IMG/VR virus record: IMGVR_UViG_3300027413_000010
Span: 1-51,504 of that record
Origin: a virus
Direction: 5' to 3' (one strand)
Length of the DNA stretch: 51,504 nt
Part shown: piece by piece, positions 1 to 51,504 of the stretch
Position numbering within the stretch: position 1 is the stretch's first letter
How the letters are laid out: each line of letters opens with the position of its first letter
The notes under the pieces: model-generated
The model's database searches: none
What the model was told of the DNA's origin: nothing
The model's input: the letters and a program-made list of their open reading frames with translations, nothing else
Made by a program: the position numbers and the translations under genes

Positions 1-2
1 CT

Positions 3-512
3 AAATACGATACTATTGTTGAAACAGTAGAAACATACATTCCAGAATACAGAACAAAAGTAAAATGGAAAACAGTACACGATACAATAGAGGTACATGA
101 TACCATCCCAACAGACACAGCATCTATTTTAAAAGACTATTTTGAAACCTATGCATACACAGATACACTAAAAACAGATAGTGTTACATTTGTTATAAAC
201 GATACAATATCTCAAAACAGAATATTATCTAGGGGCATAAATTACAGTTTAGTATATCCTACTAAAATAATCTCAACAGAACGTGAGGTTAACAAAAGAG
301 AGTTGTATATTGGCTTCGGCTTAGGAGGTGATAAACAACAACTAAGCTATGTAGGTAGTGAATTAATGCTACGAAATAAAAAAGAACGAATATATGGGGT
401 AGGATTAGGTATAAACAACAATTTTGAACCTATATTAACATTCAAAATGAGTTGGAAAATAAAATTTCCACAAAAACCTAAACTTAACATACCCATAGAA
501 TCTCTTCTATGA
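3..512 (+). CDS. 3' part of an unrecognised gene (5' end outside window)
   Basis: The frame is open from the window edge to a TGA at 510-512, giving 169 visible residues; the start lies upstream. The first half is rich in Thr, Asp, Val and Tyr with repeated 'HDTI/NDTI' type strings (for example VHDTIEVHDTIPTD). The second half alternates glycine and hydrophobic residues (LYIGFGLGGD, IYGVGLGINN), which suggests beta structure, and ends in a basic tail. An N-terminal signal or membrane anchor could sit in the missing part, but that cannot be seen. The stop overlaps the terminase start (ATGA at 509-512), so the two are probably co-translated. I do not recognise the family. A lysis or envelope role is conceivable from position and composition but is not shown. 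Confidence 0.7.
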   Translation, partial: KYDTIVETVETYIPEYRTKVKWKTVHDTIEVHDTIPTDTASILKDYFETYAYTDTLKTDSVTFVINDTISQNRILSRGINYSLVYPTKIISTEREVNKRELYIGFGLGGDKQQLSYVGSELMLRNKKERIYGVGLGINNNFEPILTFKMSWKIKFPQKPKLNIPIESLL

Positions 513-2083
513 GTGATATAAAAAAAGTAATAAGACAAGAATATCTAAAATGTGCTAGTGACCCCATACATTTTATGAAAAAATACTGTTTTATACAGCA
601 TCCTCAAAGAGGTAGAATACAATTTTCACTATACCCATTTCAAGAAAAAGTACTATCCTTATTTCAAGACAATCCTTATTCCATTATCCTAAAATCTAGA
701 CAGTTAGGTATATCTACCCTAACAGCAGGTTTTTCATTATGGATGATGATATTCAACCAAGATAAAAACATACTCTGTATAGCAACAAAACAAGACACAG
801 CCAAAAACATGGTTACAAAGGTTAAATTCATGTATGAAAATTTACCTTCATGGCTTAAGATAAACGCAGATGAAAATAACAAGTTAACATTACGATTAAC
901 AAACGGTTCTCAAATTAAAGCAACTTCAGCAGCATCAGATGCAGGTAGATCAGAAGCAGTATCTTTACTATTAATAGATGAGGCGGCATTTATTGAAAAT
1001 ATAGGTGAAATATGGGCTTCAGCACAACAAACACTAGCAACTGGAGGAGGTTGTATAGCCTTAAGCACTCCCTATGGCACTGGAAATTGGTTTCATCAAA
1101 CATGGGTTAGAGCAGAAGAAAAGGCAAATGATTTTTTACCAATACGATTACCATGGTTCGTTCATCCAGAAAGAGATCAATCATGGAGAGACAGACAAGA
1201 TGAATTACTAGGTGATCCTAGAATGGCAGCACAAGAATGTGATTGTGATTTTTCAACATCAGGTGATGTTGTATTTTACCCTGAATATATAGAATTTTAT
1301 GAAAAAACTTACATTAAAGATCCTCTTGAACGTCGTGGCGCTGACAGAAATTTATGGGTATGGGAGCCTTGTGATTATTCGAGAACATATATGGTTGTGG
1401 CTGACGTTGCTAGAGGAGACGGAAAAGACTACTCAGCATTCCACATCATAGACATTGAAAATAATACTCAAGTAGCAGAATATAAAGGACAATTAGGCAC
1501 AAAAGAATTTGGAAATTTATTAGTAGGTATAGCTACAGAATATAATGAAGCACTATTAGTAGTAGAAAACGCAAGTATAGGTTGGGCTACAATCCAAACA
1601 ATAATAGATAGAGGATATTCTAACCTCTACTACTCACCTAAGAGTGGAGAAGTAAGAGCTGATTCGTATTTTGACCAATATATGGATACATCAAGAATGG
1701 TAGCAGGTTTTACAAATTCATCTAGAGTTAGACCTATGTTAATAGGTAAATTTCAAGAGTATTTAGGTGATAAAGGTGTAACCATACAAAGTAAAAGATT
1801 AATAGAAGAGATGAAAACTTTTATTTGGAAAAATGGTAGACCAGAGGCACAACAGGGCTACAATGACGATTTAGTAATGTCATTTGGTATAGCAATGTAT
1901 ATGAGAGACACAGCATTTAAATTTAAATCTCAAGGAATAGATTTAGCAAAAAGTATGTTAAAAAACATATCATCAAACAAAACAAGTTATTCAGGAGTTT
2001 ATAATCCTGTAACAGATAAAAACCCATGGAAAATAGACAACCCCTATTCTAAAGGAGAAGAGGACATTCGTTGGCTTTTATAA
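509..2083 (+). CDS. 17: Terminase large subunit (gp17-like DNA packaging ATPase/nuclease)
   Basis: 524 residues, slightly shorter than T4 gp17 (about 610). It is the motor that drives DNA into the prohead through the portal and cuts the concatemer. The N-terminal ATPase carries a Walker A variant SRQLGIST (63-70), a Walker B LLLIDEA with D157/E158, and a coupling motif STPYGTGNW (186-194). The C-terminal RNase H-like nuclease shows the expected acidic triad: D299 in VADVARGDGKDYS, E353 in VVENAS, and the Asp pair in YNDDLVMSFG near residue 450. The start is ATG at 509, overlapping the upstream stop by four bases. The portal gene follows after 21 nt, the usual packaging pair. No small terminase subunit is visible in the window. 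Confidence 0.97.
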   Translation: MSDIKKVIRQEYLKCASDPIHFMKKYCFIQHPQRGRIQFSLYPFQEKVLSLFQDNPYSIILKSRQLGISTLTAGFSLWMMIFNQDKNILCIATKQDTAKNMVTKVKFMYENLPSWLKINADENNKLTLRLTNGSQIKATSAASDAGRSEAVSLLLIDEAAFIENIGEIWASAQQTLATGGGCIALSTPYGTGNWFHQTWVRAEEKANDFLPIRLPWFVHPERDQSWRDRQDELLGDPRMAAQECDCDFSTSGDVVFYPEYIEFYEKTYIKDPLERRGADRNLWVWEPCDYSRTYMVVADVARGDGKDYSAFHIIDIENNTQVAEYKGQLGTKEFGNLLVGIATEYNEALLVVENASIGWATIQTIIDRGYSNLYYSPKSGEVRADSYFDQYMDTSRMVAGFTNSSRVRPMLIGKFQEYLGDKGVTIQSKRLIEEMKTFIWKNGRPEAQQGYNDDLVMSFGIAMYMRDTAFKFKSQGIDLAKSMLKNISSNKTSYSGVYNPVTDKNPWKIDNPYSKGEEDIRWLL

Positions 2084-2091
2084 TATTTATA
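2082..2091 (+). promoter_or_regulatory. Late-promoter-like motif upstream of the portal gene
   Basis: AATATTTATA overlaps the terminase stop and lies 14 nt before the portal ATG. It is one of twelve copies of a shared AATATTTATAA motif upstream of virion genes. It resembles the T4 late box (TATAAATA family) and has no properly spaced TTG. Promoter function is inferred. Confidence 0.5.
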
Positions 2092-2104
2092 CGATATACA
2101 CACA

Positions 2105-3997
2105 ATGGCAGATACTAGATTATTTTCAAGACTTAAAAGATTATTCGCAACAGACGTAGTAATCAGAAATGAAGGCGGTAACCAACTTAAGGTTATGGAT
2201 GTTAATAAAATCCAACAATCTGGAGAAGTTGAAACAAATTCATTAGTAGATAGATTTAACAGAGTATACTCTACATCACCTACATCACTATATGGTTATC
2301 AAAACAACTTTAACTATCAAACACTAAGACCACAACTATACTCAGAATATGATGCTATGGATACAGATGCTATTATAGCTTCTGCTTTAGATATTATAGC
2401 AGATGAATCTACACTTAAAAATGATATGGGTGAAGTATTACAAATCAGAAGTTCTGATGAAAATATTCAAAAAATACTATACAACTTATTTTATGATGTA
2501 TTAAATGTAGAATTTAATCTATGGCCATGGATTAGAAATATGTGTAAATATGGAGATTTTTTCCTTAAACTAGAAATAGCAGAAAAGTATGGTGTGTATA
2601 ATGTTATACCTTATAACGCATTTCACATTGAAAGATTAGAGGGACAAGACGAAGATAACCCAATGGATATAAAATATGCCTTTAGTCCTGATGGTGTATC
2701 AGCTGGAGGTTATGGATATTATAACGTCCCAGGAAATAATGATGTTCAAGGTAATCAAATATTATTTGATAATTATGAAATGGCTCATTTTAGATTACTT
2801 ACAGATACTAACTTCTTACCTTATGGCAGATCTTATATAGAACCAGCACGTAAACTGTTTAAACAATACACACTAATGGAAGACGCGATGCTTATACATC
2901 GTATAGTAAGAGCGCCAGAAAAGCGAATATTTTACATCAATGTAGGAAACATTCCACCTGCAGAAGTAGAAAACTTTATGCAAAAGACTATTTCAAAAAT
3001 GAAAAGAACTCCTCACATAGACCAAGAAACAGGAGAATACAATTTGAAATACAATATGCAAAACATGCTTGAAGATTTCTACATTCCAATTAGAGGTAAT
3101 GATACAGCAACTAAAATAGATACTACACCAGGATTACAATATGATGGTATAGCCGATGTAGAATATTTAAGAGAAAAACTATTTGCAGCCCTTAAAGTGC
3201 CTAAAGCATTCATGGGTTATGATGAAAACACAGATGGTAAAGCTACATTAGCAGCACAAGATATCAGATTTGCTAGAACAATAGAAAGAATACAAAGAAT
3301 AATAGTATCTGAATTACAAAAAATAGCATTAGTACATTTATATACTCAAGGTTACACTGATGAAAGTTTAGCTAACTTTGAATTATCAATGACTACACCA
3401 TCAATCATATACGATCAAGAAAGAGTAGCATTGATGACTGAAAAAATGACATTAGCTCAATCAATGATTGATAGTAAAATTATTCCTACAGATTGGATTT
3501 ATGAAAACATATTCCACTTCAGCCAAGATGAATTTGATGAATATAGAGATTTAGTTCAACAAGATGCTAAACGTTCATTTAGATTAGCTCAAATAGAGGC
3601 AGAAGGTAATGACCCATTAGAAACAGGTAAATCTTATGGCACACCACATGATTTAGCATCACTCTATGGTTTAGGTAGAAACCAATCAGATCCTGGTAAT
3701 GTACCAGATGGATATAATGAAAAAACACCATTAGGAAGACCTAAAGAAAAGCTTACAAATAGGGGTAAACAAGAAAACAATTTTGGAAAAGACCCAATAG
3801 GCAGAGAAGCTGCAAAAGGAGGTAATGATACTGAATCTAGTAGATTAAGACCAAAGTTTAAAGGTGGTTCTCCATTAGCAATGGAACATAAAAACATGCT
3901 TAAAAAAGTTCCTGGACCACAAAGAACTGGAAAACAACTTGTATTCGAACAAGAGAAAAAAGGAAATAATCTATTAGATGAAAATCAATTGAAATAA
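2105..3997 (+). CDS. 20: Portal vertex protein (gp20-like)
   Basis: 630 residues. It forms the dodecameric portal through which DNA enters and to which the neck attaches. The central region has the characteristic T4-type portal sequence: an N-terminal DTDAIIASALDIIADEST segment, HRIVRAPEKRIFYINVGNIP, and YLREKLFAALKVPKAFMGYDE followed by a long helix with RFARTIERIQRIIVSELQK. The C-terminal ~110 residues after the conserved core (from about GNDPLETGKSYG) are Gly/Asn/Lys/Pro-rich, low-complexity and probably disordered; T4 gp20 (524 residues) has no comparable length. A late-type motif precedes the gene and there is no Shine-Dalgarno. Confidence 0.95.
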   Translation: MADTRLFSRLKRLFATDVVIRNEGGNQLKVMDVNKIQQSGEVETNSLVDRFNRVYSTSPTSLYGYQNNFNYQTLRPQLYSEYDAMDTDAIIASALDIIADESTLKNDMGEVLQIRSSDENIQKILYNLFYDVLNVEFNLWPWIRNMCKYGDFFLKLEIAEKYGVYNVIPYNAFHIERLEGQDEDNPMDIKYAFSPDGVSAGGYGYYNVPGNNDVQGNQILFDNYEMAHFRLLTDTNFLPYGRSYIEPARKLFKQYTLMEDAMLIHRIVRAPEKRIFYINVGNIPPAEVENFMQKTISKMKRTPHIDQETGEYNLKYNMQNMLEDFYIPIRGNDTATKIDTTPGLQYDGIADVEYLREKLFAALKVPKAFMGYDENTDGKATLAAQDIRFARTIERIQRIIVSELQKIALVHLYTQGYTDESLANFELSMTTPSIIYDQERVALMTEKMTLAQSMIDSKIIPTDWIYENIFHFSQDEFDEYRDLVQQDAKRSFRLAQIEAEGNDPLETGKSYGTPHDLASLYGLGRNQSDPGNVPDGYNEKTPLGRPKEKLTNRGKQENNFGKDPIGREAAKGGNDTESSRLRPKFKGGSPLAMEHKNMLKKVPGPQRTGKQLVFEQEKKGNNLLDENQLK

Positions 3998-4010
3998 TAG
4001 AATATTTTTA

Positions 4011-4026
4011 TATATTTATAAATAAA
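4011..4026 (+). promoter_or_regulatory. Late-promoter-like motif, palindromic form
   Basis: The sequence TATATTTATAAATAAA includes the perfect palindrome TATTTATAAATA, so it carries TATAAATA on both strands. It lies in the 43-nt gap after the portal gene, about 15 nt before the next ATG. Confidence 0.5.
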
Positions 4027-4040
4027 CCAAATTACACGGA

Positions 4041-4901
4041 ATGAACATTAAACATTCAAAGTACAAAAATTCTGGTATTCTTTTTGAATTATTAGTAAGA
4101 CAAATCACTGCTGATACTTTAGACGGCATTGACTCACCAGCTAGAAAAATTTTAAAAGAATATTTTGTTAAAACAGAATTAGGCAGAGAATACAAGTTAT
4201 ACGAACAATTATCTAAACACACTAGTGTTACAGAAGCAAAAGCCAATCTAATATTAAATTCATTATTAGAAACGTCTTTAAATTTAAATAGAAGTGCTTT
4301 AAAAAGACAAAAATATAATTTAATCAGTGAAATTAAAAAACATTACGATTTAACTAAATTTTTCAAACATAAGCTTCCAAACTATAAAACACAAGCAGCT
4401 CTTTACATGCTAACTGAAATCAAAGCAAATAAAGAATTTTCTAATCCTGAATTAGAAATAAACAATAAGATTACTATTTTAGAGCATCTATCTGAAAAAT
4501 CAATAGTAAAAGAAACTAAAGAAACAGTTATAGATGAGTTTCAAACCTATGATAAGGATTTAAGAATACTAACATACAGAGTATTACTTGAAAAGTTTAA
4601 TAGTAAATATGATACATTACTAGAAGAACAAAAAGAAATACTTAAAGAACTTATCACATCAATAGACAACACTCCTAGATTAAGAGAATTTCACAATACT
4701 AAAGTAAACGAAATTAAAGAATCACTAACTGAACTAGGCAATGCTGTTACAGATAAAGTTACTAAAATCAAAGTTACAGAAGTAATTAAAATTCTTCCTA
4801 CAATAGATAAAACATCTAAAGTTAAAGATGACGATTTAACTAACTTATTACAATATTACGATTTAATACAAGAATTAAAGGATGTACAGGTTCAAGCTTA
4901 A
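4041..4901 (+). CDS. Unknown head-module protein A
   Basis: 286 residues, Lys/Glu/Leu-rich and predicted by eye to be almost entirely helical (for example EEQKEILKELITSIDN). There are no signal peptide, membrane segments or catalytic motifs that I recognise. It begins MNIKHSKYKNSGILFELLVRQ and sits between portal and protease, where T4 keeps small prohead-core genes (67 and 68); this protein is much larger. A late-type motif lies upstream. Its end overlaps the next gene by 20 nt, which suggests translational coupling. A prohead core or assembly role is inferred from position only. Confidence 0.8.
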   Translation: MNIKHSKYKNSGILFELLVRQITADTLDGIDSPARKILKEYFVKTELGREYKLYEQLSKHTSVTEAKANLILNSLLETSLNLNRSALKRQKYNLISEIKKHYDLTKFFKHKLPNYKTQAALYMLTEIKANKEFSNPELEINNKITILEHLSEKSIVKETKETVIDEFQTYDKDLRILTYRVLLEKFNSKYDTLLEEQKEILKELITSIDNTPRLREFHNTKVNEIKESLTELGNAVTDKVTKIKVTEVIKILPTIDKTSKVKDDDLTNLLQYYDLIQELKDVQVQA

Positions 4902-5952
4902 AGAAATAGAAGTAGGTGATACTGAAATTAGAGGAGGTAAAAAATCAACTGTTTCCGCTATAGATGATGCTACAGGCAGAATCGAATGGGACATAGTAGA
5001 TGCAGCTGACTTTTCATCAGTATACAAAGCACTATCAAAAGCAAACGATTTTTTAAGTACATTAGAAAAAGAAGGTAAAGCTAAAGACGATGTAGTAATA
5101 GACGGATTTGCAGAAGACATAGCCAAATTATTCAATGCATTCAGAACACACGTTAGAAAAAACTATCCTAAAGAATATGAGCGTGTATCAAGATTAAAAG
5201 AAAATGTAGTTTTTGATAATGAATCACCATCTTTAAAAGCTAAAATTGCGGCAGATAATTTTATGAAAATGTATCGTTCAGAATTTAGAAGAGTTTTTAG
5301 TAATTTTGGTAAAGAAGCAGAAGCTGAATTTAAAAAAATTGTAAAATTAAAAATATGCCAATTACAAGAATCAGTTAATGAAGGTCATGGTTTAGATCAA
5401 GGTGATTTAGATTATTTACAATTTATAGCTGATAAAAACCCAGACGATACTAAATTAGAAAAAATTATTAAATTTTTATCAGACTCAAATATACTAGTAG
5501 ATAAAACAAAAGATTTATCTAAAGGTAAAGAAGTTGAAGAACAATCTTCTACAGCCCAAGGTGGAGCATCATTTACCCCAGGAGAAGGAGCACAATATGC
5601 AACACCCTTTGCATTTAGAAAGAAAGGTAAAAAAGGACCTAGTATTTATTACTATAAATTAGGATATAAGCCTGTACCTAAAAAAATAAAAGGAGCAGGA
5701 ACCATAGTAAAACAACTATTTGAGTATAATGATTTCCAAGAGGGAAGAATTAAAAATTTTGACGTTATTGAAGACAAAATAAATTCAATTCTCCCAATGG
5801 TATCAAATGCAAAAAATAAAACAGCAGAATATTATAATGAAAATCCGGGTTCATATAATGTAAATTACCCGACAGATGCAATATTAAAAGAATTAGACGA
5901 TATTATAGACCAATTAAAACAAGCAAATGAAGACCTTAGCAAATCAGTATAA
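4882..5952 (+). CDS. Unknown head-module protein B
   Basis: 356 residues, starting at an ATG inside the previous gene. The N-terminal third is charged and helical. The middle holds a Gly/Ser/Pro-rich linker around residues 215-240 (GGASFTPGEGAQYATPFAF), followed by a basic KKGKKGPSIYYYKLGYKPVPKK patch. The C-terminus is again acidic and helical. No known domain is recognised. The gene overlaps its neighbours on both sides (20 and 26 nt), so genes A, B and C form one coupled translation unit between portal and protease. A scaffold or core role is possible but not demonstrated. Confidence 0.8.
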   Translation: MYRFKLKEIEVGDTEIRGGKKSTVSAIDDATGRIEWDIVDAADFSSVYKALSKANDFLSTLEKEGKAKDDVVIDGFAEDIAKLFNAFRTHVRKNYPKEYERVSRLKENVVFDNESPSLKAKIAADNFMKMYRSEFRRVFSNFGKEAEAEFKKIVKLKICQLQESVNEGHGLDQGDLDYLQFIADKNPDDTKLEKIIKFLSDSNILVDKTKDLSKGKEVEEQSSTAQGGASFTPGEGAQYATPFAFRKKGKKGPSIYYYKLGYKPVPKKIKGAGTIVKQLFEYNDFQEGRIKNFDVIEDKINSILPMVSNAKNKTAEYYNENPGSYNVNYPTDAILKELDDIIDQLKQANEDLSKSV

Positions 5953-6919
5953 ATTAATTAAAAAAGGTAAAGGACATAAAGGTGTCTTTTTAAAAGAGGC
6001 AAAGGCCAAATACCCTAGCCTTATAACCAATGCTTCTACATTTAATGAAGCATCTACTATTCTTAAACAAAAAGGAATTATCTCAGAAAACTATGTAGAT
6101 TTAAGACCTATTAATAATCCTTTAGAAAGAAAAAAAGAAGGATATGAGACGGCATTTGCAAATTTTCTAGCTGAAGCAGAAGCAAAAGCTGAAGAAAAAA
6201 AGGTATCTAAAGAAGTAGAAGAAGATGCTGCTAAAAATTATGATTATAAAGATGAAAAAGATCCAAATAACATGATTTTTGGTCAAATTCAAATGGGATA
6301 CTATTTTGAAATGAAGCAAGAAAAAAATGCTGACAAAACAATCGATGAGATTAAAGATATTGTGTTTAAAAACCTAGCTAAAGACCCGATTTACTACACT
6401 AAAAACGGGCAATTTGGTGTTGAAGTAGGATACACAGATGAAGCACCTAGTTTAGGCGAACCAGAAGAACCAAAAGGTGAATACAAATCATCAGGATATG
6501 GTAAACTAAAAGAAAATAAAGAACCAGTTAATGAAATAGCAATAGCAGGTGGTTTAGTAACAGGTGGAGGATTTACATCTAAAGACTACAAAAGTTTTTT
6601 TGGTTTAACTGAAGAAGATACTAATGAAGAAAAAGCAACAAATACAGACATAGAAAGTCAAAAAGAGTTTAATGATGAATTAAAGATAACAAATAATGAA
6701 CTTGAAAAAACTAAAGAGTTAGTAGGTGAGGATGAAATAAAAGAAAACTTTGAAAACGAAATGGCTGATGCATTAGCAACACAAGCAGAAGAAATTCTTA
6801 GAGACGCAGAAGCAAGAGGAGAAGATTTAAATATAGATAAAGTATTAGACATGGTAATGGGTGATATGAGAGGCTTATTAAAACAACACCTTGAAATATT
6901 TGTAAATGATTTAATGTAA
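5927..6919 (+). CDS. Unknown head-module protein C (acidic, helical)
   Basis: 330 residues, overlapping the previous gene by 26 nt and ending one base before the protease ATG. A basic N-terminus (YKLIKKGKGHKGVFLKEAK) is followed by very acidic, Glu/Lys/Ala-rich sequence with long helices, especially residues 225-330 (for example LATQAEEILRDAEARGEDL). A Gly-rich patch (AIAGGLVTGGGFTSKDY) interrupts it near residue 205. Composition and position next to gp21 and the scaffold fit a prohead core component. There is no sequence signature that I can name. Confidence 0.8.
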   Translation: MKTLANQYKLIKKGKGHKGVFLKEAKAKYPSLITNASTFNEASTILKQKGIISENYVDLRPINNPLERKKEGYETAFANFLAEAEAKAEEKKVSKEVEEDAAKNYDYKDEKDPNNMIFGQIQMGYYFEMKQEKNADKTIDEIKDIVFKNLAKDPIYYTKNGQFGVEVGYTDEAPSLGEPEEPKGEYKSSGYGKLKENKEPVNEIAIAGGLVTGGGFTSKDYKSFFGLTEEDTNEEKATNTDIESQKEFNDELKITNNELEKTKELVGEDEIKENFENEMADALATQAEEILRDAEARGEDLNIDKVLDMVMGDMRGLLKQHLEIFVNDLM

Positions 6920-6920
6920 T

Positions 6921-7520
6921 ATGAAACAAGTACTTATAGAAACACAGCTATTCAAACCATCCAAAGGTTTACTATCAGAAGGTAAAATGTCTGAAAGAGG
7001 TAATCCTCTAGTAGAAGGTATACTAGCAACTTGTGAAGTTGAAAACGGTAATGGTAGATTCTACTCTAAAGACCTATGGGAAAGAGAAATAGATAAGTAC
7101 ATGCAACTAGTTGAAGAAAACAGAGCAACAGGAGAATTAGACCACCCTGAATCTCAAGTAATCAACCTAAAAAACGTTTCACACAACATCAAAGACATAA
7201 ACTGGGATGGTAAAAACATCATGGGTACAATAGAACTACTACCTACACCATCAGGAAACATTTTAAAAGCACTAATAGACAGTGGTATCACAGTAGGTGT
7301 ATCATCCAGAGGAATGGGTTCACTAGAACAAAAAGGTGAGCTAATGGAAGTACAAGACGATTTTGAATTACTATGTTGGGATTTTGTTTCAACACCATCC
7401 AATCCAGGTTCATTCATGACACTAAAAGAAGGTAAAGAAAATAACATTAACCAATATGCAAAAGCAAACAGCATAGTAACAGAAATACTATGTGCAAACG
7501 GTAATTGCCCAATATTTTAA
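6921..7520 (+). CDS. 21: Prohead core protease (gp21-like)
   Basis: 199 residues, close to T4 gp21 (212). It is the serine protease that assembles in the prohead core and cleaves scaffold, capsid and internal proteins after (Leu/Ile)-x-Glu. The family motifs are visible: NGNGRFYSKDLW (43-54), the catalytic His in GELDHPES (H75), and the Ser-containing GVSSRGMGSL (S128/S129), followed by FELLCWDFVSTPSNPGSF. It starts one base after gene C and ends three bases before a protein that itself carries a gp21-type cleavage motif near its N-terminus. The placement between portal and capsid genes matches T4 order. Confidence 0.95.
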   Translation: MKQVLIETQLFKPSKGLLSEGKMSERGNPLVEGILATCEVENGNGRFYSKDLWEREIDKYMQLVEENRATGELDHPESQVINLKNVSHNIKDINWDGKNIMGTIELLPTPSGNILKALIDSGITVGVSSRGMGSLEQKGELMEVQDDFELLCWDFVSTPSNPGSFMTLKEGKENNINQYAKANSIVTEILCANGNCPIF

Positions 7521-7523
7521 AAA

Positions 7524-7988
7524 ATGAACGATTTCGATTTAATAAAATATTTAGCTGAAAACAAGCTTATAAAAGAAGAATTAACTTGGTTTATTGATGA
7601 TGAAAACACAGATGTACGTTATGAAAATGATGCATATTTAAAAGAAGTAGGGGATAAAATAAAAGAACTCCACCCTGATATATCCAGTGAAGATTTAAAT
7701 AAAATAATAATCATGACTGGAGAACAATACTCTAGAGAAGAAGACTTTCACGGTGATAGTATTCCTTCAAATAATTTTGTTGAAGCAGCAGTAGAAATAT
7801 ACCAAACGGATGTCTTGGGTAGTGATGGTAAGGATGATGAGGATTTTGATGAATGGGCTCCAGAGAATCTTGATGGTGATTTTCCAAAAGATAGTATGTT
7901 TGCAGGTTGGACACAGGCACAATATGATGCTTACCAAGAAGACCCCTATGTATATTTAAAAGATAAAACTAATCCAAGACTAAAATAA
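7524..7988 (+). CDS. Tagged small acidic protein 1 (putative packaged internal protein)
   Basis: 154 residues, strongly acidic. The N-terminus MNDFDLIKYLAENKLIKEE is a variant of the tag found on the next two genes. LAE followed by a short residue fits the (Leu/Ile)-x-Glu consensus of gp21-family proteases, as in T4 internal proteins whose N-terminal targeting peptide is removed after IAE. The body (residues 19-100) is similar to residues 113-198 of the third tagged protein (shared pattern ENKLIKEELT, then IKELHPDI versus IKSIYPNI, and SNNFVEAAVEIYQ versus SDEFADSIIMSYK). The function of the body is unknown. A capsid-internal location is inferred from tag and context. Confidence 0.8.
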   Translation: MNDFDLIKYLAENKLIKEELTWFIDDENTDVRYENDAYLKEVGDKIKELHPDISSEDLNKIIIMTGEQYSREEDFHGDSIPSNNFVEAAVEIYQTDVLGSDGKDDEDFDEWAPENLDGDFPKDSMFAGWTQAQYDAYQEDPYVYLKDKTNPRLK

Positions 7989-7992
7989 AAAA

Positions 7993-8679
7993 ATGGAAAA
8001 TTTTGATTTAAGAAAATATTTAGCTGAAGGTAGGCTATTAAAAGAAACATTTGTAGAATTTTCTGATGAACAAATTAATAAAGTATTAGATGCTGCTAAA
8101 AGAGGAGAGGCTCCTGAAGATGTAATTGATTCTGATTTTGGGGGTGATGACAAGTATCTCCAATCTGTTAAGGCTTTAATGGATATAAACAACTTCCCAG
8201 AACTAGAAGATGAATTTGAAGATACAATGGATGCTATGATAGTAGAACCTGAAGTATATCTTCAAGATATTATAGATGCATCTGCTGAAGAAATTGTAAG
8301 TGATTCTTATCTCGAGATAATGAAGGGTGTAGGAGAAAGATATAGTGCTCAAGTAGCAGTTATAAAAGCTAAAGCATGGGCTAAAAATAAATTATCTGAT
8401 TTAAAGAACAAAACAGAAAATATTCAAGATAAAGATTTACTAGCATCTCAAGCTATTGATATATTAAATGAATTTATATTTAAGGGTTTTGCTTTAAAAA
8501 GTTTAGATTTAAAACAATATTTAAAGGAATCAAAGGATAGTCTAAAAATAATCCCACCAAATGATGATGTATACAGCATAATACAAGGTATTGCTGATGG
8601 TTTAAACCCATACACAGGTGAAGAATTTGACTACACAGTAGATGAAATGCAGTCTGAATTAGAAAGACTTATAGCTTAA
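7993..8679 (+). CDS. Tagged small acidic protein 2 (putative packaged internal protein)
   Basis: 228 residues, acidic and helical. It starts with MENFDLRKYLAEGRLLKE, nearly identical to the start of the next gene at protein and DNA level, yet the sequence after the tag is unrelated to it. LAE followed by Gly is a good gp21-type cleavage site. A degenerate second copy, LDLKQYLKESKDSLK, occurs near residues 173-187. There is no catalytic motif or membrane segment. The start is ATG after an AAAAAA run, four bases after the previous stop. The simplest reading is a capsid-internal protein delivered with the DNA, but the cargo function is unknown. Confidence 0.8.
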   Translation: MENFDLRKYLAEGRLLKETFVEFSDEQINKVLDAAKRGEAPEDVIDSDFGGDDKYLQSVKALMDINNFPELEDEFEDTMDAMIVEPEVYLQDIIDASAEEIVSDSYLEIMKGVGERYSAQVAVIKAKAWAKNKLSDLKNKTENIQDKDLLASQAIDILNEFIFKGFALKSLDLKQYLKESKDSLKIIPPNDDVYSIIQGIADGLNPYTGEEFDYTVDEMQSELERLIA

Positions 8680-8749
8680 AATTAAAAATAAAAAAATGGA
8701 TAATTTCGATTTAAGAAAATATTTAGCTGAAGGTAGGCTATTAAAAGAA
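7993..8749 (+). repeat. Duplicated 54-nt tag sequence (7993-8046 and 8696-8749)
   Basis: The first 18 codons of the second and third tagged genes differ at only two of 54 bases (GAA/GAT and TTT/TTC), while the coding sequence downstream diverges completely. A shorter related block (GAAAACAAGCTT then TAAAAGAA) occurs at 7557, 9017 and 9296. Conservation that is confined to the tag points to recent copying or selection on the tag itself. Confidence 0.85.
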
Positions 8750-9637
8750 GAATTCGTTAAAGGGACACCTCAATATTATGTTAAATACACAACTCAAGAT
8801 GGTGAAGAAGTTAAATCCGAGCTTATGTCTAAAAGAGAAGCAATTTATAAAGAAAGAGATTTAGTTGATAGTGGTGTTAAAAAATCCTCAGTTCATAAAA
8901 TTCAAAAGAATATGGACTTAAATGGAAAAGAATATGAAATTGAATATGAATTAGATAAAGACATTGAGTATAGAACAGATGAAGAAGGTAAACCCATTAT
9001 GGAAAATATTCAAGATGAAAACAAGCTTTTAAAAGAAGAACTAACTTACCAATTTAGTGAATACGATTTTGATATAACTAAAGAACCTGGATACCAAGAA
9101 GAGATTATAAAAAAAATTAAATCAATTTATCCTAATATAGAAAATGACATAATGATGAGAATGATTAGAGACTCTGAAGATTATTATTATAGTAAAGCTC
9201 GTTCTGAAAATAAATTAGGAAGGGATTATGAACTAGTAGGTTCGGACGAGTTTGCGGATAGTATAATAATGAGTTATAAAGATCAATATTTAGAAGAAAA
9301 CAAGCTTATAAAAGAATACCTAGATCTTGAAATAGATGAAGATGAAGGTCAAGTAACAATAACTTCTTCTTCGGGTGAATATAGTGGATTTATAGAAGAC
9401 GATAACACAGTAGATTTTTCAGTATATGGGTATCAAAAAGAAAGAGAAGATTGGGGAGATGATTTTGATGAATATAACTGGAAAAACATTTTAGGGAAAA
9501 AACATGCATTTGTAAAAATTTTTAAGCAACTACCAGAAACTAAAGTTGAAGCAGCAGGTGATTATGTTATGATTACAGTAGACTTAGAAGACCTTAAAGC
9601 AATATCTGAAAAAAACAGCGACCTTTACTCCTCCTAA
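8696..9637 (+). CDS. Tagged protein 3 with three internal tag-like segments
   Basis: 313 residues. The tag MDNFDLRKYLAEGRLLKEE is at the N-terminus. Two further tag-like segments divide the protein: QDENKLLKEE (107-116) and LEENKLIKE (199-207). This gives three modules of about 90-100 residues. Module 1 (20-106) has a beta-like YYVKYTTQDGEEVKSEL pattern resembling small phage proteins; module 2 (116-198) matches the body of the first tagged protein; module 3 (208-313) is acidic with DEDEGQVTITSSSGEYSGF. Cleavage at the internal segments could release separate peptides, but this is a guess. The final stop precedes a 105-nt palindrome-rich spacer. Confidence 0.8.
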   Translation: MDNFDLRKYLAEGRLLKEEFVKGTPQYYVKYTTQDGEEVKSELMSKREAIYKERDLVDSGVKKSSVHKIQKNMDLNGKEYEIEYELDKDIEYRTDEEGKPIMENIQDENKLLKEELTYQFSEYDFDITKEPGYQEEIIKKIKSIYPNIENDIMMRMIRDSEDYYYSKARSENKLGRDYELVGSDEFADSIIMSYKDQYLEENKLIKEYLDLEIDEDEGQVTITSSSGEYSGFIEDDNTVDFSVYGYQKEREDWGDDFDEYNWKNILGKKHAFVKIFKQLPETKVEAAGDYVMITVDLEDLKAISEKNSDLYSS

Positions 9638-9742
9638 TATACGTATAACCGTAAAATATGCTATCTCTATAGCATTGACATAATATAATATCAATTACGT
9701 TTCATAATAAACGTATTTCCCAAACAATTAAATTTTAGGATA
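9638..9742 (+). promoter_or_regulatory. Palindrome-rich spacer upstream of the scaffold gene
   Basis: This 105-nt gap holds three perfect inverted repeats: TATACGTATA (9638-9647), ATGCTAT-ctct-ATAGCAT (9658-9675) and ACGTTT-cataat-AAACGT (9697-9714). TTGACATAATATAAT at 9675 looks like fused promoter boxes without a spacer. The scaffold start is preceded by AGGA six to seven bases upstream, one of the few Shine-Dalgarno-like sites in the window. There is no copy of the late motif. It may be a leader or operator for the most highly expressed head genes; this is inferred. Confidence 0.45.
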
Positions 9743-10813
9743 ATGGCAAAAAGAGACATTCTCAAAGAAGCTATCGCTGACGCCAAAACCGTAAAAGAAA
9801 CCGCTATCGCAAATGCTAAGGCAGCACTTGAAGAATCTTTTACTCCTCGACTAAAAGAAATGCTAGCTACAAAGTTAGAAGAAATGGAATTAGACGAAGA
9901 GGCAGAAGTAGATGAAATGCTAGACCCAAACCATGACATGAGAAAACCTGCAGAAGATGAATATGCTCCTGCAAAAGACACAGTCATGAGAAAAAGAAGG
10001 ATGGAAGAAGATTTAGATGAAGAAATTGATCTAGATGAAATCTTAGCAGAAATCGAATTAGACGAAGAAGATAAGGATGAAATCAAAGAAGATGAAGCCA
10101 CTGACAAAGAGGAAGAAGGCTACATTGACGGAGAAGAAGATGCTGACGAAGACAAGGACGAAGAAGAACTCGACTTGGATGATATGTCAGATGACGACCT
10201 TAAAAATTTCATCGAAGACGTAATTGCAGATATGGTTGCTTCAGGCGATTTGGAAGCAGGCGAAAATTTCGAAGAAGAAGACGAAACAGAAGAAATAGTA
10301 GACGATACAGAAGTAGACGTTGAAATTTCAGAAGACGAAGAAGTCAAAGAAATTGAATTAGACGAAGCTAAAGAAAAAGAAGTTAAAGAAGAAGATTCCA
10401 AAAAAGAAAAAAAGGAAAAAGCTGAAATGGCTGAAGTTTACAAGGCAAAAGAAGAAATGGAAGAAGAGCTTAATGAAGCATATTCTACTATTAAAACTTT
10501 AAAGTCTGATTTAAACGAAGTTAATTTGCTTAATGCAAAATTGTTATACACTAACAAGATTTTCAAAGCAAAAACTTTGACAGAAAGTCAAAAAGTTAAA
10601 GTATTAGGTGCTTTTGATAAAGCAGGTACTGTAAAAGAAACTAAATTGGTATTCGAAACTTTAAGCGAAGGCTTAAAAGCTAAGAAAAAATCTCCAATAA
10701 CAGAATCTTTAGGTACAGCTTCAAGAGTATCAAGATCAGTTAACGCTAAAAAACCAATTATTGAAACTGACCCAATGGTGGCTAGATTCAAGAAATTGGC
10801 AGGTATAAAATAA
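9743..10813 (+). CDS. 22: Prohead core scaffold (gp22-like)
   Basis: 356 residues, extremely acidic and helical (Glu/Asp runs over residues 48-225), as expected of the major scaffold that fills the prohead and is digested by gp21. The C-terminal third is the recognisable part: a coiled coil (EEELNEAYSTIKTLKSDLNE) then LLNAKLLYTNKIFKAKTL and TESQKVKVLGAFDKA, seen in gp22 of marine T4-like phages, ending MVARFKKLAGIK. The N-terminus MAKRDILKEAIADAK contains LKE before Ala, compatible with gp21 cleavage. It lies directly upstream of the capsid gene, as in T4. The start is supported by the AGGA site. Confidence 0.9.
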   Translation: MAKRDILKEAIADAKTVKETAIANAKAALEESFTPRLKEMLATKLEEMELDEEAEVDEMLDPNHDMRKPAEDEYAPAKDTVMRKRRMEEDLDEEIDLDEILAEIELDEEDKDEIKEDEATDKEEEGYIDGEEDADEDKDEEELDLDDMSDDDLKNFIEDVIADMVASGDLEAGENFEEEDETEEIVDDTEVDVEISEDEEVKEIELDEAKEKEVKEEDSKKEKKEKAEMAEVYKAKEEMEEELNEAYSTIKTLKSDLNEVNLLNAKLLYTNKIFKAKTLTESQKVKVLGAFDKAGTVKETKLVFETLSEGLKAKKKSPITESLGTASRVSRSVNAKKPIIETDPMVARFKKLAGIK

Positions 10814-10842
10814 TTAATAATAACAACTAAAAATAACTAAAA

Positions 10843-12522
10843 ATGTCACAATTAAATTCACTTTTAGAAAGCTCAGCAGGTAACTGGAAGAACATGCAGA
10901 GTGATGCTGCTAGATTAGCATCAAAGTGGGAAAAAACAGGACTATTAGAAGGATTCGATAGCGAGCAAAACAAGAACAACATGAGTATGATTCTTGAAAA
11001 CCAAGCTAAACAATTAGTTGTTGAACAATCAAATAATACTACTGGTACTGGTGGAACTTTCCAAGTTGGTGCTGGTGCTCAATGGGCAGGCGTTGCTTTA
11101 CCATTAGTAAGAAAAGTATTTGGACAAATTTCTGCTAAAGAATTTGTTTCTGTTCAACCAATGAACCTTCCTTCAGGTCTAGTATTTTTCCTAGATTTCC
11201 AATACGGACAAGATAAAGAATTAAATTTCGGCCCAGGCGGAAATGCATATTCTAGTCCAGCTTCTATGTACGGTAACACTAACCCAGGTGCTGGTGCAGA
11301 CCCATCTGATGGTTTATATGGTGCTGGTAGATTTGGATATTCAATTAACCAATTCTCAGCTTCAGCTGCTGCTGTAGTAGGTGTTGCTTCATGGGAGCAA
11401 CTACACTATGCTGCTGAATTATCAGCTTCAGTTGCTGCTGGAGGTTATTCTTCAGTATCTATTGATGCTTCAGATTTATCTGATCCAGACAAAAAAGGAG
11501 TTAGAGCATTCGTAATTTCTTCAGGTTCAAGTTTTAGTGCTGCTTCAGGTGCTAAATTATTACCTAAGTATACTGAATATGATGCAGGTGCAGACAAAAT
11601 TTATTTTGTATTTGAAGGTGCCCCAGGTGCTGCAGATATCCCAGGAAATGGTGATGATGCTTATGTATTATACAACAAACAACCAGTCGATAACGCAAGA
11701 GGCGATTTCGAAGATGCTGCAGGTGCAGGTAGACCAAACGCTGAATCTACTTCTGCTGATATGTTAGCAATTCCTTCAATCGATGTAAAAATGAAATCAG
11801 AAGCAATTGTTGCTAAAACTAGAAAGTTAAAAGCACAATGGACTCCTGAATTTGCTCAAGATTTAAATGCTTACCAAGCATTAGATGCAGAAGCTGAATT
11901 AACTTCAGTAATGAGTGAGTACATTTCATTAGAAATTGACCTAGAAATTCTTGATATGTTAGTCCAAGATGCATCAGCTGCTGATGAGTACTGGAGTGCT
12001 AAAAACAATCAAGCTTTAAATGCTGCTAAATCAGGATTTGAAGATTTAGGTTTTTTCAACGCACAAGGACAATGGTTCCAAACATTAGGAACTAAATTAC
12101 AGAAAGTATCTAACAAGATTCACCAGAAAACTCTTAGAGGTGGTGCTAACTTTATGGTAATTTCTCCATCAGTTGCTACAGTAATTGAATCAATCCCAGG
12201 ATTTGCTTCAAACGCTGACGGTGATGCTTCTAAACAAAAGTTTGCTTTTGGTATCCAGAAAATGGGACAAATGAACAGCAGATATGATGTTTATAAGAAT
12301 CCTTATATGACTGAAGGTACAATCCTTATGGGATATAGAGGTAACCAGTTCCTAGAAACAGGTGCTGTATTTGCTCCTTACATTCCATTGATTATGACTC
12401 CATTAGTATATGATCCAGACACTTTCACACCAAGAAAAGGTCTATTAACGAGATATGCTAAGAAGATGATCAGACCAGAATTTTACGGAAGAGTATTTGT
12501 TTCTAACTTAGAGTTAGTATAA
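10843..12522 (+). CDS. 23: Major capsid protein (gp23-like)
   Basis: 559 residues (T4 gp23 is 521). It forms the hexamers of the head. The N-terminal region (KWEKTGLLEGFDSE, MSMILENQAKQLV) matches the removable delta region of gp23, with candidate gp21 cleavage sites after LLE (36), ILE (52) or VVE (61). The mature part begins with the typical GTGGTFQVGAGAQWAGVALPLVRKVF and VSVQPMNLPSGLVFFLDFQYG. The C-terminus has the conserved KMGQMNSRYDVYKNPYMTEGTILMGYRG and FTPRKGLLTRYAKKMIRPEFYGRVFV. Alanine- and glycine-rich insertions around residues 140-300 probably form surface domains. An intrinsic terminator follows. Confidence 0.97.
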   Translation: MSQLNSLLESSAGNWKNMQSDAARLASKWEKTGLLEGFDSEQNKNNMSMILENQAKQLVVEQSNNTTGTGGTFQVGAGAQWAGVALPLVRKVFGQISAKEFVSVQPMNLPSGLVFFLDFQYGQDKELNFGPGGNAYSSPASMYGNTNPGAGADPSDGLYGAGRFGYSINQFSASAAAVVGVASWEQLHYAAELSASVAAGGYSSVSIDASDLSDPDKKGVRAFVISSGSSFSAASGAKLLPKYTEYDAGADKIYFVFEGAPGAADIPGNGDDAYVLYNKQPVDNARGDFEDAAGAGRPNAESTSADMLAIPSIDVKMKSEAIVAKTRKLKAQWTPEFAQDLNAYQALDAEAELTSVMSEYISLEIDLEILDMLVQDASAADEYWSAKNNQALNAAKSGFEDLGFFNAQGQWFQTLGTKLQKVSNKIHQKTLRGGANFMVISPSVATVIESIPGFASNADGDASKQKFAFGIQKMGQMNSRYDVYKNPYMTEGTILMGYRGNQFLETGAVFAPYIPLIMTPLVYDPDTFTPRKGLLTRYAKKMIRPEFYGRVFVSNLELV

Positions 12523-12549
12523 TAAACACTTGACATAAATTCAAGATTA

Positions 12550-12577
12550 AGCCCGGCTTTTTAGTCGGGCTTTTTCT
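12550..12577 (+). terminator. Intrinsic terminator after the capsid gene
   Basis: An eight-pair stem AGCCCGGC/GTCGGGCT (one G-T pair) closes a six-base loop TTTTTA and is followed by TTTTTC. It lies 28 nt after the capsid stop and ends the head transcription unit. Confidence 0.9.
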
Positions 12578-12595
12578 ATTTTACTTTTATTTTCT

Positions 12596-12611
12596 AATAT
12601 TTATAAATAAA
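12596..12611 (+). promoter_or_regulatory. Late-promoter-like motif, palindromic form
   Basis: AATATTTATAAATAAA follows the capsid terminator directly and lies a few bases before the next ATG, so it plausibly restarts transcription for the fibre unit. It contains TATTTATAAATA, palindromic, hence TATAAATA in the sense direction. Confidence 0.55.
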
Positions 12612-12615
12612 TTAC

Positions 12616-13056
12616 ATGGCAGCGGGAAAATACGATTTTACAATAGAACAAGGAGCTACAGTTGATTTTGAAGTTAGATATACAGACGTTTCAGGTTCAG
12701 CAATAGATTTAACAGGATATCAAGCAAGAATGCAACTAAGACCTGCCCCTGGAGCTAAACAAACTTACATGACTTTATCTTCAAGTTTACAACCTTGTGG
12801 GTCTGGCCTTAATATGAATGGCTCTAAAAATGACTCAGGTTATCCTAAAAACCCAACATCAGGTTCAATAGGAGTATACATATCGGCACTTTCATCTTCT
12901 TTATTAAATTTCCCAGTAGCTGTTTATGATTTAGAAATAGCATCAGGAAGTGGTCATTGTTATACTGTGACTAGACTTTTAGAAGGAGTAGTAAAATTAT
13001 CTAAAAATATAACATTAGGAAGCTTTGGCTTACCAATACCAACAGGCAGTTTATAA
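12616..13056 (+). CDS. Small beta-rich structural protein
   Basis: 146 residues. It starts MAAGKYDFTIEQGATVDFEVRY and continues with alternating strands, including IDLTGYQARMQLRPAPGAK and FPVAVYDLEIASGSGHCYTV. This layout is common in tail or baseplate-associated proteins of marine T4-like phages and resembles an immunoglobulin-like or upper-baseplate beta domain; I cannot assign an exact family. It lies between the capsid terminator and the large repetitive fibre, so it may anchor or decorate that fibre or the head. The start is well placed after a late-type motif, with no Shine-Dalgarno. Confidence 0.75.
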   Translation: MAAGKYDFTIEQGATVDFEVRYTDVSGSAIDLTGYQARMQLRPAPGAKQTYMTLSSSLQPCGSGLNMNGSKNDSGYPKNPTSGSIGVYISALSSSLLNFPVAVYDLEIASGSGHCYTVTRLLEGVVKLSKNITLGSFGLPIPTGSL

Positions 13057-13069
13057 TAATAATAAAAAT

Positions 13070-16000
13070 ATGAGTACTATATCATCACAAAACCCAACCA
13101 CAGTAGTAACAATAGCAACTCCAGGACCTAAAGGACCTCCAGGACCAGCTGCACCCGCAGGAGATTTAAGTGGAAGTCTTCAACTAACAGGTTCTTTATC
13201 TGTATCGGGTTCAGGAACAGGTTCATTTGTAGATTTTTCAAATACACAATATGTAACAGGTTCATTTACTGGTAGTTTTAAAGGAGATGGTAGTGCTATA
13301 ACAGGAATTACAGCTAGTATACAAAATTCAGCTTCATTTGCAGTTGTAACAGGACCAAACCATTTTACAGGTTCACAATTTGTATCTGGCTCAATCATCC
13401 CAGAAGCAATAGATTCGGGAAATGGGTTATATGATTTAGGTTCGATTACTAAACCTTGGAGAGATTTATACATAACAACTTCATCATTAAATTTTGTAAA
13501 AGATGCAGTAGTAATAGCTTCTATGAATGGAGAACCAGGAGGAGTTAGAATAGGAAATATTTTTATAGGAACAGGTTCTATATCTGTTGTTAGTGGAAGT
13601 GGAGATAATATGACTACAGTTAATAATGTAGTAGAAGTAACTACAAATGACAGTGGTAGTATAGAAAAAGTAATAGAGCAATATGTAACTGCATCAGGAG
13701 CAGCTTCAATAACAGGCTCTCTAACAGTATCAGGTTCAAACATAACAGTTTTAGGAGGCACATTTATAGGTGATGGTAGTGGTTTAACAGGTATAACTTC
13801 TAGTTTACCTAGTGGAGTAATAAGTAGTTCAACTCAATTAGATAATTTAGGATATGTTGAAAGTTCCATTACATCATCAACAATAATAACATCATCAGCT
13901 AACCTAAATGTAATAACATTTACTAAAGGTGATAGTTCAACATTTTCAATAACAGTAGACACAGGTTCAGGAGAACCTTTACCAAATGGAGTAATATCTT
14001 CATCAGCTCAAGTTATAGAATCTTTACCTTCAGGTGTAATAAGTAGTTCAACACAATTACCTTCAGGAATAATAAGTAGTTCAACACAATTACCTTCAGG
14101 AATAATAAGCGGCTCAGAACAATTACCTTCAGGATTAATAAGTAGCTCAGACCAGCTTATATCAGAACTTCCTTCAGGTGTGGTAAGTAGTTCAGCTCAA
14201 ACTATATCTAACCTACCATCAGGAGTAATAAGCAGTTCAGAACAATTACCTTCAGGATTAATAAGCAGCTCAGAACAATTACCTTCAGGATTAATAAGCA
14301 GCTCAGAACAATTACCTTCAGGAATAATAAGCGGCTCAGAGCAGTTACCTTCAGGATTAATAAGCAGTTCAGAACAACTTCCTTTAGGTATAGTAAGTAG
14401 TTCAGCTCAAATAGAAAATTTAGGATTTATTTCTTCTAGTGGAAATACATCATTTTCAGGTTCAACTTCATTTACTGGGTCTACAACAGTGTCAGGTTCA
14501 TTGACAGTAATAGATAATCAAGGGTTTAGAGTAGAGGGTAACACAGTTTTAACAGGTAGTAATCTTATCCAAGGTATTACTTTAATAACTGGAGATTCCT
14601 TCTCAGTACAATCTACCTCATCATTTGAAGGTGATGTTAGTGTTACTGGTAGTTTAACAGTTACAGAAGGGATTACAGGTTCACTTCAAGGAACAGCTTC
14701 TATATCATTAGACTCACTATTATTAGATGGAAAAGATTCAGCTACATTTGCAACTACAGGTTCAAATGATTTTAAATCAAGCCAATATATAAGTGGTTCA
14801 GTAGTTATTGCTCCATCAACAGACCCAGGAACTAGTAATATAAATGCTACTTACTTATTTACTTCAGCTTCTAACTTTAGTTCAGACCAATGTGATTTTT
14901 ATTATAGAAATAAAGGCACATTATGGGATCAGGAATGGCTTGAATATGGTGTAGGATCAGGACTTATATATGGTGGTATTGTAACTTTTAATGGTTCTGA
15001 CATATATGTTAGTCCTGGAGGAGGTTTAGTTGTAAGTTACAACGCAGAAACAGGTTCTGCAAATGCAGTTGTTCCAACTCAAGTTAAATGGGGTGCTATT
15101 ACTGCAAGTGCTACATTTTTAACATCGTCTCAATATTCTCATATTTATTTAGATGAGAATGGAAATTTACAACAACAAGTAGAAGATTTTACTTCACAAC
15201 AATATTTAGAAAAAATTCCTTTAGGCACTTTAGGTCATTTAACTAATACTTACATTGATGCTTTTGGAGAAGAAAAACAAACAACATATGCAGGCCCAGC
15301 CCAAGCTAACCAATTTATTAGATCATTTGGTCCTTTAAAACGACAAGGATATGATTTAACAGCTGATGGTTCTACTTTAGGGTTTAGCACTGCACAGGGT
15401 ATTACATTTAAGTTAGGAGGATTTTATTCCAAAGACCCTAATAACCCAAGTATATATGACACTCCTTCTTTAACATCAACTACTAAAACAGTTAGAGTAT
15501 ATCGATCTGGTAGTGATTTTATAGGAGATATTAATAGTGGTAATTTTTATAGTGCAGTTGACCCTACCAAATATGATGATGGAACGGGCACATTAACTAC
15601 TATTAGTGGTTCAACAACTACAATTCAAAGAGTATATGTAGGACCAACTAGTGAAAGGTTTTATATATATTATGGTCAAGATACTTATGATAGTATACCA
15701 ACAGCTGTAAGCCAATTATCCACAGAACAATTTACAGAATCCCTTACTACATCAAAATCTTTAACATTTATTGGTTATATAGTAGTTAGAGCAGATGCAA
15801 CTGATTTAAGTGATGTTAACCAAGCTAATTTAATTAATGGTGGTTTATTTAGAAACACAGTAGGTGGTTCAGGAGGAGGAACATCAACAATAAGTAATTT
15901 AGGAGAAATTACAGATGTTACTATTGTTGCTCCTGCTACAAACCAATTCCTAAAATATGATGCTGGTGTTTGGGAAAATTCAAATATACAGTATAATGAA

Positions 16001-16489
16001 TTAGTTAATACACCTTCAGGCATAATATCAGGTTCATCCCAGTTAACAGCTTTAGGTGTAGTTACATCTAGTGGTAATAATACAGAATTTGACACTGATG
16101 TAACAATTAATGGCAGTGATCTTTCAGTAATAGGAAGTTCTGAATTTGATGGTCCTGTTTATGGTAAAGTTATTACTACATCAATTACCTATTCTGGCTT
16201 ATGGGCTGGTATTTTTGCAGCAAATGAAGGTAATTTCTTCCAAACTACACTAAAACCCTCTTCTGTTAATAACCTTGGCATCGGTAGTGGATTCCCAGGT
16301 CAAACGATTAATGTAAAAATCACCCAATCTTCAACCAATCCAGGTACTATTAGTTGGAATAGTAGTATTAAATTCCCAGATGGGTTTGATAGTGCAGCTT
16401 CAACCGGAGCTAATGATATAGATGTATTTACATTTATAACTTGGGATGGTAATAATTGGTATGCAACTGGATTAAAAAACTTCTCATAA
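13070..16489 (+). CDS. Large repetitive tail fibre protein
   Basis: 1139 residues from the ATG at 13070; an earlier in-frame TTG at 13025 lies inside the previous gene and is unlikely. The N-terminus has a short collagen-like GPKGPPGPAAPAGD. Repeated TGSLTVSGS and ITGSL strings follow, typical of triple-beta-helical fibre shafts. Residues 304-447 consist of twelve 11-residue LPSG(V/I/L)ISSS-x-Q units. One copy of the NVITFTKGDSSTF module shared with later fibre genes precedes them. The region after about residue 590 is a globular domain with DFYYRNKGTLWDQEWLEYG and IYVSPGGGLVVSYN, and the end is a beta-rich tip with FPDGFDSAASTG. It probably binds the host surface. Confidence 0.85.
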   Translation: MSTISSQNPTTVVTIATPGPKGPPGPAAPAGDLSGSLQLTGSLSVSGSGTGSFVDFSNTQYVTGSFTGSFKGDGSAITGITASIQNSASFAVVTGPNHFTGSQFVSGSIIPEAIDSGNGLYDLGSITKPWRDLYITTSSLNFVKDAVVIASMNGEPGGVRIGNIFIGTGSISVVSGSGDNMTTVNNVVEVTTNDSGSIEKVIEQYVTASGAASITGSLTVSGSNITVLGGTFIGDGSGLTGITSSLPSGVISSSTQLDNLGYVESSITSSTIITSSANLNVITFTKGDSSTFSITVDTGSGEPLPNGVISSSAQVIESLPSGVISSSTQLPSGIISSSTQLPSGIISGSEQLPSGLISSSDQLISELPSGVVSSSAQTISNLPSGVISSSEQLPSGLISSSEQLPSGLISSSEQLPSGIISGSEQLPSGLISSSEQLPLGIVSSSAQIENLGFISSSGNTSFSGSTSFTGSTTVSGSLTVIDNQGFRVEGNTVLTGSNLIQGITLITGDSFSVQSTSSFEGDVSVTGSLTVTEGITGSLQGTASISLDSLLLDGKDSATFATTGSNDFKSSQYISGSVVIAPSTDPGTSNINATYLFTSASNFSSDQCDFYYRNKGTLWDQEWLEYGVGSGLIYGGIVTFNGSDIYVSPGGGLVVSYNAETGSANAVVPTQVKWGAITASATFLTSSQYSHIYLDENGNLQQQVEDFTSQQYLEKIPLGTLGHLTNTYIDAFGEEKQTTYAGPAQANQFIRSFGPLKRQGYDLTADGSTLGFSTAQGITFKLGGFYSKDPNNPSIYDTPSLTSTTKTVRVYRSGSDFIGDINSGNFYSAVDPTKYDDGTGTLTTISGSTTTIQRVYVGPTSERFYIYYGQDTYDSIPTAVSQLSTEQFTESLTTSKSLTFIGYIVVRADATDLSDVNQANLINGGLFRNTVGGSGGGTSTISNLGEITDVTIVAPATNQFLKYDAGVWENSNIQYNELVNTPSGIISGSSQLTALGVVTSSGNNTEFDTDVTINGSDLSVIGSSEFDGPVYGKVITTSITYSGLWAGIFAANEGNFFQTTLKPSSVNNLGIGSGFPGQTINVKITQSSTNPGTISWNSSIKFPDGFDSAASTGANDIDVFTFITWDGNNWYATGLKNFS
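13979..14410 (+). repeat. Twelve-unit 33-bp-type repeat in the fibre gene
   Basis: Units encode LPSG-(V/I/L)-(I/V)-S-(S/G)-S-x-Q. Most are directly adjacent at 33 bp; three have short 3-5 residue spacers (VIES, LISE, TISN types). Several neighbouring units are almost identical in DNA, which suggests copy-number change by slippage or unequal recombination. Isolated related units occur at about 13806 and 16012. Confidence 0.9.
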
Positions 16490-16490
16490 T

Positions 16491-17321
16491 ATGACTTTAC
16501 TTACTCCTATGGCATATTGGGGATCAACAAACTCACCACCTTTTGAACCTACTAACATTCCAAACCTAGCAGGTTGGTATGATGCTAGTGATACTACTAG
16601 TTATATAAAAAACGGAACAACAATAACTGGACTTAGCTCACAAGGTAATTATGGTGATAATTTAAGCGCAATAGGAAACACAAACCCCGTAGCAGGAACT
16701 CCTCAAAATAATTTAAATACTTTATATTTTAGTGGAACAACATATCTAGAAAATCCTAATACAGATCCTTTAGTTAGTAATAATGGTTTACACATGGCAG
16801 TAGGATTATTTCGACCTACGAATGTTGATGCAACTAAAGATTCTGTGTGGAGTTTAAATGCATCTAATCGTGATTATGCAGTTTCTGCTCAAAATGCAAC
16901 TCAATGGTATGGGGAAATAGATTTAGGAAATGGAGTAGGAAGTGATGGAACAGTAGGACCTATGGGTTCTACTAATTTTGAAAATCAATGGATTATAGTT
17001 TCTATAGGGTTTACTAAAATTCAAAGTAATGGTAATTATGTAATGATGTTTGTAAATTCTTCTGTAGTTAGTGGTAATAATTGGTATACAACTTATCTTT
17101 CTAACCTAGATCAAAACCAAAAGTTACGTATAATGGCTAATAGAAATGGTAATAAAAAACAAGAAGGAAGATTTGCAGAATTACTATTATATAAAGGAGA
17201 TCAGGGTGTAGTTGGTGATGTATACAAATACAGATACGAAGCTGAAGGGTATTTAGCATGGAAATGGGGGCTAGTAGGAAATTTACCTTCAAATCACCGA
17301 TATAAGAACGCTGCACCTTAA
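16491..17321 (+). CDS. Concanavalin A-like lectin / LamG-type fibre-associated protein
   Basis: 276 residues. The opening NIPNLAGWYDASDTTSYI and the ending YEAEGYLAWKWGLVGNLPSNHRYKNAAP are the hallmarks of the jelly-roll LamG-like domain often found on phage tail proteins and secreted bacterial proteins; the latter resembles the common EGYLAxKWGL..LPxxHxY motif. Between them lie WYGEIDLGNG and RFAELLLYKGDQG strands. It starts one base after the fibre stop, so the two are coupled and it may be the sugar-binding tip or an adaptor of that fibre. Glycan binding is a family inference; the target is unknown. Confidence 0.8.
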   Translation: MTLLTPMAYWGSTNSPPFEPTNIPNLAGWYDASDTTSYIKNGTTITGLSSQGNYGDNLSAIGNTNPVAGTPQNNLNTLYFSGTTYLENPNTDPLVSNNGLHMAVGLFRPTNVDATKDSVWSLNASNRDYAVSAQNATQWYGEIDLGNGVGSDGTVGPMGSTNFENQWIIVSIGFTKIQSNGNYVMMFVNSSVVSGNNWYTTYLSNLDQNQKLRIMANRNGNKKQEGRFAELLLYKGDQGVVGDVYKYRYEAEGYLAWKWGLVGNLPSNHRYKNAAP

Positions 17322-17330
17322 TTATTTTTT

Positions 17331-17344
17331 AATATTTATAATAA
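17331..17344 (+). promoter_or_regulatory. Late-promoter-like motif upstream of the neck genes
   Basis: AATATTTATAATAA lies in the 29-nt gap before the gp13-like gene, directly after a T run, with no TTG at -33 spacing. Confidence 0.5.
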
Positions 17345-17350
17345 AACGGT

Positions 17351-18514
17351 ATGAACATTCCAATTTGGACAGGTACTTCAACATTTGCAGCAGGTCAAAC
17401 ACCCTTTGGTTTTTACGATAATCAAACAGATTTTAGAAACGATGCCGATAAAGTAGCAGATTTTTGCGCTAGAAGATTAGGCTATCCTCTCACAGATATA
17501 GAACTTCAATCAGGCTCATTTTATACTGCTTTTGAAGAAGCAATTACTACATATGGAAATGAATTATATGCTTTTAGAGTTAGAGAAAATTTTTTATCTT
17601 TAGAAGGAGCATCTTCACTTATTGAATCCAATGGTCAAATAATGAAGCCTAATATGGGTGGGGTAGTAAGAATATCCCAACAGTATGGTGAAGAAGCAGG
17701 TGTAGGTGGAACAGTTACTTACTACACAGGCTCAATACATTTAACAGGCTCAGTACAAGATTATGATATGGATGCTTGGGCAGAGGCTAATACAGATATA
17801 ATACCAGGAGATAGAATAGAACTAAAAAGGGTATTTTATGAAGCACCACCAGCAATAACAAGATACTTTGATCCTTATGCAGGTACAGGTACTGGTATGA
17901 TTGACTTAATGGATTCATTTGGTTGGGGTAATTACTCACCAGCTATTAATTTTTTAATGATGCCTTTAAATTACGACTTACAAGTAATACAAGCAATTGA
18001 ATTAAATGACCAGATTAGAAAATCAAACTATTCATTTGAATTAGTAAATAATAGACTAAGAATATTTCCAATTCCTAATGCAGTATCATCTGATGGGTAT
18101 GCAGGGCATATGTTTTTTGAATATATTAAAGAATCAGAAAGACAAAACCCATATCAAGATGGATTAAATAAAATAACAGATGTATCTAATGTTCCATTTG
18201 TTAATCCTAATTACGATGAAATAAATTCAATAGGTAGACAATGGATATTTGAATATGCCTTAGCAATTTCTAAAGAAATGTTAGGTTATATAAGAGGGAA
18301 ATACTCAACTATTCCAATACCAGATGCTGAAGTAACATTAAATCAATCTGATTTATTATCATCAGCTACAGAAACTAAAAATGCATTAATAGAAAGATTA
18401 AGAGGATATTTTGATGAAACTTCTAGAACTAAATTAATGGAAAATAGAGCATTAGAAGGAGATTATTTAGAAAAGGAATTAAATAAAGTTCCTTACACAA
18501 TATACATAGCATAA
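17351..18514 (+). CDS. 13: Neck protein, gp13-like
   Basis: 387 residues. T4 gp13 is the head-completion protein that sits under the portal. The N-terminal ADFCARRLGYPLTDIEL followed by FYTAFEEAITTYGNELY matches the gp13-family opening (LG-x-P-x-x-x-IE, then a helix with EEA). The middle has a GDRIELKRVFYEAPP strand and the hydrophobic FLMMPLNYDLQVIQAIEL segment. The C-terminal helix includes LIERLRGYFDETSRTKL. It is followed after one base by a gp14-like and then a gp15-like gene, the same 13-14-15 order as in T4, which strengthens the call. Similarity to T4 itself is weak. Confidence 0.65.
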   Translation: MNIPIWTGTSTFAAGQTPFGFYDNQTDFRNDADKVADFCARRLGYPLTDIELQSGSFYTAFEEAITTYGNELYAFRVRENFLSLEGASSLIESNGQIMKPNMGGVVRISQQYGEEAGVGGTVTYYTGSIHLTGSVQDYDMDAWAEANTDIIPGDRIELKRVFYEAPPAITRYFDPYAGTGTGMIDLMDSFGWGNYSPAINFLMMPLNYDLQVIQAIELNDQIRKSNYSFELVNNRLRIFPIPNAVSSDGYAGHMFFEYIKESERQNPYQDGLNKITDVSNVPFVNPNYDEINSIGRQWIFEYALAISKEMLGYIRGKYSTIPIPDAEVTLNQSDLLSSATETKNALIERLRGYFDETSRTKLMENRALEGDYLEKELNKVPYTIYIA

Positions 18515-18515
18515 T

Positions 18516-19079
18516 ATGGCTTTATACGGGGCAAAACGAGATATAAGTCTATTTAGACACGTAAATCGAGAATTAATAGGTGATATTATCTCTCAGGAAG
18601 TTGTATATTATAAATTAAAGCTAGAAGAAACAAAATTTAACTTATATGGTGAAGCTGCTGAGTCTAAATATTATCAAAGGGGCGTCATACTTAGCTGTTT
18701 AACTGATAGATCTCCACAAGAATACCCAGATGATGAATTAGGTGTAAGATACTATCAAAACATTGATTTCCGTTTTTTACGTGATGATTTATTAGCTAGA
18801 AACTTAGTATTTAACGAAAACTTTGACCAAGGAGATTACTATGGAGCTGATTTAATTCCTGAAGTAGGAGATATAATATTCTTTTATGGAGGTTATTATG
18901 AAGTAGATGATATAGTATCAAATCAATACTTTGTAGGTAAAGATCCTGACTATGATTATGATAAAAACCCAATTAATCCAGGGTTATCTAACTTTGGTAG
19001 TGATATTTCAGTTATATGTAAAACACATTACCAACCAGCAAATAAGGTACAATTAGAAAGGGCAGGAATAAATGGCTAA
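18516..19079 (+). CDS. 14: Neck protein, gp14-like
   Basis: 187 residues (T4 gp14 is 256). The gp14 layout is recognisable: ELIGDIISQEVVYYKL, then FNLYGEAAESKYYQRG, a beta region IDFRFLRDDLLARNL, and the PEVGDIIFFYGGYYEVDDI segment, which matches the 'EGD-x-I-x-F...FEI' core of T4 gp14. gp14 joins gp13 at the head-tail interface. The final codons overlap the next gene by eight bases, so translation is coupled. The assignment rests on motif pattern plus gene order; a generic head-tail connector is the alternative. Confidence 0.65.
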   Translation: MALYGAKRDISLFRHVNRELIGDIISQEVVYYKLKLEETKFNLYGEAAESKYYQRGVILSCLTDRSPQEYPDDELGVRYYQNIDFRFLRDDLLARNLVFNENFDQGDYYGADLIPEVGDIIFFYGGYYEVDDIVSNQYFVGKDPDYDYDKNPINPGLSNFGSDISVICKTHYQPANKVQLERAGING

Positions 19080-20037
19080 AAATTATAGAAAACCAGTACC
19101 AAAGTCTCAAAGAGAAATATCTGAAGGTTTACAAAAACCCTATGGGAAAATTACTGAGGGTAATCCCAATAAAGCTAATGTAAAAAACCAAACAATTCCC
19201 ACTAATGAAGCTAATTTAGATTTTAATAGGTCTGATAATATGTCTTTTAAAGGAGACAAAGAAAAAATCCTTTCTATTGGTATAAAAGATTTAGATGAAG
19301 CTATAATGTATTATTTTAATAATGTTATTAAACCTACAGTAATACAAAATAATGAAAGAACTCCAGTTCCAATAATATATGGTTCACCTGAAAGATGGAA
19401 ATCAATCCAAAAAGATGCATATTATAGAGATAAAAAAGGTGCTATAATGATGCCAATAATAATGTTTAAAAGAGATACCTTAGAAAAAAATAGAAATTTA
19501 GGAAGAAAATTAGATGCTAATGAACCTAACCTTTATACCTTTTTTCAAAAATCTTATAATGATAAAAATTTTTATAGCAATTTTAATATTTTAAATAATA
19601 GAATACCAACAAAACAACAAATAGCAAATGTTATTCCTGATTGGGTTAACTTAACTTATAGTTGTATTGCACAAACCTATTATGTAGAACAATTAAATAA
19701 AATAATAGAAGCCATAAACTACGCTTCTGATTCTTATTGGGGTAATCCTGATAGGTTCAAATTTCGAGCAAGAATAGACAGTTTTACTACCATTACTGAA
19801 TTACAACAAAGTCAAGAAAGACTAGTAAGAGGTACATTTCAATTAAATTTATACGGGTATTTAGTACCTGAAGTTATACAAAAAGACCTTAATTCAATTA
19901 AAAAAGTTAATTCAAAATCTAAAATTATTTTCCAAATAGAAACTGATGGAAGGCCCGAAAGATATGAACAAAGAGTCACAAAACTTCCAGATGGAAGAGA
20001 TAGTGTAGGTAGAAGTGGAGAAGAATTAAATTCCTAG
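19072..20037 (+). CDS. 15: Proximal tail sheath stabiliser / tail terminator, gp15-like
   Basis: 321 residues (T4 gp15 is 272). After a disordered, basic N-terminus of about 65 residues the core shows the gp15 pattern: TPVPIIYGSPERWKSIQKD (VPI-x-Y), MMPIIMFKRDTL (LPRI-like strand), WVNLTYSCIAQTYYVEQLNK (YELSI-x-T-x-Y-like), FKFRARIDSF, and ERLVRGTFQLNLYGYLVPE (RRI-x-x-x-LTF-x-x-x-GY-x-P-like). gp15 caps the tube and sheath before head joining. It is the last gene of the neck cluster and a new late-type motif follows before the fibre cassette. Confidence 0.7.
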   Translation: MAKNYRKPVPKSQREISEGLQKPYGKITEGNPNKANVKNQTIPTNEANLDFNRSDNMSFKGDKEKILSIGIKDLDEAIMYYFNNVIKPTVIQNNERTPVPIIYGSPERWKSIQKDAYYRDKKGAIMMPIIMFKRDTLEKNRNLGRKLDANEPNLYTFFQKSYNDKNFYSNFNILNNRIPTKQQIANVIPDWVNLTYSCIAQTYYVEQLNKIIEAINYASDSYWGNPDRFKFRARIDSFTTITELQQSQERLVRGTFQLNLYGYLVPEVIQKDLNSIKKVNSKSKIIFQIETDGRPERYEQRVTKLPDGRDSVGRSGEELNS

Positions 20038-20068
20038 TAAAAAAATTTAATAGGTAAGTTTTATTTTA

Positions 20069-20080
20069 ATATTTATAAAT
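20069..20080 (+). promoter_or_regulatory. Late-promoter-like motif upstream of the fibre cassette
   Basis: AATATTTATAAA, continuing to T, contains the palindromic TATTTATAAATA-type core with one mismatch. It is 18 nt before the ATG at 20098. Confidence 0.5.
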
Positions 20081-20097
20081 AGTAAACTGATAAAATT

Positions 20098-21546
20098 ATG
20101 CCTACATTTGCAAGATTTCTTGACCAAGTCCCAGTAAACCCATTTGAGCCTCAATCATCTGCTGTTACTATTAACACAGGTTCATTTATGGTTACCGGTT
20201 CTGTGGCTGGGAACGTTTTAACATTCACTAAAGGAGATTCTTCTACTTTTGATTTAGCAATAGCTGCTTCGGCTAGTTCAGCTGATGCTGTAGTAACTGC
20301 ATCGGTTTCCGCTAGCACAATGACTTTCACTAAAGGTGATGCTAGCACATTTGATGTTGCTTTACCTACTAGCTCAGGAGGTGGAACTGATATAACATAT
20401 AATTCAGAGGTTTCACAAGTAATCCAAAATATAGTAGTGCAAGATTTTGATAATGATGTTGCTGTTAATTTTAATGCTGGAACCCTAACATTTATATTTG
20501 GAACACCTACAGCACCAACACCATCATTAACCAACACAGGAGATATTTTTGCTACAGACAGATTTAATAAAGTATTTGATACCTATAATGTTGTAGGAGA
20601 TTTTAATTTAGGAGCTTATAATTTAATAAGTGCTTCATTGTTAGAAACAACAGCTGGAAGTGAATCTACCTTATTAGGACCAGTAGGAACTGGAGATAAT
20701 TTATCAGTTACACCTAACACAACAGGTTCAAGATCTTATAGATTAATGATTACTTCAAGTAACCCATCAGATGGGGCAATTGTTTCTGCTTCAGTAGATC
20801 TTAATTTAACTGTTACTAAAATACCGGCAGATATTCCATTAGTATCAACAACAGCAACAGCTCAATTAGGAGTTGCTTCCAATCAAATAGAAGTAGGAGC
20901 TACAGGAACTATATCTTATACTTCATCTAGAGGTTCAAATGAAAGAAATTGGGCATTTGTTGATATGGATATAAATTATCCTCATTTCCCAACAGGCCCA
21001 CAACCTACAAATGTTAGTGGAAGTATCCTTTTAAATGGTTATGGAGAAACTCAACAATTTTCTATAAATGCAACAGCAGCTTATTCATCTTCAGGTGTAG
21101 CAGGTGCAGATAATTCTCCAGCATTATACCCAGGTAATTCTGCATTAGCATCTAGAACTTCAGCCAATACAGTTTATACTAGAATTAGAAGTGTTAGAGC
21201 TGGAGCTTCATCTCAACCTACTTTTACAGCTAATGAATTATATAATTTAGCTACTTGGGATACAACATTAGGAGGAACTATTGGAACTATAGCAAAAGGA
21301 ACAACAAATCCAAATAACCATAACATAGATATTACATGGACAGGAGATAAATATCAATATATAGTATATGATGCTGCTAGATCTAATTTATCAAGTATTA
21401 AAGAAAGAGCTACTGGTTATGATATAATGGGTCCTACTTTTGGAGGAGCATTATTTGCTACTGTTGGAGGATACAAAATTTATAGATCAACAAACCCTCA
21501 AGCAGGATATACAGGAACAACTGCAGAATATGTATTAAACACTTAA
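20098..21546 (+). CDS. Tail fibre protein, cassette gene 1
   Basis: 482 residues, Ser/Thr/Ala/Gly-rich and beta-predicted. It carries two copies of the shared FTKGD-S/A-STFD module (about residues 41-50 and 75-85). A domain beginning PTPSLTNTGDIFATDRFNKV with ISASLLETTAGSESTLLGPVG follows, and the C-terminal tip contains WDTTLGGTIGTIAKGTTNP and FGGALFATVGGYKIYRS. The last two regions are paralogous to the next gene, with about half the residues matching by eye. This is probably a receptor-binding fibre subunit. The chemistry of the receptor is unknown. Confidence 0.8.
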   Translation: MPTFARFLDQVPVNPFEPQSSAVTINTGSFMVTGSVAGNVLTFTKGDSSTFDLAIAASASSADAVVTASVSASTMTFTKGDASTFDVALPTSSGGGTDITYNSEVSQVIQNIVVQDFDNDVAVNFNAGTLTFIFGTPTAPTPSLTNTGDIFATDRFNKVFDTYNVVGDFNLGAYNLISASLLETTAGSESTLLGPVGTGDNLSVTPNTTGSRSYRLMITSSNPSDGAIVSASVDLNLTVTKIPADIPLVSTTATAQLGVASNQIEVGATGTISYTSSRGSNERNWAFVDMDINYPHFPTGPQPTNVSGSILLNGYGETQQFSINATAAYSSSGVAGADNSPALYPGNSALASRTSANTVYTRIRSVRAGASSQPTFTANELYNLATWDTTLGGTIGTIAKGTTNPNNHNIDITWTGDKYQYIVYDAARSNLSSIKERATGYDIMGPTFGGALFATVGGYKIYRSTNPQAGYTGTTAEYVLNT

Positions 21547-21567
21547 ACACTTAAAAAATAAAATAAT

Positions 21568-23052
21568 ATGCCAATAGTATTACCATCGGGATTTCAGATA
21601 ACTAGTACAGACCCCATAGACTCAAGAATGACAGTTGCCAACCAGGCAGCAAGATTAGGATTTAGTGAATATAATGTATTTGACGGTTTAATTGTATTCC
21701 AAAGAGACACAGAAGAACTTTATGTATTAACTAACACAGCCTCTTATAATTTAAATTCTGGTTGGAAACTAATAGGAAGTGGTTCTGGTGGAACTGTAGA
21801 TACAGGTTCATTAATGACAACTGCATCTGCAGTTAACAACGTTATTACTTTTACAAAAGGTGATACTACAACTTTTGATGTAACAATAGACACGGGTTCA
21901 AGTGGAGCTGAAATTAATTATGTTAGTGGTTCTACACCATATAAAACTATTGGTGGTATTGAAGTGTTAGATTTTGATGATAATGTTATAGTAGATTATA
22001 ATCAAGGAACTCAAGTGTTAAAATTTGTTTTTGGTATCCCACCAGAACCATCCCCAACAATATCCAACACTACCCCTTTATTTGATGTTAATAGGTTTAA
22101 TAAAGTATTACATACTTATGGAGTAACTGCTAACTTTGATATTGGAAATAATACATTAATAAGTGCTTCACTACTTGAAATAACCACAGGTGCTGAAAAA
22201 ACATTACAAGGTCCAGTAGGAGTTGGAACTGGGTTTGTTATTTCTGAAAATACCTCAGGTTCAAGAGAATATAGGCTAGTTATGACTTCAAGTAACCCTG
22301 CAACAGGAAATGTACTTTCACAAAGTATTGATTTAGATTTAGATTTAAATAAAGGTCTAGCAGGTATACCAACAATAGCATACACTGATAGTGTTCAATT
22401 AGGAGCTTCAGGCTTACAAATAGAAGAAGGAGCTACAGGAACAATTACATTTACAGCAACTACAGCTTCAGCTGGGGCTAATGGATGGGTATATGCAACA
22501 GGAACTTTAACAACCAATGTTTCATCACCTATTACATTAGTAGAAAGTGATACGGCAGCAAAAAGTATATTTGCAACTGCAGATTATTCTTCATCAGGTG
22601 CGTCAGGTGCAGATAATAACCCTGCATTATTTCCAGGTAACTTTGCTAATGCAAGAAGACAATCATCTACTAGAACTTATCAAAGAATTAAAAGTGTTAG
22701 ATTTGGAACTACTTTATCTAATACTACTTTTACATTAAATGAATTACAAGATTTAGCTGCTTGGGATACAACATTAGGAGGAACTATTGGTACTATTTAC
22801 AAAGGAACCACAAACCCAAATGGAGCTTCAATTTCTAGAACTTGGTCAGGAGATGCTTATCAATTTATAATATATGATGCAACGTTTGGTGATTTAACAG
22901 AAATTAATGATTCTGCAGGAGGGTATCCTGTATTAGATTCTGCTTTTGGAGGAGCAGTATTTGCTACTGTAGGAGGATATAAAATTTATAGAACTACAGC
23001 ACCTCAAGCAGGGGCAACAGGAACTACACAAGGATATAATCTAGTAATATAA
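21568..23052 (+). CDS. Tail fibre protein, cassette gene 2
   Basis: 494 residues. The first ~85 residues (MPIVLPSGFQITSTDPIDSR, then LYVLTNTASYNLNSGWKLIG) are almost the same as the start of the next gene and look like an attachment domain. One DTGSLMTTASAVNNVITFTKGD module follows at 78-97. The rest (from about 128) is paralogous to the previous gene: NRFNKVLHTYGV, ISASLLEITTGAEKTLQGPVG, WDTTLGGTIGTIYKG, FGGAVFATVGGYKIYRT. The protein thus combines the N-terminus of its right neighbour with the C-terminus of its left neighbour, a mosaic consistent with domain swapping. Confidence 0.8.
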   Translation: MPIVLPSGFQITSTDPIDSRMTVANQAARLGFSEYNVFDGLIVFQRDTEELYVLTNTASYNLNSGWKLIGSGSGGTVDTGSLMTTASAVNNVITFTKGDTTTFDVTIDTGSSGAEINYVSGSTPYKTIGGIEVLDFDDNVIVDYNQGTQVLKFVFGIPPEPSPTISNTTPLFDVNRFNKVLHTYGVTANFDIGNNTLISASLLEITTGAEKTLQGPVGVGTGFVISENTSGSREYRLVMTSSNPATGNVLSQSIDLDLDLNKGLAGIPTIAYTDSVQLGASGLQIEEGATGTITFTATTASAGANGWVYATGTLTTNVSSPITLVESDTAAKSIFATADYSSSGASGADNNPALFPGNFANARRQSSTRTYQRIKSVRFGTTLSNTTFTLNELQDLAAWDTTLGGTIGTIYKGTTNPNGASISRTWSGDAYQFIIYDATFGDLTEINDSAGGYPVLDSAFGGAVFATVGGYKIYRTTAPQAGATGTTQGYNLVI

Positions 23053-23072
23053 TAAACTAAATTTAAATAAAA

Positions 23073-26000
23073 ATGCCAATAGTATTACCATCAGGATTTC
23101 AAATAACGAGTACAGATCCAATAGATTCTAGGATAACAGTTGCTAGTCAAATCGAAAGGTTAGGATTTAGTGAATATAATGTCTATAACGGTTTACTTGT
23201 ATTTCAAAGAGATACTAATGAACTTTATGTTTTAACCGATACAGGATCACATACTTCTAACACAGGTTGGCAATTAGTAGGAAGTGGTTCTGGTGGAACT
23301 GTAGATACAGGTTCATTAATGACAACTGCATCTGCAGTCTTAAATGTTGTTACATTTACTAAAGGTGACGGTTCAACATTTGCAGTAACAGTAGACACAG
23401 GTTCAGGTGGAGGTTCAGTCCCTGCAGGAACAGTATCCTCATCAGCCCAAATCACAAACTTAGGGTTTATAAATGAAACAGTAACATCATCAATGTCTGT
23501 AGCAAGTGCTTCAATTGCTAATATAGCTACTTACACATCTGAATGGATTTTAGGAGCAAATGGCTTTTCGGATTATACATTTACAGGACCAGGTTTAACG
23601 GGAGCAGAAAATGACCCACTAATATATTTAACAAGAGGTCAACAATATGAGTTTACTAATAACATGAATGCTCATCCATTTAGGATACAATCAACTCCTA
23701 ATGGTTCAACTGGTACTCAATATAATGATGGTATAACAAATAATGATGTTTCAAATGGAACTTTATTATGGAATGTACAATTTGATTCACCTGATATTTT
23801 ATACTATCAGTGTACTGCACATCCAGCTATGGGTGGTAAAATTGTTATTATCAATTCAGGTTCAAGTGCTTCGATTCCATCAGGAACAGTTTCAAGTTCA
23901 GCCCAAATCACAAACTTAGGATTTGTACAAAGTTCAATTACGGCATCTTCATTAGAAACGGCTTCAGTAAATTTAAATGAAATAACATTTACAAAAGGAG
24001 ATGGCTCAACCTTTGCAGTAACAATAGACACAGGTTCAGGTGGAGGTTCAGTTCCCGCAGGAACAGTATCATCATCTCTTCAGATAACAAATTTAGGGTT
24101 TATAAACCAAACCCAAACTAGTTCAATGACAGTTGCTACAGCATCTTATGTAGCAGGAGCAAATGTAGATGGACAAGTAGCAAGTGCTTCAATTGCTGAA
24201 ACAGCATCTTATATAGAATTTAATGGTAATAGAGTTATTTCAAATCAATACCAACCAACAGGAATAAGAGGAGAAAATTACGGGACTAATAATTTAGTTG
24301 ATTTTATTGAGCAAGCATACTTTGCTAATTCTAACCCAATAATTAATTCTTTAGTATTTGATGTAAATGAATACTCAGCTCAAGGCACTACAGTAGGAAC
24401 TATATCATATACAGATCCAGAAGGTGCAGTAACATTCCAAACTCAAAGTTCATATACAGATGATGATTTTAGAGTAGCTAGTAATGGTGTAATAACAGTT
24501 CAAACAACTTTATTAACTGAATCTTTAGAAAATAATAACTCACAAGGATATGATGCAGTATTATTCCCAGTTAGAGGAACAGATGGTAGTGGAGCTACAG
24601 TAGATAAAGATTTATATATAAGAATAGCAAGTAATACCTCACCTGTTTTTAGAGAAAATGGTTTAGGTGGTAATGTATTACCAGGAGCTTTTACAGCCTC
24701 ATTAGCAGAAAGTTCAGCTGCAGGAGCTAAAGCAAATGGTACCGTGTATGTAACAGATATTAATGGAGATACACTTACACTTCAATCTGGATCTTTACCA
24801 ACAGCATTTACTAATGATTTTGATTTAACTATCCTATCAGATAGGTTTACACTTACCCAAACAACATCATCATTAGATTATGATACCAACCCAACTTATG
24901 ATTTTGTATTAACATCAAGTGATGAACATTACCAAAGTGGACAAGATCCATCAGCTATAACTTATTTAAATTATCATATTAGGGTATTAGATAATGCTAC
25001 CCCAACTATTAATAATCAACAATTTGATATTAATGAAAATGTTAATGTTAGTAATGGTCAAGGTTTAGTAAGTGGTGAGTATAGAAATGTAGGACAACTA
25101 TCAGCAGATGGTAATGATGTAGGAGATATAATTACTTATTCAAATTTTGTATTACAATCTTTATCAATAGGTGGTGTAAACGTTCCTTTAAATACATACA
25201 CAGGTGGAGGCCAATCAGACCCAACTGAAAATGCTTTTACAATGACATCAACAGGATATATTACTAGAATAAATGGTGTATTCGTTAATTCAGATTTAAT
25301 AGATTCTTATGTTTATCAAGTAACGGTTAGAGATCAATATGACCCAGGAAATGATACAGCATTAATCACTATTGACATAAATGATGATATAGCCCCAGCT
25401 ATAAACACTAACTATGGAGTAAGACCTTATGTAATAGAATCAGCATTAACTAATGCTTTAGCATATGTAAGTTCAAATGGATATTCAGGTATAATAGCTA
25501 CAAACTCTACAACATACAATACTCAAAATGAAACAGTATCATGGACTATAAACAGTCCAGGAAATTTATTAGGGTTTAATGGAACTCAACAAATACAACT
25601 AGCTCAAGATGTTAGTGGGTCTTATGTTGATGGTCAAACTATTACTTTTAGTGTAACAGCTTCAAATACATTTGGAACAGAAAATAGTCAAGTTTATACT
25701 TTAGAAGTAACAGAAAATCAAGCCCCAGGTGTATCATATAGTGATGTATCAGGAGGATTAACGGGTTCACAAACACCAGGAACTACAGTAGGTACGATAA
25801 CAGTTATAGACTCACAATCAGAAAATATTACTAATTTAGAATTAACAGGAGCAGATGCAGGTAGTTTTGTTTTAGGTTCTAACCCACCAGCAGGTTCTTC
25901 AAGAACTTGGGATTTAAATGTAGGAGCTAGTAATTTAGCAGCTGGAACTTATAGTTTAAATGGTGTAGGTACTGATGCTTATGGAAAATCAACTACTCAA

Positions 26001-26645
26001 CCAATATCTATAACTATATCATCAGCTGCAGCAACTAGTAAAGGATATGCTTACACTATGGATTTATCGGGAACAGTAAATAATGTGTTAGGTATAAGTT
26101 CTACAAATAGTTCAACACCACCAGTTCCAACAATATCTACTGTTTTTGGGTTATTAAATAATATAATAAACGAAGATAACTTAGGAGATGCTACTATTAC
26201 ATTTGATTATGGTGGAACTGACAACTATTCTATAGTTAGAGGTTATGAAGGACAAGGAACAACCCCAGATGATTTTATTAAAGATAATGATTTAGCAAAC
26301 GTATCAGTTGGTGATCAAGTAAGGTTATTATTATTTGTTCCTAAAAATGGTAATATGACAGATTTACCAACAAGTTTCTACTTTGGAGCTCCAAATGCAA
26401 GTAATACAACACCAAATCAATATTGTATATTCATAAATAGCACAAATACTTTTAGTAACGGTAGTGATGGAGGATTTTCAAATATTAAAGGAGCAAAAGT
26501 ATTTGATATTACCTTAAATACTGCAGTAGATGGTTATACAGATTGGTATTTAATAATAGCAGAGGATAGATATCAAAGTTCCACGGGTAATATTTATAGT
26601 AGAATGATACCAGCAGATGCTTCAGATGGAGGATTACCTAGTTAA
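23073..26645 (+). CDS. Long tail fibre protein with cupredoxin-like and cadherin-like domains
   Basis: 1190 residues. Residues 1-85 are the attachment domain shared with the previous gene; FTKGDGSTFAVTVDTGSGGG modules occur at 94-114 and again near 310. Residues about 175-262 form a cupredoxin-like domain: RGQQYEFTNNMNAHPF (H201) and ILYYQCTAHPAMGGKIVI (C247, H250, M253). Residues about 410-960 are consecutive beta domains with cadherin-like features (GTISYTDPEGAV, FDLTILSDRFTLT, VYQVTVRDQYDPGNDTALIT, IDINDD). The C-terminal part from about 1010 (KGYAYTMDLSG) is a globular tip with DWYLIIAEDRYQ. It is probably a distal fibre with a receptor-binding end. Copper binding is not certain because an axial Met at the usual spacing is not clear. 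Confidence 0.85.
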   Translation: MPIVLPSGFQITSTDPIDSRITVASQIERLGFSEYNVYNGLLVFQRDTNELYVLTDTGSHTSNTGWQLVGSGSGGTVDTGSLMTTASAVLNVVTFTKGDGSTFAVTVDTGSGGGSVPAGTVSSSAQITNLGFINETVTSSMSVASASIANIATYTSEWILGANGFSDYTFTGPGLTGAENDPLIYLTRGQQYEFTNNMNAHPFRIQSTPNGSTGTQYNDGITNNDVSNGTLLWNVQFDSPDILYYQCTAHPAMGGKIVIINSGSSASIPSGTVSSSAQITNLGFVQSSITASSLETASVNLNEITFTKGDGSTFAVTIDTGSGGGSVPAGTVSSSLQITNLGFINQTQTSSMTVATASYVAGANVDGQVASASIAETASYIEFNGNRVISNQYQPTGIRGENYGTNNLVDFIEQAYFANSNPIINSLVFDVNEYSAQGTTVGTISYTDPEGAVTFQTQSSYTDDDFRVASNGVITVQTTLLTESLENNNSQGYDAVLFPVRGTDGSGATVDKDLYIRIASNTSPVFRENGLGGNVLPGAFTASLAESSAAGAKANGTVYVTDINGDTLTLQSGSLPTAFTNDFDLTILSDRFTLTQTTSSLDYDTNPTYDFVLTSSDEHYQSGQDPSAITYLNYHIRVLDNATPTINNQQFDINENVNVSNGQGLVSGEYRNVGQLSADGNDVGDIITYSNFVLQSLSIGGVNVPLNTYTGGGQSDPTENAFTMTSTGYITRINGVFVNSDLIDSYVYQVTVRDQYDPGNDTALITIDINDDIAPAINTNYGVRPYVIESALTNALAYVSSNGYSGIIATNSTTYNTQNETVSWTINSPGNLLGFNGTQQIQLAQDVSGSYVDGQTITFSVTASNTFGTENSQVYTLEVTENQAPGVSYSDVSGGLTGSQTPGTTVGTITVIDSQSENITNLELTGADAGSFVLGSNPPAGSSRTWDLNVGASNLAAGTYSLNGVGTDAYGKSTTQPISITISSAAATSKGYAYTMDLSGTVNNVLGISSTNSSTPPVPTISTVFGLLNNIINEDNLGDATITFDYGGTDNYSIVRGYEGQGTTPDDFIKDNDLANVSVGDQVRLLLFVPKNGNMTDLPTSFYFGAPNASNTTPNQYCIFINSTNTFSNGSDGGFSNIKGAKVFDITLNTAVDGYTDWYLIIAEDRYQSSTGNIYSRMIPADASDGGLPS

Positions 26646-26666
26646 TAAACTAATAAAAAAGAAAAA

Positions 26667-27887
26667 ATGGCAATACCAATAGATGATGAATTAAGATTAG
26701 AAGCTTCCCTTACGGGTTCTGTAGCCTTAGCTAAAATCGACCATATACAAGGAGCCTTTAGAGTATTTACAACAGCTCAAGAGTTACAGAATCACCCTAT
26801 AGAACAAGCTGTAAGTGATCAAATAGTATGGTTAGAATCTAGCCAATCTTTATACCAAGCTACTGTAACCCCAGCTAGCCCTCCCGTTTCATTTTTCCCA
26901 ACACTATCTTGGAGTGCATTTACTTTCCCAGGTGGTGGAGGAAGTGCAGACACGGGTTCATTAATGACAACCGCATCTGCAGCTTTAAATGTTGTTACAT
27001 TTACTAAGGGTGATGGTTCAACATTTGCAGTAACAGTAGATACTGGTTCAGGTGGAGGTTCAGCAGATTTAACAGCAGATCTTACAGCTAATCTAACAGT
27101 TGGAGGTGTAACATCAGGAGAAACTTTTAATTCAGGTTCATCAATAGAAGCACTATTAAGAGATATGTTAATCACATATCAACAACCTACATTAGGTTCT
27201 TTAAGCATTAGAAGTGGAGGGTCATCTATTACTACTACTATATATGATGTAGGAGCTTCATTTACATCAGATAATGCTACATTTACAGCAGGAGTAGATT
27301 CACCAAACGGAGATTACCCACAATCAGCAAGTTTATCTTGCACAGGAGCTGATATTGGTTCATTCAGTGAAGATGGTCCAGACGATGTTCAAGCATCTAA
27401 CACAATAACATTTAGCACTACTCGAACAATTTCAAGAGCAACGGATTCAGGAACAGTACAATTTACAGTATCTACAGATAGTAGAAACAGTGGAGATACT
27501 CAATCAACAATAAAATATTACTATTTCCGTTGGAGAAACTATTTAGCAGCAAGTAGCACAGTAATAAATTCAAATGCTACATTACAAAGCGTATTAGACA
27601 ATGATTTAGTTCAGTCACCACTTGATACAAACAAAGTATGGACTGCAACTTGTAATGCTGATACTAATGACGGGACTAAATTTACATATATAATATATCC
27701 TGCTGCATATGGAAATATAAGTGGTATAATCCAAAATGGTGCTACACCTGTACTAGGAGCTTTTAATGATGCCCCAATAGGAGACTATACAGCTACTAAT
27801 AGTCAAGGATCTTCAAAAAGTTTTAGAGTTTATAAAACAAATGATCCTGGAGCATTTGGAAATGGAGTAACATTAGCAATATCATAA
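26667..27887 (+). CDS. Tail fibre protein, cassette gene 4
   Basis: 406 residues. The N-terminal ~85 residues (MAIPIDDELRLEASLTGSVA...) resemble a different attachment domain from those of the two genes before. Residues 92-132 repeat the DTGSLMTTASAALNVVTFTK module with very close DNA identity to 23300-23420. The C-terminal ~110 residues (VWTATCNADTNDGTKFTYII, YPAAYGNISGII, then SFRVYKTNDPGAFG) parallel the tips of cassette genes 1 and 2. It is therefore another mosaic fibre subunit or alternative tip, and the receptor is unknown. Confidence 0.8.
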   Translation: MAIPIDDELRLEASLTGSVALAKIDHIQGAFRVFTTAQELQNHPIEQAVSDQIVWLESSQSLYQATVTPASPPVSFFPTLSWSAFTFPGGGGSADTGSLMTTASAALNVVTFTKGDGSTFAVTVDTGSGGGSADLTADLTANLTVGGVTSGETFNSGSSIEALLRDMLITYQQPTLGSLSIRSGGSSITTTIYDVGASFTSDNATFTAGVDSPNGDYPQSASLSCTGADIGSFSEDGPDDVQASNTITFSTTRTISRATDSGTVQFTVSTDSRNSGDTQSTIKYYYFRWRNYLAASSTVINSNATLQSVLDNDLVQSPLDTNKVWTATCNADTNDGTKFTYIIYPAAYGNISGIIQNGATPVLGAFNDAPIGDYTATNSQGSSKSFRVYKTNDPGAFGNGVTLAIS

Positions 27888-27898
27888 AACAATAACAA

Positions 27899-28453
27899 AT
27901 GGCATTAAAATACCCTGACATATTAGAGCATAATAACCCCGATTACCCATTAGTAGATATTGTATCTTTAAAAGGAGTTACTATACCATTAGGATCTCTT
28001 TCTGAAACAAGTAGTAAAATACCCTCCCCAAAAAGAAATCCTGGTATAATAGTTTTTATAACAGGCTCTGGAGAGTTTTATGGATATAAAGGGCAAGATA
28101 TAACTAACTCAAACTGGGATAACCCATCAAACTGGGAAGAAATTGGTAGTGGTGGTGGAGGAGGAACTCCTGCTACACCATTAAATTCAGTTCAATTTAA
28201 CGATAATGGATCATTTGGAGGAGATCCTAGATTTGTATTTAACCCAACAACAGGTTTAGCTCAAATAAGTGGAAGTCTTCAGATTACTAGTTCAGTATCT
28301 AGTGATGTCTTTATTATTAAGAGTGGAAATACTGACATATTTAAGGTGCAGAATGACGGAGTAGTTGTATTTGCTTCCCAATCCGCTTTACCATCAGCTG
28401 TAGAAGGAGGAATGGTATACTCTGGTTCAGCTTTTTATGTAGGAGTAGAATAG
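27899..28453 (+). CDS. Short fibre protein, cassette gene 5
   Basis: 184 residues. An N-terminal attachment-like part (IIVFITGSGEFYGYKGQDI, NWEEIGSGGGGGTPATPL) leads through a polyglycine linker into LNSVQFNDNGSFGGDPRF, a string widely seen in phage fibres, and then a ISGSLQITSSVSSDVFIIK beta repeat. It ends with YSGSAFYVGVE. It lacks a large tip, so it may be a connector or a shortened fibre. It sits before a 116-nt structured spacer and the repeat-rich fibre gene. Confidence 0.75.
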   Translation: MALKYPDILEHNNPDYPLVDIVSLKGVTIPLGSLSETSSKIPSPKRNPGIIVFITGSGEFYGYKGQDITNSNWDNPSNWEEIGSGGGGGTPATPLNSVQFNDNGSFGGDPRFVFNPTTGLAQISGSLQITSSVSSDVFIIKSGNTDIFKVQNDGVVVFASQSALPSAVEGGMVYSGSAFYVGVE

Positions 28454-28569
28454 TTAACATATTTATAGTCGATTTTAATCGATTAAAGAAATTAATTGTA
28501 TCAAAGTGATACGATTACTTTTAGAAAAACAAAAAAAACAACAATTATTAATAATTAAATTTAAAAATT
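28454..28569 (+). promoter_or_regulatory. Late-type motif and structured leader before the repeat fibre gene
   Basis: ATATTTATAG at 28459-28468 matches the late motif. It is followed by the inverted repeats TCGATT-tt-AATCGA (28469-28482) and GTATC-aaagt-GATAC (28498-28512) and an A-rich stretch up to the ATG. This is the longest motif-to-start distance among the twelve copies (about 100 nt), so this message would have a long, possibly folded leader. Confidence 0.45.
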
Positions 28570-30180
28570 ATGGCAACATGGAAAAAAGTAGTTGTATCAG
28601 GTTCGGGATTAGAACAATTATCTAATTCAACCACCAACTACATAACGCAAGCGGGGATTGATTTTCCCGTAGACTCAGTAAATGGGTTAACCGGAGCAGT
28701 AGTACTTCCGATTTTATCAGGCTCAAGCTTCACAGCAGGTGCAGCAGATAACAGTTTATTAATTACAGCTGGAGATGGTGTAACAACATCAGTAACTTTA
28801 AATAGTACAGCAGCCCCAGTTGATTCAGTAAATGGATTAACCGGAGCAGTAGTATTACCAATACTTTCAGCTTCAAGCTTCACAGCAGGTGCAGCAGATA
28901 ACAGTTTATTAATTACAGCTGGAGATGGTGTAACAACATCAGTAACTTTAAATAGCACAGCAGCCCCAGTTGATTCAGTAAATGGATTAACCGGAGCAGT
29001 AGTACTTCCGATTTTATCAGGTTCAAGTTTCACAGCAGGTCCAGTAAATAACAATTTATTAATTACAGCTGGAGATGGTACAACAACATCTGTTCAACTT
29101 GGTGATGCTGACCCTTTAGTAGATTCTGTTAATGGATTAACAGGAGCAGTAGTATTACCAATACTTTCTGGTTCAAGCTTCACAGCAGCAGCAGCAGATA
29201 ATACGTTTATAATCACAGCTGGAGATGGTGTAACAACATTAGTAACTTTAAATAGTACAGCAGCCCCAGTAGATTCAGTAAATGGATTAACCGGAGCAGT
29301 AGTACTTCCGATTTTATCAGGCTCAAGCTTCACAGCAGGTGCAGCAGATAACACGTTTATAATCACAGCTGGAGATGGTGTAACAACATTAGTAACTTTA
29401 AATAGTACAGCAGCCCCAGTAGATTCAGTAAATGGATTAACAGGAGCGGTAGTATTACCAATACTTTCTGGCTCAAGCTTCACAGCAGCAGCAGCAGATA
29501 ACAGTTTATTAATTACAGCTGGAGATGGTGTAACAACATTAGTAACTTTAAATAGTACAGCAGCCCCAGTTGATTCTGTTAATGGATTAACCGGAGCAGT
29601 AGTATTACCAATACTTTCAGCTTCAAGCTTCACAGCTCACTCTTCAGGTGGAGGAATTCCACAAGGTGAAATAAGAATCACAGATGGAGGTGGTACTGTA
29701 GCAACTATTGATTTAGGATTACTAACTAATGATAATGTTACATTCAATAATTTAAATGTTGATGGTAATTTAGTAGTAGAAGGTACAGCTTCATTCAGAC
29801 ATTCACAAAACCTAGACGTAGTAGACCAATACATCACATTGAACTCAGGTTCAGGTGCTGGTGGTGGTGGTGCAGATGGTGGTGGTATCATCGTTGCTCA
29901 AGATGCAGCAAATGATAAAGGTGAAGCCTTTGCATGGATAGATGGTAGTACTGAAACTGTCGATAATAAGAGATGGGGTATTGCAGGAAGTATACCAAGT
30001 TCTACAGTTGGCAACATTACTCCAGCTGCATTTATGGCATCTATATTTAAAACAACAACTAATGTAGATACCGCAGCAACAATTCTTACAGCAGCAGGTA
30101 GTGGTGGTGCTGGAACTGGGTATAATAAACCAGGTAACATTTATGTTGATCCATCTGATGGAATATGGATGTATTCTTAA
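28570..30180 (+). CDS. Tail fibre protein with 50-residue tandem repeats
   Basis: 536 residues. After 33 N-terminal residues there are six full 50-residue repeats beginning VDSVNGLTGAVVLPIL and a seventh partial copy. The SVNGLTGAVVL core is a common fibre-shaft motif. The C-terminal part (from about residue 356) contains VTFNNLNVDGNLVVEGTASF, NLDVVDQYITLNSGSG, a Gly-rich loop and DNKRWGIAGSIP, ending in YVDPSDGIWMYS. This is a typical fibre end domain in marine T4-like phages. Repeat identity at DNA level implies recent amplification. A strong terminator follows. Confidence 0.85.
   Translation: MATWKKVVVSGSGLEQLSNSTTNYITQAGIDFPVDSVNGLTGAVVLPILSGSSFTAGAADNSLLITAGDGVTTSVTLNSTAAPVDSVNGLTGAVVLPILSASSFTAGAADNSLLITAGDGVTTSVTLNSTAAPVDSVNGLTGAVVLPILSGSSFTAGPVNNNLLITAGDGTTTSVQLGDADPLVDSVNGLTGAVVLPILSGSSFTAAAADNTFIITAGDGVTTLVTLNSTAAPVDSVNGLTGAVVLPILSGSSFTAGAADNTFIITAGDGVTTLVTLNSTAAPVDSVNGLTGAVVLPILSGSSFTAAAADNSLLITAGDGVTTLVTLNSTAAPVDSVNGLTGAVVLPILSASSFTAHSSGGGIPQGEIRITDGGGTVATIDLGLLTNDNVTFNNLNVDGNLVVEGTASFRHSQNLDVVDQYITLNSGSGAGGGGADGGGIIVAQDAANDKGEAFAWIDGSTETVDNKRWGIAGSIPSSTVGNITPAAFMASIFKTTTNVDTAATILTAAGSGGAGTGYNKPGNIYVDPSDGIWMYS
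28669..29637 (+). repeat. 150-bp tandem repeat, six full copies plus a partial one
   Basis: Copies start at 28669, 28819, 28969, 29119, 29269 and 29419, each exactly 150 bp, with a partial copy from 29569. Copies 2, 3, 5 and 6 are nearly identical over long stretches. The fourth begins after a more diverged junction (GDADPL instead of NSTAAP). Variation is concentrated at three positions in the unit (GS/AS after PIL, TAGAA/TAAAA, and NSLL/NTFI), distributed in a patchwork that suggests gene conversion between copies. Confidence 0.95.
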
Positions 30181-30210
30181 TAGAATATAATAATAACAAT
30201 TAACCAAATA

Positions 30211-30243
30211 AGGGCTGTGTTGCATAAATGCAGCCCTTTTTTT
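30211..30243 (+). terminator. Intrinsic terminator after the fibre cassette
   Basis: A seven-pair GC-rich stem AGGGCTG/CAGCCCT with a 13-nt loop (which itself can pair TGCA with TGCA) is followed by seven T. It ends 17 nt before the next ATG. Confidence 0.9.
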
Positions 30244-30259
30244 AATAAAATTTTTAGAT

Positions 30260-30463
30260 ATGGGTTTTACAGCAAAAAATTTAAACGTTGGAGGAAAAAC
30301 AAAATCACAACCAATGAACTCAAAAAAAATAAAATTAGATTTGGATAAGCAAGAAATTAGTCTTATATTAAATGGAATTAAAAATGCGAACTTCCAAGGT
30401 AAGGATGTTCAAAATGTATTTAATTTAGTATTAAGATTACAAAACGCATATTCAAAAATATAA
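30260..30463 (+). CDS. Small protein, paralogue 1
   Basis: 67 residues. A basic N-terminus (GFTAKNLNVGGKTKSQPMNS) is followed by KIKLDLDKQEISLILNGIKN and VFNLVLRLQNAYSKI, a strand and two helices. The C-terminal 45 residues are alignable with the next small protein (L-x-L...E...IL-x-x-I-x-N...G...L...L-x-N). Length and start spacing are plausible; the function is unknown. It lies between a terminator and the sheath gene without its own obvious promoter. Confidence 0.65.
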   Translation: MGFTAKNLNVGGKTKSQPMNSKKIKLDLDKQEISLILNGIKNANFQGKDVQNVFNLVLRLQNAYSKI

Positions 30464-30466
30464 AAA

Positions 30467-30664
30467 ATGAATTTAGAAATAAATGATTACAAAGTACTAC
30501 TAGGTGCTATAGAAAATATTAGTATTAAAGGTTCAAATGCTGTTTATATAGCAGGTTTAATAAAAAAATTAGAGAACCAAGTTAATAAATTAGAAATAGA
30601 GACTCAGGAAAATGTAGAATTAAATTTACCTAAACCAGATTCAAACCAAAAATCTAAAAAATAA
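30467..30664 (+). CDS. Small protein, paralogue 2
   Basis: 65 residues, starting three bases after paralogue 1. MNLEINDYKVLLGAIENISI and YIAGLIKKLENQVNKLEIE repeat the same strand-helix-helix layout, so the pair may form a heterodimer. The tail is polar (PKPDSNQKSKK). No function is recognised. Confidence 0.65.
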   Translation: MNLEINDYKVLLGAIENISIKGSNAVYIAGLIKKLENQVNKLEIETQENVELNLPKPDSNQKSKK

Positions 30665-30672
30665 TATTTATA
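30662..30672 (+). promoter_or_regulatory. Late-promoter-like motif directly before a small gene
   Basis: TAATATTTATA lies only three bases before the ATG at 30676. If it is a -10-type box, the transcript would have almost no leader for this gene, so it may serve the sheath gene further downstream or initiate a leaderless message. Confidence 0.4.
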
Positions 30673-30675
30673 GTT

Positions 30676-30924
30676 ATGGAAAAAACAGTTTTAAATAAAG
30701 AAGAAGTTACAGAATTAAAAGAAATTCAAGACCTACAAAATAGTTTATTATATAATTTAGGTCAAGTTGAGTATCAATTAACAAATTTAAAAAAAGATAA
30801 AGAAAAAATATCTTTAAATTTAACAAACTCAGAACAAAAATCAGCTAAAATAGCTAAAAAACTAGAAGAAAAATATGGGAATGGAACAGTAAATATAGAA
30901 AACGGCGAATTTATTAAAGCCTAA
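30676..30924 (+). CDS. Small coiled-coil protein
   Basis: 82 residues, almost entirely heptad-like helix (ELKEIQDLQNSLLYNLGQVE, then YQLTNLKKDKEKISLNL) with a short C-terminal EKYGNGTVNIENGEFIKA hook. A compact coiled coil of this type could act as a chaperone or a tail-associated peptide; nothing more can be said from sequence. It precedes the sheath gene by 53 nt that include another late-type motif. Confidence 0.65.
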   Translation: MEKTVLNKEEVTELKEIQDLQNSLLYNLGQVEYQLTNLKKDKEKISLNLTNSEQKSAKIAKKLEEKYGNGTVNIENGEFIKA

Positions 30925-30945
30925 TCAATTTTTACAACCTTCTCC

Positions 30946-30957
30946 AGTATTTATAAA
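30946..30957 (+). promoter_or_regulatory. Late-promoter-like motif upstream of the sheath gene
   Basis: AGTATTTATAAA, 20 nt before the sheath ATG, varies from the consensus at its second base. There is no TTG at -33 spacing. Confidence 0.5.
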
Positions 30958-30977
30958 CAAAATAAACATATTATAAA

Positions 30978-33065
30978 ATGGCAGAAGTACTTTTATCCCC
31001 AGGTGTATTAGCAAGAGAAAATGATTCTTCACAAGTATCATCACAACCTATAGAAGCAGGTTGTGCTATTGTAGGTCCTACCGTAAAAGGTCCAGTTAAC
31101 ATCCCAACAGTAATAACATCATACTCAGATTATCAAAATAAATTTGGAGCAGTAGTGGAAAGTGGTAGTAACGAATATACTTACTTTACTTCTGTATCTG
31201 CATATAATTATTTCCAACAAGGAGGAGATTCATTATTAGTAACTAGAGTAGTTAGTGGTTCTTATACTGCAGCTACTAGTTCTAAAATTGAAAATTCTGA
31301 TACTGCGGTACTTGGAGGAAAAGCAAATGCATCATTTGATTATTTAGTTCCGGGTGCTAATTTTGGATTGCAAATAAACACTCCAACTACAAATCCAATG
31401 TTTATCTCTTCTTCTATTAATTTTAGTCTACCAGGAGCAGATTTATATTATTATGCAGGAGAAAAAGCTGGACTTTTAGCTAGTGTAAATAGTGTAATTG
31501 GATCTTCAGGAACCCAAGAAATTACTATAAATGATGATGGTGGAGTAGCATTATCTATAACAGCTTCAGTTGCAGGAACTTCATTTAATGGTTTAACTAT
31601 TAAATCTGGTTCATACAATACTTTACTTCAAGGGAATGGTGTAACAATAGCCACTTTATCTGGAGGTACAACTTCAACATTTAACACATCCTTAGAATTA
31701 GAAACATTAGCTGTAGGAGCAATACAAAATAGCACATCTGTAGAAGGTTCTAAAGGCCAATTAGCTGATGGTACTAGAGATAATATTAGATGGGAAATAA
31801 TTTCCCCCGATACAGCTTCGGGTACATTTAATCTTTTAATTAGACAAGGAGATGATATTACTAGCCAGAAAAAAGTATTAGAAACCTGGACTAATTTATC
31901 ATTAGATCCAAATGCTTCAAATTATGTATCAAGAATAATAGGAGACCAAAAACAAACAGTAAAAAGTGATGGTACTACTTATTATTTACAAATGGAAGGA
32001 CAATATGCTAACGCATCTAGATTTATAAGAGTAAAATCTGTTAAATCACCAACATTAAACTATTTCGATAATGCAGGAGATCCAAAATCTCAATTTACAA
32101 GTTCTATTCCTGTAGCTAGTGAGGGTACGTTTGGAGCTGCTTTAGGTGTTGATTTCAATGGTATAGTAGCTAATTTTAACCAAAATATTAATGCTACTAA
32201 CACACAAGGTTTACAAGGTGACAATTACACAACAGCATTAAATTTATTAGCAAATAAAGATGAATTCCAATATAATGTTCTTTCAATCCCTGGATTATAT
32301 AGAGAAGATTATGCATCCCAAATATCAGCAATGGTTAATAATTGCCAATTCAGAGGTGATGCAATAGCTATAATAGATGGTGTTGCTTATGATAAAACTA
32401 TCACAGCAGCAAAAACTCAAGCTGCAGGAGTTGATTCTTCGTATGCGGCAACATATTGGCCATGGTTACAAACCATTGATCCTGATTTAGGAGACCAAGT
32501 TTGGGTACCAGCTTCAGCAATGATGCCAGGAGTATTTGCTTATAATGATGCTTCATCTGAAGCATGGTTTGCACCAGCTGGATTAAACAGAGGTGGATTA
32601 TCATCAGTAATAAGAGCTGAAAGAAAATTAACCAATGGGAACAGAGATGAACTATATCAAGCAAATATTAATCCAATAGCTACATTCCCAAACACAGGAG
32701 TAGTAGTATTTGGACAAAAAACACTACAGAAAAAAGCAAGTGCTTTAGATAGAGTAAATGTTAGAAGATTATTAATTGCTCTTAAAGGATTTATTTCTCA
32801 AATAGCAGATAACTTAGTATTTGAACAAAATACAATAGCTACAAGAAATAATTTCTTAGCACAAGTTAATCCATACTTAGAAAGCGTACAACAAAGACAA
32901 GGATTATATGCCTTTAAAGTTGTAATGGATGATAGTAATAACACCCCAGATGTTATAGATAGAAATCAATTAATTGGGCAAATATATTTACAGCCAACAA
33001 AAACAGCTGAATTTATATACCTAGATTTCAATGTAATGCCAACTGGAGCAGTATTTCCATCATAA
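30978..33065 (+). CDS. 18: Tail sheath protein (gp18-like)
   Basis: 695 residues (T4 gp18 is 659). It polymerises around the tube and contracts on infection. The N-terminus MAEVLLSPGVLARENDSSQV with IVGPTVKGPVNIPTVITSYS and the FGAVVESGSNEYTYFTSVSA segment are typical. The conserved C-terminal sheath domain is clear: NPIATFPNTGVVVFGQKTLQ, VNVRRLLIALKGFISQIADN, NVMPTGAVFPS. The variable middle (residues about 130-400) is beta-rich and forms the outer domains. It is followed by the tube gene, the usual pair. Confidence 0.96.
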   Translation: MAEVLLSPGVLARENDSSQVSSQPIEAGCAIVGPTVKGPVNIPTVITSYSDYQNKFGAVVESGSNEYTYFTSVSAYNYFQQGGDSLLVTRVVSGSYTAATSSKIENSDTAVLGGKANASFDYLVPGANFGLQINTPTTNPMFISSSINFSLPGADLYYYAGEKAGLLASVNSVIGSSGTQEITINDDGGVALSITASVAGTSFNGLTIKSGSYNTLLQGNGVTIATLSGGTTSTFNTSLELETLAVGAIQNSTSVEGSKGQLADGTRDNIRWEIISPDTASGTFNLLIRQGDDITSQKKVLETWTNLSLDPNASNYVSRIIGDQKQTVKSDGTTYYLQMEGQYANASRFIRVKSVKSPTLNYFDNAGDPKSQFTSSIPVASEGTFGAALGVDFNGIVANFNQNINATNTQGLQGDNYTTALNLLANKDEFQYNVLSIPGLYREDYASQISAMVNNCQFRGDAIAIIDGVAYDKTITAAKTQAAGVDSSYAATYWPWLQTIDPDLGDQVWVPASAMMPGVFAYNDASSEAWFAPAGLNRGGLSSVIRAERKLTNGNRDELYQANINPIATFPNTGVVVFGQKTLQKKASALDRVNVRRLLIALKGFISQIADNLVFEQNTIATRNNFLAQVNPYLESVQQRQGLYAFKVVMDDSNNTPDVIDRNQLIGQIYLQPTKTAEFIYLDFNVMPTGAVFPS

Positions 33066-33079
33066 AAATTAAAGAATTA

Positions 33080-33090
33080 AATATTTATAA
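33080..33090 (+). promoter_or_regulatory. Late-promoter-like motif upstream of the tube gene
   Basis: AATATTTATAA, an exact consensus copy, in the 46-nt gap between sheath and tube genes. Confidence 0.55.
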
Positions 33091-33111
33091 CAAGAAATAA
33101 ATTAGAATAAC

Positions 33112-33600
33112 ATGCCAGTAATAGATCCAAACGAAATATTTTTCACCGCTTTTGAACCAAAACAAGCTAATAGGTTTATCCTATACATGGATGGTATACC
33201 AAGCTTTATAGTAAAAGGAGTAAGTGCAGTATCACTAACACAAGGTGAAGTAATATTAAACCACATGAATGTTCAAAGAAAAGTAAAAGGTAAAACTACT
33301 TGGAATGACATTACAATGACATTATTTGACCCAATCACACCTTCAGGTGCACAAGCAGTAATGGAGTGGGTAAGACTACATCATGAATCAGTAACAGGTA
33401 GAGATGGTTATTCCGATTTCTATAAGAAAGATTTAAGATTAGATGTACTAGGACCAGTAGGTGATATTGTTTCAGAATGGATATTAAAAGGTGCATTTGT
33501 TAAAGAAGCAACTTTTGGAGATTACAATTGGGATACTGAAAACGAAGCAAAACAAATAGAAGTAACGTTAGCAGTAGATTTCTGTGTATTAAATTTCTAA
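33112..33600 (+). CDS. 19: Tail tube protein (gp19-like)
   Basis: 162 residues, the same size as T4 gp19 (163). It stacks as hexameric rings inside the sheath. The family pattern is complete: FEPKQANRFILYMDGIPSFIVKGVS, the hairpin HMNVQRKVKGKTTWNDITMT, FDPITPSGAQAVMEWVRLH, and the C-terminal WILKGAFVKEATFGDYNWDT plus IEVTLAVDFCVLNF. It has its own late-type motif and its own terminator, consistent with a need for very high expression. Confidence 0.96.
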   Translation: MPVIDPNEIFFTAFEPKQANRFILYMDGIPSFIVKGVSAVSLTQGEVILNHMNVQRKVKGKTTWNDITMTLFDPITPSGAQAVMEWVRLHHESVTGRDGYSDFYKKDLRLDVLGPVGDIVSEWILKGAFVKEATFGDYNWDTENEAKQIEVTLAVDFCVLNF

Positions 33601-33621
33601 AAACAATTAAATATTTTATTG

Positions 33622-33653
33622 AAGGAGATTTGGCTTAGCTAAATCTCCTTTTT
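33622..33653 (+). terminator. Intrinsic terminator after the tube gene
   Basis: A ten-pair stem AAGGAGATTT/AAATCTCCTT with a nine-base loop and a TTTTT tail (33649-33653). It lies directly after the tube stop. Confidence 0.9.
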
Positions 33654-33658
33654 ATATT

Positions 33659-33673
33659 GGTATTTATAATAAA
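33659..33673 (+). promoter_or_regulatory. Late-promoter-like motif upstream of the chaperone gene
   Basis: GGTATTTATAATAAA follows the tube terminator and lies about 30 nt before the ATG at 33701, so it could restart transcription. Confidence 0.5.
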
Positions 33674-33700
33674 GTAAAAGTTATTAACAAATAAAAGATT

Positions 33701-34441
33701 ATGGCCGAATTTAATTTACCTACTGAAGAAGTAGAATTACCCTCAAAAGGATTATTATACCCTAAAGAAAACCCTCTATCATCTGGTAAAATAGAGATGA
33801 AATATATGACCGCTAAGGAAGAAGATATTTTAACCAATCAAAACTATATCACAAAAGGAATAGTAATAGATAAACTATTACAATCTTTAATTATTAATAA
33901 AGATATTAATTATAATGACTTACTAATAGGAGATAAAAATGCTATTATGATAGCTGCACGTATTTTATCCTATGGTGAAAATTATGAATTTACGTGGGAC
34001 AATCAACCACAAAAGGTTAATCTATCAGAACTAAAAAACGATGAAATAGATGTAGATTTATTTAAACCAGGCGAAAATAATTTTGCATTTACATTACCAA
34101 ACACAGAAAATAAAATCACTTTTAAATTATTAACTCATGGTGATGATAAAAAAATAGAGGCTGAAATAAAGGGTTTAAAAAAAATAGATAAACAAGGAAC
34201 CCATGATGTAACTACTAGATTATCTCATGTAATTACTTCCATCAATGGTAGTGAAGAAAAAAAAGACATTAGAGAATTCGTTAAAGGATACCTTTTAGCA
34301 AAAGATGCTAGAGAACTTAGAAACCATTATGCTAAAATATCACCTGATGTTGATATGAAAGTTTATTTAGACACAGCAAATGGAGGAGAGGAGGTAGTAG
34401 ACCTTCCTATAGGTCTTAACTTTTTTTGGCCTGACGCCTGA
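33701..34441 (+). CDS. gp26-like baseplate protein / probable tail-assembly chaperone (zero-frame product)
   Basis: 246 residues. The N-terminal LPTEEVELPSKGLLYPKENP, then KIEMKYMTAKEEDILTNQNY, KGIVIDKLLQSLIIN and IGDKNAIMIAARILSYGENY match the family annotated in marine T4-like phages as gp26, a baseplate hub component; T4 gp26 is 208 residues. Its genomic place, between tube and tape-measure genes, is the place of the tail-assembly chaperone in most long-tailed phages. The C-terminus ends ...GLNFFWPDA at a TGA right after a run of seven T (34421-34427). A second frame carrying convincing coding sequence continues from there (see next entry). Confidence 0.8.
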   Translation: MAEFNLPTEEVELPSKGLLYPKENPLSSGKIEMKYMTAKEEDILTNQNYITKGIVIDKLLQSLIINKDINYNDLLIGDKNAIMIAARILSYGENYEFTWDNQPQKVNLSELKNDEIDVDLFKPGENNFAFTLPNTENKITFKLLTHGDDKKIEAEIKGLKKIDKQGTHDVTTRLSHVITSINGSEEKKDIREFVKGYLLAKDARELRNHYAKISPDVDMKVYLDTANGGEEVVDLPIGLNFFWPDA

Positions 34442-34769
34442 TTATAGAGTATTAATATTTGAATCTATACATGATATAGTTTTCCATGGTAAAGGAGGAT
34501 TTGACTGGGAAACTGTATATAACATGCCTATATGGTTAAGAAATTTTACATTACGTAGAATCTCAAGCCATTATGAAAAAGAACACTCGGCAGCAACCGG
34601 TAAATCTAAAAATGAAAAGTCTTGGGTAGACCCTTCTGTAAAGAATCAGGCTAAAAATTCCACCCCAGAATCTAATCAAATCCAAATCCCTAGTTTTTTA
34701 CAAAATAAAAAATCTCAAGAAACAACTAAAACAACACCTAACAGTACTAAGAGAACTTCATATAAATAA
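34428..34769 (+). CDS. Probable frameshift extension of the chaperone gene
   Basis: This frame is open from 34413 to TAA at 34767-34769 and does not start with a usable start codon until ATG 34524. From 34428 it encodes GLTPDYRVLIFESIHDIVFH, then GKGGFDWETVYNMPIWLRNF and TLRRISSHYEKE, protein-like throughout, with a Ser/Lys/Asn-rich disordered end. The sequence before ATG 34524 is as well formed as that after it, so initiation at 34524 would waste a conserved-looking segment. A +1 or -2 shift on the T7 run joins it to the upstream gene as a product of about 355 residues. Alternatives are an indel in the T run or independent initiation at 34524 giving 81 residues. Confidence 0.65.
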   Translation, partial: GLTPDYRVLIFESIHDIVFHGKGGFDWETVYNMPIWLRNFTLRRISSHYEKEHSAATGKSKNEKSWVDPSVKNQAKNSTPESNQIQIPSFLQNKKSQETTKTTPNSTKRTSYK

Positions 34770-34779
34770 CTCTTTTTTT

Positions 34780-34795
34780 AAATATTTATAATAAA
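34780..34795 (+). promoter_or_regulatory. Late-promoter-like motif upstream of the tape-measure gene
   Basis: AAATATTTATAATAAA follows a TTTTTTT run and lies about 12 nt before the ATG at 34807. Confidence 0.5.
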
Positions 34796-34806
34796 CCCAC
34801 ATTTAT

Positions 34807-37188
34807 ATGGCTACTTCAAAGAATGAATTAACTAAGCTAAGAAAAGAAATGTCTGAAATGGCAGATGCCTTTGCTGATATGGCTAAAGCTATGAATGACA
34901 ATGCTAAAGCAGCTTCAAAATTTACAGGAGAATCAGTTGATAGATATAAACAAAGTTTTAGGGAAGCTAAGAATTTAGCAGTAGAATTATCGGGCTTTAC
35001 TCAAGCAGAACTAAAAGATGGACGTAGTAGAGCAAAAATTGAAAGAAAAATAGCTAAAACAAAACAAAACCAATTTCGAGTTTTATCTAAAATATCAAAT
35101 CTACAAGATTATTTACTTAGAGCTGGTAAAAAAGAAGCTGGATATATTCAAAATGCACTTAAGGATCTTATGGAGACTAATAAGGTTATGGATAGGGCCT
35201 TAGATATCTCAAACAATTTAGTAGAAGACTTTAAAAGACTAGAAGATTCAAACCCATTCAAAGGACTTGCTGAATTAGTATCAGATATCCCAGTTATTAA
35301 TAAGCTATTTAGTAACATGATAACTGCTTCTGAAAAGTTTAATGACGAGATGTTTGATAGTCAAAACAGAATGAAAGCTCTTTCAGCAGGAGCAAAAGAG
35401 TATATAAAATTAATGTCTAAAGTACTTTTAGTAGGCATTTTTACTGAAGCTAAAAAGCAAATTTCTTCAATAGATAAACTAGCAGTAAATCTAGCTAATA
35501 CTTTAGCAACTTCTAAAAGCAATGGAATATCATTAACTCAGGAATTTACCAATCAATCAAAATCCCTATCACATATGGGGATGACGTATAAAAAAATAAT
35601 GCAAGCTAATATTGAACTAGCAGCATTACAGGGAGTTCAAACAACATTTTCAAAAGAAACATCATCTGAATTTTCAATTTTAACTAAAAATTTAGGAATA
35701 TCAGCAGAAAAATCTTCTCAATTATTAAAAATGACAAAAGCCCTAGGAATGGAAGATGCTTCACTTTCCAAATCTACTATGGGGATGGTTAAAATGAAAA
35801 ACTTGCAATTAGGGATTGCAATATCTGAAAAAGAAGTTCTTAATGGGATAGCTGATATAAGCTCTAATGTAGCTTTATCTATGCATGCCCAAGGAAAAAA
35901 TCTAGCTAATGCTGTATATCAAGCAAAAAAGTTAGGTTTTTCTATGTCTCAGGTAGAAAAAACAGCATCAAGTTTATTAGATTTTGAAACTTCTATTACA
36001 CATGAAATGGAAGCTGAAATGCTAATAGGAAGAGATCTTAATTTAGAAAGAGCTAGATTAGCTGCCTTAAATAATGATATGGGTACTGTAGTAAAAGAAA
36101 TGGCTCGAAATGGGGTTAACCAAAGTTCTTTTTCTAGAATGAATGCTATCCAACAAAAATCTATTGCCCAAGCTTTAGGGATGACAGCTAAAGAAATGGG
36201 AGATGCCTTTATTGAAAGGGAAAATTTAAAAAGATTAGGGGTTAAAGATATAGGTGGTGTTTCTGAGATTATAAAAAGAATGAGAGCAGAAGGAAAAAGT
36301 GATAAGGAGATTGGAGATAAGATTGGAAATGACAGAATGTTAGAAGCTGGAAAGAATAGATTAATGCAAGACCAACTCCAAGACGTACTAGATAAATTAG
36401 CTGAAAAAGTTATGCCTATTTTAATAAAAGTACTACAGAAATTATCATCATTATTAGACTATTTAGGATTAACTGGAGAAGGACAAAATAAAGTAGCAAA
36501 AGGTGCAATTTCTACATTAGGACTAGGGGTAGCATCAAAAATAGGAATGGGCTCTAAAGCAGTAGGTGCAGCATCTAGTGTTTCAAGAATGACTAAAGGC
36601 GCAACAGCATTTACTAAAGCATCAGGAGGAGCAATAATGAATGCTACGGGTAAAACGGTATATGGAGCAGCAGCATCATCTGCGGTTAAAGCAGGAACAG
36701 CAACATCAAAAACTGCATCTATGGCAAGCAAAGGCCTTAAAGTTGCAAGAGCTGGGTCTAGGGTTTTAGGACCCATAGCTATGGCAGCAGGAGTAGGGTT
36801 TGATGCTTATAATAATTTTAATAATGATAAATTAACAGGAGGAGAAGCAGCAATAAAAACATTAGACCAAAATAAATATATGGCAATTGGAGCTGCCGTA
36901 GGTACTTTCTTATTTCCAGCAGTAGGTACTTTAGTAGGAGCCGGTATAGGAGGGTTAGCAGATTTATTTTTACCTACAATTGGGGATTATGATGGAACCG
37001 AAAGTGCATCTTTAGAAGAACAAAAAAGAACAAATGAACTTCTTCAAGCTAACAATAATCAATTAATGAAACAAACGTCGGAATTATATGAGGCTATTTC
37101 AAGAGCAAGATCTGTTTCAATAGATGGTGATTTATTAACTAGTAATGCTGGTATAAGTAATACTACAGGGAATAGAAATATACTCTAA
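34807..37188 (+). CDS. Tape measure protein
   Basis: 793 residues. Long N-terminal coiled coil (KNELTKLRKEMSEMADAFAD, residues 1-135), helical middle, then hydrophobic Ala/Gly-rich segments in the C-terminal third (VASKIGMGSKAVGAASSVSR; YMAIGAAVGTFLFPAVGTLV), ending with another helix and a polar tail. These are the features of tail-length rulers that run inside the tube and cross the host membrane on DNA entry. LGMTAKEMGDAFIERENLKR is a string seen in tape measures of related marine phages. T4 gp29 (590 residues) is the functional counterpart. The position after the chaperone pair agrees. Confidence 0.85.
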   Translation: MATSKNELTKLRKEMSEMADAFADMAKAMNDNAKAASKFTGESVDRYKQSFREAKNLAVELSGFTQAELKDGRSRAKIERKIAKTKQNQFRVLSKISNLQDYLLRAGKKEAGYIQNALKDLMETNKVMDRALDISNNLVEDFKRLEDSNPFKGLAELVSDIPVINKLFSNMITASEKFNDEMFDSQNRMKALSAGAKEYIKLMSKVLLVGIFTEAKKQISSIDKLAVNLANTLATSKSNGISLTQEFTNQSKSLSHMGMTYKKIMQANIELAALQGVQTTFSKETSSEFSILTKNLGISAEKSSQLLKMTKALGMEDASLSKSTMGMVKMKNLQLGIAISEKEVLNGIADISSNVALSMHAQGKNLANAVYQAKKLGFSMSQVEKTASSLLDFETSITHEMEAEMLIGRDLNLERARLAALNNDMGTVVKEMARNGVNQSSFSRMNAIQQKSIAQALGMTAKEMGDAFIERENLKRLGVKDIGGVSEIIKRMRAEGKSDKEIGDKIGNDRMLEAGKNRLMQDQLQDVLDKLAEKVMPILIKVLQKLSSLLDYLGLTGEGQNKVAKGAISTLGLGVASKIGMGSKAVGAASSVSRMTKGATAFTKASGGAIMNATGKTVYGAAASSAVKAGTATSKTASMASKGLKVARAGSRVLGPIAMAAGVGFDAYNNFNNDKLTGGEAAIKTLDQNKYMAIGAAVGTFLFPAVGTLVGAGIGGLADLFLPTIGDYDGTESASLEEQKRTNELLQANNNQLMKQTSELYEAISRARSVSIDGDLLTSNAGISNTTGNRNIL

Positions 37189-37189
37189 T

Positions 37190-37204
37190 AATATTTATAA
37201 TAAA
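37190..37204 (+). promoter_or_regulatory. Late-promoter-like motif upstream of the baseplate genes
   Basis: AATATTTATAATAAA starts two bases after the tape-measure stop and lies 10 nt before the next ATG. Confidence 0.55.
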
Positions 37205-37214
37205 AACAAAAATT

Positions 37215-37451
37215 ATGGGACTACAAAAAAAATTAACAGTACAAGGTTCACCCTTATCTAAAAATAATGGAGCTAATGTATCTATTATGCCAGGAACTTC
37301 ACCACTATCAGAATTACATTATGAATATTCTATTAATGGAAACCCTAGCCTAGCAGGAAAACCAAACCCATCAGATTTAGATTTAAACGGTTTAAAACCT
37401 TCTAATTCTTATGACATAACTGCACCTACAGAAGGAATAGGTAGAATATAA
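37215..37451 (+). CDS. Small protein of the baseplate operon
   Basis: 78 residues, Ser/Asn/Gly/Pro-rich with few charged residues: KKLTVQGSPLSKNNGANVSI, NPSDLDLNGLKPSNSYDITA. It appears extended or disordered with little predicted secondary structure. It has a clear late-type motif and precedes the next baseplate gene by seven bases. It may be a tail or baseplate peptide; no family is recognised. Confidence 0.65.
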   Translation: MGLQKKLTVQGSPLSKNNGANVSIMPGTSPLSELHYEYSINGNPSLAGKPNPSDLDLNGLKPSNSYDITAPTEGIGRI

Positions 37452-37458
37452 TTACTAT

Positions 37459-39516
37459 ATGTCATTTTTATTAAATCTTCAAACTGACCTTAAATCTTTA
37501 AAATTTGGAAAAGACCGCCCTGCAGAAGGATCTAGTCAACAACCATATGTAAAAGCAGCAATCCCTCCACAAAACCAGGATTATGCTGAAGCTATGGACA
37601 TACTAGGAACTCCTATAGGAACAGGAACTGATGCTTTAATAAGAGGAGGAATTTCATCCGCAGAACACATAGCTAGGGATTTAGAAAGAATTGGCAAATG
37701 GTTTTTTGATACTTCAAATCCAAGAGGAATTCAATTTGTAGCTAACCAAGGAATTCTATCAGAAATTTCAGTAAGAACTCAAGCTTCAATAGGTGCTAAA
37801 CCCAACCAAGGTTTTTATTCTCCATTACAGACTTTATATCAAATAGGGACTAACAATGTAGGAGGTCATTCTAATAGATTTTTAAAAGGTTTAATAAACC
37901 CCCTCAAACAAACTAGGACCTATATGGATGTCGTAGCTGGGAAAGGGAAAGATTTAAATAATAATAATATTTTAGATATTTCTATAGTTGAAGAAGCTAA
38001 TAATAGACTTGTATTATTAAATGATATTAAACAACTTAATTTAAAAGAAAAAATAGCTACACCTGGTGTAAAGATTGCTCAACAACAAAAAACACTAAAA
38101 AAAGCTTTAAGAGCAAATAGTATTGTAGTTAAAAAACCTAATACTATCCTTAGATACCAGGGTGGTCCTAATTCTACATTAGGGGCAGGAAATACTGATA
38201 TCTTTTTTGCTAAAGATAATCAAGGAAGAGATTTAAGAACAGGAATTAATAATCCTCAAATTGTTCCTCACTTATTAAATACTCCTTTAAAGGGTAGGGA
38301 TGGTATTGAAATAAAATCAACAAATATAAGTGATTTTAGAAATGTTAAGTTAGAAGATAATAAAACATCAACTATAATGGGTCTTGCTCCTAACTATAAT
38401 GCCTCAAATGCAGGAGAAAATTACACTATCGAAGGTCTAAAAGATTCAAGAATCCGAATGAAATCCCCGGGTCAAAGAGGAAATATAATAGATTATGCTG
38501 TGGGTAAAACCGATAGTAATGGAAACCCTGTAGGAGCTGTAGATTTAATTAATGCTCAACCTTTATACAGAAGTGGAGGTGTATTAAGTAAAGAAAAAGG
38601 GATAGCAAAAAATGACCTAGTTAAATTTAGGATAGCAGCAATAGATTCAGAAGATCCTTCTCAAAAAGAATTTATACATTTTAGAGCATTTATAAACAAT
38701 TTTACAGATAATTACCAAGGTAATTGGAATAGTGTATCATATATGGGTAGGGGAGAAGATTTTTATAGATATTCTAAATTTGCAAGGAGTATACAAATGG
38801 ATTTTACAGTTGCGGCTCAATCCAAACCCGAAATAATGGAACAGTATAAAAAATTAAACTTTTTAGTTTCTAATGCTTTTCCAGATTATACTAAAGCGGG
38901 TTATATGGCTGGACCTTTAGTTCAACTAACAATGGGAGGGTGGTGTTATGAACTACCAGGATTTTTAAATTCTGTAAATTTAGATATCCCACAAGAATCT
39001 CCATGGGAGATTGGGATAGATACTGTAGGTGAATCTGACCATTCAGTTAAAGAAATGCCTCATTATTGTAATGTAAGTTTGCAGTTTACTCCAATACATA
39101 ATTTTAGACCTTCTAAACAAAAGAATACTTATAAGGGAAAAAACATTACTAAATATGGACAAGAACGTTATATTGCACTATCACAAGGAAACCAATCATT
39201 TAACAATTATGATAATGACATAAGACCACAATTAGTTAGACCATTAAAAGAACCACTAACACCTATTGATTTATCAAGACCAGCAAATAATGGGAATAAT
39301 CCAATATTCCCAACAGGATTAAAATCCATACCCCCATATACACCACCAGGAGGAAAAATTGAAGAAATGAAATCTAACACAGGCAACTACCCAGATTCAC
39401 CTAGTAAAAGACAAATTAAAAAAGAGGAAAAACAAAAATCAAAAATTCTTAAAAGAGCTTTTGATGCTCCTGATATTGCTTCTAATATAGGAGGTGGATT
39501 TGGTAGTATTATTTAG
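37459..39516 (+). CDS. Baseplate tube-initiator-like protein (gp48/gp54-like by position)
   Basis: 685 residues. The N-terminal ~370 residues are mixed, with a proline-rich start (EGSSQQPYVKAAIPPQNQDY). The C-terminal domain from about residue 400 resembles a tail-tube-type beta-barrel: FIHFRAFINNFTDNYQGNWN, SYMGRGEDFYRYSKFARSIQ, MDFTVAAQSKPEIMEQYKKL, LVQLTMGGWCYELPGFLNSV. Such 'GR-E-D' domains occur in proteins that start the tube on the baseplate. In T4 the tape-measure gene is followed by genes 48 and 54 with this role, so a gp48/54 counterpart is likely, but I cannot choose between them. The tail after residue 600 is Pro/Lys-rich. Confidence 0.6.
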   Translation: MSFLLNLQTDLKSLKFGKDRPAEGSSQQPYVKAAIPPQNQDYAEAMDILGTPIGTGTDALIRGGISSAEHIARDLERIGKWFFDTSNPRGIQFVANQGILSEISVRTQASIGAKPNQGFYSPLQTLYQIGTNNVGGHSNRFLKGLINPLKQTRTYMDVVAGKGKDLNNNNILDISIVEEANNRLVLLNDIKQLNLKEKIATPGVKIAQQQKTLKKALRANSIVVKKPNTILRYQGGPNSTLGAGNTDIFFAKDNQGRDLRTGINNPQIVPHLLNTPLKGRDGIEIKSTNISDFRNVKLEDNKTSTIMGLAPNYNASNAGENYTIEGLKDSRIRMKSPGQRGNIIDYAVGKTDSNGNPVGAVDLINAQPLYRSGGVLSKEKGIAKNDLVKFRIAAIDSEDPSQKEFIHFRAFINNFTDNYQGNWNSVSYMGRGEDFYRYSKFARSIQMDFTVAAQSKPEIMEQYKKLNFLVSNAFPDYTKAGYMAGPLVQLTMGGWCYELPGFLNSVNLDIPQESPWEIGIDTVGESDHSVKEMPHYCNVSLQFTPIHNFRPSKQKNTYKGKNITKYGQERYIALSQGNQSFNNYDNDIRPQLVRPLKEPLTPIDLSRPANNGNNPIFPTGLKSIPPYTPPGGKIEEMKSNTGNYPDSPSKRQIKKEEKQKSKILKRAFDAPDIASNIGGGFGSII

Positions 39517-39529
39517 TATATTGTAAAAA

Positions 39530-39829
39530 ATGAATAGATACTCTCAAATACCAGAAACAAAATCTCCAGATGGGAAATTAATGTATAAAACTGTACGTTA
39601 TCCTGACATCCCAAAATCTTTTGAAGATACATATGTTTATACCACAATAGGAGATAGATTTGATACTTTAGCTCAACAATTCTATAGTGATTCAACTTTA
39701 TGGTGGATAATATCAGCAGCTAATGATAATTTAAATCAAGATTCTTTAACACCCCCTATAGGAACCCAAATTAGAATCCCTTCTAACCCATCACCAATCA
39801 TATCAGAATTCAAATTAATAAATTCATAA
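39530..39829 (+). CDS. 53: Baseplate wedge protein, gp53-like (LysM-type)
   Basis: 99 residues. The sequence YVYTTIGDRFDTLAQQFYSD then STLWWIISAANDNLNQDSLT and PPIGTQIRIPSNP is the LysM-like core of T4 gp53 (196 residues), which joins wedges to the hub. The usual 'GDR-x-D-x-L-A-x-x-F-Y-x-D-x-x-L-W-W-x-I' pattern is complete. The protein is shorter than T4's and consists of little more than the core. It lies four bases before the giant baseplate gene. Confidence 0.7.
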   Translation: MNRYSQIPETKSPDGKLMYKTVRYPDIPKSFEDTYVYTTIGDRFDTLAQQFYSDSTLWWIISAANDNLNQDSLTPPIGTQIRIPSNPSPIISEFKLINS

Positions 39830-39832
39830 TAT

Positions 39833-42800
39833 ATGGCTAATTTAATAGGAGAAGGTTTTAATGATTATGTTAGAAGGCAAATAATCCATCGACAAAAAAT
39901 TTACGGTTCAGGAGTTTCCGAAGGAAGAACTGAAAAAGAAATTACATATTTAAATTCTAGAACAGCTTGGATTAAAGTTGCATCATCAGTTTCTTTAGAA
40001 TCCTCAGAAAAAGAAAAGGATGATAAAGAAACAATGGCTAAATTAAGAAGAAAAAATTTAGGTTTAGTAGGAGAAATTAGTTTGAAAAAAGATTTAGCTA
40101 AAAAGTTTGTTTTGTTTAATGGGGTTTCAAGCTTAAATAAAGATAGTGGTAGTATTCTTAAACAAAGATCTGGATATTTAGATTCCAACACAGATAAACA
40201 ATCAACCCATAATTTTTCATATGGTATGGGGGGACTAGAATTTGGTTTACAGCCCATGCCAGGTATTATAAGTATGAATGTTGAAGCTTTAAATATGGGT
40301 TCTTTAAAAAAAACCATATTAAAAATAAAAGCTTACAATAAGGAACAATTAGCCATATTAGATGTATTATACCTAAGATTAGGTTATACTTTGCTTGTAG
40401 AATTTGGTAATAACTTATATTTAGATAAAAATGGAGATGTTCAAAATATGGGAACTACCTTAATTGAAGATAAATTTTTTTCTGAAGAATTAGTAGGTAA
40501 ATCCTATAGAGGACTCCTACCAGAAATAGAAAAAAAACGATTAGAATATTGTGGAAATTATGATGCTTTTTTTGGAAGAATAACTAATTTTTCTTGGGAT
40601 TTTAATCCTGATGGAAGTTATGACATTGAAATTCAATTGTATAGTTTGGGAGATGTTATTGAATCCTTAAAACTAAACCAAGTAAATACTAAAGGATTGC
40701 TTGAAAAATTTAAAAATTCTAATAAGGATCAAAAGAAACACATGGCTTCTAGGTTTAAAAAAGATTATAAAGATGAAGATATCCTAGAATTTTTAGAGCA
40801 ACAAGAAAGAGAACGAAATAAAATTTATGAGTACCTTAAAGAAATTCAAACTTTTGATAGTTATAAAGATAGTGAAAAGTTTATTAAAGAATTAGATAAA
40901 AATATTGTAACAAACCAACAACAAGCGGCAGCAGTAGTAGAGTTAAGTACAACTTATCAAAATAATGATACAACTGGACAACAATTTGAAGCAGTAGTTT
41001 CCAATCAAACACAAACTGCAGCTAATGAGGCTTTTAAAAAAGCAAAAGGTGATTTAATAGCCTATGATGGTACTGAATATTTTAGGGTTTTTAAACTCTC
41101 AGAAGATGGTAACCCTGCCAATGCAAGTATATTTTATCATAAATCACTTGGATTAGATAGTGGGGATTTAAGTACTCTAAGAGAAAGAAGCATCAGTTCC
41201 TCCCCAGGATTAACCGAATCAGAAATTAGTGGAGGAAGTACATTAAAATATAACAATGAACTTAAGAATTTATCTGATAATTACAGTGATTTTAAAAAAG
41301 TAGATTATACAGAAACATTTAAGGGAACTACTTTTACAGTTCAAATATATGCCTTTACTAATGATTTCATTACTTCCGGAAATTATGTAGGAGAACAAAT
41401 AAAATTTAAAGATGTTGATCCTTTTAAAAACCAAGCAGTAGATGAAAATATCAAAGAAAAAGAATCCTTGGGTTTTATATCTATAGAGTTTTACACTAAT
41501 GGAGAAAAATATGACATAACTTTTTTTGAAAATTCTACTTTTGAAAATTTCAACCCTCAATTAGGAATTCAAACCCAAGGTTCTGAAGCTAGAAATAGAG
41601 TTCCATTCCCTTCAGATTTTGACGACAAAATTTTAGCAGAAAATAATTCTATAATTGGAGCTGCACAAGAAAAAATAAATGATTCATTAGACCCAGATTT
41701 TAATTTAACAAAAAACAAATCGAAAGAAACAATCCCAGTAAATAGCCAAGTTCATGTAAAAATCACTAAATTTAAACAAAAATCAAAAAATGAAAGGATA
41801 GGACACGTAATTAATCATAAAGTAGGATGGAATTTAACTAAACTTTATAAAACAAGATCTAAAACAAGTGACCATATTAAGATAAAAAAATACCAACCTA
41901 TAGATAATAGTTATTTTATTAGATTTGGAACTTTTTTAGAGTTTATTAAAGAAAACATTTTATATAAGGTAAATAATGGAGGAAGTAAAAAATCAAACTC
42001 ATCAATTTTTCAATTAGATACTGACATTGATTCTAATATTATGTATACTCTGCCTAACCATGTTTCATTAGACCCTACACAAGCAATAGTAAATGTTAAT
42101 ATTAAGTCTATAGGTTCTAATATTAAAACTTTTACAGGGTTAGAAGAATTTCAAAATACAAAACCTTTTTATGGGAAAATAATGAACATATACCTATCCC
42201 ATGATTTCATATTTGAACAATTATCAGCAAATGTAGATGAAAAAAACAACCTTATATTATTTAATTTTTTAGATTCAATATGTACGAGATTAAATGTTAT
42301 TTTTGGGGGAATTAATAACCTTCATCCTTCTATAGATGAAACCACAAATTGCATTAAAATCTACGATGATACTCCAATACCTAATTTAGGCAAAATATCT
42401 GACTATTTAGTTAATAAGAATCCTACTAAATATAAATTTTATGAAGATGTAACTAATTTCCAATGGAATTGTAATACTCTACCAAATCAATCTCTGGATT
42501 ATACTCTTAATTTATATGGTTATAATGGTACTAAAACTGAATCTAATTTTGTAACTGATGTTAAAATCAAAACAAAAGTAACAAAAGATATAGCTACTAT
42601 GCTATCTATAGGAGCTACAGCTAATGGTTATGTAGTAGGAGAAGAGGCAACAGCTTTTTCAAAATGGAATTATGGTATAAAAGATAGATATTATGAAGAA
42701 ATAGTTGATGCTGAATATGATGAAAAAATAGAATCAGAAATAGCTGAAACTTTAAAAAAAGAAAATGAAGAAATTCAAAGAACTTATGCTTATATGATTT

Positions 42801-44194
42801 TCTATAATTTTGAATATTCTCAAAGAAGATACTATAGTGGAGCTTATGAAGCAATTACTAATCCTGAAGAAATGAAAAAATCACAGGAAAGTGGTAAATA
42901 CCCTCCTGTTGAAGCAACTACTGTTATAAAGTATGGGGGAGGTGTTATTTTACCTCAACAAATTGAAGAAAATATAGCATCAGGAACATCATTTTATCAA
43001 TATTTAATTGCTAGTGCTTCTGCTGTTTCTAATAATACTAGGCCTATTGCTAATACAGAAGGTTTTTTACCAATTACTCTAGATATCAGTTTAGATGGTT
43101 TATCAGGTCCTAAAATTTACCAAAAATTACAAGTAGACACTGATTTTTTACCTAATAATTATCCTGAAGCTATGGACTTTATAATCAGAGGTGTATCTCA
43201 TGACTTACAAAATAATAAATGGTCAACTAAACTATCAACATTAGCTACTTCTCAAGTATCAAATGAACCCGTATATTTACCTAGTTTTAATTATGATATT
43301 AAAGTTATCTCCAAAATCCCAGGAGGAGGTTCACTTAAAGAAGCAAACCCTTATAAAGGTTCTACTTCTGTAAGAAATTTTAAATCAAACTCTTACCCTA
43401 TAATAGTTAGAAGTGAAGCCCATATAGAAGAATGGCAAAAACAATATGGAAATACGTTATCGAAAAAAGGTAAACCCTTTACTAATTTTTTAATAAGAGA
43501 AGGCCTTGGAAACCCAAATTCATTCGCTGAAAAGTTTACACAATTATTAGAAACTGAATTTAGATCTAAGGGAAAAAATGGTACAAGATTAGTTATAAAA
43601 GGAGACTCTAGTTTAGGAAATACTGAAAAAGTATCTAGTGGTAAAATAGAAAACCAGTTAGGAAGTGGGGCCGATATTAGTGAAGATTTATATTATGCAT
43701 TATTGGAGTTCTGGAAAATTTTAGGAAGGGATGAATATAAGAAGTATTATCCAATAATAATAGTAGGAGGTAATGATGAATATCACCATGGACCAACAAT
43801 TGCAGGTTCTGGAGCATATGGAGAATCAGGTGCATTTGTTCAACCTTATAATACTACTCATACTAGAGGATTAGCAATAGACCTTAGACAAAGAAACATT
43901 GGTAGTGGGCCAAATGGTATGCAAAGAAACAAAGCAGTTCAGGGTGCATTAAAAGAAGCCGGATTTACAGGTATAATTTGGCATAACCCTCCACACATCC
44001 ATGCAAATATTTCATCAATAGAATCAGATAATAATAGTGGATTTAAAGTAACTCCTCAAACATCAACTTCATCAACCCCAGTACCACAATCATCAACATA
44101 TAGAAAACCAATTATTGACCCATCAAAAATTAACAGCTATAAATTAGAAAATTTTGAAATTGACCCAACTACGGGTAATAGAATTAATTTTTAA
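39833..44194 (+). CDS. Giant baseplate protein with C-terminal M15-like peptidase domain
   Basis: 1453 residues, the longest gene here. The N-terminal ~320 residues include GLEFGLQPMPGIISMNVEAL and SLKKTILKIKAYNKEQLAIL and GYTLLVEFGNNLYLD, which look like a baseplate hub or wedge domain. A long charged middle contains coiled-coil stretches. Near the C-terminus HTRGLAIDLRQR (H1343, D1350) and PPHIHANI (H1388, H1390) form the zinc-ligand pattern of M15-type D-Ala-D-Ala peptidases (H-x6-D, then HxH). This would replace the lysozyme domain of T4 gp5 for crossing peptidoglycan. The last 60 residues are a Ser/Thr/Pro linker and a short end piece. Hub identity is inferred. Confidence 0.7.
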   Translation: MANLIGEGFNDYVRRQIIHRQKIYGSGVSEGRTEKEITYLNSRTAWIKVASSVSLESSEKEKDDKETMAKLRRKNLGLVGEISLKKDLAKKFVLFNGVSSLNKDSGSILKQRSGYLDSNTDKQSTHNFSYGMGGLEFGLQPMPGIISMNVEALNMGSLKKTILKIKAYNKEQLAILDVLYLRLGYTLLVEFGNNLYLDKNGDVQNMGTTLIEDKFFSEELVGKSYRGLLPEIEKKRLEYCGNYDAFFGRITNFSWDFNPDGSYDIEIQLYSLGDVIESLKLNQVNTKGLLEKFKNSNKDQKKHMASRFKKDYKDEDILEFLEQQERERNKIYEYLKEIQTFDSYKDSEKFIKELDKNIVTNQQQAAAVVELSTTYQNNDTTGQQFEAVVSNQTQTAANEAFKKAKGDLIAYDGTEYFRVFKLSEDGNPANASIFYHKSLGLDSGDLSTLRERSISSSPGLTESEISGGSTLKYNNELKNLSDNYSDFKKVDYTETFKGTTFTVQIYAFTNDFITSGNYVGEQIKFKDVDPFKNQAVDENIKEKESLGFISIEFYTNGEKYDITFFENSTFENFNPQLGIQTQGSEARNRVPFPSDFDDKILAENNSIIGAAQEKINDSLDPDFNLTKNKSKETIPVNSQVHVKITKFKQKSKNERIGHVINHKVGWNLTKLYKTRSKTSDHIKIKKYQPIDNSYFIRFGTFLEFIKENILYKVNNGGSKKSNSSIFQLDTDIDSNIMYTLPNHVSLDPTQAIVNVNIKSIGSNIKTFTGLEEFQNTKPFYGKIMNIYLSHDFIFEQLSANVDEKNNLILFNFLDSICTRLNVIFGGINNLHPSIDETTNCIKIYDDTPIPNLGKISDYLVNKNPTKYKFYEDVTNFQWNCNTLPNQSLDYTLNLYGYNGTKTESNFVTDVKIKTKVTKDIATMLSIGATANGYVVGEEATAFSKWNYGIKDRYYEEIVDAEYDEKIESEIAETLKKENEEIQRTYAYMIFYNFEYSQRRYYSGAYEAITNPEEMKKSQESGKYPPVEATTVIKYGGGVILPQQIEENIASGTSFYQYLIASASAVSNNTRPIANTEGFLPITLDISLDGLSGPKIYQKLQVDTDFLPNNYPEAMDFIIRGVSHDLQNNKWSTKLSTLATSQVSNEPVYLPSFNYDIKVISKIPGGGSLKEANPYKGSTSVRNFKSNSYPIIVRSEAHIEEWQKQYGNTLSKKGKPFTNFLIREGLGNPNSFAEKFTQLLETEFRSKGKNGTRLVIKGDSSLGNTEKVSSGKIENQLGSGADISEDLYYALLEFWKILGRDEYKKYYPIIIVGGNDEYHHGPTIAGSGAYGESGAFVQPYNTTHTRGLAIDLRQRNIGSGPNGMQRNKAVQGALKEAGFTGIIWHNPPHIHANISSIESDNNSGFKVTPQTSTSSTPVPQSSTYRKPIIDPSKINSYKLENFEIDPTTGNRINF

Positions 44195-44195
44195 A

Positions 44196-44852
44196 ATGTA
44201 TTATCCTAAATCTCAAATAAAATCAAATCTTTATACTAATGGAGATAAATATGCTCTTTCTACAACTGAAGAAATATATATTGGGTATTATTATTCTACT
44301 TCTGGGGGAACTAATTATACTGGAAAATATCCAAATGATGGAAAAAATATTTTATTAATACCTATTATCCCCCCTTCTTCTAATAAAAACGAAACTGATA
44401 ATGATTTCTCACCATCTACAATTATGGTGCAAAATGTTCCAATGGAGGAATATAGTGATTATATTGGTAATATTGATAATAATGTAACATATGCTAGTTT
44501 ATCTCCAAATCAAGAATCAGTAAATAGAAGCCTTCCAACCCCATCCCAACCTTCACCAACCCCCGGTGATTATGTTAGTGGGTATTTTGATAGGTATTTT
44601 GTTAAAAAAAATAATGAAGCTTACTATTTTGAAATATCAACAGTTTTTTATAATTTACTAAAAAATCAAGATGAAAGTATAGCATTTGAACTTTATAGTT
44701 GTATAGATATAGAATGGAAAATAACAGGTCCTTTTTCTAATGTCTTTTCTTTTAATAAATCTACAATTAAAACATTGGAAAGAGAAAAAGTATGGCCAGG
44801 ATTTTATAATTCATTTGAATTTAATTTTTCCAAATTTCATTTGGGTAGTTAA
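44196..44852 (+). CDS. Structural protein of the baseplate operon, unknown
   Basis: 218 residues from ATG 44196, one base after the previous stop; an in-frame start at 44154 inside the previous gene is less likely. The sequence is Tyr/Asn/Ser-rich and beta-predicted: EEIYIGYYYSTSGGTNYTGK and, after a Pro-rich linker (LPTPSQPSPTPGDY), VSGYFDRYFVKKNNEAYYFE. A C-terminal IDIEWKITGPFSNVFSFNKS resembles a baseplate domain. It is the last gene of the virion block; the next promoter belongs to the replication block. No known family. Confidence 0.75.
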   Translation: MYYPKSQIKSNLYTNGDKYALSTTEEIYIGYYYSTSGGTNYTGKYPNDGKNILLIPIIPPSSNKNETDNDFSPSTIMVQNVPMEEYSDYIGNIDNNVTYASLSPNQESVNRSLPTPSQPSPTPGDYVSGYFDRYFVKKNNEAYYFEISTVFYNLLKNQDESIAFELYSCIDIEWKITGPFSNVFSFNKSTIKTLEREKVWPGFYNSFEFNFSKFHLGS

Positions 44853-44871
44853 AATATTATTCGTATATTTA
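44840..44871 (+). promoter_or_regulatory. Bacteroidota-type promoter upstream of the polymerase gene
   Basis: TTTG (44840-44843) and TATATTTA (44864-44871) are separated by exactly 20 nt. They agree with the Bacteroidota -33 TTTG and -7 TAnnTTTG elements except at the last base. The start at 44876 lies so close that the transcript could be nearly leaderless. Function is inferred. Confidence 0.55.
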
Positions 44872-44875
44872 ATTA

Positions 44876-46135
44876 TTGTTTTGGCTAATTGAAAATACAG
44901 ACCAATTAAAAGGTTTTTACAATAAAGGTTACAAAGAAGCTTATATAGAAGTTATACCATATTCTTATAAAACTCATCCTGTAACTAATAAAGTATCCTT
45001 AATATATGTACATCCTATAGATGCACATAAGGGCTATATTATATCAATAAACCACAGCGAATCAATGCCGTTAAACAGCGAGTATATTGCTGAATTAATT
45101 AATGGGTATGATAAATTATACGTTTGGGGTAAAAAGGAATTCTTACATTATTTTGTGCATAGAAATATAATAGATGTTTCTCTTGCATCCCCAGAATATG
45201 AGATGGAAACTACTAAAGCTCACCAAATATTATCACAAAGAGCTAAAGATAAGTTGGATATTAATAGAATAGTTCCTATCGTTAAACATTACGAAACGTG
45301 TGAAAAAAATTATAATAACCTAAAACAACATTTTAATGCACCAGTCAATGAATTTTACAATAGCAGAGTACCATTGGTATTCAACTCCATCGAAAGGAAT
45401 GGTTTACGAGTTCAAAGAGAACTCTTCAAAGAACACTTCAACCAAGATTGGGGAGATAGAGTCTACACACAATATAACTACAGAACAACCACAACAAGAC
45501 CTTCAAACCGTTTTGGAGGGGTTAACTTTGCAGCATTAAATAAAGAAAATGGAACCAGAAAAACATTCATACCTGAGAATGATAGATTGGTTGAAATTGA
45601 CATTTCAGCTTATCATCCTACTCTTGCTAGCTCCCTTATTCATTATAACTTTGGTGATGACGATATTCATAGATCATTTGCGAGACTTTATAATGTCGAT
45701 TATAAAAAAGCGAAAGAATTAACATTCAAACAACTTTATGGTGGAGTTTTTAAACAATACCAACACCTAGAATTTTTCCAAAAGATTCAAACTTACATAA
45801 ACGAGATATGGAGCCAATTCCAAAATGAAGGTTTTATAGAATGTCCTATATCAAAATACAGATTTGAGCGTGATAAATTAGATAATATGAACCCACAAAA
45901 GTTGTTCAATTATTTGCTACAAAATTTGGAAACCTCAACAAATGTTCGTATATTATGGGAAATAATTAAGATATTAAAAAACAAACAAACTAAACTAATT
46001 CTTTATACTTACGATGCGTTTTTGTTAGATGTACATAAGGGAGAGAAAGAGGAGATAAAACTAATATTAGATGTATTTAAAAAACATAAACTAAAAGTAA
46101 AGATAAAACATGGAAACAGCTACGATTTTAAATAA
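44876..46135 (+). CDS. Compact, divergent family A DNA polymerase
   Basis: 419 residues, starting at TTG (a stop at 44870-44872 excludes any earlier start; the first in-frame ATG would remove 63 residues). Family A palm and fingers motifs are present: motif A VEIDISAYHPTLASSL (D242), motif B YKKAKELTFKQLYGG (K280, F284, Y288, matching the A-K-x3-F-x3-YG of Pol I) and motif C YTYDAFLLDV (D380). Motif A lacks the usual Glu (His247 in its place) and motif C has YDA instead of HDE. The N-terminal ~170 residues show no clear exonuclease motif. The 5' nuclease, SSB and helicase are encoded nearby as separate proteins. It is probably the replicative polymerase; activity is inferred. Confidence 0.75.
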   Translation: MFWLIENTDQLKGFYNKGYKEAYIEVIPYSYKTHPVTNKVSLIYVHPIDAHKGYIISINHSESMPLNSEYIAELINGYDKLYVWGKKEFLHYFVHRNIIDVSLASPEYEMETTKAHQILSQRAKDKLDINRIVPIVKHYETCEKNYNNLKQHFNAPVNEFYNSRVPLVFNSIERNGLRVQRELFKEHFNQDWGDRVYTQYNYRTTTTRPSNRFGGVNFAALNKENGTRKTFIPENDRLVEIDISAYHPTLASSLIHYNFGDDDIHRSFARLYNVDYKKAKELTFKQLYGGVFKQYQHLEFFQKIQTYINEIWSQFQNEGFIECPISKYRFERDKLDNMNPQKLFNYLLQNLETSTNVRILWEIIKILKNKQTKLILYTYDAFLLDVHKGEKEEIKLILDVFKKHKLKVKIKHGNSYDFK

Positions 46136-46580
46136 TAATACTGATATGTATAAGACGAATTACGACTTTGAAAGTCCTTATAATATTAGCGATTTGAATA
46201 ATAAATTATTTTGTACATTTACTACATTAGATAATTTAGAGGGACTTGTATCTAGTCTCTCTTCTAAATACTCAATCATGTATAACAAAATGTTTGCGTT
46301 ATATGTTAAGAGTAATGATGAGTATGTTTTGACTTATAATGTCGATCAAGGTAACGTAAGCGAAATTCCAGATAATACAATATTAGTACATAGAAAAAAA
46401 GAAACAAATACTCTATATACTATAAACGCCTTAAACGAGCTAATCAAAAGCCTAAACGGAGGAGTAGTAAACACTAAATTTCCTATAGATTGGAAACACT
46501 ATAGAAATTGTATACTATTAACCCAACACAACGAGTTAAAACAACTCAACACCAAAATACACAAAATAATCGAACTATAA
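46110..46580 (+). CDS. Unknown protein overlapping the polymerase gene
   Basis: 156 residues starting inside the polymerase gene (26-nt overlap), so probably coupled to it. Recognisable features are few: a polar N-terminus, LEGLVSSLSSKYSIMYNKMF (beta-alpha), VLTYNVDQGNVSEIPDNTIL, and RKKETNTLYTINALNELIKS with a Gly pair, followed by FPIDWKHYRNCILLTQHNEL. The last two strings recall short proteins in other marine phages that have no function assigned. Its tight coupling with the polymerase suggests an accessory or regulatory role, such as a processivity factor or loader, but no clamp-like signature is visible. Confidence 0.7.
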   Translation: METATILNNNTDMYKTNYDFESPYNISDLNNKLFCTFTTLDNLEGLVSSLSSKYSIMYNKMFALYVKSNDEYVLTYNVDQGNVSEIPDNTILVHRKKETNTLYTINALNELIKSLNGGVVNTKFPIDWKHYRNCILLTQHNELKQLNTKIHKIIEL

Positions 46581-46612
46581 TTTGGATTCCAAATAATCAG
46601 TTTGTATATTCA
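46581..46612 (+). promoter_or_regulatory. Bacteroidota-type promoter upstream of the gp32-like gene
   Basis: TTTG (46581-46584), 20 nt, then TATATTCA (46605-46612). Start codon at 46643, 31 nt later, with an A-rich leader. Confidence 0.55.
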
Positions 46613-46642
46613 TGTCGAAATTTTTAAAAAACAGTTATAATT

Positions 46643-47473
46643 ATGGATTTAAGCAAAATCAAAAATCGCTTGGACAATCTAAATCAGACCTCCAAGCCCA
46701 AAAATACAGAAAAAAAGGACTATACATTAATCTATTGGAAACCCAAAGCAGAAGGAAAATTCCAAATCAGGTTTGTACCTTCGAAACTCAACAAAGACAA
46801 CCCCTTTCAGGAAATTTTCATGCATTATGGCATTGGAAAGTTCCCAATAGTGGCATTAACAAACTGGGGAGAAAACGATCCAGTAGTTGAATTTTCTAAA
46901 AAACTAAGAACATCATCTGACTCTGAAAATTGGAGACTAGCAAAACAACTAGATCCTAAAATGAGAGTATTCGCTCCTGTTATTGTTAGAGGAGAAGAAG
47001 AAAAAGGTGTTAGATTATTTGAATTTAGTAAAACACTATACATGGAATTATTATCAGTTGCTGATGATGAGGATTACGGTGATTTTACAGACATTAATCA
47101 AGGTTTTGACTTTGTAGTAACAGCTACTAAAGTACAAGATAGACCTGGATTTGGATTAAGTCTAAGACCAAAACCAAAACAAACACCAATTAGTGAAGAT
47201 GCTGATCAAGTAAAAACATGGTTAGAAAACCAACCAATTTTGCTAGAAGAAAGATTCAAGTACACTTACGATAAACTAAAGGAAGAATTACAAACATTCA
47301 TATCTGGAGGCGAAGAAACAGAAGGTTCAATTTCATCAGAACCAGCTGTAGCATTTGAAGCAGAAACACCAGTTAAAGAAGAAAAGAAATTCACATTATC
47401 CACCCAAGGTACACCTAAGAAAGCAAAATCAGAGGAATTTGATTCATTGTTTGACGATGATTTACCATTTTAA
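46643..47473 (+). CDS. 32: Single-stranded DNA-binding protein (gp32-like)
   Basis: 276 residues (T4 gp32 is 301). It coats single strands during replication and recombination. The N-terminal MDLSKIKNRLDNLNQT helix corresponds to the cooperative basic region. The core has YTLIYWKPKAEGKFQIRFVP, FMHYGIGKFPIVALTNWGEN, VRLFEFSKTLYMELLSVADD and GFDFVVTATKVQDRPGFGLS. No cysteine occurs where T4 gp32 has its zinc ribbon. The C-terminal ~60 residues are acidic and disordered and end FDSLFDDDLPF, which is the bacterial SSB-type tip (DDDIPF in E. coli). An overlapping start at 46612 in another frame is spurious. Confidence 0.92.
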   Translation: MDLSKIKNRLDNLNQTSKPKNTEKKDYTLIYWKPKAEGKFQIRFVPSKLNKDNPFQEIFMHYGIGKFPIVALTNWGENDPVVEFSKKLRTSSDSENWRLAKQLDPKMRVFAPVIVRGEEEKGVRLFEFSKTLYMELLSVADDEDYGDFTDINQGFDFVVTATKVQDRPGFGLSLRPKPKQTPISEDADQVKTWLENQPILLEERFKYTYDKLKEELQTFISGGEETEGSISSEPAVAFEAETPVKEEKKFTLSTQGTPKKAKSEEFDSLFDDDLPF

Positions 47474-47483
47474 TCAGTAGTAC

Positions 47484-48560
47484 ATGGCTAGAGTTAAAAA
47501 ATCACTATCGGAGGCAGTCTCCAAAGAAATAAAATCTAAGTTTGATTTAAGTTCCTTCAAAGAAAAGAAGGGACTTAAACAAAATGTCAAGTTTAAAGAC
47601 CAAGAATGGATTCCACTATCATCTGCATTTCAAGATGTCACATCAATACCAGGTATTCCTACAGGGCATATTGTTTTACTTAGAGGTCACTCTGATACAG
47701 GTAAAACAACAGCACTATTAGAAGCAGCTGTATCAGCTCAAAAGAGAGGTATATTACCTGTTTTTATTATCACAGAGATGAAATGGAACTGGGAACATGC
47801 TAAACAAATGGGATTACAATTTAATGAAGTAGTAGATGAAAAAACTGGAGAAATTACAAATTTTGAAGGTGAATTTATTTATGCTGACAGAGAAACTATC
47901 CATAGTATAGAAGATGTTGCTGGATTTATTTTAGATTTAATGGATGAGCAAAAGAGAGGTAACTTACCATATGATTTATTATTCTTATGGGATTCAATAG
48001 GGTCAGTTCCTTGTGAATTATCTATTAAATCAAACAAAAACAACAATGAATGGAATGCGGGTGCTATGTCTACTCAATTTGGTAATAGTGTTAATCAAAG
48101 AATTACATTATCAAGAAAAGAATCATCAGCATATACTAATACATTAGTTTGTATTAATAAAGTATGGACAGCAAAAGCAGAATCACCTATGGGTAAACCC
48201 AAGCTAATGAACAAAGGCGGATTTGCTATGTGGTTTGATTCTACATTCGTAGTTACATTTGGTAATATTTCAAATGCTGGTACATCTAAAATTAAAGCAA
48301 TCAAAGATGGCAAGCAAGTAGAATTTGCTAAAAGAGTTAATCTACAGATTGATAAAAACCATATTAACGGGGTTACTACAAGAGGTAAAATTGTAATGAC
48401 ACCACATGGATTTATTAATGACGATGATAAAGAACTAAAAGCCTATAAAGACCAAAATGCCACAGCATGGAAAGATATTTTAGGTGGAACAGATTTTACA
48501 ATCGTAGAAGAAGAACAAGCGTATAACGATATTACAACGTATACAGACGAACCTCAATAA
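47484..48560 (+). CDS. uvsX: RecA-like recombinase (UvsX)
   Basis: 358 residues (T4 UvsX is 391). It pairs strands in recombination-dependent replication. Motifs: Walker A GHSDTGKT (68-75), catalytic Glu in ITEMKWN (E98), Walker B LLFLWDS (D170), and a strand-exchange loop around NEWNAGAMSTQFGNSVNQRI. The core after GGFAMWFDSTFVVTFGN fits the RecA/UvsX fold. It starts ten nt after the gp32-like gene, so both are likely on one message. The C-terminus is acidic. A terminator follows. Confidence 0.94.
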   Translation: MARVKKSLSEAVSKEIKSKFDLSSFKEKKGLKQNVKFKDQEWIPLSSAFQDVTSIPGIPTGHIVLLRGHSDTGKTTALLEAAVSAQKRGILPVFIITEMKWNWEHAKQMGLQFNEVVDEKTGEITNFEGEFIYADRETIHSIEDVAGFILDLMDEQKRGNLPYDLLFLWDSIGSVPCELSIKSNKNNNEWNAGAMSTQFGNSVNQRITLSRKESSAYTNTLVCINKVWTAKAESPMGKPKLMNKGGFAMWFDSTFVVTFGNISNAGTSKIKAIKDGKQVEFAKRVNLQIDKNHINGVTTRGKIVMTPHGFINDDDKELKAYKDQNATAWKDILGGTDFTIVEEEQAYNDITTYTDEPQ

Positions 48561-48567
48561 ACAACTT

Positions 48568-48600
48568 ATAGCGTCTTCGTTGGAGACGCTATTTTTTTTT
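48568..48600 (+). terminator. Intrinsic terminator after uvsX
   Basis: Nine-pair stem ATAGCGTCT/AGACGCTAT with a seven-base loop and nine T (48592-48600). The TTG of the next promoter lies in the loop, so terminator and promoter overlap. Confidence 0.92.
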
Positions 48601-48610
48601 CGTATATTCC
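48580..48610 (+). promoter_or_regulatory. Bacteroidota-type promoter upstream of the 5' nuclease gene
   Basis: TTG (48580-48582), 20 nt, then TATATTCC (48603-48610). The first element lies in the uvsX terminator loop. The start codon follows at 48624. Confidence 0.55.
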
Positions 48611-48623
48611 CAATAAAATATTT

Positions 48624-49655
48624 ATGGATAAAAAACAATTACTTAATCTCCTGAATGATACTCAAGAGAATGATAACACCCTGCAAGAAGGCAAGCGAAT
48701 ATTGCTTATAGATGGTCTAAACTTATTTTTTAGAAATTTCGCCATTATGAATATGGTTAATCCTGATGGGATTCATATAGGGGGATTAGGTGGTTTTTTT
48801 CGTTCATTAGGAGCTATGATTCGTCAAACACAACCTGACCAAGTTTATGTTGTATTTGATGGAGCAGGTTCTACTATAGGTAGAAAAAATCTATTACCTG
48901 AATACAAATCAGGTAGAAATGAGCAACGAGTTACAAATTGGGAAATATTTGATGATTTAAATGATGAACATGATTCTAAAGTAGATCAAATAGTTAGAGT
49001 AATACATTACCTAAAAACACTACCAGTTAAAACATTAATATTAGACAAAGTAGAAGCGGATGATATCATCGCTTATTTGTGTGATAAATTACCAAATCAC
49101 CAGGACGATAAACTATTCATAGTATCTAGCGATAAGGATTTCCTACAGCTAGTAAACAAAAATGTTATAGTTTATAGACCAATGGAGAAAAAATATTATA
49201 CTGAAGATTTAATAAAAGAAAAGTATAATATGCCTGCTCAAAACTTTATATTACATAAAACCCTATTAGGAGATAATTCTGATAAAATCAAAGGTGTTAA
49301 GGGTTTGGGTGAAAAGGGTTTAATGAAAAAATTCCCTGAATTATCCGAAGGAGTTATGTCATTTGATGACATATTAGACATATGTGAGAAAAAATATAAA
49401 GACCATGTTGTATATGCTCGTATTATACAAAGTGTAGAAGATTTAGAAAAAAATTACACTGTAATGGATTTATCAAATCCTATGATTGGAGAAAATGATA
49501 AAAAATGGTTAGATGAAGTTGTCAAATCAGAAGAATTAAATTATATTCCAGAGCAGTTCATAGCTCTCTATAACGAAGATAAACTAGGTGGAATGATTAG
49601 AAACTTAGATTATTGGTTAAAAGAGAATTTTGAAAAATTAGTTATAAGTAAATAA
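48624..49655 (+). CDS. 5'-3' exonuclease / flap endonuclease (T4 RNase H-like)
   Basis: 343 residues. The metal-binding acidic residues of the FEN family are visible: D30 in LLIDGLNLFFR, D79 in YVVFDGAG, E144-D146-D147 in KVEADDIIAYL and D170/D172 in VSSDKDFLQL. The helix-hairpin-helix region (GDNSDKIKGVKGLGEKGLMK) follows. It matches T4 RNase H (rnh, 305 residues) and the 5' nuclease domain of Pol I, and removes RNA primers and flaps. Since the polymerase here has no 5' nuclease domain, this protein probably supplies it. It ends seven bases before the helicase gene. Confidence 0.93.
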   Translation: MDKKQLLNLLNDTQENDNTLQEGKRILLIDGLNLFFRNFAIMNMVNPDGIHIGGLGGFFRSLGAMIRQTQPDQVYVVFDGAGSTIGRKNLLPEYKSGRNEQRVTNWEIFDDLNDEHDSKVDQIVRVIHYLKTLPVKTLILDKVEADDIIAYLCDKLPNHQDDKLFIVSSDKDFLQLVNKNVIVYRPMEKKYYTEDLIKEKYNMPAQNFILHKTLLGDNSDKIKGVKGLGEKGLMKKFPELSEGVMSFDDILDICEKKYKDHVVYARIIQSVEDLEKNYTVMDLSNPMIGENDKKWLDEVVKSEELNYIPEQFIALYNEDKLGGMIRNLDYWLKENFEKLVISK

Positions 49656-49662
49656 AAGTTAT

Positions 49663-51015
49663 ATGACATTAAAATCAATCCAAGAATATGGCCCTAAATT
49701 TCAGGTCAAGGTTCTATCATCTTTACTAACACATAAAGAATTTTTAGTAAACATTTATGATATATTAAATGAGGAAGATTTTAATAATCAGGCTCACAGA
49801 TGGGTTGTAAAAGAAATAATTAAATACTACGACAAATATCATACTACACCTTCACTAGACATACTTAAAGTTGAAGTTAAAAAGGTAGAAAACGAAGTAT
49901 TACAATTATCAATAAAAGAACAATTAAGAGAAGCATACATAGCTTCAGATGAAGATTTAAAATATGTTCAAGAAGAATTTACAGGTTTTTGTAAAAACCA
50001 ACAATTAAAAAAAGCATTACTATCATCTGTAGATTTACTTAAAGCAGGTGACTATGATTCTATTAAAATAATGGTTGAAGAAGCACTAAAAGCAGGTGCT
50101 GATAAAAACATAGGACACGAGTATAACTTAGATATTGAAACTAGATATAGAGAAGATACTAGAAATCCAGTTGCTACACCATGGCCTAGGATTAATGAAT
50201 TACTACAAGGTGGATTAGGGCAAGGAGATTTTGGTTTAATATTTGGTAACCCTGGAGGAGGTAAATCTTGGTCATTAGTAGCACTAGGAGGACATGCTGT
50301 AAGAATGGGTTACAACGTTTTACATTATACTCTAGAATTAGGTGAAGATTATGTAGGTAGAAGATATGATTCATTTTTTACTAAAATACCAGTTAATCAT
50401 ATTACTTCCCATCAAGACCAAGTAAAAGAAATTATTCCCCAAATACCAGGGAAACTAGTTATTAAAGAATTCCCAATGGGAAAGGCCACAATTCACACAG
50501 TAGAATCGCATATTAGAAAATGTACTGATTTAGAAATCAAACCAGATCTTGTAATAATAGATTATGTTGATCTTCTTTCATCAAGAAGGAAAAATGTTGA
50601 CCGTAAGTATGAAATTGATGATATTTATACAAGCACAAAAGGTCTTGCTCGTGAGCTAAACGTACCAATTTGGTCGGTTTCACAAGTTAATAGAGCGGGT
50701 GCAAAGGACGATGTCATAGAAGGGGACAAAGCAGCAGGATCTTATGATAAGATTATGATAACTGATTTTTGTCTTTCGTTGTCTAGGAAGGCAAAGGATA
50801 AAGTAAATGGCACTGGAAGGTTTCATGTAATGAAAAACAGATACGGAATGGATGGTTTAACATATGGAGTAAAAGCAGACACATCAACAGGACATTTTGA
50901 AGTCCATGATTATGATGAAGATAGCGAATTAGAAGCCCCTTCTAAACCAGTTAATTCTAATTCCAATTTAGATCATTTTGATCTTAAAAAGTTAAATCAG
51001 GAATTTAATTCCTAA
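49663..51015 (+). CDS. 41: Replicative DNA helicase (gp41-like, DnaB-type)
   Basis: 450 residues (T4 gp41 is 475). The N-terminal ~150 residues are a helical primase-interaction domain (KYHTTPSLDILKVEVKKVEN). The RecA-type motor has Walker A GNPGGGKS (195-202), a catalytic Glu in HYTLELGEDYVGRRYDS, Walker B LVIIDYVDLL (D300) and the motif SVSQVNRAGAKDD with a glutamine sensor. The end is disordered and acidic, with FDLKKLNQEFNS last. A gp61-type primase is not seen in the window. Translation is probably coupled with the nuclease upstream; nrdB follows after 13 nt. Confidence 0.94.
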   Translation: MTLKSIQEYGPKFQVKVLSSLLTHKEFLVNIYDILNEEDFNNQAHRWVVKEIIKYYDKYHTTPSLDILKVEVKKVENEVLQLSIKEQLREAYIASDEDLKYVQEEFTGFCKNQQLKKALLSSVDLLKAGDYDSIKIMVEEALKAGADKNIGHEYNLDIETRYREDTRNPVATPWPRINELLQGGLGQGDFGLIFGNPGGGKSWSLVALGGHAVRMGYNVLHYTLELGEDYVGRRYDSFFTKIPVNHITSHQDQVKEIIPQIPGKLVIKEFPMGKATIHTVESHIRKCTDLEIKPDLVIIDYVDLLSSRRKNVDRKYEIDDIYTSTKGLARELNVPIWSVSQVNRAGAKDDVIEGDKAAGSYDKIMITDFCLSLSRKAKDKVNGTGRFHVMKNRYGMDGLTYGVKADTSTGHFEVHDYDEDSELEAPSKPVNSNSNLDHFDLKKLNQEFNS

Positions 51016-51028
51016 AATTAAATAAATT

Positions 51029-51504
51029 ATGGCTAAAACAAATCTACTCCAGGAAAGGATAGTATATAAACCTTTCGAATACCAAGAAGCAGCTGATTAC
51101 TGGCTCAAACAACAGCAAGCACATTGGTTACATACAGAAGTTCCAATGATGTCAGATGTTAATGATTGGAAACAAAACCTATCAGAAACAGAAAAAAATA
51201 TTATAGGGTCAATATTAAAGGGTTTTGCTCAAACAGAAACAGTTGTAAATGATTATTGGAGTGGATTAGTCACAAAATGGTTTAGAAAACCAGAAGTCAT
51301 AATGATGGCTACAACATTTGGAGCATTTGAAACAATACATGCAGAAGCTTATTCTTTATTAAATGAAACATTAGGTTTAGAAAATTTTGATGAATTTTTA
51401 GAAGATGAAGCTACAATGGCTAAAATAGAAAATTTAACTACTATTAGAGATAGCTTTAATGGAGAAAAAGATGTACATGAAATAGCAAAATCATTAGCTA
51501 TATT
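51029..51504 (+). CDS. nrdB: Ribonucleotide reductase small subunit (NrdB), 5' part
   Basis: 158 complete codons are visible and the gene runs off the window. It starts MAKTNLLQERIVYKPFEYQE. Metal-ligand motifs of the class I beta subunit can be placed: GFAQTETVVNDYW (a Glu where E. coli NrdB has Asp84) and AFETIHAEAYSLL (Glu and His ligands and the radical Tyr, E-x2-H-x3-Y). The dimetal-tyrosyl mechanism is therefore retained at least in this part; the remaining ligands lie beyond the end. It supplies deoxynucleotides for phage replication, as in T4 and marine T4-like phages. The start is ATG after an A-rich leader. Confidence 0.93.
   Translation, partial: MAKTNLLQERIVYKPFEYQEAADYWLKQQQAHWLHTEVPMMSDVNDWKQNLSETEKNIIGSILKGFAQTETVVNDYWSGLVTKWFRKPEVIMMATTFGAFETIHAEAYSLLNETLGLENFDEFLEDEATMAKIENLTTIRDSFNGEKDVHEIAKSLAI

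Follow-up and report, generated by a model that had tools for sequence, protein, structure and literature searches.

A portable N-terminal tag beside the prohead protease of uncultured T4-like phages: a candidate capsid-targeting sequence

Three tagged genes in the head gene cluster

In a 51.5-kb fragment of an uncultured T4-like phage (the whole of which is referred to as the window) three consecutive genes located beside the prohead protease gene begin with nearly the same peptide, which raises the question of why proteins with different bodies should share an N-terminus at this position. The first-pass annotation took the peptide for a tag with a gp21-type cleavage site, recruiting unrelated cargo into the head for injection. 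The head genes are arranged in the order TerL, portal, three conserved genes, S77 prohead protease, the three tagged genes, scaffold candidate and Gp23, and the following features are referred to below:

6921–7520, + strand: prohead protease, gp21/Peptidase_S77 family (Pfam PF03420, 2.1e-26; PHROG 207, head maturation protease, 8.4e-57)
7524–7988, + strand: gene 1 (ORF), candidate tagged cargo of 154 aa, body homologous to the middle of gene 3
7524–7577, + strand: tag of gene 1, MNDFDLIKYLAENKLIKE
7993–8679, + strand: gene 2, candidate tagged cargo of 228 aa, mosaic, its later domains found singly behind the tag in relatives
7993–8046, + strand: tag of gene 2, MENFDLRKYLAEGRLLKE
8503–8532, + strand: relic-like internal tag of gene 2, LDLKQYLKES
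8696–9637, + strand: gene 3 (ORF), candidate tagged cargo of 313 aa with three domains
8696–8749, + strand: tag of gene 3, MDNFDLRKYLAEGRLLKE, identical to the gene 2 tag in 52 of 54 bases
9017–9037, + strand: internal joint 1 of gene 3, ENKLLKE (residues 108–114), where the gene-1-like domain begins
9296–9316, + strand: internal joint 2 of gene 3, ENKLIKE (residues 201–207), where domain C begins
9743–10813, + strand: prohead core/scaffold candidate in the position of gp22, acidic and conserved in 87 phmmer hits
10843–12522, + strand: major capsid protein gp23 (Pfam Gp23, 2.5e-72)

Comparison of the ORFs confirmed a common tag over the first 18 codons of the three genes, with the consensus M-x-[ND]-FDL-x-KYLAE-[GN]-[KR]-L-[LI]-KE. 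As had been proposed, genes 2 and 3 are alike only in this part; beyond the tag they agree in 21 of the next 54 bases and the proteins are unrelated past residue 27. The tag of gene 1 agrees with those of genes 2 and 3 in 43 and 44 of 54 bases, respectively. The description as unrelated cargo holds for genes 2 and 3 but not for gene 1, whose body is homologous to the middle domain of gene 3 (residues 107–194). Since gene 3 contains this gene-1-like domain as well as two extra internal copies of the tag end, the genes of the window are not simply unrelated cargo. Domain C of gene 3 occurs singly behind the tag in two other loci (L069 and L078), and in relatives of gene 2 (L124, L080 and L089) joints of the types LAEGKLLKE and LAENNLVKE divide domains that in L029 and L067 stand alone behind the tag; the joints kept in these relatives are eroded in gene 2 of the window. 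Searches of Pfam and PHROG with gene 1 gave no convincing match.

In the AlphaFold model of gene 3 (mean pLDDT 74) confidence drops mainly at residues 15–22, 102–113 and 201–208, where the tag ends and where the two joints lie; shorter dips at 89–92 and 247–251 match no joint. For gene 2 (overall pLDDT 61) residues 1–18 are below 50 and the body is helical with low confidence; both models contain a short helix at residues 6–11. Fold searches with the gene 3 model revealed nothing convincing (best E 0.04 in PDB and 0.02 among viral structures), and VIA-align with its domain A gave middling Z scores, up to 6.6 for PsaD chains, which may reflect only a common arrangement.

Elsewhere in the window, a long tail-fibre-like protein (13025–16489) has a Gly-Pro-rich start and many LPSG(L/I)ISSSEQ repeats, and a structural-looking protein (28570–30180) contains about seven near-identical VDSVNGLTGAVVLPILSxSSFTA repeats.

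Spread of the tag and its relation to the protease

When IMG/VR was scanned with an exact degenerate pattern for FDL[KR]KYLAE, at least 119 stretches were found compared with none for the reversed peptide, which rules out chance or low complexity as the origin of the tag. In the loci fetched, 155 of the matches begin at protein index 3. BLAST comparison of the bodies divided the 151 unique tagged proteins into 70 clusters, the tag being almost always N-terminal, and in an alignment of 67 of them only the tag columns were retained. The search of viral metagenomes that the first-pass annotation had suggested as a check thus recovered the tag on unrelated proteins of phages with an S77 protease. 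Bacterial and archaeal genomes, 257 Gb in all, contained two matches, a chance one in a prenyl synthase and another on a phage contig that had been assigned to a MAG; a general bacterial motif is thereby ruled out. The latter contig (JAAEPJ010000459.1, from the MAG 'bacterium isolate Cli_8') belongs to the genome of a T4-like phage with the tag, which was misbinned or co-assembled. A signal peptide was set aside, as the tag, inspected by eye, has no hydrophobic stretch. Across the 151 proteins the third codon positions of the tag vary most (entropy 0.64 compared with 0.37 and 0.25) and F, K, Y, L and E are fixed, showing that selection acts on the peptide. Taken together, the sequences make it almost certain that this is a portable N-terminal tag with S77-type sites on unrelated proteins, and the system belongs to a group of T4-like viruses infecting aquatic bacteria. 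The motif was not found in the literature searched.

A divergent variant, FDLKKFL.ENK, is likewise N-terminal and with the combined pattern up to six matches per genome are obtained. A tblastn search of isolates with the bare 20-residue tag gave no match, the query probably being too short. The isolate closest to the window by its protease (~48% identical) is Flavobacterium phage immuto (NC_055915). It carries the variant tags MENTFDLKKFLVENKLTNNSRLLE, MADNFNLRSFLTENKLTKNAQLLKE and MENFDLKKFLVENKLTTNSKILKE in genes at 19807–20355, 33632–34633 and 34633–34932, and one of the variant-tagged proteins is annotated as a cob(I)alamin adenosyltransferase. The proteins concerned in this phage, whose host is Flavobacterium sp. 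LMO8, are gp076 (with MENFDLKKFLVENKLTTNSKILKE, followed by NSN), gp077 and gp092.

To assess the association with the protease, 80 loci were fetched by protease similarity alone and scanned for the strict tag. This revealed 18 tagged genes, all of them first or second after the protease (position +1 in 13 of 73 loci and +2 in 5 of 68) and none elsewhere in the flanks; in most of these relatives the slot is empty, with no gene there. Where the variant and a protease are in the same locus, 14 of 28 variant copies directly follow the protease gene. An S77 protease is present in the window and in 13 of the 16 large tag-carrying contigs, including all six of at least 155 kb, and the three lacking one in the sequence at hand may all be fragments; among 36 tag contigs, mostly short fragments, it was found in 14. 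The location between protease and scaffold, which had been pointed out for the window, applies there but is only one of several among the relatives, as loci selected by the motif have many tagged genes away from the protease, also upstream of TerL and elsewhere. A second slot, common to many motif-selected loci (L048, L011, L085 and others), lies upstream of TerL, with tagged genes between a gene of ~82 aa and a FAD-type oxidoreductase-like gene of ~430 aa.

Cleavage sites, exchanged leaders and internal joints

According to the first-pass annotation the protease would cut between LAE and the following Gly. The [LI]-x-E sites are indeed present and conserved, but behind LAE a second [LI]-x-E (L-K-E or L-Y-E) appears in two adjacent registers, L-x-E or L-[LIV]-x-E. 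A second [LIV]xE occupies one of these registers in 137 of the 151 tagged proteins (about 9 expected from shuffling), 71 using one and 66 the other, one residue apart. In the FDLKKFL.ENK variant an [LIV]xE is found at +17 to +19 in 69 of 97 cases against about 6 expected from shuffling, which displaces the second site by about six residues relative to the first half. Such slipping against a conserved first half is as expected of a protease site and not of a helix face. In T4 the gp21 protease cleaves behind L/I-x-E, and the propeptides measure 10–19 residues (PMC9026906), a range that includes the 17–18 residues from the start of the tag through the second LxE in most of the 151 proteins. This second site (residue 17 or 18, LYE or LKE) is the better candidate, because it is here that the shared leader ends and the bodies begin. 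LAE-Gly was set aside as the sole cut site, the second LxE being conserved and found at the joints between leader and body. Judged by these patterns, the S77 protease most likely removes the leader after the second Glu, and LAE-Gly may be an additional cut.

In gp23 the predicted maturation cut falls after Glu61, between QLVVE and QSNN (codon 11023–11025). The Glu at the expected position is invariant in 52 of 52 aligned homologues, nearly all having QLVxE, which fits a protease with [LI]-x-E-like specificity in this clade. The N-terminus of the scaffold candidate, MAKRDILKEAIAD, contains an LKE site, and a Pfam search with this protein gave no match.

Orthologues of tagged bodies with other N-termini were collected and compared with an expectation from internal windows of the same proteins. 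Behind other leaders an [LIV]xE is located at the joint in 29 of 32 orthologues (4.6 expected), and where the same cargo lies within longer proteins the boundary carries one in 14 of 16 (3.0 expected). One body, a kinase, is found behind MNDFDFKKYLAEGRLLKE, MIKLLNLLLE, MIKLTNLLKE or MIGLVQLLRE, and another, with the sequence DRCLRIADRKF, behind MNRLQKIIQEVLQE or MATSKLKETIQSVLSE. A search for swaps by fixed leader classes was too strict and gave three families only. Among untagged genes of the same contigs, 560 of 1267 have an N-terminal [LI]xE compared with 313±16 after shuffling; [LI]xK and [LI]xD showed no N-terminal enrichment in these genes, nor did [LI]xE in lambda and Flavobacterium phage 11b, and in the whole genome of immuto the enrichment is weak (z 1.7). 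Homologues of FEN and UvsX do not keep an N-terminal LxE, so the pattern is not general to every gene.

Within tagged proteins the motif E[NGS][KR]L-(x)-x-E recurs internally 22 times compared with 0.2 after shuffling, at 55 times the density in untagged proteins. The FDL[KR]KY half is absent from 19 of the 22 and the first LxE is kept in 15. The simplest reading of these sequences is that tagged genes fuse and that the internal joint retains only the part needed by the protease, in which case the protease could release several cargo domains from a single polypeptide. A two-part module of address and cut site, with fusion building cargo polyproteins that the protease would split in the head so that a single tag loads several injected effectors, may be proposed on these grounds, but tentatively.

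Proposed function and alternatives

The tag is probably a capsid-targeting sequence with a built-in removal site, working like the leader of the T4 internal proteins. In the proposed mechanism the first half, M-x-x-FDL-[KR]-KY, would dock the protein onto the prohead core during assembly, and the second half, LAE-[GN]-[KR]-L-(x)-x-E, would offer two [LI]-x-E sites to the neighbouring S77 protease. Trimming, most likely after the second Glu, would free the cargo in the head. We infer docking, cleavage and presence in the virion with good confidence as parts of this capsid targeting; that the freed proteins are then delivered with the phage DNA into the host, by analogy with T4, is a reasonable expectation held with less assurance. 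Against this reading stand the many tagged genes away from the protease, the three large contigs lacking S77 (which may be fragments), the weak [LI]xE enrichment in immuto and the acidity of the bodies. As the leader is self-contained, it could be placed in front of unrelated small proteins by different phages, and fusion of adjacent tagged genes could yield multi-domain proteins with the cleavage half alone at their internal joints.

The T-even internal proteins have a common leader on unrelated bodies and Ip1-3 of T4 are anti-restriction proteins that block type IV restriction enzymes (PMC12373910). In T4 IPIII residues 4 and 7 matter for targeting and residues 8 and 10 for processing, and it has already been suggested that such sequences let T4-like phages load various proteins (PMC9026906). 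The present tag shares with them a short N-terminal propeptide on unrelated proteins ending in (L/I)-x-E, aromatic residues before the site, a large choice of alternative cargo genes among related phages and a gp21/S77 protease in the same genome. IPII and IPIII start with MKTYQEFIAE, and IPI starts with MKTFKEF and reaches ITE at residue 19. The layout of MKTYQEFIAE is similar (an aromatic residue at position 4 and aromatic-[LI]-A-E-small), the peptides being too short for a statistical test. The leader sequence itself is different (MDNFDLRKYLAEGRLLKE in gene 3), as are the two conserved LxE sites, the cargo slot between protease and scaffold, the tags at internal joints of multi-domain cargo and a far larger cargo repertoire.

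The propeptides of ejection proteins in phiKZ-like phages and SPN3US also have identical N-termini on diverged proteins and two overlapping cleavage motifs (SPN3US gp53/gp54; PMC5694885), but belong to another protease lineage with the motif A/S-x-E, are mostly longer than 100 residues and precede paralogous bodies. Polyvalent proteins and P1 DarA/DdrB are multi-domain, packaged with phage DNA, in some cases proteolysed and include zeta-toxin-like kinases (Iyer et al. 2017; PMC5512222); they differ in being very long and lacking this tag, and their cutting is attributed to their own metallopeptidase domains or other proteases. The proteins described here have a median length of 145 aa and lie in a T4-type head region with Gp23 and S77, as opposed to very large multi-effector polypeptides in a MuF/portal context.

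The tagged proteins might also dock and be cut but serve as core fillers or shape-determinants, mostly degraded and expelled, like the T4 core parts gp67 and gp68. The slot adjoining the scaffold, the strongly acidic bodies and the several putative internal cut sites would agree with such a role, but about 70 unrelated bodies, among them a zeta-toxin/AAA kinase and a DUF5872 protein, vary between close relatives and the slot is empty in most related genomes, unlike what an essential core part would show, so that we consider it unlikely. Still less probable is an uncleaved anchor, a short helix staying on the protein and attaching it to a part of the virion (portal, core or capsid), with LxE merely reflecting helix periodicity and Glu-rich composition; the pattern is amphipathic and the models place a helix at residues 6–11. 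The one-residue slip of LxE in the tag and that of about six in the variant argue against this, as do the different leaders, which have only the terminal [LIV]xE in common, and the internal joints, which lose the helix half and keep the cleavage half. The 52 identical bases of genes 2 and 3 and the clear gene mosaicism would suit a recombination or translation-start element at the DNA level that aids cargo shuffling, the peptide being a by-product, but the variable third positions over fixed residues and the replacement of the tag by unrelated leaders with LxE kept make this highly improbable; recombination at the tag may still occur as a side effect.

The cargo proposed under capsid targeting consists nearly entirely of orphans. 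Of 67 members almost none could be named with Pfam and PHROGs, one zeta-toxin/AAA-type kinase (1.4e-16) and one DUF5872 protein being the bodies identified; matches to Tad5 and SieB were rejected as being weak (E about 0.008) and at chance level. For the tagged bodies (L004–L122) the median pI is 4.48, against 5.53 for untagged genes matched in size and drawn from the same contigs (P 3e-21), while the T4 internal proteins are basic. Because of this difference some of them could be core components and not injected cargo, and the acidity would be compatible with DNA mimicry in counter-defence or with a function in the core. By analogy with T4 Ip1-3, the function of the cargo is perhaps counter-defence.

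To our knowledge, the proteins injected with phage DNA have been described in only a handful of viruses, chiefly T4 and giant phages. The new elements here are the sequence of the tag, its doubled LxE site, the gene position next to the protease, the size of the system and the presence of internal joints. With a recognisable tag, finding candidate injected proteins becomes a sequence search, and the tag marks 151 distinct candidates from uncultured phages of aquatic bacteria, almost all of these proteins lacking known relatives. It would represent a natural, possibly multiplexed, protein-loading signal in a phage lineage far from T4, and immuto is an isolate in which the system can be studied.

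Many further candidates are marked by the rule of an [LIV]xE-ended leader. Other N-terminal classes ending in [LI]xE, MKKSELK..IKEEI..L.E, MKELxRFRQFLAEGxIKE, MI.L..LLKE and LRMQMLAGIITEGQYK..LNE (L024, L031, L043, L118 and L203, the last being immuto), look like alternative capsid leaders. Short LxE-ended leaders were also observed on NMN adenylyltransferase-like and 5'-nucleotidase-like genes (L031, 1922–4025; L024, 4228–6363; L203, 25857–26456), and if these proteins are packaged the heads may carry NAD-related enzymes. In Pelagibacter phage HTVC008M a kinase homologue (5989–6651) starts with MIPFILKEGLYDP, an LKE-ended leader, which suggests that the leader logic may extend to other T4-like phages.

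Follow-up and report, generated by a model that had tools for sequence, protein, structure and literature searches.

A small family A DNA polymerase with histidine at the steric-gate position is encoded in the replication operon of T4-type phages and is probably an accessory enzyme

INTRODUCTION

The replication of phage T4 is textbook material and relies on one polymerase, gp43, which belongs to family B. We analyzed a 51,504-nt viral stretch (IMGVR_UViG_3300027413_000010, positions 1 to 51,504; here called the window), a fragment of a phage genome in which a gene of the family A (Pol I) type lies beside gp32-, UvsX-, and gp41-like genes. This raises the question of what a family A polymerase does in a T4-type replication operon and whether it is the replicase of the phage. 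The homologue in Flavobacterium phage immuto is already annotated "DNA polymerase family A." The parts of the Far-T4 paper available to us mention DNA polymerases without resolving these (PMC4360716). A search of the open-access literature found no description of the small-polymerase subfamily or of phages with such a second polymerase, and no relevant account of immuto. We propose, with a probability of about 0.6, that the gene encodes an accessory, exonuclease-less family A DNA polymerase that works beside a separate main replicase.

RESULTS

The ORF at 44876 to 46135 encodes a small polymerase of the Pol I type

On re-checking the ORF, we found that the coordinates, 419-aa length, and motifs given by the first-pass annotation were exact. 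The short spacings it reported were also confirmed: D242 and K280 lie 38 residues apart, and D380 follows K280 by 100, whereas the E. coli Pol I values are 53 and 124. The ORF begins with TTG. In 27 relatives with the start inside the contig, ATG or TTG is found at the identical codon, usually with an in-frame stop 0 to 6 codons upstream. We therefore take TTG to be the true start. The gene, its parts, and the genes downstream are as follows.

44876..46135, + strand: small family A DNA polymerase, 419 aa, TTG start (ORF, PF00476, phrog_17, AF2, profile-profile alignment)
44876..45250, + strand: N-terminal exonuclease-like domain, aa 1 to 125, predicted to be inactive (AF2 model and alignment A3)
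45482..45508, + strand: TTTTRPSN-type motif, aa 203 to 211, counterpart of Pol I TATGRLSS with R668 (alignment)
45593..45628, + strand: motif A EIDISAYHPTLA, aa 240 to 251, with catalytic D242 and with H247 at the steric-gate Glu position (alignment)
45701..45745, + strand: motif B YKKAKELTFKQLYGG, aa 276 to 290, with K280, F284, and Y288 and with Y276 at the Arg754 position (alignment)
46004..46030, + strand: motif C YTYDAFLLD, aa 377 to 385, with catalytic D380, Y379 for His881, and Ala/Ser for Glu883 (alignment)
46110..46580, + strand: partner ORF, 156 aa, overlapping the polymerase gene by 26 nt (conserved gene order)
46643..47473, + strand: gp32-like single-stranded DNA-binding protein, in the operon of the polymerase (Pfam/PHROG profile matches)
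47484..48560, + strand: UvsX/RecA-like recombinase, same operon (Pfam/PHROG profile matches)
48624..49655, + strand: 5'-3' exonuclease of the Pol I/FEN type, same operon (Pfam/PHROG profile matches)
49663..51015, + strand: DnaB/gp41-like replicative helicase, same operon (Pfam/PHROG profile matches)
51029..51504, + strand: ribonucleotide reductase beta subunit, truncated where the window ends (in relatives, the replicative polymerase locus lies far beyond this point)

PF00476 (DNA_pol_A) matched the window protein with an E value of 1.3e-3 (18.2 bits, under the cut-off of 34.3) and its immuto homologue, gp001, with 43.9 bits; the best E value among relatives was 4.6e-11. The window protein also matched phrog_17, "DNA polymerase" (E = 1.5e-5). 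When we aligned a 19-member profile of the small polymerase with a six-member profile of canonical Pol A, the match had 99% probability (E = 5e-19), and the positions of R668, R682, D705, K758, F762, Y766, Q849, and D882 were in register. The best matches of the profile to single sequences were the Pol A proteins of HTVC033P (E = 3e-8) and CRP-235 (E = 5e-8). A phmmer search of PDB sequences with the protein gave no match. One scan yielded 329 viral stretches that encode relatives.

The first-pass annotation had asked for a structure prediction, and this gave a right-hand, Klenow-type fold. The AF2 model, built only from the protein's own homologues, is a compact Klenow fold (pLDDT, 84.8; pTM, 0.85). 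Its structural matches were Klenow and apicoplast polymerases, with E values of about 6e-17 (6.6e-17 for Klenow), and VIA gave a Z of 25.4 to 6vdd_A over 388 residues. The model aligns end to end with Bst fragment 300-876, over up to 396 residues, which would place aa 1 to 125 where the exonuclease domain lies. Profile, fold, and motif evidence thus agree with the earlier description of a small family A polymerase with altered catalytic motifs. We assign the product to family A (the Pol I type) on its profile matches, predicted fold, and motifs, and the resemblance is not due to chance.

The predicted protein shares its right-hand fold and layout with the Klenow part of bacterial Pol I (E. coli, Bst, and Mycobacterium smegmatis), and it retains the equivalents of R668, R682, D705, K758, F762, Y766, N845, Q849, and D882. 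It differs from Klenow in its length (419 aa versus about 605 aa), its shorter fingers and exonuclease-like domain, its changes of Glu710 to His, Arg754 to Tyr, and His881 to Tyr, and the encoding of the 5' nuclease by a separate gene.

Catalytic residues are invariant, and His replaces the steric-gate Glu

Across 82 full-length homologues, the equivalents of R668, D705, K758, F762, Y766, Q849, and D882 are invariant (82/82). Residues D242, D380, K280, F284, and Y288 of the window protein are unchanged in this set, and the Asp, Lys, Phe, and Tyr residues that define family A are therefore all present. The motif A steric-gate Glu, which is typical of the family rather than defining for it, is absent: the Glu710 position is His in 82/82, and the His881 position is likewise Tyr in 82/82. 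The Arg754 position is Tyr in 80 homologues and Leu in 2, and the Glu883 position is Ser in 42 and Ala in 40. This active site persists down to 28 to 29% identity (Microcystis phage Mel-JY01 and LR756508). The dN/dS ratios against ten relatives were about 0.07 to 0.19, indicating purifying selection. Taken together, the invariant catalytic residues, the invariant His and Tyr, and a dN/dS of about 0.1 suggest that the small polymerase is most likely catalytically active.

The first-pass annotation had treated YDA in place of HDE as an oddity, which proved to be partly ordinary. The change at Glu883 is by itself unremarkable, because phage Pol A enzymes often have HDS and because the Pol A of Thermus phage Tt72 is active with Ser at this position (PMC9324360). 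The change of His881 to Tyr is unusual. Judging from the alignments, what sets the active site apart is His at the Glu710 position and Tyr at those of Arg754 and His881. Arg754 and His881 help to bind the incoming nucleotide, and the loss of both counts against our main reading.

These replacements could also mean that the protein has lost its catalytic activity and persists as a replisome subunit with a structural or regulatory role, like the C-terminal half of Pol epsilon. Glu710, Arg754, and His881 are all replaced, and the exonuclease-like domain lacks conserved catalytic acids, as a dead subunit might. However, in an inactive enzyme some of the remaining active-site residues should have changed, and both metal-binding Asp residues, Lys758, Phe762, Tyr766, and Gln849 are kept in 82/82. 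The activity of Tt72 Pol A with its Ser, and the apparently accessory part played by its counterpart of Glu710, also speak against this reading (PMC9324360). We consider a dead subunit unlikely.

The same His raises the question of whether the enzyme accepts ribonucleotides and makes primers or mixed RNA/DNA. Single-subunit RNA polymerases also do without a steric-gate Glu. In Pol I, Glu710 is the residue that excludes ribonucleotides (PMC13228545), and it is His in every homologue of the small polymerase. Against this, the enzyme retains Phe762, and immuto, G001, G009, G010, G012, and G013 encode a DnaG-type primase. Moreover, aromatic residues serve as the gate in other families, and a bulky His could do so too. 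We found no match to T7 RNA polymerase with hhalign, in a single-sequence test that was likewise blind to T7 DNA polymerase and to a canonical Pol A of immuto (gp199). Overall, a ribonucleotide-accepting primer enzyme seems doubtful.

The exonuclease-like domain is predicted to be inactive

We looked for invariant Asp or Glu residues in aa 1 to 128 of an alignment of 14 diverse homologues (A3) and found none, so the acids of a DEDD exonuclease are missing from this region. The small polymerase should therefore not proofread. The earlier statement that there is no 3'-5' exonuclease motif thus holds for catalysis, given the lack of conserved acids, but not for the domain itself, since the N-terminal 125 or so residues fill its place in the model.

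A protein without an active exonuclease site might be one half of a split Pol I, with the proofreading half elsewhere in the genome. However, the N-terminal domain still occupies the exonuclease position in the model, and the 3'-5' exonucleases that we found were part of a family B polymerase (G001) or of a 777-aa Pol A (immuto). The split polymerase of RM378 had been offered as a precedent. The similarity is that RM378, a myovirus, combines T4-like virion genes with a polymerase that is split or unusual. When we translated P0005 and P0006, we found family B motifs (DLDFTSLYPS, KIMMNSMYG, and HTDS) and the exonuclease as a separate protein. The RM378 polymerase is thus a family B enzyme, split between exonuclease and polymerase and not homologous to the small polymerase, and it therefore provides no precedent for this family A gene. 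An RM378-type split polymerase was ruled out for the window protein, which is family A and lacks family B motifs, and we regard a split Pol I as highly improbable.

Relatives carry a separate main polymerase

The first-pass annotation had placed the small polymerase in the position of gp43. Consistent with a sole replicative polymerase, no other polymerase lies within the 51.5-kb window. However, the 3' end of the window falls inside the ribonucleotide reductase gene, before the locus at which relatives encode a complete gp43 or another polymerase, the finding named in advance as contradicting that placement. G001 (154,840 bp) has a 123-bp direct terminal repeat and is therefore probably complete. 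At 130901 to 133531, upstream of GroES/GroEL, it encodes an intact 876-aa family B polymerase with a 3'-5' exonuclease (PF00136 and PF03104; phrog_262, E = 7e-141). G002 matches the window in gene order (the two are collinear), with 84% DNA identity over the replication module; it encodes a gp43-type enzyme split into 558 and 325 aa between motifs B and C (45560 to 48463; L063). We also found family B polymerases in G009, G011, G014 to G018, Mel-JY01, and the 484-kb LR756508. In immuto, the cultured relative, gp199 (37898 to 40231; L041) is a canonical 777-aa Pol A with a PF01612 exonuclease, directly before GroES/EL.

The relatives whose contigs demonstrably span the GroES/EL locus have a gp43-type family B polymerase or a full Pol A there. 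We found no family B polymerase in the long contigs G010, G012, and G013, which end before GroES/EL. That the small polymerase is the sole replicase is therefore very improbable. The small enzyme is kept whichever main polymerase family is present. For the phage from which the window derives, the window being a fragment, relatives suggest that the main replicase would be a separate gp43-type family B enzyme or, as in immuto, a full-length Pol A; the split family B form of G002 is what we would expect.

In most relatives, the gp43-type polymerase is split just before motif C into genes of about 560 to 600 and 320 aa. The two genes overlap by 4 nt in G011 (57794 to 60456; L153-L154) and are separated by gaps of about 250 to 260 nt in G002 and G009 (G009, 132662 to 135683; L167), with an 87-aa ORF between the halves in G002. 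Splitting of gp43 is already known from Aeromonas phages 25 and 44RR (PMC2988022). Upstream of GroES/GroEL, the main polymerase of immuto belongs to family A and that of G001 to family B, an apparent swap of the replicase family. Right after the family B polymerase genes is a conserved ORF of about 245 aa (G001, 133534 to 134268; G002, 48460 to 49200). It had no Pfam or PHROG match; its position leads us to guess that it assists the polymerase, for instance as a clamp.

The small polymerase is encoded with a conserved partner and replication genes

The order small polymerase, partner, gp32, UvsX, 5'-3' exonuclease, and gp41 is found in the window, immuto, G001, G002, G009, and others, with small insertions within the operon in some relatives, including Mel-JY01 and LR756508. 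A partner gene of about 155 aa lies downstream of the polymerase in all 91 loci that extend far enough; 14 further loci end at a contig edge and were left out of this count. It usually overlaps the polymerase gene by about 20 to 35 nt. Among 50,697 phage records, partner and polymerase were found in the identical six when more distant family A hits were disregarded. Pairwise distances of the small polymerase track those of gp41 and FEN (Spearman, 0.95), the partner (0.89), and UvsX (0.79), which is in line with joint vertical inheritance of the operon genes.

The core of the partner ORF is strongly conserved (LFCTFT ... ILVHRKKETNTLYTINALNELI ... ILLTQH). The window's partner ORF had no Pfam match and only weak, scattered PHROG matches, and its AF2 model was poor (pLDDT, 54.7). 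From its constant position, the partner is probably a polymerase cofactor.

The genome scan also returned 8 loci from cellular bins (several flavobacterial and others assigned to Rickettsiaceae, Nitrosopelagicus, or no taxon). The partner gene is present in all five that we examined, and most of these have the phage operon too; the bin loci are therefore probably phage DNA. Two are distant homologues with 35 to 37% identity, one in a Rickettsiaceae bin (L188, 7902 to 9185) with phage operon genes and one in a Nitrosopelagicus bin (L189, 455 to 1801) with the partner gene; both are probably phage contigs.

DISCUSSION

According to our model, the small enzyme would be made together with gp32, UvsX, the Pol I/FEN-type 5'-3' exonuclease, and the gp41 helicase. 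This co-production would make short DNA synthesis on gp32/UvsX-coated intermediates its most likely task. Going by the neighboring genes, it may fill gaps or process Okazaki fragments after the adjacent 5' nuclease has removed primers; alternatively, it may extend D-loops in recombination or synthesize past damage. Catalysis would follow the usual two-metal mechanism, using D242 and D380 together with K280 and Y288. With His in place of the Glu gate and Arg754 and His881 lost, altered nucleotide (sugar) selection, speed, or fidelity would be expected, and the direction of any change in selectivity is not readable from the sequence.

A more specific version is that the enzyme and its inseparable partner form a two-part, His-gated polymerase for UvsX/gp32 recombination-linked synthesis that accepts ribonucleotides or damaged templates. 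We hold this to be a speculative and rather improbable extension. If true, it would be a class of phage accessory polymerase without earlier description.

Immuto gp001 (NC_055915, 160 kb) is a direct homologue of the small polymerase, with 38% identity, a common operon, and the same altered motifs; the main polymerase of immuto, in contrast, is a second, canonical Pol A (gp199) and not family B. The Mel-JY01 protein WWT39333.1 (408 aa, about 29% identity) shares the His and YDA signature, the operon, and the partner gene. It is annotated "hypothetical protein," and the phage also has a family B polymerase. The phage Pol A proteins of T7 (gp5), HTVC033P, CRP-235, and Goe7 belong to the same family, the last three with HDS in motif C, but these phage Pol A enzymes keep the steric-gate Glu and the motif B Arg and are annotated as the DNA polymerase of their phage.

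A broad group of marine and aquatic T4-type phages thus keeps a second, family A polymerase whether the main one is family B or family A, which opens the question of why labor should have to be divided in a T4-type replisome. The strictly conserved change of Glu to His is a natural one, at the site responsible for excluding ribonucleotides from DNA, and it offers a small natural enzyme for probing what the steric gate does. There is also a caution for annotation: a "Pol A" gene found on a metagenomic contig need not be the replicase.

Elsewhere in the window, at 20098 to 28453, several tail-fibre-like ORFs share a related N-terminal module (TGSLMTTASA...TKGD), and these are unevenly conserved in G002.
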